Below are positions 1 through 51,016 of a stretch of DNA of 51,016 bases, piece after piece. Numbering within the stretch: position 1 is the stretch's first letter; every line of letters starts with the position of its first letter. The stretch lies in NCBI GenBank assembly GCA_024400305.1, contig JAKSMX010000019.1:1-51016 (forward strand), read 5' to 3'. Made by a program: the position numbers and the translations under genes. The notes below the pieces were generated by a model. It was not told the DNA's origin and searched no databases. It saw only the letters and a program-made list of their open reading frames with translations. Source of the DNA: Bacteroidales bacterium (GTDB lineage: Bacteria > Bacteroidota > Bacteroidia > Bacteroidales > F082).

Positions 1-150
1 CTTTTTTCAGTGAAAATGACTGCAAGATGGTGATACGCATCACTTTTTTCAGTGAAAATGACTGAATGATGGTGATACGCATCACTTTTTTCGGTCATAA
101 TGACTGAATGATGGTGATACGCATCACTTTTTTCGGTCATAATGACTGAA
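1..150. repeat. 42-bp tandem repeat, about 3.6 copies
   Basis: Units begin at 1, 43, 85 and 127 and each starts CTTTTTTC followed by a variable half (AGTGAAAATGACTG or GGTCATAATGACTG) and a constant half ending GATGGTGATACGCATCA. The array may extend left of the window. The unit is a multiple of three, but no open frame with a start runs through it, so I treat it as non-coding. It lies upstream of the ATPase at 338. Confidence 0.9.
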
Positions 151-170
151 AAGTTTTTAGTTTTTAGTCT

Positions 171-237
171 TTAGTCGTTAGTCTTCAGTGTTTAGGGTCA
201 ACGGACTAATGGCTAATGGCTAACGACTAACGACTAA
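171..237. repeat. Inverted repeat of TTAGTCGTTAGTC
   Basis: TTAGTCGTTAGTC at 171-183 is the exact reverse complement of GACTAACGACTAA at 225-237. The 41-base spacer is built from related words (TTTAG, GGCTAATGGCTAA), so several registers of pairing are possible. It could act as a terminator for a gene to the left or be a dispersed repeat; nothing in the sequence decides this. Confidence 0.7.
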
Positions 238-252
238 ATTTTGCCGGTTTTC

Positions 253-282
253 TCGCATATATGAAAAAATGCAGTATCTTTG
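253..282 (+). promoter_or_regulatory. Bacteroidales-type promoter for the ATPase
   Basis: TATCTTTG at 275-282 fits the Bacteroidota -7 consensus TAnnTTTG. The upstream block GCATATATGAAAAAATG resembles the blocks in the three promoters at 1787, 2216 and 2757. The -33 element would be TCG rather than TTG. Confidence 0.6.
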
Positions 283-337
283 CAGTCGCTAAAAACGTGT
301 ATTTACACGGAATCAACGAATACAATATATTTTTGCG

Positions 338-1594
338 ATGCAGATAAAAAGAGAAAAATACCTTCAGGAACTCATCAATGCATGCGGAAATCGCATGATT
401 AAGGTGATTACCGGCATGCGCCGATGTGGTAAATCGTATTTGCTATTTACTATCTTTCGTAACTATCTTGTGGAGCATGGGACAGAGGAAGACCATATTA
501 TTATGGTTGATTTGGAAAACCGTCGAAATATAGCATTGCGCGATCCGGATGTGCTACTAAATCACATATTTGATAGAATTGTGGATAAGGGGCATTATTA
601 TGTATTATTGGACGAGGTACAGTTGGTTAGTGAGTTTGAAGATGTACTGAATAGTTTTCTTAAAGAGGATAATGTTGATGTGTTTGTTACGGGAAGTAAC
701 GCAAAATTCCTGAGCAAAGATGTGATTACCGAATTTCGTGGTCGAGGCGATGAAATCCGTATTCACCCACTTTCGTTCCGCGAGTTTGCAGAGCATAGGC
801 AATCTTATTCTGACGCCATGTTGCGTGAATATATGTTGTATGGCGGCCTCCCACAAGTGGTATTGGAAAACGACCCTGCACGCAAAGTCGCATACCTGAA
901 ACAACAATTCACACACACCTACTTGCGTGACATCAAAGATAGGTATAATATTCAAAACGATAGCGACTTGTTGGAACTTATAACCATAATATCATCCTGT
1001 ATTGGGTCTCTTACCAATCCCCCCAAAATAGCCAACACCTTCAAGACTGTCAAGCAAAGTAAGATCTCCGCAGATACTATTCGCCAATATTTGGAGTATA
1101 TGGAAGATGCATTTATGATTGAGAGATCTATTCGCTATGATATTAAAGGGCGTAAATATATTGATTCACCCTATAAATATTACTTCGAAGATTTAGGATT
1201 ACGTAATGCTCGTGTAGGATTCCGTCAAACCGAATTACCGCATATAATGGAAAATTTGCTATATAATGAACTTCGTGAGGCGGGATTTACGGTAGATGTT
1301 GGACAGGTATATAGCGAGCATAAGAATGAGGATGGCAAACGGCAGCGCAATATATTAGAGGTGGATTTCGTGTGCAACCGAGGGTATAATCGAGTATATG
1401 TTCAATCGGCTTTTGCAATGGATACTGATGATAAACGTAATCAAGAATTTGCTTCGTTACGCAAATTGAACGATGGTTTCCGTAAACTTGTTATCGTTTA
1501 TGGACTGCAGCCGACCTATATGAATGATGATGGCTTATTTATCGTTAATTTAGTGGATTTCCTTATGAATCCGGCAAAATTTATCGGTGAATAG
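338..1594 (+). CDS. AAA ATPase, DUF4143-type
   Basis: This 418-residue protein belongs to the bacterial/archaeal ATPase group with an N-terminal AAA_14-like P-loop domain and a C-terminal DUF4143 domain. The Walker A motif GMRRCGKS is at residues 26-33, Walker B YYVLLDE at about 87-93, and a sensor-like segment FVTGSNAKFL at about 116-125. The C-terminal part (about 340-357) has the E-V-D-F pattern of a PD-(D/E)XK-like fold, but the usual ExK is replaced by QSA, so nuclease activity is doubtful. The biological role of this family is not settled; members are common in accessory regions of Bacteroidales. The ATG at 338 follows its promoter by about 55 bases. It stands alone, and DNA on both sides is repeat-rich. 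Confidence 0.85.
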   Translation: MQIKREKYLQELINACGNRMIKVITGMRRCGKSYLLFTIFRNYLVEHGTEEDHIIMVDLENRRNIALRDPDVLLNHIFDRIVDKGHYYVLLDEVQLVSEFEDVLNSFLKEDNVDVFVTGSNAKFLSKDVITEFRGRGDEIRIHPLSFREFAEHRQSYSDAMLREYMLYGGLPQVVLENDPARKVAYLKQQFTHTYLRDIKDRYNIQNDSDLLELITIISSCIGSLTNPPKIANTFKTVKQSKISADTIRQYLEYMEDAFMIERSIRYDIKGRKYIDSPYKYYFEDLGLRNARVGFRQTELPHIMENLLYNELREAGFTVDVGQVYSEHKNEDGKRQRNILEVDFVCNRGYNRVYVQSAFAMDTDDKRNQEFASLRKLNDGFRKLVIVYGLQPTYMNDDGLFIVNLVDFLMNPAKFIGE

Positions 1595-1639
1595 TTACAA
1601 ATAGAACATCGCGCAGCAAATATCGTAAAACAAATAACT

Positions 1640-1710
1640 ATGCGTAAACTATTTTTATTATCGCCGCCCTGACGTTGAGTGTGGGGAGAGAAAGCCCCCC
1701 GACCCCCTAA
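1640..1710 (+). pseudogene. Secreted-protein stub with frameshifted signal peptide
   Basis: ATG at 1640 opens MRKLFLLSPP and stops at 1672. A one-base shift after MRKLF would continue as IIAALTLSVG, which completes a plausible signal peptide, and stops at 1710. The same MRKLF start with a similar shift recurs at 1885. I infer a decayed fragment of a secreted protein; no function can be given. Confidence 0.4.
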
Positions 1711-1716
1711 AGGGGG
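1703..1716. repeat. CCCCCT/AGGGGG hairpin
   Basis: CCCCCT at 1703-1708 and AGGGGG at 1711-1716 form a tight GC-rich hairpin inside AGCCCCCCGACCCCCT. Similar C/G-run palindromes are scattered repeats in many Bacteroidota genomes (recalled, not checked). It lies within the decayed stub. Confidence 0.55.
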
Positions 1717-1786
1717 AGTTTACGCCCTTTGGAATAGTTTAGAGTTGTTCTAAAGTTGAAAGTTTTCATAAAAATCACTTATTTAC

Positions 1787-1817
1787 TTGCATATATCAAA
1801 AAAAATCCGTACCTTTG
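1787..1817 (+). promoter_or_regulatory. Promoter with TTG and TACCTTTG
   Basis: TTG at 1787-1789 and TACCTTTG at 1810-1817 are 20 bases apart, the usual -33/-7 spacing in Bacteroidota. The block between them begins GCATATATCAAA and is shared with the promoters at 2216 and 2757. It would drive the reading frame starting at 1885. Confidence 0.7.
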
Positions 1818-1884
1818 CGCCCGAAACTGATAAAGTCTGCTTTAGGAGGCAGCAAAAATAAATCACAAATCACAAATTAAATTT

Positions 1885-2189
1885 ATGCGTAAACTATTTT
1901 TTCAATTCGCACTCTCTGCCTGGTGGCAGTAATGTGCATGGTTTCAGCAAATGCTCTGGCGTATGATGTCTATGATGGCAGTGATAATATTTATGTTGCA
2001 GCAGACAAAATCCTCGTCGTTGAAGAGGATGCTACGGTCGATAATTGTGATATTAATGGAGGTGGTGTGCTGATAATAAAAGAAGGAAAAACCGTAACGG
2101 TGACAACGAATTTCAACTGCTTAAATAGTACTATTTATGTGTATGACACCTTAAATATTGAAGGGGACTTCTATAAATTAAACATCTGA
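1885..2189 (+). pseudogene. Short secreted protein, frameshifted in its signal peptide
   Basis: ATG at 1885 gives MRKLFFQFALS and then stops at 1932. Skipping one base near 1919 joins it to an open frame reading LVAVMCMVSANALA and then YDVYDGSDNIYVAADKILV, a normal signal peptide followed by a mature part to 2189. A GTG start at 1923 would give an 88-residue protein without a charged N-terminus, which makes a poor signal. The mature part (VLIIKEGKTVTVTTNFNC) has short beta-repeat character as in Bacteroidales surface proteins, but is too short to classify. I favour a broken gene. A sequencing error is the alternative. Confidence 0.5.
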
Positions 2190-2215
2190 CAATCAAAGAA
2201 ATATATCGATAAAAT

Positions 2216-2246
2216 TTGCATATGTCAAATATTTTTTGTAACTTTG
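2216..2246 (+). promoter_or_regulatory. Promoter upstream of IS5-type remnant
   Basis: TTG at 2216-2218 and TAACTTTG at 2239-2246 are separated by 20 bases. The intervening GCATATGTCAAA matches the promoters at 1787 and 2757. It lies 16 bases before the transposase ATG. Confidence 0.65.
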
Positions 2247-2262
2247 CATAAAAATTACGAAA

Positions 2263-2693
2263 ATGAAGGCAAAATTCGCACAACTGAAACCAGCAAGTCT
2301 CTTTGAGAAAGAAGAAACAATGACCAACTTATCCGCTTTAGGCAACCCATTGGACAGATTGGAACAGTATATTGACTTTGAGATGTTCCGCCCCATGCTG
2401 GAGGATGCTTTATATAAAAAGGATTGCAAGAGTAACGCCGGTTTATTTGTGAGAAGGGTTTCCGTAACCATCCCTTAACCGATGAACAAAAGGCTAATAA
2501 TCGCCAAAAATCCAAGATTCGCTGCCGTGTGGAGCATATTTTTGGATTTGAAGAAGGAAGTATGAAAGGTTTGGTCGTGAGGAGTATCGGTTTGATGCGT
2601 GCAAAAGCAAATGTCGCATTGACGAGTTTGGTGTATAATATGTTTCGTTTTATCCAGATTGTGCGTTATAAGCCAGAATGGGTAAAAATTTAA
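2263..2693 (+). pseudogene. IS5-type transposase, internally deleted
   Basis: Residues 1-60 (from MKAKFAQLKP to CKSNAG) match the N-terminal region of IS5-like DDE transposases. Near 2443 the sequence jumps to a different frame encoding EKGFRNHPLTDEQ, then RCRVEHIFG, and ends FRFIQIVRYKPEW before TAA at 2691-2693. That segment is the usual C-terminal end, with the RVEHIFG region holding the catalytic Glu. The centre, with the two catalytic Asp residues, is missing and the frames disagree, so the product is inactive. I could not define terminal inverted repeats. Confidence 0.8.
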
Positions 2694-2756
2694 TAGGTTT
2701 ATAACATGTTGAATATCAGTATATTATGGGGGGGGTAAAAATAATGCGAGAGATAT

Positions 2757-2786
2757 TTGCACATATCAAAAAAAGTTGTAACTTTG
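2757..2786 (+). promoter_or_regulatory. Orphan promoter
   Basis: TTG at 2757-2759 and TAACTTTG at 2779-2786 with a 19-base spacer and the shared block GCACATATCAAA. No intact gene follows, so it probably belongs to a lost gene. Confidence 0.55.
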
Positions 2787-3240
2787 CAGTCAGTTTTTGA
2801 AAAAGAATAGTTAAATCAATATGAGATAGTGCCTGTTTAGGGCGAGCTTTGTCGAATCAGATACAGGGTTCTGCTGATAAGACAAAGGAACTGAATTTAT
2901 AGAACCCATCTAAACAAATAATCTTTTTTTCTCCTTGCCTGAAAACGCACATCCCACCGCCATCGCGAGCGAAGTCGAGTAACCTCGTGCACCCATCCCC
3001 AGTCAGATGCCGTCTCTAAAAAACGCAACAGGTCTGCAAGAGCTTTTGCCTCGCTTCCAACCACGCCCCGCCAAGCCAACACGCCCCAACTTCTATTTGC
3101 GCACCTCGTTATAGCGGTGGCAGAAGCACTCGCCTGAAGCACTATAATGCATCTATTTCTTCAGACCATTTTGTTGCCAGGTTAAGGTGATAAATTCCTG
3201 CTGGTTTTACATTGCAAAATTACATTTTTGTTAATTCCAT
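2787..3240. other. Non-coding accessory stretch
   Basis: No convincing gene is present. The part around 2930-3140 is GC-rich and holds an 81-residue open frame on the minus strand with no recognisable domain. The region sits between two transposase remnants and is probably decayed mobile DNA. Confidence 0.5.
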
Positions 3241-3428
3241 GATTTTCAAGTTCGGGCTGGTGCTTGCTGCCCAGTTCGGGCAGCGTCTTGTTCTCCTGCA
3301 TCGCTTTCAAGGCGAACTCCGCCGTGTATTTGCGGCGGCTGATTTTCTTTGGGTCACCCATTTTTTTCAGAATTTTGTGCAGAGATAATCACTTTAGGCT
3401 CTGGTCTGAATTTTTGGTAGCATTATAC
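3241..3428 (-). mobile_element. IS3-type element remnant (orfA start plus terminus)
   Basis: On the minus strand ATG at 3362 opens MGDPKKISRRKYTAEF, then ALKAMQENKTLPELGSKHQ, the helix-turn-helix start of an IS3-family orfA. Compared with the copy at 13841, four residues (KAKV) are missing and the remainder is replaced by unrelated sequence. Bases 3388-3428 are the element end: their reverse complement, from GTATAATGCTACC through AGAGCCTAAAGTGATTATCT, is nearly identical to 13775-13820. Only about 190 bases survive. Confidence 0.75.
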
Positions 3429-3543
3429 CGGATTATCGCGACAAGCTTTATCTTATTGATGAAAAAACGATGTTTTAAATCGACGACAACGGCAACATAT
3501 TTTTGTGAGCCATTTCTTTGACTTAACGTTATTCACCTGCGGA

Positions 3544-4785
3544 TCAAACGTGTTTTTCGCAAAGGATGATGACTTTTTTGTCGTCTCTCATCGTTGTGCC
3601 GAAGACAAAGGTGTCATCGCTCTCCTGAAGATTGAGATTTTTACGCAAGTCGTTGGCGGTCAATGGGAAATTACGCGTCACCACAGACGCCCTCTTAACA
3701 TCTTTCAAAAGTTCCTTCTTGACCTTCTTGTCGAAATTTGAAAATGCGATAACTTCAAAAACACGTCCCGGAAAATCCGGAATCAGATTGTCGGAAGTGT
3801 ATAAGTGACTGTTTACGTGCAGCTTATCAATCTTGAAACTTTGCGAAACGAGTCTGAAAACCCCGGCTTTCATCAGCGATGAGTTCGGCTCGTAGAGATA
3901 TTTCCTTATTGTGTCGGCGAAAACCGGAACGGCGTTTTTCTCGTCATCATCAAAACAGCAAAATTCATCCTGTCCTGAAATCACATCCTGCCTCAAATTC
4001 ACGCAAACAATTTTTATACTCCCCGCAAAACCACGTTCAAGCAGGACGAGGATCTCCTTGCATTCGTTCTTCACAGAAACGACATGAATCTCTTTGATGT
4101 TTTTCAACTCGCTGCAAATCAGCGAAATGTCGAGCATCGGCGAGGTCTTTATCAGGATGTGTTCCGCAACCTCAAGCATTTTTTCCTGAAGTTCCACGAC
4201 ATCGGGGCTGCAGTCGCGGAGCGAGACCATCTTGCGGTTGAATGCATCGCGTCGGGCGGGGTCAGCGAAAATCCATGATGATTTCTGGCACGGATCGCAC
4301 GGAATTTCATCCAGAAACGATTTTGCATCATCGTTCAGGACATTGATTTTCCTGCCGAGAACGCGGAAATTGTTTTCAGCCAATTCACACAATTCCTTCT
4401 GATTTTCAACATAATACGCATTACGGAAATTTTCCGAAAGGAAGTACGAATCAATGCCGAGACCGCCTGTCAAATCAATGAACGTGGAATGTGAATCATC
4501 GTTGTCAGGCTGCGGAGGTGCACCGCAGTGTGTCTTTACGATTTTCGCCTTGTATTTCGCGGTGAGTTCGGAGGAACATTGTTCAAGAGAAAGATGTTTC
4601 GGAAAGAGCAGATCGGGGTTTGCCGCCCACGACGGCACTTTCTTAGACAGGATTTGACGTGCCTCTATCTGACTGAACGCCAGCGACTTGTCAACGTCAG
4701 CCGGTATTTTTTTCAATGCCAGCTGACGTATGTTATCGTGAATATGAGTTTCGATAAAAAGACGTGTCGCGTCGTTGAGAATCAT
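3544..4785 (-). CDS. Class I SAM-dependent methyltransferase, THUMP-like
   Basis: From the ATG at 4785 the protein has 413 residues. The SAM-binding motif I, DLTGGLGID, is at about residues 104-112, and DPARR at about 175-179 occupies the catalytic motif IV position. The last part resembles the THUMP-like domain found in this Bacteroidota family, which suggests an RNA substrate; the exact target is unknown. A TTG at 4794 in the same frame would overlap the stop of the upstream gene by four bases, but the ATG six bases into the intergenic space looks better. It follows the CstA-type gene closely on the same strand and is probably cotranscribed. A Pro/Asp/Ser-rich insertion precedes motif I. 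Confidence 0.75.
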   Translation of the reverse strand: MILNDATRLFIETHIHDNIRQLALKKIPADVDKSLAFSQIEARQILSKKVPSWAANPDLLFPKHLSLEQCSSELTAKYKAKIVKTHCGAPPQPDNDDSHSTFIDLTGGLGIDSYFLSENFRNAYYVENQKELCELAENNFRVLGRKINVLNDDAKSFLDEIPCDPCQKSSWIFADPARRDAFNRKMVSLRDCSPDVVELQEKMLEVAEHILIKTSPMLDISLICSELKNIKEIHVVSVKNECKEILVLLERGFAGSIKIVCVNLRQDVISGQDEFCCFDDDEKNAVPVFADTIRKYLYEPNSSLMKAGVFRLVSQSFKIDKLHVNSHLYTSDNLIPDFPGRVFEVIAFSNFDKKVKKELLKDVKRASVVTRNFPLTANDLRKNLNLQESDDTFVFGTTMRDDKKVIILCEKHV

Positions 4786-4790
4786 CTGTG

Positions 4791-6428
4791 TCAATCTTCA
4801 ATCTTCGGGCCGACGTCGATTTTACCGGTTTTCCACAGGTAGAAAGCGGCGGTGAATCCTGTTGTGACAAGAATCGCTATTGTCAACGCCAATCCGGGGG
4901 CTATGCCTTTGCCCGCGACGTATGCGCCCGAAGGTGCTTCGAGGATAAACATCATCGTGACCACCGACATGAACATCGCCGGGATGAGGGTGACAAAATA
5001 ATTCCTGCGTTTCGTTGTAAGGTAAACGGTGATCGCCCACAAGGTAATAGCCGCCATCACCTGGTTGCTCCAAGCGAAGTAACGCCATATCACGCCGAAA
5101 TTGGCGGGGTCGTTCATCATAAACATCAGGAAGCCAGCGCATGCCGCAAAGATGATCATGCTGATGAGCATACGGTTCTTGAAATTTTTCTGTTCGATAT
5201 GCAGGGTGTCGGCGACAATCAGACGTGCCGCACGCAACGCCGTGTCTCCGGAAGAAATAGGCGCGAACACTACACCGAGAACGGCGAGTATTCCGCCGAG
5301 TCTTCCCAACCAGCTGTGACAGATGAAATTGACGATAGCACCGGCACCGTAGCCGACTTCCTGCGGCACGCCGTTGACGACCGTTGTATATGTCGGGCCG
5401 TGTTCCTGGAAGAATGTAGTCGCGGCGACGGCCCATATAAGAGCCACGATGCCTTCGGCCACCATCGCACCGTAGAATACCGGACGCGCGTACTTCTCGT
5501 TCTTCAGACACCTCGCCATCATCGGCGACTGTGTCGCATGGAAACCGCTGATGGCACCGCAGGCGATTGACACAAACATCATCGGGAAAATCGGCGCCGG
5601 GTCGAACTTCGTCCCGAAGCCATTCCATATCTCCGGCAGGTCAGGCCATTGTATGAACAGCACGAACATGAGGCTTATCGCCATGAACAGCAAAGCGATG
5701 GCGAAAATCGGATAGATCCTTCCGATGATTGTGTTGATTGGAAACAGCGTTGCGGCGAGATAATACGCGAATATCAAAATGATCCAGAAATAGATGTTCT
5801 TGTAGAATGGGACATGGTCGGGCTTGTCGCTTGACAGCGTCACCTGACCGGTGCTTGAGTCTTGGGTCTCAACAACCCTGACATCATAATCGGTAAGCTG
5901 GTTGATGCGGGTGCTTTCGTCGATGATGGTGTCGTTGGCGATCTTCTCGTAAGCGGTCTGTCCCTCAAAAGTGCCGACGATGATTTGCGCGGGCTGCGAC
6001 ACGAAGACCGTCCCGGCAAGGATGAGGAGAATCAGCGTGAAAATCAACATGATGCCATTGACTTTCTTTCCGAGATAACGTCCGATGAGCTGCGGGAGAC
6101 TCTCGCCGCCTCTTCTTATTGACATCATTCCTGAAGAGAAATCGTGGACCGCACCGGCGAAAATCGTGCCGAAGACAATCCACAGATACGACGCAGTGCC
6201 GAACTGCGCCCCCATGATGGCACCGAAGACCGGGCCGAGACCCGCGATGTTGAGGAACTGAATCATGAACACCTTCCACGTCGGCATCGGCACGTAATCC
6301 ATGCCGTCGGCCTTCGTCATGGCAGGCGTCGGACGCTTAGGGTCAACATCAAACAGCCTACCTATGTATCTGCCGTAGAAAATGAAACCTAAAATCAATG
6401 CAATCAATGCAATAATGAATGTAATCAT
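4791..6428 (-). CDS. cstA: CstA-type carbon starvation transporter
   Basis: This 545-residue polytopic membrane protein matches the CstA family across its length: an N-terminal GRYIGRLFDVDP segment, then GLGPVFGAIMGAQFG, FAGAVHDFSSGMMSIRRGGES, and later FAPISSGDTALRAARLIVAD. About 14 hydrophobic segments are visible. CstA and its relatives import pyruvate or small peptides when preferred carbon runs out. It is shorter than E. coli CstA (about 700 residues), as is common for Bacteroidota members. Two REP-like palindromes lie between it and prfB. The start ATG at 6428 is the only sensible one. Confidence 0.85.
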   Translation of the reverse strand: MITFIIALIALILGFIFYGRYIGRLFDVDPKRPTPAMTKADGMDYVPMPTWKVFMIQFLNIAGLGPVFGAIMGAQFGTASYLWIVFGTIFAGAVHDFSSGMMSIRRGGESLPQLIGRYLGKKVNGIMLIFTLILLILAGTVFVSQPAQIIVGTFEGQTAYEKIANDTIIDESTRINQLTDYDVRVVETQDSSTGQVTLSSDKPDHVPFYKNIYFWIILIFAYYLAATLFPINTIIGRIYPIFAIALLFMAISLMFVLFIQWPDLPEIWNGFGTKFDPAPIFPMMFVSIACGAISGFHATQSPMMARCLKNEKYARPVFYGAMVAEGIVALIWAVAATTFFQEHGPTYTTVVNGVPQEVGYGAGAIVNFICHSWLGRLGGILAVLGVVFAPISSGDTALRAARLIVADTLHIEQKNFKNRMLISMIIFAACAGFLMFMMNDPANFGVIWRYFAWSNQVMAAITLWAITVYLTTKRRNYFVTLIPAMFMSVVTMMFILEAPSGAYVAGKGIAPGLALTIAILVTTGFTAAFYLWKTGKIDVGPKIED

Positions 6429-6474
6429 ATTCCAAATATTATAAATTAAACAATAATCAACGTTTATGATTCCA

Positions 6475-6549
6475 CGGATATGGAACCGCTACGCGGTTCT
6501 CTCACATAACCACACAATTAGCTACGGATATGGAACCGCTACGCGGTTC
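6475..6549. repeat. Two REP-like palindromes (GAACCGC TAC GCGGTTC)
   Basis: Hairpins 6483-6499 and 6533-6549 each have a 7-bp stem and a 3-base loop, and each is preceded by ACGGATATG. They face the same way as the array at 9841 and opposite to the copies at 9002-9072. They sit between prfB and the CstA gene and could also terminate prfB transcription. Confidence 0.85.
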
Positions 6550-6570
6550 TTTCTCATTTCGTCCTTTTCT

Positions 6571-7681
6571 CTATTTCTGTCCAAATTCCATCAGGTAGGC
6601 CTTGATGAACTCGTCGATCTTGCCGTCCATGACACCCTGCACGTTGCTGGTCTGGTAGTTGGTGCGGTGGTCTTTCACACGGCGGTCGTCGAAGACGTAC
6701 GAGCGTATCTGCGAGCCCCATTCTATCTTTTTCTTGTTAGCCTCGATCTTGTTTTTCTCTTCCATGCGATGTTGCAGCTCCTTGTCGTACAGCTGTGATT
6801 TCAGGAGACGCAGAGCGTTCTCCTTGTTTTTCGGCTGGTCGCGCGACTCGGTGTTTTCAATGAGGATCTCCTCTTCATGTCCGTCGTACGGGTCTTTGTA
6901 TTGGTAACGTAATCTGACGCCCGACTCCACCTTGTTGACGTTCTGTCCGCCCGCGCCGCCGCTGCGGAAGGTGTCCCACGACAGGCGTGACTGTTCGATG
7001 ACGACTTCTATTGTGTCGTCGATGAGCGGCGACACGAACACGGAGCTGAACGAGGTCATGCGTTTGCCCTGCGCGTTGAACGGGGAGACGCGCACGAGGC
7101 GGTGCACTCCGTTCTCGCCTTTGAGGTAGCCGTAGGCATAGTCGCCGTCGATCTCCATCGTCACCGACTTGATGCCCGCGTCGTCGCCATCGAGGATGTT
7201 GCTGACGCGCACCTTGTAGTTATGGGCTTCAGCGTAGCGCATATACATACGCATGAGCATCTCCGCCCAGTCCTGCGACTCGGTGCCGCCCGCCCCCGCG
7301 TTGATCTTCAGCACGCAGCTCATCGAATCGGCCTCCTCGTGAAGCATGTTGCGGAACTCGAGTTCATCAACCAATTTTATTGTCAGGTCGTATTGCGCAT
7401 CGACTTCCTCTTCCGTCGCCTCGCCTTCCTTGGCGAAGTCGTACAGCACGCCGAGGTCGTCGTTGGCCTTCACGATGTCGTCGTAAGCCGTCACCCAGCT
7501 CTTGATGTCGCGCATCCTGCGCATGACGACCTTGCCGTTCTTTGGGTCGTCCCAGAAGCCGTCGGCTTTCGTTTGTTCCTCTAATTCAGCTATTTGCGAC
7601 AACTTTGTGTCGATGTCAAAGATACCTCCTCAAGGCATCGATCCTCTTACATAGTTCTTTCTGGCTTTCAGATGTTATCAT
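6571..7681 (-). CDS. prfB: Peptide chain release factor 2 with programmed +1 frameshift
   Basis: The ATG at 7681 opens a 21-codon leader frame, MITSESQKELCKRIDALRRYL, ended by TGA at 7618-7616. The context AGGAGG TAT CTT TGA C is the classic RF2 frameshift site: an internal Shine-Dalgarno, a CTT slippery codon and UGA-C. Slipping by one base gives D-I-D-T-K and joins the 343-codon main frame, for 369 residues in all. In full numbering the UGA-recognising SPF tripeptide is at 199-201 and the GGQ motif at 244-246, close to the E. coli positions. RF2 therefore controls its own synthesis: low RF2 slows termination at the leader UGA and favours the shift. Confidence 0.95.
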
Positions 7682-7703
7682 TTCATGATTAAATTTGAAG
7701 CGG

Positions 7704-7711
7704 CAAAGGTA
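7704..7711 (-). promoter_or_regulatory. prfB -7 promoter element
   Basis: On the minus strand TACCTTTG at 7711-7704 lies about 22 bases before the leader ATG of prfB. No clear TTG sits at the usual -33 distance. Confidence 0.5.
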
Positions 7712-7774
7712 CGAAAAATTTCAAAAGGAGACGTATTAATTAAGGTGAAAAAAAATATTTGAAATGAGGTTGAA

Positions 7775-7800
7775 GTTCGGGAAAAAGTGTATTTTTGCAA
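7775..7800 (+). repeat. 26-bp direct repeat, copy 1, with promoter
   Basis: The 26 bases starting GTTCGGGAAAAAG and ending TTTTTGCAA recur exactly at 8645-8670. TATTTTTG at 7790-7797 is a -7 element. The first gene of the module starts 14 bases downstream. Confidence 0.9.
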
Positions 7801-7813
7801 TCAAAAAATTTGT

Positions 7814-8233
7814 ATGTGTGAAGCAACATTGATATCAAATAAAATTGTCAGATTAGGCACTAGGTCATACCAGCAGATGATGGAAGCCATGACACCTGAT
7901 TCATACAGCGTGACACAGCTTTCACGTTTGAACAGAGATTTGGAATCATTCTACGAAACGCTTTATAATCAATGGAATACGATTACAGAAGAAGAATATA
8001 AGACATTCGGAAACCAACTTGTTGTGATGTTGCAGACTTTGAAAGATTTGTATTTGGCATGCAAACGAATCGGCGGCAACAAGAATTTAGACAAACAGGT
8101 TGAGTTGCTTGGTATGAATTATTCCGCCATTTGTGAAGTGAACAATGACATTGTGAATTTTCGGATAAAATTGCCAAAGGACGATGGGTTTAAAAAGGTT
8201 ATGGAAGAGGCGGCGAAAAGGATAAACAGATGA
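7814..8233 (+). CDS. Helical protein of a two-gene module, candidate antitoxin
   Basis: The ATG at 7814 gives 139 residues starting MCEATLISNKIV; in-frame sequence upstream overlaps the promoter, so this start is preferred. The protein is predicted mostly helical, without signal peptide, membrane segment or an obvious helix-turn-helix. I do not recognise the family. Its stop overlaps the start of the next gene as ATGA, which indicates translational coupling. Because the partner resembles a RelE-fold toxin, an antitoxin role is a reasonable guess, but this protein is longer than usual antitoxins. Confidence 0.6.
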   Translation: MCEATLISNKIVRLGTRSYQQMMEAMTPDSYSVTQLSRLNRDLESFYETLYNQWNTITEEEYKTFGNQLVVMLQTLKDLYLACKRIGGNKNLDKQVELLGMNYSAICEVNNDIVNFRIKLPKDDGFKKVMEEAAKRINR

Positions 8234-8631
8234 TTTTATTTGACTCCACAAAGAATTTCAGGACAAGGCTTTCTGACTTGCTCAAAGCTAAACGAGGGGT
8301 CTATGCAAATTTGCCTGATGAAATTAAGCAAGAATTTAAAGGAGCTGACATTGAGAAAATCAGAAACAATCGCGACATGATTCTCATTCAGAATGAAGCG
8401 ATAATTGTCAAACTACGTCTTCCTGACAAAAAAATGCAACTATCGAAAGCCAACGGTTATCGTTTGATTTATATGGTTTCAACGACTAAAGAACGTGTTG
8501 TGTTTCTTGACATATATCCAAAGCGAGGACCGATGCAACAGATTGACATTAATGCGAAAGACTTGACAAGACTTTTGATGGATTTCAATTTGGAAGATGA
8601 AAACGGGACGCTTGAGAAATATAATTTTTGA
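8230..8631 (+). CDS. RelE/ParE-like small protein, candidate toxin
   Basis: The 133-residue product starts four bases inside the preceding gene. Its middle (about 80-115) reads KANGYRLIYMVSTTKERVVFLDIYPKRG, the pattern of the RelE/HigB/ParE fold: a basic loop, an R-x-IY strand, then V-x-LDIYPKRG. The N-terminal 60 residues are extra relative to minimal RelE toxins. If it is a toxin it would be an mRNA interferase or gyrase poison acting in the cytoplasm. The assignment rests on fold-like patterns only. Confidence 0.55.
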   Translation: MILFDSTKNFRTRLSDLLKAKRGVYANLPDEIKQEFKGADIEKIRNNRDMILIQNEAIIVKLRLPDKKMQLSKANGYRLIYMVSTTKERVVFLDIYPKRGPMQQIDINAKDLTRLLMDFNLEDENGTLEKYNF

Positions 8632-8644
8632 TGAATTGTATTCG

Positions 8645-8670
8645 GTTCGGGAAAAAGTGTATTTTTGCAA
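8645..8670 (+). repeat. 26-bp direct repeat, copy 2, orphan promoter
   Basis: An exact copy of 7775-7800 lies 14 bases after the stop of the second gene. Its TATTTTTG element has no gene behind it. Together the two copies bracket the module. Confidence 0.9.
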
Positions 8671-8742
8671 AGCAACAAATTCAAACTGCACATTTTTCAG
8701 TGCAATTTTGAAAAAATTCTCTTAACCCTTCTCTTTCCCATC

Positions 8743-8787
8743 TTAACTATCCTTCAACGCCTCAATAGCATTGGCATTCGCCGATTT
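8743..8787 (-). pseudogene. C-terminal scrap of an ABC permease (FtsX/MacB type)
   Basis: The minus strand encodes KSANANAIEALKDS then TAA, the characteristic last residues of MacB/FtsX-type ABC permeases in Bacteroidota. A TAG lies immediately upstream, so only 14 codons survive. The rest of 8671-9001 shows no gene. Confidence 0.5.
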
Positions 8788-9001
8788 CTAAAACAGAAGG
8801 GCCTGGATGTAACATTCGGGTTCTTTTGTTTTTGATGCGGTGAAATCCAAAAGAGAAAAACGTCGTTTTCGACAGCCATCACAGTCAACATTAAAATATT
8901 TTCCCAAAAATCATTATTTCATTTCCAAAATGATGTGTTTTTGCATCAAAATGGAAATAAAATGAATTATTTTGAAACCGTTCGATATATTATTGAAACC
9001 C

Positions 9002-9109
9002 GAACCGCGTAAGCGGTTCCATATCCGTAGATTATTCAAAACAATTATCATCGGAGAACCGCGTAGCGGTTCCATATCCATAGCGCGTCAACGTGATTTA
9101 TCACGTTGA
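9002..9109. repeat. Three REP-like palindromes upstream of the RAYT
   Basis: 9002-9019 (GAACCGC GTAA GCGGTTC) and 9056-9072 (GAACCGC GTA GCGGTTC) share the GAACCGC stem with the other arrays but are inverted relative to them. 9088-9109 has a different 9-bp stem, TCAACGTGA TTTA TCACGTTGA. All three are followed by TTCCATATC, so the flank is conserved while the stem sequence changes. Confidence 0.85.
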
Positions 9110-9225
9110 TTCCATATCATTATCGAAATTTTTCATGCATAATTTAATTTCCATTGTTTTTATCAAATTCATTGATTATTTTTCAAAAAAATTAAAAAAT
9201 TCCCCACAAACGACAAAATATTGTA

Positions 9226-9233
9226 TATCTTTG
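9226..9233 (+). promoter_or_regulatory. -7 element of the RAYT gene
   Basis: TATCTTTG at 9226-9233 lies about 95 bases before the ATG at 9329, which argues against the longer in-frame start at 9221. Confidence 0.5.
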
Positions 9234-9328
9234 CCGTGCATTCAGATGTGAGAAATTTGCTAAACTCGTCGGCAATATTGTTTCATATTCTTTTTGTTAA
9301 TATTTTATCAATCAATAATTTATATGTT

Positions 9329-9796
9329 ATGGCAAATACATATACAAAAATCTATGTGCATTTTGTTTTTGCGGTGCAACATAGGCAATGCCTCATCAAG
9401 AAGGCATGGAAAGACGAGCTTTACAGATACATCAACGCAACAATAACCAACAAAGGTCACAAACTCTATGCAATAGGCGGAATGGCAGACCATCTGCATC
9501 TGCTCGTCAGCATGAACCCCGACCAATCAATGTCATCGTTCATTGCCGATGTCAAACGCAGCTCGGCAATGTGGATAAATCAAATGTTCCTCCGTCCGGG
9601 AATTTTCGCGTGGCAACGTGGTTTCGGGGCATTCACATATTCAAAAAATGACGTTCACAATGTTGCAAATTACATTGAAAACCAAGAAGAACATCATAGG
9701 AAACGGAATTTTCATGATGAATATGTAAAATTGTTGGAAAAACACGAAATCGAATACGATGAACGGTTCGTTTTCAAACAGGTTGAAAAAAATTGA
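9329..9796 (+). CDS. IS200/RAYT-like Y1 tyrosine transposase
   Basis: From the ATG at 9329 the protein has 155 residues, the normal size for a Y1 (HUH) single-strand transposase. The HUH metal-binding motif DHLHLLV is at 54-60 with His55 and His57. The catalytic tyrosine is probably Tyr115 in NYIENQEEHH. The gene is alone, with no tnpB and no obvious IS200 ends, but is flanked on both sides by palindromes of one family in opposite orientations. That is the arrangement of REP-associated tyrosine transposases, which are thought to spread REP hairpins. An ordinary IS200/IS605 element is the alternative. Confidence 0.8.
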   Translation: MANTYTKIYVHFVFAVQHRQCLIKKAWKDELYRYINATITNKGHKLYAIGGMADHLHLLVSMNPDQSMSSFIADVKRSSAMWINQMFLRPGIFAWQRGFGAFTYSKNDVHNVANYIENQEEHHRKRNFHDEYVKLLEKHEIEYDERFVFKQVEKN

Positions 9797-9811
9797 ACGA
9801 AATACCGTTTT

Positions 9812-10098
9812 GATACGGATATGCGACCGCTGACGCGCTATGGATGTGGAACCGCTGACGCGGTTCTTCGGTTGCTATTTTACGATTCGTCGTTTTGCTA
9901 TGGATATGGAACCGCTGACGCGGTTCTCCGATTGCTTTTTACGATTCGTCGTTTTGCTATGGATGTGGAACCGCTGACGCGGTTCTCCGATTGTTTTTTA
10001 CGATTCGTCGTTTTGCTATGGATGTGGAACCGCTGACGCGGTTCTCCGATTGTTTTTTACGATTCGTCGTTTTGCCACCGATATGCGGTCGTGTAAAT
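9812..10098. repeat. REP-like array: four 59-60 bp tandem units
   Basis: Units at 9841-9900, 9901-9959, 9960-10018 and 10019-10077 each contain GGAACCGC TGAC GCGGTTC (7-bp stem, 4-base loop) followed by a constant spacer with TACGATTCGTCGTTTTGC. The last two are almost identical. A degenerate unit precedes them (9812-9840) and a fragment follows. An open frame crosses the array but has no protein-like features. Confidence 0.9.
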
Positions 10099-10136
10099 TT
10101 TTATTTTCTTTCCGTTTCACATTGTTAATAATTAAT

Positions 10137-10144
10137 TATCTTTG
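10137..10144 (+). promoter_or_regulatory. -7 element of the first C1 peptidase
   Basis: TATCTTTG at 10137-10144, 26 bases before the ATG at 10171. Confidence 0.55.
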
Positions 10145-10170
10145 CAATCTTGAAAAATTGAATTTTTATC

Positions 10171-11382
10171 ATGATGAAAAAACTGAAAATTAGACTTTCG
10201 ATGGCGGTGGCGATGCTGCTTGCCGTCTCTTCGTTCGTGTTTGCACAGAGCAACGAAACATCTGTTTATCAATTTGTTGACGATGTCGAGGTCAACCACA
10301 CAATCGTGCAGAACCAAGGCAGCTCTGGCACATGCTGGTGCTACGCCGGAACCGGCTTCGTCGAGGCGGAGATGCTCCGCAAATACGGCGTGGAGCTCAA
10401 CCTCTCGGAGATGTTCTTCGACCGCTGGGCATATAAGACGAAGTTCGAGAAATATGTCAGGATGCACGGCGAGGCCGCCAACATCAGCTGCGGCGGCGAG
10501 GTCATCGACGTGCTTCACGCACTCACCGAAGACGGCATGGTGCCGAATGACGACTACACAGGCTGGGTGCTCGGCGAGGAACGCAACAACCACTGGGAGA
10601 TGCACGCACTCATCAACGAATACGCAAAAGTAGTGATAGCGCGAAAGAACGGCAAGCTGCTTCCTTACGTCTATCCTAAGATGGTTGAGGAAATCCTCAA
10701 CGTATATCTCGGCGAGGTGCCGGAGACCTTTATATACAAAGGTGTCAAGTACGATGCGAAATCGTTTGCGGCGAAATATCCGCTTGACATCAACGATTAC
10801 GTGCAGCTCGGCGCATACACCCACAAGGAGCTTTACAAACCTTTCAACATCCACATCCCCGACAACTGGACAGCCACGATGACATACAACATGACCATGG
10901 ACGAACTCATGGCCGAGCTCGACAACGCCCTCAACAGCGGCTACACCGTCGGCTGGGCGCAGGATGTCAGCGACAAGGGCTTCTCGCGCAAGGCGGGCGT
11001 CGGCGTCGTCCTGACCGACGATGTCAACAAGATCCGCGAAAGCGACCCGAAGGCCTACAAGAAGATGACTGACGACGAAATCCGCGAAAGCATCTACAAA
11101 TTTGAGACCGTGATGCCTGAAATCGACGCCGTTGACGACGAGATGCACCAGAAAGCATACGACGACTGGAGCACCGGCGACGACCACAGCATGCTCATCG
11201 TCGGCATCGCCCACGACCAGAACGGCGTCAAATATTATAAGGTGAAAAACTCATGGGGCGAAGCCGGGCCGTTCAAAGGCTACTGGTACTGCTCCGAGAA
11301 ATTCGTCAGACTCCACACCATCTTCTTCACAGTCAACAAGGAAGGCGTGAGCAACGACATGGCGAAGAAACTCGGATTCTGA
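10171..11382 (+). CDS. Secreted C1 peptidase, bleomycin hydrolase (PepC)-like
   Basis: This 403-residue papain-fold cysteine peptidase of the C1B (PepC/bleomycin hydrolase) group starts with a signal peptide cleaved after about residue 25 (SSFVFAQ). The catalytic set is complete: Gln48, Cys55 in SGTCWCYA, His339 in DDHSMLIVG, and Asn360 in VKNSWG. Classical PepC enzymes are cytosolic hexameric aminopeptidases, so the signal peptide implies a periplasmic or extracellular job such as trimming imported peptides. A paralogue of the same layout follows 116 bases downstream. ATG at 10171 fits the promoter and the signal peptide. Confidence 0.88.
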   Translation: MMKKLKIRLSMAVAMLLAVSSFVFAQSNETSVYQFVDDVEVNHTIVQNQGSSGTCWCYAGTGFVEAEMLRKYGVELNLSEMFFDRWAYKTKFEKYVRMHGEAANISCGGEVIDVLHALTEDGMVPNDDYTGWVLGEERNNHWEMHALINEYAKVVIARKNGKLLPYVYPKMVEEILNVYLGEVPETFIYKGVKYDAKSFAAKYPLDINDYVQLGAYTHKELYKPFNIHIPDNWTATMTYNMTMDELMAELDNALNSGYTVGWAQDVSDKGFSRKAGVGVVLTDDVNKIRESDPKAYKKMTDDEIRESIYKFETVMPEIDAVDDEMHQKAYDDWSTGDDHSMLIVGIAHDQNGVKYYKVKNSWGEAGPFKGYWYCSEKFVRLHTIFFTVNKEGVSNDMAKKLGF

Positions 11383-11403
11383 TTGCCCCACTCGCCGCAA
11401 TCG

Positions 11404-11448
11404 GTTTGCCCGACGAAATTTCGTCATCGCAGACGAAGTCGGGCAAAC
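11404..11448. terminator. Hairpin between the two C1 peptidases
   Basis: GTTTGCCCGAC at 11404-11414 pairs with GTCGGGCAAAC at 11438-11448, with a further small hairpin (GACGAAATTTCGTC) inside. There is no T-run, so it may be a processing or weak termination signal rather than a strong terminator. Confidence 0.55.
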
Positions 11449-11498
11449 TCAAAACAAAGAATGTGTAACAATTAATTATAATTTAAAAATTCAAACAA

Positions 11499-12722
11499 AT
11501 GAAATTTAAAAGTTTTTTAGTGGCAGCGGCTCTTTTGGTGAGCATGCCAGCATTCGCACAGGAAAGCGAATCGAAGACAGAAGATGAAGGCTACAAATTT
11601 GAGGTCATCAAAGAATTGCCCATCACTCCGGTGAAAGACCAGAACATGGCCGGCACATGCTGGTGCTATTCGACACTCGGCTACTTCGAGGCTGAACTCC
11701 TCCGCATGGGCAAGCCGGAGTACGATTTCTCGGAGATGTACATCGTTCACAAGACTTACGAAGACCGCGCCGAGAAGGCTGTCCGCACACACGGCGACGT
11801 CAGCTTCTCACAGGGCGGCTCATTCGGCGATGTCATCTACGCCATCCGTCACTACGGCCTCGTGCCTGACGTTGAGATGAGCGCAGGCCAGATGCACGGC
11901 GAGACACTCTCCGACTTCTCGGAATTCTCAAGCGTATGTGACCCGTTCGTTGAGGGCGTCATCAAATGCAAGAAACTCCAGCTCGGCCCTGATCACAAGC
12001 CGCTCTGGAAGAACGCCCTCGTCGGCATCCTCGACGCATACCTCGGAAAATGCCCGGAGGAGTTCGAATATAACGGCAAGAAATACACTCCTATGTCATT
12101 CGCTGAGTCAACAGGCCTCAACATGGACGACTACGTGAACATCGCCTCATTCGCACACCAGCCTTGGTACGAACAGTTCGTCATCGAGGTCCAGGACAAC
12201 TGGCGCTGGGGCATGGCTTACAACATGCCAATCGACGAATACATGCAGGTACTCAACAACGCCATCGAGAAAGGTTATCCTATCGCATGGGGTGCTGACG
12301 TCAGCGAGAGAGGCTGGCTCAGAGGCAAGATGTCGGGCATCTGCGTGCTCCCCGACCTTGAGAACGCAGCGTCAGACAAGGCCGGCACCGACTACGCACA
12401 CTGGAACGGCCTCAGCGCAACAGACCGCCAGAAGGAAGCCATGAACCACCCGACACCACAGCGCATCGTCAGCGACCAGGACCGCATCGACGCCTATAAC
12501 AACTACGAGACAACCGACGACCACGGCATGGTCATCTACGGCAAGGCCAAAGACCAGATGGGCAACGAATACTTCATGGTCAAGAACTCATGGGGCGACG
12601 CCGGCAACTACAACGGCATCTGGTACGCATCAGAGGCTTTCGTGCGTTACAAGACCCTGAACTGCATCGTCCACAAAGACGCTCTTCCGAAAGACATCAG
12701 AAAGAAACTCGGAATCAAGTAG
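11499..12722 (+). CDS. Secreted C1 peptidase, PepC-like, paralogue of the preceding gene
   Basis: The 407-residue product has a signal peptide ending near residue 20 (PAFAQ) and the same catalytic residues: Gln48, Cys54 in AGTCWCYS, His342 in DDHGMVIYG, and Asn363 in VKNSWG. The two proteins align throughout with shared segments such as GEVI/GDVI, DDYV and VKNSWG, so they arose by tandem duplication. It ends in KKLGIK. C1B enzymes often auto-process a C-terminal residue, and both copies keep a KKLG tail. Expected location is periplasm or surface. Confidence 0.88.
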   Translation: MKFKSFLVAAALLVSMPAFAQESESKTEDEGYKFEVIKELPITPVKDQNMAGTCWCYSTLGYFEAELLRMGKPEYDFSEMYIVHKTYEDRAEKAVRTHGDVSFSQGGSFGDVIYAIRHYGLVPDVEMSAGQMHGETLSDFSEFSSVCDPFVEGVIKCKKLQLGPDHKPLWKNALVGILDAYLGKCPEEFEYNGKKYTPMSFAESTGLNMDDYVNIASFAHQPWYEQFVIEVQDNWRWGMAYNMPIDEYMQVLNNAIEKGYPIAWGADVSERGWLRGKMSGICVLPDLENAASDKAGTDYAHWNGLSATDRQKEAMNHPTPQRIVSDQDRIDAYNNYETTDDHGMVIYGKAKDQMGNEYFMVKNSWGDAGNYNGIWYASEAFVRYKTLNCIVHKDALPKDIRKKLGIK

Positions 12723-12748
12723 TTAAGAGTTAAAAGAGTAGAGATAAA

Positions 12749-12791
12749 AGAGGCTGGCGCACGTGGTTCAATCCAACATACGCCAGCCTCT
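12749..12791. terminator. Bidirectional terminator
   Basis: AGAGGCTGGCG at 12749-12759 pairs perfectly with CGCCAGCCTCT at 12781-12791. It lies between convergent genes, preceded by an A-rich stretch and followed by a pyrimidine tract, so it can serve both. Confidence 0.75.
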
Positions 12792-12838
12792 TCTCTCTTC
12801 TCTCGCCTCTCTCAACACTCCACTCTCAACACTCCTCC

Positions 12839-13720
12839 CTATTTCTTCATCGCCTCGAACCCCTTTCCATAAACGCCCATGACGGTGTTGACGGAGACGA
12901 AAGCCTGCGGGTCTTCCTGTTTCACGATGCGTATGACAGGCTGGCACTCCGTCTTGCGGGCCACGACCATGATGATGTCGTTGTTTTGCTTCGTGTACCA
13001 GCCTTTTCCATTAATCAATGTGACGCCACGGTGCATCTCGTTGCCGATGCGGTCGGCGATGACCTGCGGCTTTGACGAGAAGATGAACATCTGCACCGAC
13101 TGCTTGCTTCCCGTAAAGGCCAGATCCATGCAGTAGCTGCTCACGAAATTGCCCACCAAGCTGTAGATTATCAATTCGATACGTTCCAATGGCGCGCCCG
13201 AAAGCACGAAAAACGACGACCCGATGATGAGCAGGTTCATCGCGAGGGTGAAACGTCCGAGCGAGATGTTGCGGTATTTGTTGACGACCATCGTGATGAT
13301 GTCAACGCCGCCGGTGCTGCCGCCGGAGAGGAAGATGATGCCGTTGGCGAAGCCGCCGATGCCGCCGCCGATGACCGCCGCAAGAAACCTGTCGGTGATG
13401 ACGGGTTCGGTGATGAATCTCTGCAAAAGCGAGAAAAACACCGACATCACGACGATGCAGTAAATCGTCTTAAGCCCGAACTTCCATCCCAACACCTTGA
13501 GCGAGAACAAGATAAGAATCGCATTCAAAGCGAAAATCGTGACACCGGTCGAAAGACCCGTCACCCAATACACGATGACGGAGATGCCGTTGACACCGCC
13601 GCCGAGCATGTTGTTCGGGATAAGAAACGCCGTCCAACCCAAAGCAATCACGAACAGGCAGATCGTGATGACTGCATAATTTTTCAGTTCAACCAATAAA
13701 TTCTTCTTCATGTTTTTCAT
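12839..13720 (-). CDS. YitT family membrane protein (DUF161 plus DUF2179)
   Basis: Starting at the ATG at 13720 (MKNMKKNLLVEL) the protein has 293 residues. It shows about five or six hydrophobic segments with the YitT signatures GWTAFLIPNNMLGGGVNGIS and FLSGGSTGGVDIITMVVNKY, then a soluble C-terminal DUF2179 domain ending FVSVNTVMGVYGKGF. The family is widespread and its transport role is unproven. Longer in-frame starts run into the IS remnant and promoter and were rejected. It converges with the C1 peptidases at a shared terminator. Confidence 0.88.
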   Translation of the reverse strand: MKNMKKNLLVELKNYAVITICLFVIALGWTAFLIPNNMLGGGVNGISVIVYWVTGLSTGVTIFALNAILILFSLKVLGWKFGLKTIYCIVVMSVFFSLLQRFITEPVITDRFLAAVIGGGIGGFANGIIFLSGGSTGGVDIITMVVNKYRNISLGRFTLAMNLLIIGSSFFVLSGAPLERIELIIYSLVGNFVSSYCMDLAFTGSKQSVQMFIFSSKPQVIADRIGNEMHRGVTLINGKGWYTKQNNDIIMVVARKTECQPVIRIVKQEDPQAFVSVNTVMGVYGKGFEAMKK

Positions 13721-13734
13721 TTTTTTACGACGTG

Positions 13735-13742
13735 CAAAATTA
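13735..13742 (-). promoter_or_regulatory. -7 element of the YitT gene
   Basis: TAATTTTG on the minus strand at 13742-13735, 15 bases before the ATG at 13720. Confidence 0.5.
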
Positions 13743-13774
13743 TATATTTTTTTCAAACGCGGCGAAGAACCTTT

Positions 13775-14058
13775 GTATAATGCTACCAAAAATTCAGACC
13801 AGAGCCTAAAGTGATTATCTTTGCAGAAAATTCAAGAAAGATGAACGAAACGAAGAAAGTCAGCCGCCGCAAGTACACGGCGGAGTTCAAGGCGAAGGTC
13901 GCCTTGGAAGCGATGCGGGAAAACCAGACGCTGCCCGAACTGTGCGGCAGGCATCAGTTCAGCCCGAAGTGTCGATGTGAAGAAGGTCGGGGGCGGGAGG
14001 AGCGGGTTGCTCCGCGATACGGGGGTGGGTGCAGCTTGCGATGAGCAGCAAGGCAAGA
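13775..14058 (+). mobile_element. IS3-type element remnant with orfA start
   Basis: The terminus GTATAATGCTACC and following bases to about 13820 match the minus-strand copy at 3388-3428. ATG at 13841 opens MNETKKVSRRKYTAEF, KAKVALEAMRENQTLPEL, CGRHQ, the start of an IS3 orfA, after which the frame runs into unrelated sequence (FSPKCRCEEG). No orfB and no second end are visible, so the element is dead. TATCTTTG within it at 13817-13824 was its own promoter. Confidence 0.75.
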
Positions 14059-14115
14059 AACTGTAATATGAGACGGATCTTTTTCACGGGGCGAAAATAC
14101 AAATTTATCTTCGTC

Positions 14116-14883
14116 TCACCTCACTCTCCGCATTATGAATTTCGTGTTGAACCGTGTGCCGTCTTCGCGTTTGCGCAGTCCGTTCCATATCATCTCGTAT
14201 CTGTCGCATCTTTCGATGTCCCACCATTCGTAGTTCATCTCGCCGCCTTCTTCCTGAATCCAGCGGCTCACCAGCCAGTCGCCGTCAACATTGTATTCGT
14301 TGAAGGGGTTTTCGCTCGGAATCCATTCGCCGTTCTCCATGACGTAATAAGTGTAAGTGCTGTCGGCTCTGTATTCCCAACGGTGGTCAATGCTGCCGTA
14401 GGTCGTGTCGCCCTCGATGTCCACGCCTTCCCAAAGGCCGACAATGCTGTCAGTATAGTCAACGTGAATCTTTTTGAAAACCTCGGTTCTTTTGCTTGTG
14501 AACTCCGGGTGCTGCAGATATCTGAATCTCGAGATTGAATACGAATCGTCGTCTATGTCGCTGACCGTCTGCTCAACAATGTTGTTGTCAATCAGCCTTT
14601 GAATTGTAATGATGTTGTCCTTGACAGAAAAATTCTCGTATGTTTTTGAAAGCCAGTCGTTGAATTTCGTGGAAGAAGATGTTGACGTCCCGTCTTCGTA
14701 AAAACTTCTTATTTCCCTTTCATTGGTAAGTTCCTCAATACCATTTGCGTATGTGGATTTCCACTTGCCGATGATTTTGCTTTTTATAGTGCTTTCACTC
14801 GGACCGTCATAATTTTTACTGCATGATGACAACGCAAAGGCAACACTGAAACCTAATATGACAACGAGAGCAATCTTCTTCAT
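14116..14883 (-). CDS. Lipoprotein with two lipocalin-like domains
   Basis: The 255-residue product has a lipoprotein signal with lipobox LSSC and Cys21. Two similar halves follow: IIGKWKSTYANG at about 37 and IVGLWEGVDIEGD at about 146, each with a G-x-W start and alternating beta strands as in the lipocalin-like domains common in Bacteroidales lipoproteins. No enzyme motif is visible. It probably sits in the outer membrane or on the inner leaflet. The role is unknown. Confidence 0.65.
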   Translation of the reverse strand: MKKIALVVILGFSVAFALSSCSKNYDGPSESTIKSKIIGKWKSTYANGIEELTNEREIRSFYEDGTSTSSSTKFNDWLSKTYENFSVKDNIITIQRLIDNNIVEQTVSDIDDDSYSISRFRYLQHPEFTSKRTEVFKKIHVDYTDSIVGLWEGVDIEGDTTYGSIDHRWEYRADSTYTYYVMENGEWIPSENPFNEYNVDGDWLVSRWIQEEGGEMNYEWWDIERCDRYEMIWNGLRKREDGTRFNTKFIMRRVR

Positions 14884-15005
14884 CTTCCTTTAGAATTTTA
14901 AATTAATTGCGCAAAAATACAAAAAAATTTTTAGTTCATCACGTTTTATAAAAAATCATTTTTCAAAAAAATAAAACTAATGTCTCAACTCTTAAAAGTT
15001 TTCCA

Positions 15006-15013
15006 TATCTTTG
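15006..15013 (+). promoter_or_regulatory. -7 element of hisS
   Basis: TATCTTTG at 15006-15013, 16 bases before the ATG at 15030. Confidence 0.55.
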
Positions 15014-15029
15014 CACCTTAATTAATATA

Positions 15030-16397
15030 ATGAAAATGGCACAGAAACCTTCAATCCCAAAAGGCACTCGCGACTTCCTTCCGGATGTCATGATGCGCCG
15101 CAATTATATATTCGACACAATCAAGACCGTTTTTAAACGCTTTGGTTTTCAACCTATTGAGACTCCGTCGATGGAGAATCTCTCCACTTTGATGGGGAAA
15201 TACGGCGAAGAAGGCGACAAGCTTCTGTTCAGAATCCTGAACTCCGGTGACTTCATGTCGGGCGTCGAACAGAACGGCGAACCGCTTCATTCCGAGAAAA
15301 TAACCAGCAAAATCTGCGAGAAAGGTCTCCGTTATGACCTGACAGTCCCATTCGCGCGTTTCGTCGTGCAATACCGCGACCAGATCGCGTTCCCGTTCAA
15401 ACGCTACCAGATGCAACCCGTCTGGCGCGCCGACCGCCCGCAGAAAGGCCGTTACCGCGAGTTCTATCAGTGCGACGTCGATATCATCGGCAGCGACTCA
15501 CTGCTGAATGAGGCGGAACTCGTGCAGATTGTCGATGAAGTGTTTAACAACTTGGGAATCAACGTGGTTCTAAAAATCAATAACCGCAAAGTCCTTGCCG
15601 GAATAGCAGAATACATCGGCAAACCCGACGCTCTCGTTGACATCACCGTCGCCATCGACAAACTCGACAAGATCGGCATCGAGGCCGTCAATGCGGAACT
15701 TGCCACCAAAGGTCTTGACACAGAGGCGATTGCGAAACTTCAGCCGATTCTCTTCATGACAGGCACAGCCCGCGAGAAGATGGCGCAACTCAAATCATTG
15801 ATGAACGGAATAGAAGTCGGGACAAAAGGCATCGAGGAACTTGAGACGTTGTTCAACTACTTGGATGTCATGGGATTACGTATCGAATACGAATTGGATC
15901 TGACTCTCGCCCGCGGCTTGAATTACTACACCGGCGCGATTTTCGAGGTCAAGGCGAAAGACGTGGCGATGGGCAGCATCAGCGGCGGCGGTCGTTACGA
16001 CAACCTCACCGGCATCTTCGGCCTCCCGAACGTCTCCGGCGTGGGCATCAGCTTCGGTGCCGACCGCATCTACGACGTGCTTAACGAACTCAACCTCTTC
16101 CCCGAGAAGAACGCAGAGAACACCGAAGTCATTTTCCTGAACTTCGGAAAGAACGAAGAGCTTTACTGCCTACCTTACCTGCAACAGCTTCGCCGTCAAG
16201 GTGTTAACGCAGAGATTTATCCTGACGCCGCCAAGATTCAGAAGCAGATGAAATACGCCGACCAACGTAACATCCCGGTCGTCGTCATCGCCGGCGAACA
16301 GGAAGTCAACGACAAGACTTTCAACGTGAAATGGATGAAAGAAGGCCGACAGGAGACCGTCAAAGCAGATAACTTATTGGAAATCATTAAAAAATAA
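15030..16397 (+). CDS. hisS: Histidine--tRNA ligase
   Basis: The 455-residue class II synthetase charges tRNA-His with histidine. Visible signatures are the N-terminal [19 protein letters not shown] (motif-2 region entry), [21 protein letters not shown] (motif 2), the histidine-binding [13 protein letters not shown], and GGGRYDNL, followed by the C-terminal anticodon-binding domain. ATG at 15030 or 15036 are both possible. hutH follows after nine bases, so the two histidine-using enzymes are probably cotranscribed. Confidence 0.97.
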
Positions 16398-16406
16398 CAT
16401 ACAAAA

Positions 16407-17915
16407 ATGAAGACACATTATATTTCAACAGAAACCCTCACATTTGAGGAAGTCAACAGGATCATCAGCGAGAACTACAAACTCGCGCTTTCGGAAGATG
16501 CGATTCGTCGCATTCAGAAATGCCGCGACTATCTCGACAAGAAGATGGAGAACCAGTCAACGCCGATTTATGGCGTGACGACAGGTTTCGGCTCGCTCTG
16601 CGACCACAACATCTCAAAGGAAGACCTCAGCAAACTTCAGAAGAACCTGGTGATGTCGCACGCCTGCGGCACCGGCGATTACGTCCCCGAAGAGATTATC
16701 CGTATCATGCTTCTTTTGAAGATTCAGAACATGTCGTACGGCAATTCTGGCGTGCAACTCGTTACGGTTCAGCGTCTTATCGACTTCTTCAACAACGACG
16801 TGCTTCCTGTTGTCTATGACCTCGGCTCACTCGGCGCATCGGGCGACCTCGCACCGTTGGCGAATCTCATGCTTCCGTTGCTCGGCCTCGGTGAGGTTCA
16901 TTACAAAGGTCAGATCCGTCCGGCTGCTGAAGTCTGCAAGGAGTTCGGCTGGGAGCCTATCACGCTTCAGTCGAAGGAAGGTCTCGCACTGCTCAACGGC
17001 ACACAGTTCATGTGTTCGTACGGCACCTACGTCCTGCTCAAGGCATTCCGTCTGCAGTACCTCGCCGACATGATCGGAGCCGTGTCATTGGACGCTTTCG
17101 ATGGCAGAATCGAGCCGTTCTACGACCAGATTCATCAGATTCGTCATCACAGAGGGCAGATCCTCACGGCCGAGCGTTACCGTAACTTCCTGAAAGGCAG
17201 CGAGATGATCTCAAGAGAGAAGAAACACGTCCAGGATCCGTATTCGTTCCGTTGCATCCCGCAGGTTCACGGTGCGTCAAAAGACGCCATCGCCTACGTG
17301 ACACAGATTCTCGGTGAGGAAATCAACGCCGTCACCGACAACCCGACAGTATTTCCTGATGAAGACCTCGTCATCTCGGCGGGCAACTTCCACGGACAGC
17401 CGCTCGCTTTGAGCCTCGACTTCCTGGCAATCGCCATGGCGGAATTGGGAAATATCTCGGAGAGAAGAACTTACCAGCTCATCGCCGGCAAGCGCGGCCT
17501 CCCTTCATTCCTGGTCGCCGAGCCGGGCTTGAACTCTGGCTTCATGATTCCTCAATATGCCGCCGCCGCCATCGTCAGTCAGAACAAACAGCTCTGCACG
17601 CCGGCTTCCGTCGATAGCATCGAGTCGTCGCAGGGTCAGGAAGACCACGTGAGCATGGGTGGCAACGCAGCCACAAAAGCGTTGCGCGTGGCCAACAACC
17701 TTGAACGCATCTTAGCCATCGAGCTTTTCAACGCAGCGCAGGCACTCGACTTCCGCCGCCCGATAAAGTCGTCGGAATTCATCGAGAACTTCGTCGCTGA
17801 ATACCGCAAACATGTTGAGTTTGTGAAAGTTGACAAGATTATGTACACCGAAATCGCAAAGTCTGTTGACTTCTTGAAGAACTACAATTTGGGTGACAAG
17901 ATTTTTGAAAAATAA
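16407..17915 (+). CDS. hutH: Histidine ammonia-lyase
   Basis: The 502-residue enzyme deaminates L-histidine to urocanate. The MIO-cofactor tripeptide Ala-Ser-Gly is at 144-146 in GSLGASGDLAPL, the N-terminal YGVTTGFG at 55-62 matches the family, and MSHACGTGD near 83-91 holds the Ser-His pair typical of histidine rather than tyrosine lyases. Length is normal. No hutU, hutI or hutG is nearby, so the rest of the pathway must lie elsewhere. A strong terminator follows. Confidence 0.95.
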   Translation: MKTHYISTETLTFEEVNRIISENYKLALSEDAIRRIQKCRDYLDKKMENQSTPIYGVTTGFGSLCDHNISKEDLSKLQKNLVMSHACGTGDYVPEEIIRIMLLLKIQNMSYGNSGVQLVTVQRLIDFFNNDVLPVVYDLGSLGASGDLAPLANLMLPLLGLGEVHYKGQIRPAAEVCKEFGWEPITLQSKEGLALLNGTQFMCSYGTYVLLKAFRLQYLADMIGAVSLDAFDGRIEPFYDQIHQIRHHRGQILTAERYRNFLKGSEMISREKKHVQDPYSFRCIPQVHGASKDAIAYVTQILGEEINAVTDNPTVFPDEDLVISAGNFHGQPLALSLDFLAIAMAELGNISERRTYQLIAGKRGLPSFLVAEPGLNSGFMIPQYAAAAIVSQNKQLCTPASVDSIESSQGQEDHVSMGGNAATKALRVANNLERILAIELFNAAQALDFRRPIKSSEFIENFVAEYRKHVEFVKVDKIMYTEIAKSVDFLKNYNLGDKIFEK

Positions 17916-17925
17916 TTATAAAAAA

Positions 17926-17959
17926 GAGATTGCCTGACCGCAAAAAGCCGGGCAATCTC
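17926..17959 (+). terminator. Terminator after hutH
   Basis: GAGATTGCC at 17926-17934 pairs with GGCAATCTC at 17951-17959, with an A-rich lead. There is no long T-run after it. Confidence 0.65.
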
Positions 17960-17975
17960 ATAATGACAAAATACC

Positions 17976-18470
17976 ATGGAAGAATTACAATACGAAAATA
18001 ACGAACAGTTTATGAATCCGCAGCCGCAAAGACCGACGGGATTGTCGATTTTCTGCGTGTTGTCATTCATCGGCGGGGCATGGAATGCGTTGCAGAATTT
18101 TGTTTTGTTTGCAGCATACGACGGAGTCAAAAAAATGTTGAACGATGAGGATATATTAGAGTCATATTCCAAAATACTTGGAGATCAGGCTGATACGATG
18201 GTTGGTTTGTATGAGTCATTGTTCTCGGTTGACAGAATTTACTTCATTCTTCAGGCTTTGCTCAGCATAGGCTCGTTCATCGGTGTGCTTTACATGTGGA
18301 AATTGCAGAAAAAAGGTTTCCATATCTATGCAATAGCACAGATTTTAATGCTTATCGTTTCTGCAATGTTGTTCTACGGTGTTGTCGGAACAGGACCGTG
18401 GGGCGATGTCCTCTGGACTGTGTTCTTCGTATTATGGTATCTTCCATTCTATAAAAAAGTGATGAGATAA
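17976..18470 (+). CDS. Small membrane protein, unknown
   Basis: The 164-residue protein has an N-terminal polar, Pro/Gln-rich segment (NPQPQRPTG) and about four hydrophobic segments (about 24-46, 80-105, 112-133 and 140-160). I do not recognise the family beyond a resemblance to small Bacteroidales membrane proteins of DUF type. The last A of its TAA is the first base of the next gene's ATG, so the two are coupled. Confidence 0.7.
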   Translation: MEELQYENNEQFMNPQPQRPTGLSIFCVLSFIGGAWNALQNFVLFAAYDGVKKMLNDEDILESYSKILGDQADTMVGLYESLFSVDRIYFILQALLSIGSFIGVLYMWKLQKKGFHIYAIAQILMLIVSAMLFYGVVGTGPWGDVLWTVFFVLWYLPFYKKVMR

Positions 18471-18949
18471 TGGAAAGTAAAGAGAAAGAAGCAAGTATAT
18501 TTGTTGAGCGTCAACGAGTTACATTAGGGATAAAACTTGTCGGCACTTTTGCGACAGTGTATTACGGCTTGTTCTTTCTCTTTATGATTTTTCTCGGAAT
18601 ATCTTATAATTCAGTCTATGACCCGGCATATTTCGATGAGACGGTCAACGAACAGAACGGAACCGTCGTTTTGATTTCATATATCATCAACACGGTTCTC
18701 CTCGGACTTATTATCACGAGCCTCATCATGATGTTTAAGAAGGGACGTTACGGGAAATCCATATTTCTGATCTGCACAGTCCTTCTTATTGCATTTCAGA
18801 TAATTACAACAGATCCGCCGGCGTGGAGCAGTTATGTTATTGAGGCTTTGCTGGCTCTGATAATGGCACCTTTGAAAGTCGTGAAAAAATTCAACGAGAG
18901 AATTGTCGAAGAAACCCAGAAAATCAACAATATCAAAAAGGAGAAATAA
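18470..18949 (+). CDS. Small membrane protein, unknown
   Basis: The 159-residue product starts on the last base of the upstream stop. It has about four hydrophobic segments (about 25-45, 65-90, 98-110 and 118-135) and a charged C-terminal tail (NERIVEETQKINNIKKEK) that may form a short coiled coil. The function is unknown, but the overlap suggests it works with the preceding membrane protein. Confidence 0.7.
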   Translation: MESKEKEASIFVERQRVTLGIKLVGTFATVYYGLFFLFMIFLGISYNSVYDPAYFDETVNEQNGTVVLISYIINTVLLGLIITSLIMMFKKGRYGKSIFLICTVLLIAFQIITTDPPAWSSYVIEALLALIMAPLKVVKKFNERIVEETQKINNIKKEK

Positions 18950-18960
18950 CAACACTTTCA

Positions 18961-19039
18961 AACTTTATGAACTTTATGAACTTTACAAACTTTACAAACT
19001 TTCTAACTTTATAAACTTTATGAACTTTCTAACTCTATG
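18961..19039 (+). repeat. 9-bp tandem repeat AACTTTATG running into a start codon
   Basis: Nine units of AACTTTATG or variants (AACTTTACA, AACTTTATA, and 8-base AACTTTCT) run from 18961 to 19039, and the ATG of the final unit is the start codon of the kinase gene. ATGs inside the repeat open mini-frames: 18967-19014 (15 codons) and 19020-19040 (MNFLTL), the latter ending in TGA that overlaps the kinase ATG. Confidence 0.85.
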
Positions 19040-19777
19040 AACCACATAACTTTAACTGGAGAACTCGGAAGCGGCAAAAGCACCGTGGCCAATTTCCTGA
19101 TAGGCAGGATTCCGTTCAGAATCGTTTCCGCGGGCTTGCTGTTCAGGCAGCTGGCGGCGGAACACAACATGTCGGCGAAGGAATTCAACGAGTTTATCGA
19201 AAACAACCCGAAGTACGACAATTACGTTGACGACACCATCGCAGCGCTTGGAAAAAGCGACGAGAAGATCATCTTCGACTCCCGGATGGCATGGCATTTC
19301 GTGCCTGACTCATTCAAGATATACCTTTATGTCGATGTCGATGTCGCCACCGACCGCATCTTCAACGACACCGGCCGCGTGAGCGAGTCGTATTCCGACA
19401 AGGCGACGGCGCGGCAGGAGATAATAGACAGGCGCAAGAGCGAGATTCTGCGTTACAAGACCTTCTATGGCTGCGATGTTAGCGACTACAACAATTTCGA
19501 CCTCGTAGTTGACACGAGTTTCGCAACAAAAGACGAGATTAACGAGCTGGTTCTCAAATGTTTCAATGACTTTGATGAGGGAAAATCTTACTCAAAGGTC
19601 TGGCTTGCACCTCAGTCGATAAAGATGGTGTGCGACACATGCGGCTGCGCATGCGAACCCGTCGAAGTCATTAAAAAAGATGGTTTGTTCCTTATAAACA
19701 AGGGTGCGGCGAAAGTGAGGAAAGCCCTTGAGGAGGGCAGAAACCTCATTGCGATAGACAAAGTTATTCAACAATAA
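19037..19777 (+). CDS. Cytidylate kinase-like P-loop kinase
   Basis: The 246-residue protein has the P-loop GELGSGKSTV at about 8-17 and the layout of archaeal-type cytidylate kinases or related nucleoside/shikimate-like kinases, including SRMAWHFVPDSFKIYLYVD and a lid-like RVSESYSDKATARQEIIDRR. The C-terminal 60 residues are extra and carry a Cys cluster, CDTCGCACEP, that might bind metal. The substrate cannot be fixed from sequence. Translation is probably coupled to the mini-frame in the preceding repeat. Confidence 0.7.
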   Translation: MNHITLTGELGSGKSTVANFLIGRIPFRIVSAGLLFRQLAAEHNMSAKEFNEFIENNPKYDNYVDDTIAALGKSDEKIIFDSRMAWHFVPDSFKIYLYVDVDVATDRIFNDTGRVSESYSDKATARQEIIDRRKSEILRYKTFYGCDVSDYNNFDLVVDTSFATKDEINELVLKCFNDFDEGKSYSKVWLAPQSIKMVCDTCGCACEPVEVIKKDGLFLINKGAAKVRKALEEGRNLIAIDKVIQQ

Positions 19778-19788
19778 AAAATTTAATC

Positions 19789-21069
19789 ATGAAAAAGCTG
19801 TCATTAATTTTTGCAATCGTATTTCTTTCGTTTGGCTTGAACGCACAAAACAAGTCGGGAAAACTGAAAGTCATTGATACTGACACCATTATCGAGAAAA
19901 CCAGACAACGTGGTTATTTCCAGAAAGCGTATGTTGACCCTGGCGACCCTCGTTTTATGATGACCAACACCAACAACACATTCCAGTTCGGCATAGGCGG
20001 CATCATCCATGCGACATCGTTTTTCGACTTCGACGGAGCGACCATGAACAAGGATTTCGTGACATGGCACATCCCGGTTCCGACGGCGAACACGACGCAT
20101 TTCGGTCTGGACATGGGCGGGACGCGTCTCATTGCGAAAGGAGTGACGAAAACAAAGAGTCATGAGATTGTTGCCGTCCTTGAACTCAATGTCTTTACCG
20201 GCTCAAACGCGGTCAACATCCGTAACGCATACGTCTCATACGCCGGTTTCACTGTAGGAAGAACATACAGTTTCTTCACCGACTTGGATGCAGGCCCGTT
20301 GACGGTTGACAACCAGGGACCTAACACCCAGATCAGCAACAGACATCCGCTTGTCGGCTACAGGGGCGGTATCGGCAAGAAAATTTATTGGGGCGCCGCT
20401 GTCGAGAACCCTGATCTGAAAATGAGCAATTATGACTCGATTAATATTGATTTTCAGAGAGTTCCTGATATCGCCGCCTTTGCGCAGTTTCATTGGAAAC
20501 GCGGACACGTCCAGCTGTCGCAGCTTTTCCGGTGCCTCAGTTATTTGTCACTTAACACAGGTGCGCTAGTATTGAATAGTTACAGCGACTACGAAAAGAA
20601 TTTCGTTTTCGGATACGGCACCGCTTTGAGCGGCAAGGTTTACATGACAAAGAAGTTTTTCTTCACCTATCAGCTCGTCTTGGGGCGCGGCATTTCAAGT
20701 TACATTCAGGAACTTGCCGAGGCCAAACTTGACCTCGTTACGTGCATGGGTTCAAAGGAGATGAAGCCATTGACGACATACGGCGGATATCTGGCTTTCC
20801 AGTATGAGTTCACGCCTACCGTGACGGCTTCTATGACGTTTGGATCTGTCGCCATAAACCGTTACAACGATGAAAACTATTATGATGTGAACATCGACAA
20901 TTACAAGTCGTCGTATTACCTGGCCGTCAGTGCTTTCAAGGAGATTTTCGAGCATGGTCTGTTCGGGATAGAATATCTCTGGGGCGAGCGCAAGAACGTC
21001 GATGAGTTTGACTGCGTGGCGAAAGGCCGCTCAAACAGAATCGATCTGATGATGAAATATACGTTTTAG
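19789..21069 (+). CDS. Outer-membrane porin, DcaP/OprP-like
   Basis: The 426-residue protein has a signal peptide ending near residue 19 (GLNAQ), a short coiled start (TDTIIEKTRQRG), and then alternating amphipathic beta strands with many aromatic residues. It ends with MMKYTF, a C-terminal Phe typical of beta-barrels. Segments such as FGLDMGGTRLIAKG and VGRTYSFFTDLDAGP resemble DcaP-family trimeric porins. The solute is unknown. It follows the kinase by 11 bases and ends at a strong terminator. Confidence 0.75.
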   Translation: MKKLSLIFAIVFLSFGLNAQNKSGKLKVIDTDTIIEKTRQRGYFQKAYVDPGDPRFMMTNTNNTFQFGIGGIIHATSFFDFDGATMNKDFVTWHIPVPTANTTHFGLDMGGTRLIAKGVTKTKSHEIVAVLELNVFTGSNAVNIRNAYVSYAGFTVGRTYSFFTDLDAGPLTVDNQGPNTQISNRHPLVGYRGGIGKKIYWGAAVENPDLKMSNYDSINIDFQRVPDIAAFAQFHWKRGHVQLSQLFRCLSYLSLNTGALVLNSYSDYEKNFVFGYGTALSGKVYMTKKFFFTYQLVLGRGISSYIQELAEAKLDLVTCMGSKEMKPLTTYGGYLAFQYEFTPTVTASMTFGSVAINRYNDENYYDVNIDNYKSSYYLAVSAFKEIFEHGLFGIEYLWGERKNVDEFDCVAKGRSNRIDLMMKYTF

Positions 21070-21093
21070 TTGAGATGCTAATTTTTTCTCGTG

Positions 21094-21134
21094 AAAACTC
21101 CATCGTACTAAATAATATGATGGAGTTTTTTGTT
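21094..21134 (+). terminator. Intrinsic terminator after the porin gene
   Basis: AAAACTCCATC at 21094-21104 pairs perfectly with GATGGAGTTTT at 21119-21129, and the T-run continues. It ends the kinase-porin unit. Confidence 0.85.
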
Positions 21135-21246
21135 GTTATTTGGTTGTGTTCTTGTTGTGAAATCAATAATTTAATAATAATATAAAATGAGTTTTGAAGG
21201 CAATAAAATTTTTCGTTGACAATGACGGTTATTCGCCGAATTTATG

Positions 21247-21254
21247 TATTTTTG
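21247..21254 (+). promoter_or_regulatory. -7 element upstream of the structured RNA
   Basis: TATTTTTG at 21247-21254. TTGAC at 21216-21220 is too distant to be a standard -33 element. Transcription would start near 21260. Confidence 0.45.
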
Positions 21255-21308
21255 CCGGAAATTTTTAACAACAATATTATGTAGAACAAACGACATATTG
21301 ACATATAA

Positions 21309-21480
21309 ATAGCGGTTCGAAGCTATTCTTGATACTCAAATTACCACAATTGTCCGAGAGGGCACACCTTCAAGAATAAGTTTCCAGTTCGCCATCTTCG
21401 CATGGCGTGGAATGACTTGTTAGAAGGTGTGGGTGTGGTAGCCCAGAGTATCAGGCAAGATTTACTTCCACGCCTTTTTT
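21309..21480 (+). ncRNA. Structured leader or small RNA with alternative terminator
   Basis: A small hairpin (ATAGC 21309-21313 with GCTAT 21322-21326) precedes a long rod: TGATACTC 21330-21337 with GAGTATCA 21446-21453, TACCAC 21342-21347 with GTGGTA 21435-21440, CACACCTTC 21363-21371 with GAAGGTGTG 21423-21431, AATAAG with CTTGTT (one G-U), TTCCA 21382-21386 with TGGAA 21408-21412, and CGCCAT 21390-21395 with ATGGCG 21402-21407. The 3' arm GGCGTGGAA (21404-21412) can instead pair with TTCCACGCC (21466-21474), which is followed by six T: an alternative terminator. The XRE gene starts 17 bases later. It could be a riboswitch-like attenuator or a free RNA such as 6S; I cannot assign a known class. 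Confidence 0.65.
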
Positions 21481-21496
21481 ATGTCGTGTCGCGAAA

Positions 21497-21847
21497 ATGG
21501 CAGGCAAAGTGAAGAACAGCGGCGGTTTGCATATCGGGTGTCTTGTGAAATCGGTCTTCGACGCGAGTGGGATGACGGTGTCGGAGTTCGCGCGGCGGAT
21601 AAACTGCGAGCGCACCAACGTCTATAAGATTTTCGACCGCCGTTCCATTGATGTTGAGCTGCTTGTGAGAATTTCCGAAATCCTGAACCACAATTTCCTC
21701 GCCGATGTCATGAGACACCATGGTTTTGAGACGAAATCAATTACCCAGTTAAGTCTGAGTATCACTTTTGATGACCTTACGGAAGAGAACATCGCGGTTT
21801 TGTCGAAAGCCGTTGAATCGTTGAAAGGCTCGCATAAAAACCGTTGA
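21497..21847 (+). CDS. XRE-type helix-turn-helix regulator
   Basis: The 116-residue protein has one helix-turn-helix at about 20-60 (MTVSEFARRINCERTNVYKIFDRRSI), followed by a helical tail. The pattern VYKIFDRRSID is typical of small Bacteroidales XRE regulators. It lies directly after the structured RNA's alternative terminator and 127 bases upstream of the CXXX-peptide precursor on the same strand, so it is the likely local regulator. Its operator is not identified. Confidence 0.75.
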   Translation: MAGKVKNSGGLHIGCLVKSVFDASGMTVSEFARRINCERTNVYKIFDRRSIDVELLVRISEILNHNFLADVMRHHGFETKSITQLSLSITFDDLTEENIAVLSKAVESLKGSHKNR

Positions 21848-21911
21848 AAAATTATCACGTTTTTGTGAATTGTAATCACGGTTGGAATACAGGTTGTTTT
21901 TGGGGATGTTG

Positions 21912-21919
21912 TAAATTTG
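21912..21919 (+). promoter_or_regulatory. -7 element of the precursor peptide gene
   Basis: TAAATTTG at 21912-21919, about 55 bases before the ATG at 21975. This gives the RiPP operon its own promoter. Confidence 0.5.
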
Positions 21920-21974
21920 CGGCGAAAAATATAACATACATTTTTAAAAATAATACATCCAAAAATTTAAAAAA

Positions 21975-22259
21975 ATGAAAGAAGAAAACAAAAAGGAAGA
22001 AATTCAATCAAGGAGAGAATTCTTCAAGGAAGCAGCGAAAGGAGCACTGCCTATTTTAGCTTTTACTATGTTGGGTTCAACATTCCTGACTTCTTGTAAA
22101 AAAGATGATGACGGACATGGAAGTGGTTGTGGCTCTAAATGTACTGGTTCTTGCGAATCTTCCTGCTCTGGCGATTGCGACGGTGGTTGCTCTAACAACT
22201 GTGACAGTTTCTGTGGCGGAGACTGCTGGGCTTATTGCGAGTCACAGTACAAAAGCTAA
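21975..22259 (+). CDS. CXXX-repeat RiPP precursor with Tat lipoprotein leader
   Basis: The 94-residue peptide has three parts. Residues 1-41 are a Tat signal: the twin-arginine motif SRREFFK at 12-18, a hydrophobic stretch at 24-37 and the lipobox LTSC with Cys41. Residues 42-47 are KKDDDG. Residues 52-88 hold ten cysteines at exact four-residue spacing (52, 56, 60, 64, 68, 72, 76, 80, 84, 88), separated by small polar residues and ending WAYCESQYKS. This is the substrate type of CXXX-repeat radical SAM maturases, whose three maturation proteins follow directly. I infer that each Cys can be crosslinked to a neighbouring residue in the cytosol before Tat export as a folded lipoprotein. The final linkage is unknown. 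Confidence 0.88.
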   Translation: MKEENKKEEIQSRREFFKEAAKGALPILAFTMLGSTFLTSCKKDDDGHGSGCGSKCTGSCESSCSGDCDGGCSNNCDSFCGGDCWAYCESQYKS

Positions 22260-22275
22260 ACAAATTGTTCGTCAG

Positions 22276-22310
22276 GAGGATATGTGGAAATCCTCCACAT
22301 ATCCTCTTTT
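22276..22310 (+). terminator. Attenuating terminator between precursor and maturase genes
   Basis: GAGGATATGTGGA at 22276-22288 and TCCACATATCCTC at 22294-22306 form a perfect 13-bp stem with a 5-base loop followed by TTTT. Placed 16 bases after the precursor stop, it would let the precursor be made in excess over the enzymes. Confidence 0.85.
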
Positions 22311-22324
22311 AAAACAAAGGGCAA

Positions 22325-23497
22325 ATGAAAAAATCCATTACTTTTATTGTTACTAAGGATTGTCAATTAGCATGTAAATATTGCTATCTTGTCGGCAAGA
22401 ATAGCAATGAGCGAATGACATGGGATGTCGCGAAGAAAGCAATTGATTACATTCTCAATCACGAAGATGATTTCCAGGACGAAGGCGTTATTTGGGATTT
22501 CATCGGAGGTGAACCGTTTTTGGAAATAGATTTGATTGACAAAATCTGTGATTACATAAAAACTGAGATGTATGTACGTAACCATCATTGGTTTAATGAT
22601 TATATTTTCTCATTTACAACCAATGGTCTAAACTACAGTAGTGATAAACTTCAAAATTATATAGCCAAAAACAAAGACCATCTTAGCATTACAATTACTA
22701 TCGACGGAACAGAAAGGAAGCATGACCTAAATAGAATTTACAAAGGAAGTGGCAAAGGTTCCTATAAAGATGTAGTTAAGAATATTCCTCTTTGGTTAGA
22801 GCAGTTTCCTACAGTTGGTACAAAAATAACCATTAGTAGTGCAGACATACCTTATATTAAGGAAAGTGTTATGCATGTGTATCAATTAGGTATAACTGAA
22901 GTCCATATAAATTGTGTTTTTGAAGATGTTTTTGTCGAGGGAGATGACAAACTCTTTGAAGAACAGTTGTTATCTCTAGCAGATGAGATAATAGACAACG
23001 GATATTATAATGACCATACTTGTTCATTTTTCGAAGAAAGAATAGGAAAACCTTTGGATCCTGTTAAGCGAAACAACAATTGGTGTGGAGCTGGAAGAAT
23101 GTTGTCAATAGATGCAGGTGGAAATTTCTACCCATGCACTCGCTTTGCACAATACTCGTTACGAGACAAGAAGGCATGGATTATTGGTAATGTAGAAAGT
23201 GGAATTGACCAAAACAGGTTACGTCCATTCTTGCTTCTTGACCGTTGCACACAAAGCCCTCAAAAGTGTATTGATTGTGAAGTTGCAAGCGGTTGCGCAT
23301 GGTGTCAAGGTGAGAATTACGACACGGCAGAAATCCCTACTGTATATCAACGTGCTACTGCTATATGTAAAATGCACAAAGCCCAGGTAAGAGCTAATAA
23401 CTACTATTGGAACAAGTTATACAGAAAACTTGAACTTGAAGGCTTACGTGAAAAGTTTGAAGAAAATCGTCCACAACCAAAACAAGAAATTTGCTAA
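22325..23497 (+). CDS. Radical SAM/SPASM peptide maturase, CXXX-repeat target type
   Basis: This 390-residue enzyme carries the radical SAM 4Fe-4S motif CxxxCxxC at Cys13, Cys17 and Cys20 (KDCQLACKYCYLVGK), the GGEPFLE SAM-binding segment near 57-63, and a SPASM C-terminal domain with further cysteines (WCGAGRMLSIDAGGNFYPC, then CTQSPQKCIDC, CAWC) for auxiliary clusters. It fits the radical SAM peptide maturases that act on CXXX-repeat peptides; the precursor lies directly upstream. The expected chemistry is formation of thioether or carbon-centred crosslinks on the Cys-rich core. The gene is AT-rich compared with tatAC. Confidence 0.88.
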   Translation: MKKSITFIVTKDCQLACKYCYLVGKNSNERMTWDVAKKAIDYILNHEDDFQDEGVIWDFIGGEPFLEIDLIDKICDYIKTEMYVRNHHWFNDYIFSFTTNGLNYSSDKLQNYIAKNKDHLSITITIDGTERKHDLNRIYKGSGKGSYKDVVKNIPLWLEQFPTVGTKITISSADIPYIKESVMHVYQLGITEVHINCVFEDVFVEGDDKLFEEQLLSLADEIIDNGYYNDHTCSFFEERIGKPLDPVKRNNNWCGAGRMLSIDAGGNFYPCTRFAQYSLRDKKAWIIGNVESGIDQNRLRPFLLLDRCTQSPQKCIDCEVASGCAWCQGENYDTAEIPTVYQRATAICKMHKAQVRANNYYWNKLYRKLELEGLREKFEENRPQPKQEIC

Positions 23498-23501
23498 TGT
23501 T

Positions 23502-24467
23502 ATGTTACAATATCTCATTATATTATTAGATGACAGTAGCACCTCATATTGTCATTATGATTCGTTAAGCACAAATCGATTGATTGGACTTCCTGATTTA
23601 GCAGAGGGTATCAAATTCGCGATGAAAGAAAATCTTATGATTCAATTTGTTTATCCAGACTTCGATTTGCCTACAGAATACAAGAAGTTGATAGAAACAA
23701 TTGATCACTCTAAGATAATGCCTTCAACGTCACCTTTGTTGGATGACGCAGACATCATTGTTTTCAATAATTGGAAAGAACTTGTAGGGAGTCTTTCAAC
23801 TGACAAGTCAACATGCGTTTTGCGAATCACGAAGGAAGACCTGTTTGCCCAAAAAGAATTAGTGAAGCTTTCAGTAGGCAAGTTCTTACGTCTAAATATT
23901 GTAATAACAAATGTAGACTCATTCACAGAAGCAGAATTGCAGGAATATAAAAGTGTGATAAGTGCATTAGGAAAAGAAGTTGAACGATTATTCGGTTTAG
24001 GTCAATCTCCACAAATAAACTTGATTACAGACAGGATTGCCTTAACAAAAATGAATAACTGCAACGCAGGATGTAATAATATCACTCTTGCTCCTGATGG
24101 CAATTTTTATGTTTGCCCAGCTTTTTATTACTCAGGCGAAGAAGATAAGACAGCTTTCAATATAGGTAATCTGCAAAGTGGTTTAAAGATAAAATCTGCG
24201 AATTTATATAAATTGCCATATGCTCCTTTGTGCAGGAATTGTGATGCGTATCAATGTAAGCGTTGTGTATGGATAAATCGCAAGATGACATATGATATTA
24301 CCACTCCTAGCCACGAACAATGTGTATTGGCTCACATAGAGCGTAATGAGAGCCGGAGAGTACTAGAATCAATTAGAAAAGAAAAGGACCTTTACCCAGA
24401 ACAAGATATTCCTGAAATTGAATATTTGGATCCGTATGAAGTGAGGGTAGATTGGCATAAAATGTGA
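23502..24467 (+). CDS. CXXX-repeat peptide maturase, SPASM-like without rSAM motif
   Basis: From the ATG at 23502, four bases after the preceding stop, the protein has 321 residues; a longer in-frame start would overlap the upstream gene by 68 bases. The N-terminal two thirds has no CxxxCxxC radical SAM motif. The C-terminal part has a SPASM-like Cys pattern: CNAGCNNITLAPDGNFYVC, CRNC, CKRC and a last Cys near residue 281. It matches the second maturase of CXXX-repeat systems, which I take to be a degenerate radical SAM partner that binds substrate or relays electrons. Confidence 0.8.
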   Translation: MLQYLIILLDDSSTSYCHYDSLSTNRLIGLPDLAEGIKFAMKENLMIQFVYPDFDLPTEYKKLIETIDHSKIMPSTSPLLDDADIIVFNNWKELVGSLSTDKSTCVLRITKEDLFAQKELVKLSVGKFLRLNIVITNVDSFTEAELQEYKSVISALGKEVERLFGLGQSPQINLITDRIALTKMNNCNAGCNNITLAPDGNFYVCPAFYYSGEEDKTAFNIGNLQSGLKIKSANLYKLPYAPLCRNCDAYQCKRCVWINRKMTYDITTPSHEQCVLAHIERNESRRVLESIRKEKDLYPEQDIPEIEYLDPYEVRVDWHKM

Positions 24468-24474
24468 ATAGAAA

Positions 24475-24747
24475 ATGACAAAAAAGAAAGTTGGTTCAGT
24501 TACGCCAGAAGAGCGTGATGAAATTCAAAAATTATTCAAGAGACACGTAGGTTTGGCAGAACTTGCAAAGATAATAACTGCAGATAATGTCGAGTTATAC
24601 GAAAAAGTTGTTAATGATTTAGGCGAAGTCAATACGACATTCCAAAATTGGTGGAGATCCAAAGGTGAAAAATACAAATGGGAAAGCACCGAAAACGGCA
24701 ACTGGGAAATCAATTTTGACACTTGTGAGATTTTCTTAAACTTCTGA
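24475..24747 (+). CDS. CXXX-repeat peptide modification system small protein
   Basis: The 90-residue product is acidic-basic and helical ([26 protein letters not shown]), ending in a beta-like [22 protein letters not shown]. It corresponds in size and place to the small conserved protein that accompanies CXXX-repeat radical SAM clusters. It may recognise the leader or deliver the precursor. The spacing of seven bases on one side and two on the other shows that it belongs to the operon leading into tatA. Confidence 0.75.
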
Positions 24748-24749
24748 TT

Positions 24750-24983
24750 ATGAATAGTCTGATGGTACTTTTGAATATTGGCGGGCAGGAAATACTGATT
24801 ATCCTGCTCATCGTTCTCGTGCTTTTCGGCGGACGCAAGATCCCGGAGCTGATGAAGGGTCTCGGGAAGGGAGTCCGTGAATACAAGAAAGCGATGAACA
24901 GTGTTGAAGACGATTTGAACGGGAATCCGGAACCTGACAAACAGCCCGGCGACGGCATCCGTGAGCGAATCGCTGACAAATAA
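24750..24983 (+). CDS. tatA: Sec-independent translocase subunit TatA/E
   Basis: The 77-residue protein has one N-terminal membrane helix ([16 protein letters not shown]), the conserved [24 protein letters not shown] hinge and amphipathic helix, and a polar tail. TatA oligomers form the pore for folded Tat cargo. It starts two bases after the CXXX modification gene and is followed by tatC. ATG at 24750 and a second at 24762 are both usable. Confidence 0.92.
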
Positions 24984-24989
24984 TAAAAC

Positions 24990-25802
24990 ATGCCAAAATC
25001 GGAAAATACTTTCTGGGGACACGTCGAGGTCCTCAGGTGGGTTATCATACGTTGCCTGCTGGTGATAGTGGCGGTGGCGGTGACGGCGTTTGCCTTCAAG
25101 GAGTTTGTCTTTGACGGCATTGTGCTGGCACCGCTGCGGCAGGATTTCGCTACGTACGAACTTCTGTGCCGTATTGCGTCAGTCCTGTCGATGCCTGGTC
25201 TGTGTCCGACGATACATCCTGTCGAGATAATAAACATAAACCTCACGGCGCAGCTTTTCACGCACATGGGCATCGCCTTTGTTTGCGGGTTGATAGTCGC
25301 ATTCCCGTATCTCACCTTGGAGATTTGGTTTTTCGTGAAACCGGCCCTTTATTCCAATGAGAAATCCGCTGCGGTCAAAGGCGCGTTCTCGTTCCTTCTG
25401 CTGTTTTTCCTCGGTGTCGCGACGGCATATTATATCATTTTCCCGTTGACACTCAATTTTTTGGGAACATATCAGGTCAGCGCGACCGTCGGAAACCAAA
25501 TCTCACTCAATTCGTACATCAGCACTTTCCTGACGCTTGTCTTTCTGCTCGGCGTTGTGTTTGAGATGCCGATTGTGGCTTATTTCTTCGCTGAAATCGG
25601 GTTGCTGAAATCTGAATTTCTCAAAAAATACCGCAAGGTCGCGATAGTGATTATCATGATTCTTGCGGCCCTGATAACACCGAGTACCGACGCTTTCACC
25701 ATGATGCTTGTCGTCTTGCCGCTGTGGATGCTGTATGAAGTCAGCCGCGGCGTTGTGAAAAGGGTCGAGAGGAAAAATGCTTCCTTAAAAGCTGAACAGT
25801 AG
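24990..25802 (+). CDS. tatC: Sec-independent translocase subunit TatC
   Basis: The 270-residue protein has six membrane segments and the TatC hallmarks: an N-terminal FWGHVEVLRWVIIRC, a FEMPIV motif in VVFEMPIVAYFF, and LITPSTDAFTMMLVVLPLWMLYEVS near the end. TatC recognises the twin-arginine motif. A tatAC pair without tatB is normal in Bacteroidota. Base composition is richer in GC than the RiPP genes just upstream, so these two may be resident genes next to which the RiPP cassette was acquired. Confidence 0.95.
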   Translation: MPKSENTFWGHVEVLRWVIIRCLLVIVAVAVTAFAFKEFVFDGIVLAPLRQDFATYELLCRIASVLSMPGLCPTIHPVEIININLTAQLFTHMGIAFVCGLIVAFPYLTLEIWFFVKPALYSNEKSAAVKGAFSFLLLFFLGVATAYYIIFPLTLNFLGTYQVSATVGNQISLNSYISTFLTLVFLLGVVFEMPIVAYFFAEIGLLKSEFLKKYRKVAIVIIMILAALITPSTDAFTMMLVVLPLWMLYEVSRGVVKRVERKNASLKAEQ

Positions 25803-25935
25803 CTGATTTTGATGTTTCGTATCATCTACCCCCGTTTCAGCCAAATGGCGAAAAACTTGGGTGTATAGGTCAAAACGTGTACTGTTAGCTATAAGAAGCA
25901 GTGGTGCCAAAATTATTAATTTAAATTTCATACAT

Positions 25936-25986
25936 AAACGATTTACACTTTGCAAAAATATTCACAAAGTGTTTTTATAAATCGTT
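25936..25986. repeat. Interrupted inverted repeat downstream of tatC
   Basis: AAACGATT 25936-25943 pairs with AATCGTTT 25979-25986 and ACACTTTG 25945-25952 with CAAAGTGT 25965-25972; a TTTTTG tail follows. It may terminate the operon or act as an operator. The rest of 25803-26057 shows no gene. Confidence 0.6.
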
Positions 25987-26057
25987 TTTGTGCTGCCAAT
26001 TCGACATCAGACAGATGCGATTATTGCATCATTTGATGATATTTGTCAAGGTCAAGT

Positions 26058-27497
26058 TTATTCAAACAGCTCATCCATTTTCACCTCGCTGTTCACGATT
26101 CCGGAATGAATGCCCTGGGCGACACCGAAAGTAGTGACAAACGTCGTGACTATCGACTTGCGGCATCGTGTGGATTGTTTGAAAAGTTCCATCCTTTCAC
26201 GCAGCTTTTCCTCATAATCCCTGTTGATGACAAACATATTCCTGCTGAATTTCATTTCACAGAGGTTGACCATCCTGTCAGATCTGTCAAATATCAAGTC
26301 AATCTGTGAGCCAGCGTCTCCATTCCCTTTTCCAGCTGCCTTCCTCCACGATGACATGTTCGTCGAAATCCCTGATATTCCAAGTGCTTTCTTAATTTGG
26401 TCGGAATGCATCATGCAAAGCAGCTCAAAAGTCACTCCCATCCATGATTCAACACTGTGTGTCAGGAAGTTATGACTCCACCAATGTTCATCGCCGCTTG
26501 TGTCATTGTCTATAAACTTGTAATAGAAAAGTGTGTAGAAGTCAGTGAGTCTGTATATCGAATCTTTGGTTTTTCCGCCGTACATATTTGATTTTGAAAC
26601 GAAATCGCAACGGACGAGATTCCGCAGGATACGAGTCAAGACACCACCGTCAACCCCGACTATCTTGGAAATATCATTGCGGCACATTCCTTCACGATGG
26701 CCAGCCAATGCCTTTACTATTGAAATATAATGCCCTGCCTGTGAAAAAACCGCACTGTAAAGTTCCTCGAACTCAATCCTTAAAGCTCCGTTTTTCCTGA
26801 AGCACAACTCATCTACGTTTTGGATGAGACTGCGGCTTCCGTCAAGAAGGCTCAGGTAAAACGGCACTCCGCCGAAAAGCATGTAACATTGCAAAATCTG
26901 GTATCTGTCCCAGTAACAATTGTGATTCCTCAAATACTTTTCGGTTTCATTAAGGTTAAAGGGACGCAAATAGATGCTGTTCGTGATACGCGCGTGCAGT
27001 CCCCCTTTGTTATCAACGAGTTTATCCATCATCCACGAACTCGCCGAACCGCTTGCAATAAACATTATATCATTCCTGCGGGCGGCCCAACCGTTCCAGA
27101 AATTCTCCAGAGCTTCGACAAACTCTGACTTCTGCGTGTCAATCCATGGCATCTCATCCACGAACACGACTTTTTTACGAACATCGCTTATTCCGTCAAG
27201 ATGGTTTTCTAATGCCTCGAAGGCATCAAACCAATCGTCGAATTTGAATTGTTTGTTGGTGCTTGTTTGTTGTCGTAGAGCTTTCGCGAAATTCTGAAGC
27301 TGGCGTTTCTTTTTCAAGCCATGTCCGCCAACAAATGTGAAATCAAAAGCACCTCCGAAATACTTGTCAATTAAAAAAGTCTTTCCGACGCGACGTCGCC
27401 CATAGACGATGACAAACTCCGAGCGGCCAGATTCCATACAACGTTTCAGTTCTTCGCATTCACGTTCTCTACCAATCAAGATTTCCTCTTTCATCAA
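26058..27497 (-). CDS. AAA ATPase with DUF234/PD-(D/E)XK C-terminus
   Basis: The 479-residue protein has Walker A GRRRVGKT at about 33-40, Walker B KVVFVDEMPW at about 108-117, a sensor-like FIASGSASSW and a winged-helix middle. The C-terminal domain shows GSQIDLIFDRSDRMVNLCEMKFS: an Asp and an E-x-K spaced as in PD-(D/E)XK nucleases, here apparently intact. This architecture is a common but uncharacterised Bacteroidota ATPase, suspected to act in defence or DNA repair. It differs from the DUF4143 protein at 338, which lost its ExK. ATG at 27497 or the adjacent codon both fit. Confidence 0.85.
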   Translation of the reverse strand: MMKEEILIGRERECEELKRCMESGRSEFVIVYGRRRVGKTFLIDKYFGGAFDFTFVGGHGLKKKRQLQNFAKALRQQTSTNKQFKFDDWFDAFEALENHLDGISDVRKKVVFVDEMPWIDTQKSEFVEALENFWNGWAARRNDIMFIASGSASSWMMDKLVDNKGGLHARITNSIYLRPFNLNETEKYLRNHNCYWDRYQILQCYMLFGGVPFYLSLLDGSRSLIQNVDELCFRKNGALRIEFEELYSAVFSQAGHYISIVKALAGHREGMCRNDISKIVGVDGGVLTRILRNLVRCDFVSKSNMYGGKTKDSIYRLTDFYTLFYYKFIDNDTSGDEHWWSHNFLTHSVESWMGVTFELLCMMHSDQIKKALGISGISTNMSSWRKAAGKGNGDAGSQIDLIFDRSDRMVNLCEMKFSRNMFVINRDYEEKLRERMELFKQSTRCRKSIVTTFVTTFGVAQGIHSGIVNSEVKMDELFE

Positions 27498-27551
27498 ACA
27501 TTATTTTTTGCAAAAATACTTAAAATACGCCAATAAAACATACAAAACATC

Positions 27552-27600
27552 GATTTTTTACCCAAATCCATGTTTTTTTATGCGATTTGGGTAAAAAATC
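27552..27600. repeat. Perfect 17-bp inverted repeat
   Basis: GATTTTTTACCCAAATC at 27552-27568 is the exact reverse complement of 27584-27600, with a 15-base spacer. It lies between two minus-strand genes. On either strand the hairpin's 3' arm ends in A or T runs, so it could be a terminator for the gene at 27697 or an operator for the ATPase. Confidence 0.8.
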
Positions 27601-27696
27601 AACAAGTGAAACCTTTTGACAAACGAATTTTCAATGGAAAACGACATCTATTGGTGACATGAGAAACCCAAATTCCTTTTTTTTATGATTTGAAAA

Positions 27697-28686
27697 TCAC
27701 CTTAAAAACCCCTTTGTCTCATTCTCCGTCAGTTCCCTGAAATCGCAGGTGCTTGCTATTGTCCCATTGTCAGTAAATACATAAACCGGAAACCTCCCGA
27801 ACGTTATATCGAGTGACATATACGGCGAGATGAACCAAAATTCGCAATCCTCCGTGCCGGTTCCTTTCATAAATTCAATTATATCCTCATCGTAACCCCA
27901 AATCAGAAACTTCAAATGTTTTTCACTGATTTTGTTGTGTTCCAAAATCATCATCAGCTTTTCTGAACCCATCTTGCAGAACCTGCAACCGGCTGAAACA
28001 TAACTGATTATGTATTTGTCATCTGAAATGTCCAATCTTGCGAAGCTGTCACGTTTAATAATTATGGTGTCGTTTTCGTGAATGAAATCAAGTTTGACAA
28101 TGTTTATTGAATCGTGCAGGCTGTTTTCGAATGCCATTGTGTTGATATTGTTGTCTTTAGACACGATTTTGTTGTAAACCGAATCCATCGGGAAAACGAC
28201 AAACGGAAGTATCACTGCCACCGCAATTGAGATTCCTGCCAGCCATTTCCTGAACTTTGGTTTGTAAACTGCGTCTTTTTCTTTTCTTATGGCAAGCAAT
28301 AACAAAATTGAAACAATGTTCTTGTAAATTGATTCTGAAGGATTTAGCTTTATCAATTCCCCGAAGCAGTTGCAATTGTCATCGTTTCTGAAAATCATGA
28401 CATAGACAAGGAACAGTGTGAAACCGGCCATCATCAGCGTTGAAAGCCACCAAACCTTTTTATAATATATTTTGAAAATCAAACAGAATCCCAACAGTAT
28501 TTCGGCGGCTATCAGCAATCTTGAGAAAACGGTTGTCAGCGTGAAGCTGAAGATGCCGAAACTGTAGATGTAGATTTCAAAATTGTCGATTGACAGAAGT
28601 TTGAGTACCGCTGCCGTGACGAGCATCAAGCCAAGAAGCAGTCTCGCCGCTGTTTTTGAAGTTTTGAGAAGCAATTCTTTTTTCAT
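27697..28686 (-). CDS. MauE/DoxX-like membrane protein fused to thioredoxin-like domain
   Basis: The first 165 residues form four or five membrane helices with the MauE-family signature NCNCFGELI. After a further hydrophobic segment comes a periplasmic domain with a thioredoxin-like redox pair in VSAGCRFCKMGSEK and later FPVYVFTDNG, the cis-Pro region. MauE-type proteins work in periplasmic disulfide or thioether formation, so the fusion suggests that reducing equivalents are passed to the attached thioredoxin domain. The partner is unknown. It is followed on the same strand by nothing close. Confidence 0.75.
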   Translation of the reverse strand: MKKELLLKTSKTAARLLLGLMLVTAAVLKLLSIDNFEIYIYSFGIFSFTLTTVFSRLLIAAEILLGFCLIFKIYYKKVWWLSTLMMAGFTLFLVYVMIFRNDDNCNCFGELIKLNPSESIYKNIVSILLLLAIRKEKDAVYKPKFRKWLAGISIAVAVILPFVVFPMDSVYNKIVSKDNNINTMAFENSLHDSINIVKLDFIHENDTIIIKRDSFARLDISDDKYIISYVSAGCRFCKMGSEKLMMILEHNKISEKHLKFLIWGYDEDIIEFMKGTGTEDCEFWFISPYMSLDITFGRFPVYVFTDNGTIASTCDFRELTENETKGFLR

Positions 28687-28730
28687 GGCATGACAGTCAA
28701 ATAATGGCCGCGAATGTTGTCATTTTGGCA

Positions 28731-29939
28731 TCAATGTTCTTTCAGGATCTGCATCAGCGTGTCGATGCTTGTCTTATAGTCGTCCATGTTGTCTTTCTTC
28801 ACAGGGTCGGAGCTTGGTGACTTGAACTTCAGCGGGTCGATGTATGTGCCGTTTTTCTGGAGGCGGAAGTCGAGGTGCGGGCCTGTCGATGCGCCGGTGC
28901 TTCCGACGTAGCCGATGGTCTGTCCTTGTTTCACCTTGCTGCCTTGCGCAACGCCTTTGGCGAAACCTTTCAGGTGCATGTAAGTCGTCGTGTATGTGCT
29001 GTTATGCTTGATTTTCAGATAGTTGCCGCCACCTTTCTTGTCCCAGCCTTTGGCGATGACGGTGCCGTCGCCGATAGACTGGACTGGTGTTCCGGCCGGA
29101 GCCGCGTAGTCAACGCCGTGGTGAGGGCGCACGACGTGGTAAATAGGGTGCATCCTTCCGTTCGAGAACTTCGAGCTGATGCGGCGGTAGTTCAGAGGAG
29201 CTTTCAGAAACGCCTTGCGCAGGCTCTGGCCTTTGTTGTCGTAGTAGTCGCCGCGACCGCCTTGTTCATAGTAAAACGCGTAGTGTCCTTCGCCTCCGTT
29301 TTTCAGATATGCCGCCAGGACATCGCCGGTCCTGTAAGGGACGCTGTCGCCTTCGATGATGTATTCTTTGTAAATGGCCTTGCATGAGTCGCCCGACTGG
29401 ATGCCGAAGAAATCGACAGTCCAGGCGTAGATGTCCGACAATTCAAGTGTCAACGACGGGTCGCAGCCGGCGTCGCTTAACGCGTTCCACAGGCTCGACT
29501 GTATCTCGACGCCGACGTGGGCGATTCTTTCTGTTACTTCTTTTTCATAACGCCAAGCTGGCAGCGAGTCTGTCAGCCCGAAAATCGCATAATTTGTGCG
29601 GTCGATTTCATAAATCCAGTATATCGGTTGAGGCACGCTGTCGCGGGTCATCAGGAAAACATAGTTGCTCCCGACCTTGATCTTTCTCGTGTCAAAAACG
29701 TCGCGCTTGTTCATGGCAATCTCATGAACCACGCTGTAATTGACACCTTCTTTTTGCAAAATCTTTGAAAGTATATCGTTTTTCTGAACTTTCCCTTCTA
29801 TCACATCCAAGGTGTCTATGCATATCTCGCAATAATATCGATGTTCGACTTCCTTGTGGTTTTTTTTGCCACCATTGGATTTGTTTCCGCAAGAAAAAAA
29901 GAAAAGTGCTATTATTAATAATGGTAGTATTTTCTTCAT
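28731..29939 (-). CDS. M23 metallopeptidase lipoprotein (LytM domain)
   Basis: The 402-residue protein has a lipoprotein signal with FFSC and Cys17. A central LysM/OapA-like region is visible (KVQKNDILSKILQKEGV), and the C-terminal LytM domain has HHGVDYAAPAGTPV with the zinc-binding His and Asp and the second motif HLDFRL with its His. It probably cuts cell-wall crosslinks at the inner face of the outer membrane. It lies 44 bases upstream of the MauE-thioredoxin gene on the same strand, so the two may be cotranscribed. Confidence 0.9.
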   Translation of the reverse strand: MKKILPLLIIALFFFSCGNKSNGGKKNHKEVEHRYYCEICIDTLDVIEGKVQKNDILSKILQKEGVNYSVVHEIAMNKRDVFDTRKIKVGSNYVFLMTRDSVPQPIYWIYEIDRTNYAIFGLTDSLPAWRYEKEVTERIAHVGVEIQSSLWNALSDAGCDPSLTLELSDIYAWTVDFFGIQSGDSCKAIYKEYIIEGDSVPYRTGDVLAAYLKNGGEGHYAFYYEQGGRGDYYDNKGQSLRKAFLKAPLNYRRISSKFSNGRMHPIYHVVRPHHGVDYAAPAGTPVQSIGDGTVIAKGWDKKGGGNYLKIKHNSTYTTTYMHLKGFAKGVAQGSKVKQGQTIGYVGSTGASTGPHLDFRLQKNGTYIDPLKFKSPSSDPVKKDNMDDYKTSIDTLMQILKEH

Positions 29940-29963
29940 AAAATAAAAGTTTTAGTCAAAATC

Positions 29964-29994
29964 CAGAGGTCAAGGTGATTAATCCTGACCTCTG
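29964..29994 (-). terminator. Hairpin after iorB
   Basis: CAGAGGTCA 29964-29972 pairs with TGACCTCTG 29986-29994. Read on the minus strand it follows the end of iorB and precedes a T/A-rich run. Confidence 0.65.
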
Positions 29995-30023
29995 AATCCT
30001 AACTTTTGACGGTAATCGTCAAA

Positions 30024-30596
30024 TTATCTTTTTGTCGCCTGCTCGTAACCTGCTCTGACGGCTTTGATGTTGGAATCGACGACATCCTGTCCTTTGCTGC
30101 CGAAGATGTGTACGATAGCGGCCTCGACCTTGTCCATCTCAATGCCGAGATAAGGCACCGTTGCGCCGAGGAGCACCATGTTTGAACGTGCGCCGATCTT
30201 CTTGGCGATGTCGTTGGCGTTGAAACTCACGACGTTGCCGAGTTTGTTGAGTTCGCCGTTGATGACATCCATGTCGGGGTAGTTCTTGATGTTGACGAAA
30301 GGCTCGCTGTTGGTGATGACCCAGCCTTCCTTATTGAGCCAGGGCAGGTAGCGGAGCGCTTCCATCGGCTCGCTGGAGAGGATGATGTCGGCCTGTCCTT
30401 CCGGAATGACATCGGCGTAGATCTCGCCGGTTGAGATGCGGAGGTGTGAGAACACCGAGCCGCCGCGCTGCGACATGCCGTGTATCTCCGACTGTTTCAG
30501 GGTCATGCCCATGTTCAGTGCGGCATCAGAGATGATCTTCGCGACAGAGACAATGCCGTCTCCGCCGACACCGCATAATACTATATCTTTCTTCAT
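30024..30596 (-). CDS. iorB: Indolepyruvate ferredoxin oxidoreductase, beta subunit
   Basis: The 190-residue protein matches the gamma-like domain of 2-oxoacid oxidoreductases: VLCGVGGDGIVSVAKIISDAA, then SEIHGMSQRGGSVFSHLR. With IorA it oxidises aryl pyruvates to aryl acyl-CoA, passing electrons to ferredoxin, for aromatic amino-acid breakdown or, reversed, synthesis. It is 28 bases downstream of iorA and clearly cotranscribed. Confidence 0.92.
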   Translation of the reverse strand: MKKDIVLCGVGGDGIVSVAKIISDAALNMGMTLKQSEIHGMSQRGGSVFSHLRISTGEIYADVIPEGQADIILSSEPMEALRYLPWLNKEGWVITNSEPFVNIKNYPDMDVINGELNKLGNVVSFNANDIAKKIGARSNMVLLGATVPYLGIEMDKVEAAIVHIFGSKGQDVVDSNIKAVRAGYEQATKR

Positions 30597-30624
30597 TTCG
30601 AGTATTTTTTAATTCGTTAATACA

Positions 30625-32205
30625 TTATTTCTTGAGGTGTTTCTTGAGTTCCACGAGGCAGGTGCGGTGAGGTATGATTACCGACACGCCGTTGTAGTTG
30701 ACTTCTTCCTCGATGATCCTGACGTTTTCCTCATGGTTCTTCGGGAGCGGCACGATGTCGCGGATGTGCTCCGGTTCGACGCCGAGGCCTTCGCAGATGC
30801 GGCGGATTTTGTTGTTGGCCGATGAAGGCTGGCCGCCGGTCATGGCTGTGATGTCGTTGTCGAGAATCATGATGACGACGTTGGCTTTCTCGTTGACGCA
30901 GTCGAGCAGGCCTGTCATGCCGCTGTGTCCGAATGTGCCGTCGCCGATGACGCCCACTGCCGGGAAGATACCCACTTCGGAGGCGCCTTTCGCCATGGTG
31001 ATTGACGCGCCCATGCACACCGTAGTGTTGATGGCTTTCATGTTGAAACCGAGGGTGTAGCAGCCGATGTCGCCGAACACCTTGCCGCCTTTATGGTTGG
31101 CCATGACAGCGTTGAGGGCGTTGTAGCTGTCAACGTGCGGGCAGCCCTGACATAGCGCAGGCGGGCGGTTGACGACGACTTCCGGAACCGTGTGCGTGGC
31201 GGCGGCTTTGATGCCGAGAGCCTTGGCGACCTTCTCCGCATTCAGTTCACCGTCGCGTCGGATGGTCTCGTCGAGACGTCCCATGACTTTCTTGCCTTTG
31301 CCGAGGAATCCTTTGATCTGCTCTTCAACGAACGGCTGGCCGTCTTCGAGGACGAGGATCTCGTCGCATTCATCATAAAGTCTGTTGACCATACTGAACG
31401 GCAGCGGGTACTGTGTTATCTTGACGATCGGATGCGGGCATTTGCCGTCCTGGAAGTTCTCCATGAGATAGTTGTATGCGATGCCTGTGGTGATGATTCC
31501 AAGACGCTTGTCGGCGCCGTCGATGTATTTGTTGTAGCCCGACTCTTCGGATGCCTTGGTGAAGCTATCCTGTTTGTCAATGAGTTCACGGTAGAGGCGT
31601 TTTGCGTTGGCGGGGAGAAGCACGAATGACTTGGCGTCGGCCGGTTCGGTGATTTCGTTCTGCTTGCGAATCGGCTTGCGGACGATGCCTGCGCGGCTGT
31701 GTGCGAGACGTGTTGGGATGCGGTAAAGCACCGGCGTGCCGAGTGTCTCACTCAACTCGAAACCGAAATGCACCATGTCGTAGGCTTCCTGCTGGTTCGA
31801 AGGTTCAAGCATCGGAATCATAGCCCAGTGTCCGTAGAAACGGCTGTCCTGCTCGTCCTGTGATGAGAACATGCTCGGGTCGTCGGCCACGACGACAAGC
31901 ACGCCCTTGGTGCCGATGATGGCTGAATTCATGAACGGGTCGCCGCAGACGTTGAGACCCACGTGCTTCATGCATGTCATGGCACGTTTGCCCGCATACG
32001 CGACACCGATGGACGCCTCCAAGGCTGTCTTCTCATTCGCACACCAGTTGGCACGGATGCCAAGCTCCTTGGCTTCCTTTGATTTCATTACGTATTCCGT
32101 AATCTGTGTCGATGGAGTGCCCGGATAACTGTTGATGGCGCTTCCACCAGCATCAATGAAACCCTGTGCTATGGCTTCGTCACCGAGTAATAAGATTTTG
32201 TTCAT
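30625..32205 (-). CDS. iorA: Indolepyruvate ferredoxin oxidoreductase, alpha subunit
   Basis: The 526-residue protein has the pyruvate-ferredoxin-oxidoreductase N-terminal domain (SYPGTPSTQITEYV) and the thiamine-diphosphate domain with GDGTFGHSGMTGLLDCVNEKAN and LDNDITAMTGGQPS. Archaeal IorA proteins carry a C-terminal double 4Fe-4S ferredoxin domain; here the protein ends HRTCLVELKKHLKK and lacks that domain. The CQGCPH motif near residue 375 is kept. Electron transfer must therefore use a separate ferredoxin. Confidence 0.93.
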   Translation of the reverse strand: MNKILLLGDEAIAQGFIDAGGSAINSYPGTPSTQITEYVMKSKEAKELGIRANWCANEKTALEASIGVAYAGKRAMTCMKHVGLNVCGDPFMNSAIIGTKGVLVVVADDPSMFSSQDEQDSRFYGHWAMIPMLEPSNQQEAYDMVHFGFELSETLGTPVLYRIPTRLAHSRAGIVRKPIRKQNEITEPADAKSFVLLPANAKRLYRELIDKQDSFTKASEESGYNKYIDGADKRLGIITTGIAYNYLMENFQDGKCPHPIVKITQYPLPFSMVNRLYDECDEILVLEDGQPFVEEQIKGFLGKGKKVMGRLDETIRRDGELNAEKVAKALGIKAAATHTVPEVVVNRPPALCQGCPHVDSYNALNAVMANHKGGKVFGDIGCYTLGFNMKAINTTVCMGASITMAKGASEVGIFPAVGVIGDGTFGHSGMTGLLDCVNEKANVVIMILDNDITAMTGGQPSSANNKIRRICEGLGVEPEHIRDIVPLPKNHEENVRIIEEEVNYNGVSVIIPHRTCLVELKKHLKK

Positions 32206-32336
32206 ATTTGTATATTTTTAAAGTTGATTCTTCTGTTTTTTAAAATGGCAAAGATAACGTTTTTTTCAATATGGAAGGCAAACTTTTCAGTAAATCTTTA
32301 AATTTTAAAAATGAGCGCACGTATTGAAAATATTTA

Positions 32337-32344
32337 TATCTTTG
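32337..32344 (+). promoter_or_regulatory. -7 element of the acyltransferase gene
   Basis: TATCTTTG at 32337-32344 lies about 40 bases before the ATG at 32385, in the 179-base space shared with divergent iorA. Confidence 0.55.
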
Positions 32345-32384
32345 CAACTTATTTCGGATTTATCAATTTTGAAGATTTTGAGAA

Positions 32385-34169
32385 ATGAAAACGTTGTTGA
32401 CAAGTAGTGATGTCGTCAGATGGTTGCATCTGAAGCCTGTATTCAAGCCATTTGTGTGTATGGCTTTGAACATTATCGGTTTCAAGAAAATCAACAGGTT
32501 GTATTCGCCGTCGGCGGATCTGCACGACAAGGAATTCGTGCAGGATATGCTGCGCAGGTATAACATAAAATGCGACATAAATGAGAATGATTACAGCTGT
32601 GTTCCGAAGGAGGGCGGGTTTGTGGTTGTCAGCAACCACCCGTTCGGAGCCATCGAAGGCTTGATACTTTACGATGCAATAACGAATGTCCGTCCGGATT
32701 TCAAGGTCATGGCCAACTTCATCCTTTCAAAAATCCCAAATCTCAAAGACGTCTTTTTCTCGGTAAATCCTTTTGAAAACAACAAAAGCTGGAGCAGCAG
32801 CGCCAACGGCATCAAGGCTTCGATAAACCAACTGGCGGAGGGTCACGGGCTCGGCGTGTTCCCGGCCGGTGAGGTGTCACGCTATCACGGAAACAAGTTC
32901 CCCGAAGACATCAAATGGTCGGCTTCCATCGCGAAAATGATAAAGAACATGAACGTGCCTGTCATACCGGTCTATTTTGACGGCAACAACTCCCATAAGT
33001 TCTATGTCTTCGCGAAAATAAACTCCTTCCTCGCCACGTTGCGCCTCCCGAAAGAGATGCTGAACAAGCGTAACAAAAAGATTGTCATGAAGATAGGGAA
33101 ACCCATCCTGCCTTCGGAAATGACCATGTACGAGAAACCTGAAGATCTCGCAGCTTATTTGAGAAGCCGCAGCTATTCGCTTCAGGCCAATATGATTGAG
33201 GAAAGCAACAAAAAGCGTTTCAAGTTCTCGGTGCCTATCGCGGCTCCGGTCAGAGCGTCGCTGCTTGTCCGCGAGCTTAACTCGATCCGCAAGTCATCGT
33301 TGCTTTTCACGACCGCTGAATATGAATGCTATCTCGCTGATTATAACAGGATTCCGCGCGTGATGCATGAAATCGGACGACGCCGTGAGGAAGCGTTCCG
33401 CGCCATCGGCGAGGGAACGGGCAAAGGTGTCGATACCGACGAATACGACAAATACTACAAACACCTGATTCTCTGGGACACAAAGGAACAGGCTGTCGCA
33501 GGCGGCTACCGCCTCGGACTCGGCAATGAAATCATGGAAAAACATGGGATAAAAGGCTTCTACATAAACTCGCTGTTCAACATCGATGAACCTGTATTTG
33601 ATAAGATGAAGAAGACCATCGAACTCGGTCGTTCATACGTCTCCGTTGATTATCAGAAAGATATACTGCCTCTCATGCTCCTCCTGAAAGGTCTGATGTT
33701 CTCGGTTGTCAGATACCCGGAAATGGATTATTTCATCGGACCGGTCAGCATAAGCAGCTGGTTCCCGAAATTCTATCAGAGCATGATGGTGTATTATATC
33801 AGGGAGATGCATTCCGCACCTGAAGTGGCGCAGTACATCCACCCGACCCACCCGTTCACATGCAACTTCAACAAGGTTGACATAAAAGTTCTCATGGAGA
33901 AGAACATGGATTCTGTCGATAAGTTCGACCGCTACCTGATGAAACTCAGCAACAACGATTACCGTATGCCGACTTTGTTCAAGAAATATCTTAAGATCAA
34001 TGCCAAATTCTTGTGTTTCAACGTTGATCCGGATTTCAACGACACACTCGACGGACTGTTGTTCCTGCGTTTCGAGGATTATCCTAAAGATGAAATCCTC
34101 ATGATGACAAAAGATTGCACCGCGGAAGAAAGAGCCGCGCTGCTCAAACGTTTCGGCTACGAGGCCTGA
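32385..34169 (+). CDS. Bifunctional aminolipid acyltransferase (OlsF/GlsA-GlsB-like)
   Basis: The 594-residue protein joins two domains. Residues about 1-275 are a PlsC-type O-acyltransferase with NHPFGAIEG (catalytic His and Asp-equivalent region) and FPAGEVSR. Residues about 295-594 are an OlsB/hemolysin-like GNAT N-acyltransferase (DKYYKHLILWDTKEQAVAGGYRLGLG). This fusion is the layout of OlsF. In Bacteroides the two halves are separate GlsB and GlsA proteins that make glycine lipids. The likely product is an N-acyl, O-acyl aminolipid on glycine or ornithine; the amino acid cannot be read from sequence. It converges with recX 23 bases away. Confidence 0.85.
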   Translation: MKTLLTSSDVVRWLHLKPVFKPFVCMALNIIGFKKINRLYSPSADLHDKEFVQDMLRRYNIKCDINENDYSCVPKEGGFVVVSNHPFGAIEGLILYDAITNVRPDFKVMANFILSKIPNLKDVFFSVNPFENNKSWSSSANGIKASINQLAEGHGLGVFPAGEVSRYHGNKFPEDIKWSASIAKMIKNMNVPVIPVYFDGNNSHKFYVFAKINSFLATLRLPKEMLNKRNKKIVMKIGKPILPSEMTMYEKPEDLAAYLRSRSYSLQANMIEESNKKRFKFSVPIAAPVRASLLVRELNSIRKSSLLFTTAEYECYLADYNRIPRVMHEIGRRREEAFRAIGEGTGKGVDTDEYDKYYKHLILWDTKEQAVAGGYRLGLGNEIMEKHGIKGFYINSLFNIDEPVFDKMKKTIELGRSYVSVDYQKDILPLMLLLKGLMFSVVRYPEMDYFIGPVSISSWFPKFYQSMMVYYIREMHSAPEVAQYIHPTHPFTCNFNKVDIKVLMEKNMDSVDKFDRYLMKLSNNDYRMPTLFKKYLKINAKFLCFNVDPDFNDTLDGLLFLRFEDYPKDEILMMTKDCTAEERAALLKRFGYEA

Positions 34170-34192
34170 TTTTTAAACAACAGAACTGACAA

Positions 34193-34648
34193 TCAGATTT
34201 CAAGGCTCTTAACTGCTTCCCACACCAAAGCCGGCTCGTACCCTTTCTGAATCGCGTATTGAGCCAATTTCGCTTTCCTTTTGAAATCGTCAGACTCGTT
34301 GATTTTCTTCGCTTTTAGAATTTTTATCAGGTCTTCACGATAAAAATCAAGGTCGATTTCAGAAAGTGCTTCTGAAATGATGTCGTCACTTATACCCTTC
34401 ATTTTCAACGACATCCTTATTTTGTTCACTCCCCATTTTTTCAAGTGAATCTTGCTCCTTACAAAAGTATGAGCGAAACGCTCGTCATCGATAAAACCTT
34501 CATTGATAAGTAGTTGCATTATTTTTTCCTTGTCGGAAGATGAAATCTCAAAAGTTGAGATTTTCGTTTTCACTTCCGAAACGCATCTGTCTTGATAGGA
34601 GCAGTAATGCAATATTTTTTTCAAAACCGAGTCAAAATTCTGTATCAT
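34193..34648 (-). CDS. recX: Regulatory protein RecX
   Basis: The 151-residue helical protein carries the RecX three-helix repeats, with EGFIDDERFAHTFVRSKI and the KKWGVNKIRMSLKMKGI signature. RecX limits RecA filament growth. No recA is nearby. The length is normal. Confidence 0.88.
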   Translation of the reverse strand: MIQNFDSVLKKILHYCSYQDRCVSEVKTKISTFEISSSDKEKIMQLLINEGFIDDERFAHTFVRSKIHLKKWGVNKIRMSLKMKGISDDIISEALSEIDLDFYREDLIKILKAKKINESDDFKRKAKLAQYAIQKGYEPALVWEAVKSLEI

Positions 34649-34749
34649 GGCGCAAAAATAATATTAATATCGGGATAAAATTATATTTTTGAATTTTTTG
34701 TTTTTCTAATTAAAAAAGTTGTATTTTTACACCCTGAAAATTTTCAAAT

Positions 34750-35601
34750 ATGAAGAAGATATTATACGCTTTTTTAGCATTAGTTTTAATTGCGGGTCTT
34801 TCAAGTTGTAAAAAAGACAAAATCGTGAATGAGACTATCAATGGCTTTGATATTCATTGGGATAAGAATTTTACTAATGCTGGTGAGAAAGATGCTCTGC
34901 GCGATTTGATTAAGAATATGGTGTATGTCGAGGGCGGACAGTTCGTGATGGGGGACACGCTCGGTGAGTATTGTCTCCCGAACGAAGGGCCGATGCATTT
35001 GGTCAATGTCAGCAGTTTTTACATTAATAAATATGAGGTGACGCAGGAGGTCTGGCTCAGTGTCATGGGCACGCAGTCCGGTGACGATGCGTCAAACGAT
35101 TGGCATGACAAATATGGTCTTGGAAAAAATTTCCCTGCATACAGGGTCTCATACAGCGATGTCGAGAAATTCATTGAAAACATTAATAATTTGACCGGAC
35201 TTACGTTCCAACTTCCCACCGAGGCGCAATGGGAATTTGCCGCAAGAGGTGGAAATTCAACTGTTTATAGTGAATATTCGGGAAGTGATGAGTCATACGA
35301 GGTGGCTTGGACTAACTTAAATGCGGAAAAATGCAACGAAGTCGGTTTGCTTTATCCTAATGAACTCGGACTTTACGACATGAGCGGAAATGTCTGGGAA
35401 ATGTGCCGCGACTGGTATTCTGACTATACCGAACTTGAAGCCACCGACCCGGAATGCACAACATACGGCGATGGTTACAAGGTGTTCCGCGGCGGCAGCT
35501 GGAACAATTATGAAAACTATTCCCGCGTGACGTCACGCTATCCGCAAAGCATTCACTATCAAGATTATCAGACAGGTTTCCGTCTTAGCATCGTGAAATA
35601 A
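34750..35601 (+). CDS. Lipoprotein with formylglycine-enzyme (SUMF1) fold
   Basis: The 283-residue protein has lipobox LSSC with Cys20 followed by KKDK. The rest is the FGE-sulfatase fold: VYVEGGQFVMGD, FYINKYEVTQEVWLSVMG, LPTEAQWEFAARGG, LGLYDMSGNVWEMCRDWY and VFRGGSWNN with RYP...TGFRL at the end. True formylglycine enzymes need two reactive cysteines in the C-terminal half; only one candidate (MCRDWY) is near the motif, so it is more likely a gliding/secretion- or ligand-type homologue than an active enzyme. A strong terminator follows. Confidence 0.8.
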   Translation: MKKILYAFLALVLIAGLSSCKKDKIVNETINGFDIHWDKNFTNAGEKDALRDLIKNMVYVEGGQFVMGDTLGEYCLPNEGPMHLVNVSSFYINKYEVTQEVWLSVMGTQSGDDASNDWHDKYGLGKNFPAYRVSYSDVEKFIENINNLTGLTFQLPTEAQWEFAARGGNSTVYSEYSGSDESYEVAWTNLNAEKCNEVGLLYPNELGLYDMSGNVWEMCRDWYSDYTELEATDPECTTYGDGYKVFRGGSWNNYENYSRVTSRYPQSIHYQDYQTGFRLSIVK

Positions 35602-35620
35602 ATCGTAGTCGCATAAAAAT

Positions 35621-35653
35621 AAAGCACAAGTTTTTATGACTTGTGCTTTTTTT
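35621..35653. terminator. Intrinsic terminator
   Basis: AAAGCACAAGT 35621-35631 pairs perfectly with ACTTGTGCTTT 35639-35649, flanked by A and T runs, so it can end both the lipoprotein gene and the convergent ygiQ operon. Confidence 0.88.
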
Positions 35654-35699
35654 ATGACTTGTCAAATATTTGACTTCTGTTACTATTTCATTGCCGTTT

Positions 35700-37511
35700 T
35701 TAATAAAATAGTCTGTTAATCCAGTCCGTTTTTCCGAGTTTCCGCAGGGTCTGTTTCACCCACTGGCGGTTTTCGTTCTTGTACCAGAAGAAAAAGCGTT
35801 GCTGCGAGAGCTTCTCGTCTTTGGACTTCGCCACAAAAACAGGCTTCAAAGTATATGGGTCGTAGCCCGAATAATAGATTTCTGTCGCCAAGGTCATAGG
35901 GGTGGGGGTGAAGTCTTGAACTTGCTCCAAGTGATAGCCTAACTCCTTGGTTTTCACTGCGAGTTCGGCCATGTCTTCGAGTCTGCAGGCGGGATGGCTT
36001 GAGATGAAATAAGGAATCAGCTGCTGGTTGAGATGATATTTCTCATTGACCGAATCAAATTTCTTTTTTAATTTTACGAAAAGCGAGAACGACGGTTTGC
36101 GCATGAGTTTCAACACGTTGTCGCTGACTTGTTCGGGCGCGACTTTCAATCGGCCGCTGACGTGACGGCGCATCAGCTGCTCGAAATATTCGTTGTAACC
36201 GAGTCTCCCGTCCTGATCTTCGTTGGTCAGAAACAAATCGTAGCGGATTCCGGAGCCGATTGTGACTTTTTTGACATTCGGATTCCTGTCAACTTCCTGG
36301 TAAAGTTTTATCAGATCATGATGATTGGTGTCGAGGTTCTTGCAGATGTTGGGCTGAATGCAAGTCGGGCGGACACATTTCTCGCAAAGCGACTCGTCTT
36401 TTCCGTGCATCTTGTACATATTCGCCGACGGGCCGCCGAGGTCGCTGATATATCCTTTGAAATCAGGCATCTGCGTCACTTTCTCGACCTCTTTTAGAAT
36501 GGATCCCCGGCTTCGTGACGCGACGAATTTCCCTTGATGGGCGGAGATGGTGCAGAACGCACAGCCGCCGAAACAGCCTCGGTGAATATTGACGGAGTGA
36601 CGGATCATCTCGTATGCCGGAATCGGGCCGCGCTTCGCGTATTTCGGGTGCGGCATCCTTGTGTATGGAAGGTCGAACGAGGCGTCAATCTGCTTCTCGG
36701 TGAAAGTCGGATACGGCGGATTGATATAAAGTGTCTGACTGCCAACATCTTGTGTCAGCCGAGCCGCATGTTTCTTGTTCGATTCTTCTTCGATATGCTT
36801 GAAGTTGGAAGCATAAAGTCTTTTGTCTTTCAGACAGGTTTCGTGCGAAACGAGCGTGATGTCGTTCCATTCCGATTCGACTTTCTGGGATTTGTCTTTC
36901 AGAAAGAATGTCTGCGGAATATCTGTTATCTCGTTGATTTTCTTGCCTGATTCGAGTGCTTTGGCGATTTCGACTATTCCGAGTTCTCCCATGCCGTAGA
37001 TTCCGAGGTCGGCTTTGGAGTCAACGAGAATGCTTGGTTTGAGCGAGTCTGACCAATAATCGTAGTGAGTGACGCGGCGCAAAGAGGCCTCGATGCCGCC
37101 TATCACGACAGGCGTGTCAGGATATAACTCTTTGATAATCTTTGAATAGACGACGGTGGCGTAATCGGGGCGGAAGCCTGCCTCGCCGCCCGGTGTGTAA
37201 GCGTCGTTGCTGCGGAGCCGTTTGTTGGCGGTGTAATGGTTTACCATCGAATCCATGCAGCCGGCGGAGATGCCGAAGAACAGACGCGGCCTGCCGAATT
37301 TCTTGAAGTCGCGGAGGTCATCGCGCCAGTTCGGCTGCGGGATTATCGCTACTTTATAACCTTCATGTTCCAGCACGCGCCCGATGACGGCGGCGCCGAA
37401 AGCGGGATGGTCAACGTAAGCGTCACCGCTGATGATTACGATGTCAAGCTCGTCCCAGCCACGCAGGTCGGCCTCTTTTTTCGTTATCGGAAGCCAGTCA
37501 AGCAAGTCCAT
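35700..37511 (-). CDS. YgiQ family radical SAM protein
   Basis: The 603-residue protein shows the YgiQ layout: an N-terminal cobalamin-domain-like region (ISGDAYVDHPAFGAAVIGR), then the radical SAM motif with three Cys in HRGCFGGCAFCTISAHQG and a C-terminal YgiQ domain (KLRKPSF, HLEQVQDFTPTPMTLATEIYYSG). The substrate of YgiQ is unknown. It starts six bases after the nucleosidase and ends the operon. Confidence 0.92.
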   Translation of the reverse strand: MDLLDWLPITKKEADLRGWDELDIVIISGDAYVDHPAFGAAVIGRVLEHEGYKVAIIPQPNWRDDLRDFKKFGRPRLFFGISAGCMDSMVNHYTANKRLRSNDAYTPGGEAGFRPDYATVVYSKIIKELYPDTPVVIGGIEASLRRVTHYDYWSDSLKPSILVDSKADLGIYGMGELGIVEIAKALESGKKINEITDIPQTFFLKDKSQKVESEWNDITLVSHETCLKDKRLYASNFKHIEEESNKKHAARLTQDVGSQTLYINPPYPTFTEKQIDASFDLPYTRMPHPKYAKRGPIPAYEMIRHSVNIHRGCFGGCAFCTISAHQGKFVASRSRGSILKEVEKVTQMPDFKGYISDLGGPSANMYKMHGKDESLCEKCVRPTCIQPNICKNLDTNHHDLIKLYQEVDRNPNVKKVTIGSGIRYDLFLTNEDQDGRLGYNEYFEQLMRRHVSGRLKVAPEQVSDNVLKLMRKPSFSLFVKLKKKFDSVNEKYHLNQQLIPYFISSHPACRLEDMAELAVKTKELGYHLEQVQDFTPTPMTLATEIYYSGYDPYTLKPVFVAKSKDEKLSQQRFFFWYKNENRQWVKQTLRKLGKTDWINRLFY

Positions 37512-37517
37512 GGTTGA

Positions 37518-38069
37518 TTACCTGAAAAATTCGGTGAGAGCCTTTCTTGCGTCGGTGAGCTTGTCCTGCCATGCCTCTACGGAGTTCTTTCCGACGACGT
37601 CGGTGATGTATTTCACGGAAACGAAGGGGATGTTCATCTCGCGGCATACGTCGGCTTCGGCGAAAGCCTCCATGTCGATGCAGTCGCCTTCAAAATCAGC
37701 TACTTCGGTGACGAAGCTGTCGCCGGTGTTCACGGTTCCTGATGATATTGCGTTGATTTCTTTTCCAAGAAGTTTTGACAAATCGATGTCTTCAAATTTT
37801 ATTTCGGAGATGACATCGCCGAAGTGGACGTTGCGCAAGTCTCTGTCAACGAATCGGTTACAGATGATGATGTCGCCAACTTTGTGGTTTACGGTTCCGG
37901 AGGTGCCGAAATTTATAACCATGTCGGGGTGAAATTCGCAGACTGCATGCATCAGGCGCAATGCGGCGCGTGCTTTTGCGACACCGGTCTCAACGTATGC
38001 GACTTCGGCGTTTGGAATGCTGATTTCAACTTTCTCTTCTTTAATTGCGTGTGCTAATAAGATCTTCAT
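37518..38069 (-). CDS. Short MTA/SAH nucleosidase-like protein
   Basis: From the ATG at 38069 (MKILLAHAIKEE) the protein has 183 residues of the purine-nucleoside phosphorylase fold, with INFGTSGTV and the IDMEAFAEADVC motif containing Met-Glu of the ribose site. It is about 45 residues shorter than typical MTA/SAH nucleosidases, mainly in the N-terminal half. The start overlaps the end of the M20 gene by 29 bases. Such an enzyme can remove 5'-deoxyadenosine made by radical SAM enzymes, which would fit the neighbour YgiQ, but this is inference. Confidence 0.75.
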   Translation of the reverse strand: MKILLAHAIKEEKVEISIPNAEVAYVETGVAKARAALRLMHAVCEFHPDMVINFGTSGTVNHKVGDIIICNRFVDRDLRNVHFGDVISEIKFEDIDLSKLLGKEINAISSGTVNTGDSFVTEVADFEGDCIDMEAFAEADVCREMNIPFVSVKYITDVVGKNSVEAWQDKLTDARKALTEFFR

Positions 38070-39273
38070 TTTCAATGATTTTTAATGTTAAATACGACAT
38101 CAACCCGATGCCAAGCTGCATGGCGTTCTCGTCAATGTCAAATGTTGCTGTATGTTGTTTTGAATCAATGTTCTTGTCGGGATTTGATGTCCCAAGGCGA
38201 TAGAGACAGGCCGGGATTTTCTGTGAATACCATCCGAAATCTTCGGCTGTCATCAGTTGCGGGATGGTTTTTACATTTGTCTCACAAAGATATTCCTCCG
38301 CCGTTTTCTTGCAGAAATCCGTGAGTCTCTCATCATTTCTCACCGATGGATAACCAGTTTCAATAAAGACATCGGCGGTGCAGCCGTATTCGGATGCGAT
38401 CTCGTCTGATGTCTTTAAGATATTGTCTTTCAGAATTTTACGTTTTTCTTCGTCAAAAGTCCGCATTGTGCCTTTGAGCGACACTTCCGACGGGACGACG
38501 TTGTAGGTGCCGTCGGCGATGAACTCACCGAAGCTGAGCAGCCCGTTTGATTTGTAAACGGTCTCGTCTTTTTCAGGGTACATTTCGGCAAGTCTCGTGA
38601 CGATTTTCGCGGCCGCGATGACGGTTTGGTTTCGTTCCGCCGGTTTCGCCCCGTGGCCGCCTGCACCTTTTATTAATATGTTGACTTCGTCGCACGATGC
38701 CATGTACGGTCCCGGATGGAAACCGACCTCGCCGCATTTCAAGTCAGACGTGACATGCTGTCCGATAATAAGTTGGACATCTTTCAAGACTCCCGAATCC
38801 AGAATCAAAGACGCGCCGCCGGGAAGTTTCTCTTCGCCTGGCTGGAAGACGAATTTAATCGTGCCATCGAATCTATCACGCAAGTCGTTAAGAATCAAAG
38901 CTGTACCAAGCAGCATCGCCGTGTGCGCATCGTGTCCGCAGGCGTGCATGACACCTTGATTCATCGAACGGTAAGGAATATCGTTTTTCTCCTGGATCGG
39001 AAGTGCGTCCATGTCGGTCCGCAATGCTATTGTCGGGTGTGAAGTTTTGAGAGTGGAGTGTGGAGTTTTTTTTGTGCCTTTTATTGTGGCGATAATTCCG
39101 TAACCTGCGATATCTGATTGAAATTCAATGTCTTTTGAAGCAAGGCAGCGTTTCACGAGTTCGGCGGTTTCTTTTTCGCAGAAGCTCAATTCCGGATGTT
39201 GATGAAGCTGCCGGCGTATCGCGACGACCTCCGGAAAATACTCTCGTGCCTTATTTGAAATATCTTGCTTCAT
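38041..39273 (-). CDS. M20 family amidohydrolase
   Basis: The 410-residue zinc amidohydrolase has HPELSFCEKETA, the metal-site motifs HACGHDAHTAML and FQPGEEKLPGGA, an AGGHGAKP dimer-domain segment, and the last metal ligand region near KQHTATFDIDE. It belongs to the N-acyl-amino-acid/IAA-conjugate hydrolase group. Just before IALRTDMDALP it carries an insertion, TKKTPHSTLKTSHP, encoded by the repeat word at 39039-39058. It starts one base after the broken toxin gene. Confidence 0.9.
   Translation of the reverse strand: MKQDISNKAREYFPEVVAIRRQLHQHPELSFCEKETAELVKRCLASKDIEFQSDIAGYGIIATIKGTKKTPHSTLKTSHPTIALRTDMDALPIQEKNDIPYRSMNQGVMHACGHDAHTAMLLGTALILNDLRDRFDGTIKFVFQPGEEKLPGGASLILDSGVLKDVQLIIGQHVTSDLKCGEVGFHPGPYMASCDEVNILIKGAGGHGAKPAERNQTVIAAAKIVTRLAEMYPEKDETVYKSNGLLSFGEFIADGTYNVVPSEVSLKGTMRTFDEEKRKILKDNILKTSDEIASEYGCTADVFIETGYPSVRNDERLTDFCKKTAEEYLCETNVKTIPQLMTAEDFGWYSQKIPACLYRLGTSNPDKNIDSKQHTATFDIDENAMQLGIGLMSYLTLKIIENEDLISTRN
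39039..39058 (-). repeat. Repeat word inserted in the M20 gene
   Basis: On the minus strand 39058-39039 reads CTCCACTCTCAAAACTTCAC, the same 20 bases as 45346-45365 inside the GH106 gene. It keeps the reading frame open. Confidence 0.85.
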
Positions 39274-39274
39274 G

Positions 39275-39547
39275 TTAAAACAAATCAGAATGTGTACCGG
39301 TTCTCACCAACTCAATGTTGTTATCTGAATCATAACGAAACCACAATAACAGTCAATCACTTTCTATGTGACATTCCATAATTTCCTCGTAGTCACCAAA
39401 TAATTTCTGAGGATTGTTTTTTGCAGGAACAGTGCCTGTATCCATGAGGGACTTAATCAAGGATTGCAACTCGTTGATATCATAATTCCTTGACAGACAT
39501 TTTTTGTAGTCCTTTTTGAATTTTTTGGTGTACGTTATCGAATACAT
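39275..39547 (-). pseudogene. YafQ-type toxin broken by a nonsense codon
   Basis: The frame starts MYSITYTKKFKKDYKKC and reaches LFGDYEEIMECHIESD, then meets TGA at 39355-39353. Beyond it, in the same frame, LLLWFRYDSDNNIELVRTGTHSDLF completes a normal YafQ/RelE-type mRNA interferase of about 90 residues, ending TAA at 39277-39275. Relatives have Trp at the stop position (TGG to TGA). The toxin is probably inactive, because the lost part carries the strand with the catalytic basic/His residues. Its start overlaps the antitoxin stop. Confidence 0.8.
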
Positions 39548-39747
39548 CAGTTTTCCAAATCTTTAATCAATTCATCAAAACTTGTGAATCTTCTGTTTTT
39601 ACCTGCTCTTGCCTCTTTTATTGCTTCAACAGTTTCACTGTTTGGAATATTCTGGTCCAGTTTTTTTGCTCCTGCGGTGATGAAAACTTTTATCAGTTTC
39701 GAAAAAATCGGCTTGCTGGTGTCATATTCGAATGTGATTTGTGCCAT
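39547..39747 (-). CDS. RelB/DinJ-type antitoxin
   Basis: From the ATG at 39747 (MAQITFEYD) the protein has 66 residues, ending RRFTSFDELIKDLEN, the typical toxin-binding tail of this antitoxin family. Its TGA shares a base with the toxin ATG. It now guards an apparently dead toxin. Confidence 0.75.
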   Translation of the reverse strand: MAQITFEYDTSKPIFSKLIKVFITAGAKKLDQNIPNSETVEAIKEARAGKNRRFTSFDELIKDLEN

Positions 39748-39770
39748 TTTGTTTTCCAAAAATTTTTTTG

Positions 39771-39778
39771 CAAAATTA
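39771..39778 (-). promoter_or_regulatory. -7 element of the antitoxin operon
   Basis: TAATTTTG on the minus strand at 39778-39771, 23 bases before the ATG at 39747. It would drive the whole unit from antitoxin to ygiQ. Confidence 0.5.
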
Positions 39779-39822
39779 CATAAAATTTTTCAAAAAAAGT
39801 GTTTTTGATTTTTGAAAAATAT

Positions 39823-39830
39823 TAATTTTG
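39823..39830 (+). promoter_or_regulatory. -7 element of the T9SS-cargo gene
   Basis: TAATTTTG at 39823-39830, 25 bases before the ATG at 39856. Confidence 0.5.
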
Positions 39831-39855
39831 CAGCGTAATTCTAAAATTTACATTT

Positions 39856-41880
39856 ATGAAAAAATCATTACTATTTACATTCGCATTGCTGCTTTCAATA
39901 TCAGTAATTGCACAGACAAGAGCAACGTTTATCAATGAGCATTTCAACGGTTCGTCAATGCCGTCAGGATGGACAATCAAAGAATCCGGCTTGCAGAACT
40001 GGAGCATTTCGGCCACGGAGAATGCTGGCGGAAGTGCCAATGAATTAGACTTTTACTACAATCCGTCATTCAACGGCACATCGCGTCTCTGCACACCTGC
40101 CGTTGACCTCACTGGAGTTTCATCAGTTGTGGTGTCATTCAAACATGCACTCGACAACTTCAGCGGTTCACACAAGCTGGCAATCTGCACTTCTTCTGAC
40201 GGCGGCACGACATGGAACGAAGGCTGGTATCAGAATTACAACTCAAGCGATTCTTGGGAGGTATGTCAGAACATCGAGACCCCTGATATGGGACAGAGTT
40301 CTGTCATGTTCTGCATAGCTTACACAGGCAACAGCTACAACATCAACGACTGGTATTTTGATGACATTGAGATTTTCGCTCCGGAGGAACTCGACCTTTC
40401 TCTGAATTCAATTGACGTTTCTTCTGTTGTTGTCGCAGGAATGACAGATGTCAATTTCACGGTGATGAACAAAGGTGTCAACACAATCAACGAATTTGCG
40501 ATTACTTATCAAGTTGATGAAAATGAACCGGTTGAAGAGACATTCAGCACAAGTCTGGCATCACTTCAGACAGCACAATATACTTTTGCTATTCCTATGG
40601 AACTTGTTCCAGGAAGCTATATGCTTTCTGTCGGCGTTGAGTCTGTCAATGGCGGTGACGACGATGACCTTACAAACAACAACCTTGAAAAAGCTGTGAG
40701 CGTCGCTCTCGGCTCGGCACAGAGAATCTCCATGATTGAGCATTTCTCAAGCTCGACATGCGGACCATGCGTCAGCGTGAACAGCGCGATGGTGGCGTTG
40801 GAGAACAACAACCAAGGCAAATATACATACACAAAATACCCGATGAACTGGCCCGGCAGTGGTGACCCTTATTACACAGCCGAAGGTGGCACAAGAAGAA
40901 CATATTATGGCGTGAGCGCTGTCCCGCAGACTTTCCTTGATGGTGCCGACCAAGGCTTTACTTCTGTTTCACAGGCAGCTTTGACAGCCTCATACAACAC
41001 ACCGGCTTTCGGCGACGTGAGAGGTTCGTTCAATGTTGATGGAAACACAATCAACGTCAAAGTCGATTTCATGGCATATTATGATATAACTGTCGAAAAG
41101 GCTTTTGTCACTGTGAATGAAAAAGAGACCCACAACAACGTCGGCAGCAATGGCGAGACAACATTCCACCATATCATGATGAAGATGTTGACAGGTGCAA
41201 ATGGCATCGCTCTTAACATCCCGGCAGGTGAGTGCCAGCACGTTGAATATTCATTCGACATGTCATCAACACACGTTGAAGAGATGAGCGACCTTGAAGT
41301 CTCGGCATGGATGCAGAATCTCGGAACTAAAGAGATGATTAACAGTCATTTCCTCTATGACTATACCGACGTTCATCCTTATCCGGTTCAGAACCTCAGC
41401 TTCGACCTCGAAGACGGCAGCAACACCATGATGGCAACTTGGGAGGCTCCGGAAGGCGGCAACGCTTTGAGCTACGACGTTTATGTCAACGGTGAGTTTG
41501 CTGAGAACACAACAAATACATCTTACGAGACAGAATACACAGGAGCTGTATCAAATCTGGTGGAAGTTGTTGCGATTTATCCTGATGACAAGACTTCTGT
41601 TGGAATCGTGAAGACTCTTGTTGATCATGCTGGAGTTGTTGAAAATGAGACAGTTAAGTCAAATGTCTATCCTAATCCGACAAACGGTAACGTTTATGTC
41701 AAAGGACAGAATATCAATGTCGTGAATGTTTATAACATCTGTGGTCAGGAAATGATTTCCGTAAAGGCAAATTCAGATAATGTCATACTTGACCTCAGCG
41801 GTTTCAATACAGGTATCTACATGCTCGAAATCATCGATAATCAGGGAAATTCAGTCGTGAACAAGGTGGTTAAGAGATAA
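39856..41880 (+). CDS. T9SS-secreted protein with jelly-roll and Omp28-like domains
   Basis: The 674-residue protein has a signal peptide ending near residue 20 (VIAQ), an N-terminal choice-of-anchor-J-type jelly roll (INEHFNGSSMPSGWTI to WYFDDIEIFAP), a CARDB-like domain, and a thioredoxin-like Omp28 region with the CxxC pair in FSSSTCGPCVSVNSAM. A fibronectin-like module (PVQNLSFDLEDGSNTMMATWEAP) follows. The last 70 residues (VYPNPTNGNVYVKG to NSVVNKVVKR) form a type A T9SS sorting domain. It should be exported through T9SS and anchored or released at the surface. The bound ligand or redox role is unknown. Confidence 0.85.
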   Translation: MKKSLLFTFALLLSISVIAQTRATFINEHFNGSSMPSGWTIKESGLQNWSISATENAGGSANELDFYYNPSFNGTSRLCTPAVDLTGVSSVVVSFKHALDNFSGSHKLAICTSSDGGTTWNEGWYQNYNSSDSWEVCQNIETPDMGQSSVMFCIAYTGNSYNINDWYFDDIEIFAPEELDLSLNSIDVSSVVVAGMTDVNFTVMNKGVNTINEFAITYQVDENEPVEETFSTSLASLQTAQYTFAIPMELVPGSYMLSVGVESVNGGDDDDLTNNNLEKAVSVALGSAQRISMIEHFSSSTCGPCVSVNSAMVALENNNQGKYTYTKYPMNWPGSGDPYYTAEGGTRRTYYGVSAVPQTFLDGADQGFTSVSQAALTASYNTPAFGDVRGSFNVDGNTINVKVDFMAYYDITVEKAFVTVNEKETHNNVGSNGETTFHHIMMKMLTGANGIALNIPAGECQHVEYSFDMSSTHVEEMSDLEVSAWMQNLGTKEMINSHFLYDYTDVHPYPVQNLSFDLEDGSNTMMATWEAPEGGNALSYDVYVNGEFAENTTNTSYETEYTGAVSNLVEVVAIYPDDKTSVGIVKTLVDHAGVVENETVKSNVYPNPTNGNVYVKGQNINVVNVYNICGQEMISVKANSDNVILDLSGFNTGIYMLEIIDNQGNSVVNKVVKR

Positions 41881-41897
41881 GAGAGTGGAGATAAGAA

Positions 41898-41972
41898 TAG
41901 AGACGCCACATTGTGACGTCTCTTTGTTCGTAAATTGTAGAGACGTCACAATGTGGCGCCTCTACGTTTTTT
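41898..41972. terminator. 26-bp inverted repeat terminator (AGAGACG stem)
   Basis: 41898-41923 and 41939-41964 are inverted repeats of 26 bases with one G-T mismatch, ending in TAGAGACG/CGCCTCTA. A run of eight T follows on the plus strand at about 41967-41974. It lies between convergent genes. Confidence 0.85.
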
Positions 41973-43265
41973 TTACCATTTCAATTCTGAAACGTAATCT
42001 TTTATTTCGTCTTTCGTGGCGTTCACGCCGAAAACGTGGTCCGGTTTCAGATATGTTATCTCGTGTGTCGATTTGAAAAGTTTCTCGCCGCCGCCTGTGA
42101 TGTTTAACATTATGATGTCGTCCGCCTTGACTTGTTTGTTTTCAATGGCTTGGATGAGTGATGCCGTTGCTACTCCGGCAGCGGGATGTATGTCGATGCC
42201 TTCAAGCTCCTCGAACAATTTGATTGCGTTTTGGGCTTCTTCATTCGATACCGCGAAGAAATCGCCGTCGGTGTCTTTCATCGCGTCGAAGAGTCCGCCG
42301 CACAGTGAATATGGCGGCTTGCGGTTTGAAAGCACCTTCGCGCAAATCTCGGAGGCGTCTCTGCGTGCTTGTTCCGCATCGTAGGGGAGAAGTGCGCGTG
42401 AATGTTGTTTCCAGGCGTCGTACATAGGCGTAAACGGCTTGTTCTGTGAGACATAAAGTTTTGCCTTGTTGCTTCCGAAACGGCCGTCTTCGATGAGACG
42501 TAGGTTCGCCTCCCATGCGGCGATGGCTCCGGTGCCGCTTCCGACAGCCTGGAAATAGAAGTCGGGGATGCGCCCGATGAATGTCGTGGCAGAGAGCATC
42601 GTCGTTCCCATCCCGTCGCGGCGTGCGATGTTCTTGGCTCCGCCCTCGGCGAAGAAACCGTCTATCTCGCAAATGATGTTGCCGAGATTGATTGCATCGA
42701 AATAGTCGCTGCCGCTCTCGGTGCAGAGAAGCTTCACGCACGGATTCAACGGCTTCTCGAACCACAACGCGTTGATGTTGTCTTCCGGAACCGTGAGCAA
42801 AAGTTTGATGTTGTTGTCGGAACAGACTTGCGCGAAGGCGCGTGCGGTGTTGCCGGCTGAAGAAACGACCATCACTTTCTCACGTTGGCTGTCACCAAGA
42901 CGGCCGCATACGGAATACGCCTCCGTTTCTTTGAACGAACATGTGCGCGTCATCGCACCGATACCAGGATTCCAGCCGTTGAAAGTGATGAATAAGTTGT
43001 TGAGACCCAATTTTTTAGCGAGTTTCTCACTCTTGTATGTGACAGGATACGACGCTCCTTTTAATACATTCCTGATTGGTAGCCAGTCGGCGAAACGATA
43101 AAGTCCTTCAAGATTCTCGTTCACTTCAAGCTGTTTCTTTTCATAAATGGCGCGAACCATGCTCGACTTTTCTGAATTAGGAAAGTCGAGCATCCATCCG
43201 CTGTCAATACAAGTGTCGCCATTTGCGACACTTAATACATGATAATTGGTTGGGTTAAAAAACAT
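41973..43265 (-). CDS. Cysteate synthase (threonine-synthase-like PLP enzyme)
   Basis: From the ATG at 43265 (MFFNPTNYHVLSVANG) the protein has 430 residues; earlier in-frame sequence only translates the operator palindromes. The fold-type II PLP lysine is in RTCSFKETEA, with SSAGNTARAFA for phosphate binding. Segments such as YKSEKLAKKLGLNNLF, ARRDGMGTTML, YFQAVGSGTGAIAAWE and NRKPPYSLCGGL fit archaeal cysteate synthase better than threonine synthase. It would make L-cysteate from O-phosphoserine and sulfite, the first step to sulfonolipids in Bacteroidota. No other capnine-pathway gene is in the window. Confidence 0.82.
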   Translation of the reverse strand: MFFNPTNYHVLSVANGDTCIDSGWMLDFPNSEKSSMVRAIYEKKQLEVNENLEGLYRFADWLPIRNVLKGASYPVTYKSEKLAKKLGLNNLFITFNGWNPGIGAMTRTCSFKETEAYSVCGRLGDSQREKVMVVSSAGNTARAFAQVCSDNNIKLLLTVPEDNINALWFEKPLNPCVKLLCTESGSDYFDAINLGNIICEIDGFFAEGGAKNIARRDGMGTTMLSATTFIGRIPDFYFQAVGSGTGAIAAWEANLRLIEDGRFGSNKAKLYVSQNKPFTPMYDAWKQHSRALLPYDAEQARRDASEICAKVLSNRKPPYSLCGGLFDAMKDTDGDFFAVSNEEAQNAIKLFEELEGIDIHPAAGVATASLIQAIENKQVKADDIIMLNITGGGEKLFKSTHEITYLKPDHVFGVNATKDEIKDYVSELKW

Positions 43266-43293
43266 GGTGTTAATAATTTCGGCTGCAAAAATA

Positions 43294-43338
43294 GTAAAAT
43301 ATTTTACAGTATCGACAAATATAGTAAAATATTTTACT
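43294..43338 (-). promoter_or_regulatory. Two palindromic operators over the cysteate synthase promoter
   Basis: The perfect palindrome GTAAAATATTTTAC occurs at 43294-43307 and 43324-43337, 30 bases apart, about three helical turns. On the minus strand the downstream copy lies between a TTG and the -7 element TATTTTTG (43293-43286), so a bound protein would block RNA polymerase. The regulator is unknown. Confidence 0.75.
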
Positions 43339-43395
43339 AAAATTATTGAAAAATAGAGACAGGTCATAGCTTGTCTCTATTTTCAATCGTTAAAT

Positions 43396-44874
43396 TTATC
43401 TTTCGAAGATTTCCTTTTTGTTTTTCGCTGCGCCTTTCTCTTCAACTTCTAATTTTGTAATGATATGATTCTGAACGTCATCGAGAACTATTGCGGTGCG
43501 GTAATCTTTTTTCAAGTTCGTCAGTTTGATTTTTTTCATCGTGATGCCATCGACGTGGCGTATGAAGAATCCCCATGCCGGAAGTTCCTTGTGCTGTGAA
43601 AATTCAGGGTAGGCCTTTGGCATTTCCGGAACTTTGTCGAGTTCGTCAAGGCCGACGTGCGCATAGAATTTGTCGCCTCCGTTCGGGTAAACGATCTCGA
43701 TGTTTTCAAGCGTGACGTTTTTTATCTTGCTGTCTTTCAAACCGATAATCCCGCAAGGCGATGTGTTGCGCGGAAGGTCTTCAACCGGGCCTTCGTATTC
43801 ATAGCCTTCGTCTGGCTTGCCTGAGGCGATTTCGCAGTACATGTTTTTTATGGTGATGTTTTCCATGAAACTCTGCTTGTCGCGGCGCGCCCCGATGTTC
43901 AAATAAATTGCGTTGCCGACATTCACGGCGTAAAGCGAATCGACGGTGATGTCCTCGCAGATGCCGCCGTCAACGCTTTGTATGGTGATTGCGCTTCTGT
44001 AAGTGTCATAGACCCTGTTGTTTATGATTCTCACGTCTTTGAAGCCGCCGACGGCGAAGGTGCCGAATTTTATTCCGCTCGCACTTGAACGCGCGGTGCA
44101 GTTTCTGACTTCGATATTTTGACATAACTTCTTGGCACTGTGTGACTTGAGACAAATTGCGTCATCGCTTGCATTGATGTAGCTGTTTGTCAGGACGAAG
44201 TTGTTGCAGTCAACGATGTCGATTCCGTCGTTGTTCCAGTAAGCGGTGCTGTGAATGCGCACGTTGTTCACTTTCACGTTCTCGCATTGGTCGTACATAC
44301 ACACCCAACTCGCTGAGTTCTTGAAAGTTACGTTATCGACTTCCACGTTTCTGCATTCTCTGAAAAGAAGCAGACGCGGTCGGAACGCTTCGTTGGCGCG
44401 GTCGTTTCCGAGCTTGTCGTCGGCGACCCCGGCATGAACCATGTTCGTGCAGTTGAACCCTACTTCACGTCCGCGACCGTCGATCACGCCGCCGCTGTTG
44501 TGTGTTCCGATGATTTTGATGTTTTCGACACCTTCGGCCATGATGAACGCGTGGTCGTTGGTGGCTTCGAGTTTGTCGTAGTCCCACGGATTCGTGCTGC
44601 CGACGAGAACCGCACCCTCGACAAGCTCAATCGTCACGTTTGATTTCAGATGTATCGTGCCGGTGAGGTAACGTCCGACATAGAAACGCAACGTGCCGCC
44701 GCCCTGCTCCGAGATCCAGTCGATGGCCTTCTGGATGGATCCGGTGTTCATCGTCACGCCGTCGGAACGGATACCGAACATCGAGGCTTTGTAAATTGGC
44801 TTTTCCTGGGCGGAAACACTCACCGAAAATGCCATTGAAATTGCAAAGACAAATGATAATAATAATTTTTTCAT
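43396..44874 (-). CDS. GH28 family glycoside hydrolase (polygalacturonase-like)
   Basis: The 492-residue protein has a signal peptide (to about residue 22, VSAQ) and a right-handed beta-helix. GH28 signatures are YWNNDGIDIVDC, NASDDAICLKS (paired catalytic Asp) and SASGIKFGT. It should hydrolyse galacturonosyl links in pectin or rhamnogalacturonan in the periplasm. It follows the GH106 gene by 24 bases on the same strand. No SusC/SusD pair is in the window. Confidence 0.88.
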   Translation of the reverse strand: MKKLLLSFVFAISMAFSVSVSAQEKPIYKASMFGIRSDGVTMNTGSIQKAIDWISEQGGGTLRFYVGRYLTGTIHLKSNVTIELVEGAVLVGSTNPWDYDKLEATNDHAFIMAEGVENIKIIGTHNSGGVIDGRGREVGFNCTNMVHAGVADDKLGNDRANEAFRPRLLLFRECRNVEVDNVTFKNSASWVCMYDQCENVKVNNVRIHSTAYWNNDGIDIVDCNNFVLTNSYINASDDAICLKSHSAKKLCQNIEVRNCTARSSASGIKFGTFAVGGFKDVRIINNRVYDTYRSAITIQSVDGGICEDITVDSLYAVNVGNAIYLNIGARRDKQSFMENITIKNMYCEIASGKPDEGYEYEGPVEDLPRNTSPCGIIGLKDSKIKNVTLENIEIVYPNGGDKFYAHVGLDELDKVPEMPKAYPEFSQHKELPAWGFFIRHVDGITMKKIKLTNLKKDYRTAIVLDDVQNHIITKLEVEEKGAAKNKKEIFER

Positions 44875-44898
44875 TATTGTAAATGTTTGATATTCAGT

Positions 44899-47745
44899 TT
44901 AATAAATGATTTTAATTGGTCCAGTCATCCCTTGGCTCTGGAAATCCTGCATCCTGCGTTTGTTGTTCACATAAACGTAAGCCACCCGGTTTTCATCGGG
45001 CAGCGACTTCATGTAATTGCCCAACGTCGTCGTCACTCGAACCTCGATTTTGTTTCCCCCATTAATAACATAAGGTGTGATGTCGTAAATTCTTCTGCCG
45101 AAATATTTCACGCCGGCTGATTGTCCGTTCACAAATAATTCCGATACTCCGTGAACCAATCCGAGGTCTATGGTTGCTGGGATTGAATCAAGATCAATGC
45201 TCTTTCTGTAAATAATATCGCCGGCGAAATATTTGTATAAGTCGTTGTCTTTCAAATCGATGAGTGTGTCAAAATGAGCGGTGAATGTTGTGTCGATGCG
45301 GGCGTGAATGAATTCGACATCCCAGTCGAAACTAAGATCTTCACTCTCCACTCTCAAAACTTCACTCTTGAAATCTGAAGTCTTGCCTTTTGTTTTGTCA
45401 AAAACCAACAAAACTGATTCCGCCGGGCCAAAGTCGTATTCGAAACTTCCGTCTTTCTCAAGATATATGCGGTGGCGTTCGCCGGTCTGTAAGTCCCAGA
45501 TCCACGGATACTTGCGTTTTGTGAGTTCCTTGTGGAAAGTGATTTTTGTCTTGTGCGATTCGTATCTGTTTGAGTTTGAGAGGAAAAACATCTCGCAGCC
45601 GTCGTCGGTGGTGTAGCGGTTCTGCATCAGATACATGTCCGGTGTTTCAATGTCCATGTAATGCGTCAGGTTCTCGGCTTTCATCAGGCTGTCGTACCAA
45701 GGCAGGAAGCCTTCTTGCGGAGGCTTCGCGAAAACAAAGTTCCCGCATTTTGAAATCTCTGTAATGTAATGATTTACAATTGAATCCTGAATTTTTTTGT
45801 CTTTTCTCAAACCCAGTGACTTGTAGGGGATAGTGTCGATGCAGATGACTTTCCCGCCGCTTTGCGCGAATTGCGCTATGTTCTTCGCAGTTTCCGGAAA
45901 GAGACTCTCAACGTCGATGATAATCAATGTGTTGTATTTTCTTTCGTTGAAGCTGATGACACCTTTATTAATATGTGCGTTATTGATGATGTTTTCGGTG
46001 ACGTAATCGCTTCCGCCGCCGGTCTTGCTGATGCATTCCCAGATGAAAGTCTTGTATTGCGCCCGCGTCACATTAGGGAACGGCTCGTTCTGCATCCCGA
46101 TGGTGCTCCACATGTCGTTTTCAGGATTTAAGATTGCAATATCCGCATGATAATCAGCGTGTTGCAATGCTGTTGAAAGTCGTGCTTTATAGTCGTTGTA
46201 AAGATGAAAATGCTTCCACCAGGTGTTGTTTTCGCTGTAGAAAGCGCCGTAGCGAAGCCAGCCGGGGAACTCGACTTCGAGGTTCGGCGAGTAGTTGAAA
46301 CCGTGGAAGATGGAATGCGTTACGCCGGAGATTGCAGCCTGGTCGCCGCCGAGTTTGAGTTGGTCGAGTGCCATGTTGAAGACGGTGTAAGTGTTGGTCA
46401 TCTCCTCGCAGCTCATGGTTCTGTTTCCGGCGAGATGCGCCGCCGACGACACGAATTTGTTGACCATCGTATAGGCTCTTCCGCGGCGGTAGTCTTTCTC
46501 CGACATCTCCTCTCCGGGCTTGTGTCTCAACCAGTTGGTTGTCCACGCCTCGCCTTCGGGGATGTCGTAGCCCAGGGCGTTTTCGAGAGGGTAGAAGCCG
46601 CGTCCGTAAGCCTGTGCACGCGATTTCACGCCGAGTTCGCGGCACCACGTTTGATAAGTATGAGTGAAACGTTCAAGCATCATATCCGCCTTGAAACTTT
46701 CAAAGTCGAAGCGTGCGCGTTGGATTTCATCAATGAAACTTTCTGTAACCGGAATCACGGGATTGTAATGCTTCGCGCTTCCCATCGAGCCGATCTCGAA
46801 GAGTATAAACGGCAGATAATCAGTGATGTCGTAGCCGTAGCGTGCTTCAAATTCCTTCGCCATGTCGGAAGTCCAGTTTGCGCCTTCAAGTTCCATCGAG
46901 TCGGTGAAAAGTGCGCGGATGTGTTTGTTCAACGGCCCGACTTGAGCTTGAATCTTGTCGGACATGTTATAAAGGTATTTTTTCACGGCTGCGGTGTCGA
47001 AATGGTTCAGCACCGGCCCCGCCGCTCCTGGCGCACCGTTTATAACTTCAAGAAAACCAGTGTATTTCACCAAAGCCCCGACGGTAAAATCGCCTTTTGG
47101 AACATCAATCTCAAATGTTCCGTCAATGTTCAAAGGAAGCAGATCGGTGTAATCGTAAGGGTTGCCGGCGGGATTCGGATAAAGCCTCAACGCCATCAGT
47201 TCCGATGTCATGCCTTTGTACGGCGAGCTGATTTTCGGTTCTGCCATTTTGAAGATGCTGTCTTGACAAATTGTCAGTTTTGTTGGACCCGTCACTTTTT
47301 CGGCGTGGTTCACAACGACTTGTGCGCGTTCATCGCCTTCAAGAATCTCGGCGCCGAAGGGCCATCCCGAACCGACAATCAGGTCACAGGTCAAACCGAG
47401 ACGTTCGGCCTCGTCGAATGTAACTTGCAGCATGTCAATCCATTCCGGACTTAACCAAACCAAAGACTCCTTCCCGGCACTGTCGCAGTAACTCGGAAAT
47501 TCAACAGGATTTATCTCAACTCCGCCGATGCCCGCGTCTTTTAAGATGTTCAGTTCGCGCTTCAGCTCTTCGGCTTCGACCTTGTCGCCGTTCCACCACC
47601 AGCGCACAAACGGCCGGTATTGCATCTGCGGATTTTTGAAATTTTCATATAATTCTGATGTCTTCGTGAAATTTTTTTTCTCTTTTGTGCAGCAATTAGA
47701 GAAAAATAACGTTATGAATGCCAAAATGAAACAAAAAAATCGCAT
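44899..47745 (-). CDS. GH106-like alpha-L-rhamnosidase lipoprotein
   Basis: From the ATG at 47745 (MRFFCFILAFITLFFSNC) the protein has 948 residues and a lipobox ending FSNC; longer in-frame starts have no signal. The N-terminal RPFVRWWWNGDKVEAEELKRELNILKDAGIGGVEI is the GH106 signature, and the C-terminal part is a galactose-binding-like beta-sandwich (GLVHGVSELFVNGQSAGV). It should release rhamnose from rhamnogalacturonan, with the GH28 enzyme acting next to it. Within the linker is the in-frame repeat word at 45346-45365, encoding part of KSEVLRVESEDLS. Confidence 0.85.
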   Translation of the reverse strand: MRFFCFILAFITLFFSNCCTKEKKNFTKTSELYENFKNPQMQYRPFVRWWWNGDKVEAEELKRELNILKDAGIGGVEINPVEFPSYCDSAGKESLVWLSPEWIDMLQVTFDEAERLGLTCDLIVGSGWPFGAEILEGDERAQVVVNHAEKVTGPTKLTICQDSIFKMAEPKISSPYKGMTSELMALRLYPNPAGNPYDYTDLLPLNIDGTFEIDVPKGDFTVGALVKYTGFLEVINGAPGAAGPVLNHFDTAAVKKYLYNMSDKIQAQVGPLNKHIRALFTDSMELEGANWTSDMAKEFEARYGYDITDYLPFILFEIGSMGSAKHYNPVIPVTESFIDEIQRARFDFESFKADMMLERFTHTYQTWCRELGVKSRAQAYGRGFYPLENALGYDIPEGEAWTTNWLRHKPGEEMSEKDYRRGRAYTMVNKFVSSAAHLAGNRTMSCEEMTNTYTVFNMALDQLKLGGDQAAISGVTHSIFHGFNYSPNLEVEFPGWLRYGAFYSENNTWWKHFHLYNDYKARLSTALQHADYHADIAILNPENDMWSTIGMQNEPFPNVTRAQYKTFIWECISKTGGGSDYVTENIINNAHINKGVISFNERKYNTLIIIDVESLFPETAKNIAQFAQSGGKVICIDTIPYKSLGLRKDKKIQDSIVNHYITEISKCGNFVFAKPPQEGFLPWYDSLMKAENLTHYMDIETPDMYLMQNRYTTDDGCEMFFLSNSNRYESHKTKITFHKELTKRKYPWIWDLQTGERHRIYLEKDGSFEYDFGPAESVLLVFDKTKGKTSDFKSEVLRVESEDLSFDWDVEFIHARIDTTFTAHFDTLIDLKDNDLYKYFAGDIIYRKSIDLDSIPATIDLGLVHGVSELFVNGQSAGVKYFGRRIYDITPYVINGGNKIEVRVTTTLGNYMKSLPDENRVAYVYVNNKRRMQDFQSQGMTGPIKIIY
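45346..45365 (+). repeat. Repeat word inserted in the GH106 gene
   Basis: CTCCACTCTCAAAACTTCAC is identical to the word in the M20 gene (39058-39039), and CTCCACTCTCAA recurs in the intergenic space at 12818-12829. Here it is read antisense by the gene, without a stop. Confidence 0.85.
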
Positions 47746-47813
47746 GCTTGTTAATTTTTTGCGAAAATAGGTAAAAAAAAGATAAAAACAGACAAACAAC
47801 AAAAAAATTATCA

Positions 47814-48239
47814 ATGGAAAACAAAAGATTTGAACGTTCGGCAACAAACAAGGTCATCGGCGGTGTGTGCGCCGGACTGGCCGATTACCTCAACATGGAT
47901 GTAACTTTGGTGCGTGTGCTTTTCGTCGTGGCGGCTCTCTGCGGCAGCTTCGGATTCTGGCTTTACGTCATCCTCTGGATCGTTGCGCCTTCGCGGAAAG
48001 TCATCGGTTTCAACAGCCAAAATGATGAACCTGTTGAAATCAATGTGGTTGAAGATGAAAAAAAAGGTTTTCAAAAAGGAGCCGTCGTCACTGCTATCAT
48101 ATTGATTGGCATTGGTTTATTAGCTCTCATCGACAACTTCATGCCTATTGACTGGATTTGGAAACTGTGGCCTGTCATTCTTATCGCACTTGGAATCGTA
48201 ATAATTATGAACACTCAAAAAAAGCAGGACAATGAGTAA
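47814..48239 (+). CDS. PspC-domain membrane protein
   Basis: The 141-residue protein begins with a PspC domain (ERSATNKVIGGVCAGLADYLNMDVTLVRVLFVV), with one long membrane segment, then a two-helix LiaF-like segment (AVVTAIILIGIGLLALIDNFMPIDW). Such proteins sense or relay envelope stress. It overlaps the next gene by eight bases and diverges from the GH106 gene. Confidence 0.85.
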   Translation: MENKRFERSATNKVIGGVCAGLADYLNMDVTLVRVLFVVAALCGSFGFWLYVILWIVAPSRKVIGFNSQNDEPVEINVVEDEKKGFQKGAVVTAIILIGIGLLALIDNFMPIDWIWKLWPVILIALGIVIIMNTQKKQDNE

Positions 48240-49221
48240 AGCGCATGGAAAATCAGGCGACGGATTCGCCACCGGAGTAATCATGATTCTAATCGGGATA
48301 TTTGCACTTTGCGTGACGTTTTTTGACATTCACATCGTATGGTCGCAACTTATCAGATTATGGCCTTTGTTGTTGATAATCATCGGAGTAAGCATGATTC
48401 CGGTCAACAGATGGGTTCGCACTGGTATCATAGTCTTGATTTTGATTTGCGGAGCAATAGGATACCACAGCTTAGTAAAAAATCATTATGGAGACAGGAA
48501 CATCAATGTGGAGGTTTTTGAAGATGACGATTGGGATTTCTTTGATGAATCAGTTGAAAAACAAGCAGATACAGCCGAAAACGAGAGCAGTTCCGATGAG
48601 AACCTCCAGGAGTTTTCCGAGCCGTACAGAAACGGCGTGAAATATGCGAAAGTTGAAGCCAACTACGGTGCCGGTGAGTTGAAAATCGGTTCTCCGACCT
48701 CCAATTTGATATTTGCGTCGAACTCCAGCATGTTTATCCGACAGGGTTTCAATGTGAGATATGACGGCTCAAACGAGGCCGAGATAAAATTCACGAGCGA
48801 AGGCAAGACGAAGGATTTGAAGAAACAGGATAGCAGATTCGTCATGTCATTGAATACCAATCCTGTATGGAGCTTTGACTTTGAACTCGGCGTCTGCGAT
48901 GTTGATTTCGACTTCTCAAATTATAAGGTTTCCGAAATCAACATGGAATGCGGAGTCTGTAATGTTGACATGAAATTAGGCAGTCTTCATGACAACACAA
49001 AAATCAACGTTGAGACGGGTGTTTCAAAAATCACCGTTCGTGTTCCGGAATCGGCGGGTTGCAGGATTGAGTGCGAGTCGGCTTTGAGCAGCAAGTCGTT
49101 TGAAGGTTTCACGAAAGTTGACAGAGGCGTTTATGAGGCGGGAAATTATGGTGCGGCATCGCAGAACATCGTGGTTGAACTGTCGGGTGCGGTGTCAGAC
49201 ATCGATATTCTACGTTATTGA
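48232..49221 (+). CDS. LiaF-like membrane protein with toast-rack domain
   Basis: The 329-residue protein has an N-terminal DUF5668-type region of three membrane segments (to about 85), an acidic linker (EVFEDDDWDFFDESVEK), and a beta-rich C-terminal domain (about 145-329) resembling the LiaF/DUF2154 toast-rack fold, with NMECGVCNVDMKLGSL. Overlap with the PspC gene supports a joint function in cell-envelope stress. Confidence 0.78.
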   Translation: MSKAHGKSGDGFATGVIMILIGIFALCVTFFDIHIVWSQLIRLWPLLLIIIGVSMIPVNRWVRTGIIVLILICGAIGYHSLVKNHYGDRNINVEVFEDDDWDFFDESVEKQADTAENESSSDENLQEFSEPYRNGVKYAKVEANYGAGELKIGSPTSNLIFASNSSMFIRQGFNVRYDGSNEAEIKFTSEGKTKDLKKQDSRFVMSLNTNPVWSFDFELGVCDVDFDFSNYKVSEINMECGVCNVDMKLGSLHDNTKINVETGVSKITVRVPESAGCRIECESALSSKSFEGFTKVDRGVYEAGNYGAASQNIVVELSGAVSDIDILRY

Positions 49222-49267
49222 TTTTCAATATTTTAAATTAAAATAATAATTTGGCACAAAATTTGGT

Positions 49268-49297
49268 AGAGGCGCGATTCGTTGCGTCTCTGTTTTT
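49268..49297 (+). terminator. Terminator with AGAGGCGC/GCGTCTCT stem
   Basis: 49268-49275 pairs with 49284-49291 (one G-T), followed by TGTTTTTG. The AGAGACG-type stem matches the terminator at 41898. Confidence 0.7.
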
Positions 49298-49330
49298 GTG
49301 TAAATAAAACAAGGAAAAGAAAGGAAAAAC

Positions 49331-50251
49331 ATGGAATACAAGGATTATTACAAGGTGCTTGGCGTCGGGCGTTCGGCGACTCAGGACGAGATAAAAAAGG
49401 CGTTCAGGAAGCTGGCGGTGAAATATCATCCCGACAAGAACCCCGGCGACAAGGCGGCGGAGGAGAAGTTCAAGGAGATTTCAGAAGCATACGAAGTCCT
49501 CGGCGATGCTGAGTCGCGAAAGAAATACGACGAGCTTGGCGCGAATTGGAAACAATATGAAAACGCCGGTTTCGGCGGACGTGGAGGCTTCCAAGGCTTT
49601 GGCGGTCAAGGCTTTGGCGCAAGCGGTTTCTCTGAATTCTTCGAGAGGTTCTTCGGCGGACAGGGCGGCAGAGGCGGTTTCGATTTCGGCGATCTTGGCG
49701 GTTTCGGTAACTTCGGCGGCCGCGGCCGTTCAAGAGCCATGAAAGGACAGGATATGTCGGCATCGCTGAACCTCACGTTGCGTGAGGCGTATTTCGGCTC
49801 GCAACGACTGATAAATATTGGCAGCCAGACAATTAAGGTGTCGATAAAACCCGGCGTGAAGGACGGGCAGACCTTGCGCGTGAAAGGAAAAGGAAACCCC
49901 GGTGTCAACGGAGGCGAGAACGGCGACCTGCTGATGAAGATAAACATCGCCAAGGACAATGAATATCAACGTGATGACGACGATTTGATTAAAAACATAA
50001 ATGTCGATGTCTATACGGCAATCCTCGGCGGGAAAATAACCGTCGAGACCATGAAAGGCATCGTGAACGTGCCGATAAAACCGCAGACGCAGAATAACAG
50101 CGTGTTGAGACTCAAGGGATTGGGAATGCCTCATTACGGTCAGGAAGGCGAGGGCGTGCTGTTGCTGAAGGTGCAGCTTTCGCTTCCGGAAAAGTTTTCC
50201 GAAAAAGAATTGGAGCTGATAAGACAGGCGGAGACGTTTGTGTGCAAGTGA
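49331..50251 (+). CDS. CbpA-type DnaJ co-chaperone
   Basis: The 306-residue protein has an N-terminal J domain (residues 5-70) with YHPDK at about 34-38, a Gly/Phe-rich linker (about 78-135), and the C-terminal substrate-binding barrel ([38 protein letters not shown]). It lacks the zinc-finger cysteines of DnaJ, so it is of the CbpA/type II class. It stimulates DnaK; no dnaK is nearby. Confidence 0.92.
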
Positions 50252-50267
50252 AAAACGAGATGACGTC

Positions 50268-51016
50268 TCACACCGTTTCTATCACGCACTCGTGGGTTTT
50301 ATTCTCCCTGTCGTAGCTGATGCCGACGAGCATTATCTCGCCTGAATACTCCGCGAGCTTGGCGGGGTAATTCTTCTGTTTTATCTGTTCGATGGCGGTG
50401 CCGGCGGTTTTGTTGTATTTCAGCTCCACGACGATTGCGGGCGAGTTGAAGTTCCTGTGCGGGATCATCACTATGTCGGCGAAGCCCCTGCCTGTGGCGT
50501 ATTCGCGGTGCATGACGTAGTTGTTGCGAGCGAAGATGTAGGCGATGGAGATGACGCATGAGAGCGAGTTCTCGTTGTTGTACGAAAGAATGCTTGTGTT
50601 CTCGTCGTGCGCTTGGTCTATGTACTTCGCCACGGCGTCGGCGTCGCCGCGGAGCGTGGCTTCGAGGAGGCTGCGCGACTGCTCGATGGTCTTGGTTATG
50701 CCGTCCCAGCTCGAAAGTTTGATGGCCTGCTCCAGCTCCAAACGGACTTCCTTGTTGGGGATATGGCAGTCTTCCTCTTCGAGATCATACGACAGGTATC
50801 CGAGGTGGATGAGGACGGTGAGGACGTCGTCCTTGCTGCGTATCATTTTCAGGTCGTTGGTGAAGCCTGTCGTGTTGACATGGCACCGCCCGCCGGCGAG
50901 CATGTTGATGATGTCGTCTTTCAGCCCGTCGAAGTTCATCTGGATGTAGGTGGAAATGGAATCGTATGCGCTGGTGCTGGTCCAGTAGCTGATGTATTCA
51001 CGGCGCCGCGCGGCTT
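50268..51016 (-). CDS. AAA-ATPase-like PD-(D/E)XK protein, C-terminal part
   Basis: The reading frame enters from the right edge of the window and ends at 50268, so only about 249 residues are visible. It reads EYISYWTSTSAYDSISTYI, a feature of AAA-ATPase-like/DUF1703 proteins, and ends with a PD-(D/E)XK nuclease core: GRGFADIVMIPHRNFNSPAIVVELKYN. The ATP-binding half lies outside the window. The smaller ORF beginning at 50939 starts inside the gene. Confidence 0.85.
   Translation of the reverse strand, partial: AARRREYISYWTSTSAYDSISTYIQMNFDGLKDDIINMLAGGRCHVNTTGFTNDLKMIRSKDDVLTVLIHLGYLSYDLEEEDCHIPNKEVRLELEQAIKLSSWDGITKTIEQSRSLLEATLRGDADAVAKYIDQAHDENTSILSYNNENSLSCVISIAYIFARNNYVMHREYATGRGFADIVMIPHRNFNSPAIVVELKYNKTAGTAIEQIKQKNYPAKLAEYSGEIMLVGISYDRENKTHECVIETV

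Follow-up and report, generated by a model that had tools for sequence, protein, structure and literature searches.

The closest described systems to the locus analysed here are the CXXX-repeat radical SAM families of NCBIfam (TIGR04115, TIGR04116, TIGR04117 and TIGR04119), whose models name a peptide and its enzymes. The nearest characterised kin of the maturase in our searches make ranthipeptides, namely the PapB and SCIFF maturases (NF047865, below its cut-off, and 5WGG). According to an excerpt of PMC9413430, PapB links Cys to Asp or Glu in CX3D/E motifs, whereas the ladder found here is CXXXC. The AC3_0185-type Cys-rich RiPP (TIGR04118), as in locus L047, shares the maturase family and a Cys-rich core, but its precursor at L047 (33.4 bits against TIGR04118, cut-off 35) lacks twin arginines and is accompanied by an ABC transporter and by a gene that, judged by eye, resembles a subtilase. 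RiPPs modified by MNIO enzymes, bufferins among them, are Cys-containing and carry a genuine signal peptide where an ordinary leader would stand, as a passage in PMC12452194 describes; they resemble our peptide in these two features and differ in relying on Sec and MNIO enzymes instead of Tat and radical SAM chemistry. Finally, Tat lipoproteins and the surface lipoproteins of Bacteroidota have in common with our precursor the twin arginines, a hydrophobic stretch, a lipobox and an acidic tail, but here the cargo is a small modified peptide and a putative exporter is encoded alongside. A literature search of incomplete coverage gave us no account of a RiPP exported by Tat, and none of the tatAC module, its exchange or the ABC alternative described below. 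Judging from a passage in PMC13289728, such peptides may be overlooked.

Organization of the locus

We analysed a stretch of 51,016 nucleotides, hereafter the window, from a Bacteroidales bacterium. Between positions 21975 and 25802, it encodes on one strand a CXXX-repeat precursor, a TIGR04115 radical SAM maturase, members of TIGR04119 and TIGR04116, and tatA and tatC (Table 1). All four NCBIfam CXXX-repeat families are thus matched, three of them well above cut-off, while the precursor, slightly under the curated value, is a close family relative not filed as a member; to the peptide and enzymes named by these models the window adds a tatAC module. The motifs, Cys spacing and gene order that a first-pass annotation had read from the DNA hold against the sequence and the profile matches. 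The interval that it gave between the TIGR04116 gene and tatA, two bases, is exact, but tatC follows tatA after 6 bp and not eight. For the second maturase, the likeliest start codon is ATG 23502, 4 bp past the radical SAM stop. GC content is 0.33–0.41 before the junction between cassette and tatAC and 0.48–0.52 after it.

Table 1. Features of the CXXX-repeat module in the window
Feature	Position	Strand	Evidence
Small HTH (Cro/C1-like) protein, possible module regulator	21497..21847	+	HTH matches weak and under cut-off (PF13443, 21.3 bits vs 22)
CXXX-repeat RiPP precursor, 94 aa	21975..22259	+	TIGR04117 E 7.9e-12, 45.1 bits vs cut-off 50; sequence
Twin-arginine motif SRREFFK, residues 12-18; LP 12 residues past first Arg	22008..22028	+	Sequence
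Lipobox LTSC (Cys41), then KKDDD	22086..22097	+	Sequence
CXXX core, ten Cys, residues 52-88	22128..22238	+	Sequence
15-bp RNA hairpin + U4, precursor/maturase interval	22274..22308	+	-26 kcal/mol, z -6.2 vs 200 shuffles
Radical SAM/SPASM maturase, CXXX family	22325..23497	+	TIGR04115 E 1e-185; PDB 5WGG profile match E 2.9e-31
Second maturase, C-terminal half SPASM-like	23502..24467	+	TIGR04119 E 3.5e-66
CXXX repeat peptide modification system protein, 90 aa	24475..24747	+	TIGR04116 E 3.4e-27; 40-sequence alignment
TatA	24750..24983	+	TIGR01411 63.1 bits, cut-off 53.9; PF02416
TatC	24990..25802	+	TIGR00945 149, cut-off 132.7; PF00902 E 6.6e-58; TatC tree
Probable cassette/tatAC junction	24670..24747	+	blastn: L049-like DNA 21982-24738, then L110-like DNA from 24670; GC step

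Precursors and maturation proteins

Besides the ten core Cys in exact CXXX spacing, the precursor holds the lipobox Cys41. The twin-arginine motif and hydrophobic stretch of a Tat substrate can be read directly from it (SRREFFKEAAKGALPILAFTML), and the Cys of LTSC lies 28 residues past the first Arg, where that of a lipoprotein is expected. The segment CKKDDD conforms to the rule for surface lipoproteins (acidic residues, with a basic or polar one before them, soon after the +1 Cys), and KKDDD resembles the surface-export signal of Bacteroidota lipoproteins as set out in an excerpt of PMC5080379.

Related precursors were called as frames shorter than 260 aa on the maturase strand that hold five or more Cys spaced four residues apart, single misses being tolerated, which gave 150 distinct sequences, including 2 found only in near-copy loci. 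Most relatives carry the twin arginines, as a Tat leader would require: xRRx[FLIVM], accepted anywhere in the frame, occurs in 141 of the 150, starting within 60 residues of the called start in 139 of these 141, with at least one match (L068) in what looks like a spurious frame. The 9 sequences without the motif, kept in the denominator, comprise spurious-looking frames (L054, 247 aa; L077; L111, 50 aa), the contig-cut L110 and others with doubtful starts. A hydrophobic residue followed by Pro stands 11–12 residues past the first Arg in 136 of 139 twin-arginine leaders, and the residues between ladder Cys are mainly Ser, Gly, Thr, Lys and Asn. The description of the leader as that of a Tat lipoprotein suits the window's precursor but not its relatives at large, since a lipobox is present in 37 of the 139 leaders by one rule and in 34 when the rule is tightened; of the 105 remaining, 104 have an A-x-A-like box, although this pattern is very loose. 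Two or more acidic residues at +2 to +6 are found in 25/34 lipobox leaders versus 1/105 others.

The radical SAM maturase belongs to TIGR04115 (617 bits, cut-off 350) and scores too low for the PapB family model (NF047865, 197.5 bits, cut-off 340). Its partners belong to TIGR04119 (223 bits, cut-off 150) and TIGR04116 (94 bits, cut-off 50). The second maturase has invariant Cys at positions 17, 187, 205, 244, 247, 252, 255 and 274 across 41 homologues; a family-profile search gave no match for its N-terminal half. TIGR04116 was considered as a Tat-specific chaperone, given that it was not found in loci L262–L264, which also lack twin arginines; we dropped this idea because L047, with an ABC transporter, has TIGR04116, which therefore does not track with Tat.

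Recurrence of the cassette with tatAC

Loci were found through the radical SAM enzyme, so that a maturase is present in each by construction; those named here are the best 80 of 404 relatives, a set that favours close kin and comes mostly from MAGs. Near-copy loci (L055, L083, L100, L101 and L127) were left out of the 87 nonredundant ones. Of the 80 loci with room to judge, 70 have a same-strand tatC gene no more than 6 kb downstream, the gaps being mostly a few bases or overlaps. With such recurrence chance is not a reasonable explanation, and the arrangement is not peculiar to the window. Of the two outcomes named in the first-pass annotation as counting against it, relatives mostly devoid of twin arginines and tatAC adjacency confined to this locus, neither was seen. 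Xylanibacter rarus 109 and Leyella stercorea DSM 18206 are cultured strains with the module and a neighbouring tatAC; Bacteroides congonensis and Bacteroides sp. GM023 hold the cassette with no tatAC next to it. Among 393 drawn Bacteroidales genomes, 12 (the window's own counted) have TIGR04115 above cut-off, nine of them with an adjacent tatC and three without; in a draw across the phylum, all 5 further genomes with the maturase have no adjacent tatAC. The linkage to tatAC is a property of one large part of the maturase family.

Leader type goes with exporter type. Where tatC is adjacent and a precursor was called, 66 of 67 loci have twin arginines, the exception being L110, cut by a contig end. 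Five loci (L262–L264, L047 and an Anaerococcus plasmid) lack tatAC and contain an ABC transporter within the module, and none of their candidate precursors has twin arginines (0/5 versus 66/67; Fisher p 4e-7, for loci that are not independent). The leaders of L262–L264, with the transporter downstream, keep a K-x-LPG stretch. ABC-transporter-like genes also occur near two loci with adjacent tatC, L073 (5.9 kb upstream) and L080 (other strand). The need for Tat proposed in the first-pass annotation thus does not extend to the enzyme family as a whole. The motif is also present in 15/15 loci without adjacent tatC in which a precursor was called, 7 of 17 such loci being contig-cut. Loci with twin arginines and no adjacent tatAC include L044, L045 and two f145 loci. 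The motif may therefore act with a different TatC or have some other function.

A relative of the maturase was seen on one plasmid and in two unannotated faecal ‘phage’ records, which are insufficient to claim that a mobile element carries the module.

Exchange of tatAC

In the window, L110 and L246, TatC proteins that are 95–96% identical adjoin three distinct biosynthetic cassettes, whose radical SAM enzymes are 72–78% alike. For two of these cassettes, 93–94% identical maturases occur elsewhere beside TatCs only about 40% identical; between the window and its closest cassette, L049, the radical SAM enzymes are 94% identical and the TatCs 40%. The genes annotated as the precursor's own tatA and tatC are indeed adjacent to it, but they differ from those of the closest cassette and are common to two others. 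From these comparisons, the window's tatAC is, in all appearance, an exchangeable partner not co-inherited with the cassette. The sharing of one TatC by differing cassettes, together with the ABC loci devoid of twin arginines, suggests that tatAC is an exchangeable exporter, with two or more acquisitions. Monophyly of the 51 adjacent TatCs is rejected (p-AU 0.005), while that of 50, with L046 set aside, is not (p-AU 0.11), so that adjacency in most loci may reflect shared descent; four separate origins, suggested by a quick tree, were not borne out by this result. One clade of 43 rows contains only CXXX-linked TatCs among the rows tested, the 80 comparison rows (after near-copy removal) being enriched for high scorers by the best-first order of the loci.

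Elsewhere in the window's genome lies another tatAC, next to an mfd-like gene. Two TatC matches were counted in 6 of the 12 genomes with the system versus 17 of 317 other TatC-bearing Bacteroidales drawn (p 4e-5), both counts made by eye and including second matches that are partial (G408) or under cut-off (G383). A pattern check of two glutamate positions in TatC found them in 49 and 50 of 51 adjacent proteins and in 77 and 56 of 80 others, and nothing here rests on them.

A proposed Tat-dependent route for a modified peptide

We think it probable that a poly-modified Cys-repeat RiPP is the product of this module and is exported through Tat, modification coming before export, with tatAC an exchangeable component. 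The precursor would be synthesized in the cytosol, where the TIGR04115 enzyme, aided by TIGR04119 and TIGR04116, would modify the CXXX core, probably with thioether crosslinks (a chemistry extrapolated to this core), recognizing the leader partly through the LP motif located after the twin arginines. TatAC would then take the finished compact product through its SRREFFK leader, and its wait for a folded substrate would impose the order of events. Signal peptidase II would lipidate Cys41, and the acidic KKDDD tail may direct the lipopeptide to the cell surface. Over evolution, one tatAC has had different biosynthetic cassettes as neighbours, and an ABC transporter is found in the module where the precursor lacks twin arginines. 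A more general proposal, for and against which we see equal weight, is that of a recurring RiPP system in which Tat couples maturation to export: TatAC would accept only the crosslinked peptide, its preference for folded cargo acting as quality control, and the exporter would be exchangeable, acquired more than once and replaced by an ABC transporter where twin arginines are missing, with one branch making a surface lipopeptide. Export of a folded peptide by Tat would allow the cell to complete it ahead of its exit. Tat takes folded cargo and would be a direct answer to the problem of exporting a finished peptide. The family also offers a natural experiment, in which the same enzymes are paired at some loci with tatAC and a Tat leader, at others with an ABC transporter and a plain leader.

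Other explanations have to be weighed against Tat export of a modified peptide. The adjacent tatAC might be a general Tat system of the host that happens to lie behind the cassette and serves many substrates. It is the only tatC found in G098, G433 (88% complete) and G438, and the Tat-signal profile gives few candidates in these genomes, yet it scarcely detects CXXX leaders; a census of substrates by TIGR01409 was discarded as too insensitive. The tatAC beside the mfd-like gene in the window's genome, the single TatC match in 300 of the 317 genomes set against two in half of those with the system, and the clade of exclusively CXXX-linked TatCs make a general role unlikely. Alternatively, the twin arginines might be part of what the radical SAM enzyme recognizes in a leader that is conserved as a whole, the peptide being Tat-independent and tatAC adjacent by shared descent. 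Their constancy in loci without visible adjacent tatC agrees with this, as does the failure to reject one clade for 50 of the 51 TatCs. We nevertheless consider it quite unlikely, as L262–L264 leaders keep K-x-LPG without the arginines beside an ABC transporter, adjacency survives cassette exchange, and one or more of the adjacent TatCs (L046) arose separately.

Cofactor-loaded proteins are common cargo of Tat, and the regular Cys spacing would also suit a ladder that binds metal ions or Fe-S clusters without covalent crosslinks, Tat being used because the metal-loaded peptide is folded. The kinship of the module's radical SAM enzyme with PapB and the 5WGG enzyme, relatives of thioether-forming maturases, leaves us doubting this idea strongly. 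It is very improbable that the junction is an assembly artefact: GC content steps there and the assembly to which the window belongs, as one contig, has 76 contigs, but nearly the same tatAC is joined to further cassettes in two other genomes (L110 and L246).

Putative regulatory elements

The hairpin between precursor and maturase is a possible attenuator or 3'-end stabiliser; it does not appear among the candidates of a terminator scan. The HTH gene might regulate the module. It is kept with it at another site in G448 (84% DNA identity over window positions 21205–22054), and related genes occur in 20 of the 87 nonredundant loci (the window counted), 14 of these lying upstream in the same orientation. 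Apart from this gene and the module itself, there are families that recur in 4 to 8 loci.

Gene content and recurrence of the module

The first-pass annotation had described a CXXX-repeat peptide module followed by its own tatA-tatC, and the gene set holds as read: a 94-residue precursor, the radical SAM maturase (TIGR04115), the second maturase (TIGR04119), the modification system protein (TIGR04116), tatA and tatC, all on the plus strand at 21975-25802, with precursor sequence motifs matching that description. In profile searches, the enzymes and Tat subunits exceeded the curated cut-offs and the precursor scored 45.1 bits against TIGR04117, slightly below its cut-off of 50. The window is contig 11 of a 2.86-Mb genome in 76 contigs. 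A hairpin separating the precursor and maturase genes, absent from the terminator-scan output, could allow surplus precursor synthesis over maturase.

Additional features of the window and of its genome
Feature	Position	Strand	Remarks
Hairpin, 15 bp and short U run (U4)	22274-22308		Between precursor and maturase genes; -26 kcal/mol, z -6.2
Membrane protein, MauE domain (PF07291)	27697-28686	minus	Partly BT_3928-family-like
IS200-like transposase gene and two neighbouring C1-type peptidase paralogues	9221-9796 and 10171-12722		By eye
Second, divergent tatA-tatC (L002)	G000:C33:15839-16540		Window's genome; adjoins mfd-like gene (named by eye)

TIGR04115 is uncommon: counting the window's own genome each time, matches over the cut-off occur in 2/60 genomes of the family draw, 12/393 of the order draw and 6/395 of the phylum draw. 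The best 80 of 404 relatives from a scan of named genomes, together with eleven flank regions and the window, made 92 loci; dropping five near copies left 87. In 70 of these nonredundant loci, a same-strand TatC follows no more than 6 kb downstream; seven lack one where the contig extends less than 5 kb, and ten have enough contig room and no TatC within that distance and orientation. TIGR04116, tatA and tatC are mostly separated by small or negative gaps. Precursor calling gave one or two frames at 67 of the 87 loci, three to six at 15 and none at five.

Several loci have peculiarities of their own. In L068, the TIGR04119, TIGR04116 and tatA stretches appear duplicated within the module (3164-5578 bases past the maturase start). 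A secreted-looking family, about 287 aa long in L088, recurs in L088 and seven other loci, where it has the orientation of the maturase and precedes its start by a median of ~950 bases. The entire module, including tatAC, also occurs in MT837480.1, an unverified faecal sequence of 6.8 kb deposited as bacteriophage, which is probably bacterial DNA. Four contigs filed under Bacillota MAGs (L095, L098, L102, L126), with maturases 72-77% identical to the window's, are possibly misbinned.

Leaders, exporters and a possible order of events

The twin-arginine motif xRRx[FLIVM] is present in 141 of 150 distinct called precursors, most commonly as SRREFFK (53), and a hydrophobic-Pro pair follows 11-12 residues past the first Arg in 136 of the 139 twin-arginine precursors of the nonredundant set. 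A strict rule finds a lipobox outside the ladder of Cys residues (four-residue spacing) in 34 of these 139 leaders, and 25 of the 34 carry two or more acidic residues between +2 and +6, versus one of the remaining 105. This acidic tail resembles the Bacteroidota lipoprotein export signal, C-X-K-(D/E)2-X in Capnocytophaga according to PMC5080379, which the CKKDDD of the window's precursor closely approaches. The other 105 leaders would presumably be released via ordinary signal peptidase.

Other loci combine these elements differently. Three genomes belonging to a different family of the phylum (L262-L264) have a candidate precursor whose leader (e.g. SRELLHRVSRKTLPGLAF) has no twin arginines; an ABC transporter follows TIGR04119, and neither tatAC nor TIGR04116 was found in the stretch. 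At L047, from the window's order, a candidate precursor without twin arginines is followed by an ABC transporter identified by homology, a gene that looks by eye like a subtilase, a fused maturase and TIGR04116. The conjugative Anaerococcus prevotii plasmid pAPRE01 (NC_013164.1) carries a fused CXXX maturase, an ABC transporter annotated downstream of it and an adjacent class III lanthipeptide cluster; the 56-residue protein before the maturase has a four-Cys ladder and is tentatively its precursor. Each of four searched ABC-type genomes encodes one TatC elsewhere, so the missing twin arginines are not caused by a missing Tat system. ABC-like genes near the TatC-adjacent loci L073 and L080 speak against a strict exporter split; two family f145 genomes have twin arginines (both) and a lipobox and lack adjacent tatAC.

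The simplest reading of these sequences is that the precursor would be modified within the cytosol and the compact modified product would then leave via Tat. This order would account for the pairing of Tat leaders with tatAC, for that of ABC transporters with plain leaders and for the avoidance of premature export. Related radical SAM enzymes form thioethers, and the window's peptide may carry such links. Among the papers listed from the openly accessible literature, outside which most subscription papers and all preprints lie, no title or abstract beginning describes Tat export of a RiPP, and an earlier mention elsewhere is possible; that literature yielded no paper for the accession and family names, and the available portions of PMC10352776, PMC12452194, PMC8326336, PMC13289728 and PMC7470986 held no relevant match to Tat terms.

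Origins of the adjacent TatC and cassette exchange

The second TatC of the window's genome is only 35% identical to that of the module. By-eye counts gave at least two TatC matches in 6/12 genomes with the system versus 17/317 other TatC-bearing genomes (Fisher p 4e-5). A quick tree covered 131 TatC rows, 51 of them cassette-adjacent. In it, 43 adjacent rows form one exclusive clade (SH-aLRT 96); the other adjacent rows fall in a mixed seven-row clade (five adjacent), in a window/L120 pair and, for L046, alone among other TatCs. Adjacency changes five times on this tree, versus about 41 in shuffles, and starred branches force three changes. Two origins of the adjacent TatC are supported by these sequences, because testing rejects monophyly for the full set of 51 (p-AU 0.005) but not for the 50 without L046 (p-AU 0.11); those 50 may thus share a single origin.

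Comparisons of loci, sites and GC content indicate that one tatAC has differing cassettes beside it, with a junction close to where TIGR04116 meets tatA. L049 matches window 21982-24738 at 85.5% DNA identity, while the two TatCs are only 39-40% identical. Conversely, L110, which is the window's own chromosomal site on the downstream side, matches 24670-26870 and 27484-34054 at 96% and 92%, while its maturase gene is only 67% identical to the window's and encodes a protein 93% identical to the maturases of L114, L081 and L037. L246, at a different site in a genome of the window's genus, has a third cassette between ends shared with the window: on the left the HTH gene together with the leader, at 84% DNA identity, on the right the end of TIGR04116 and tatAC (TatC 96%). 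Within the window, the cassette has a GC content of 0.33-0.41 and tatAC one of 0.48-0.52. Three relatives from the genus instead have, by eye, anaerobic ribonucleotide reductase genes at the window's site, and tatAC was not found in the six compared stretches (L247-L252). Across 70 loci, the distance correlation between maturase and TatC (r 0.36) is lower than that between the two maturases (r 0.65), each observed r being reached in 0/2000 permutations.
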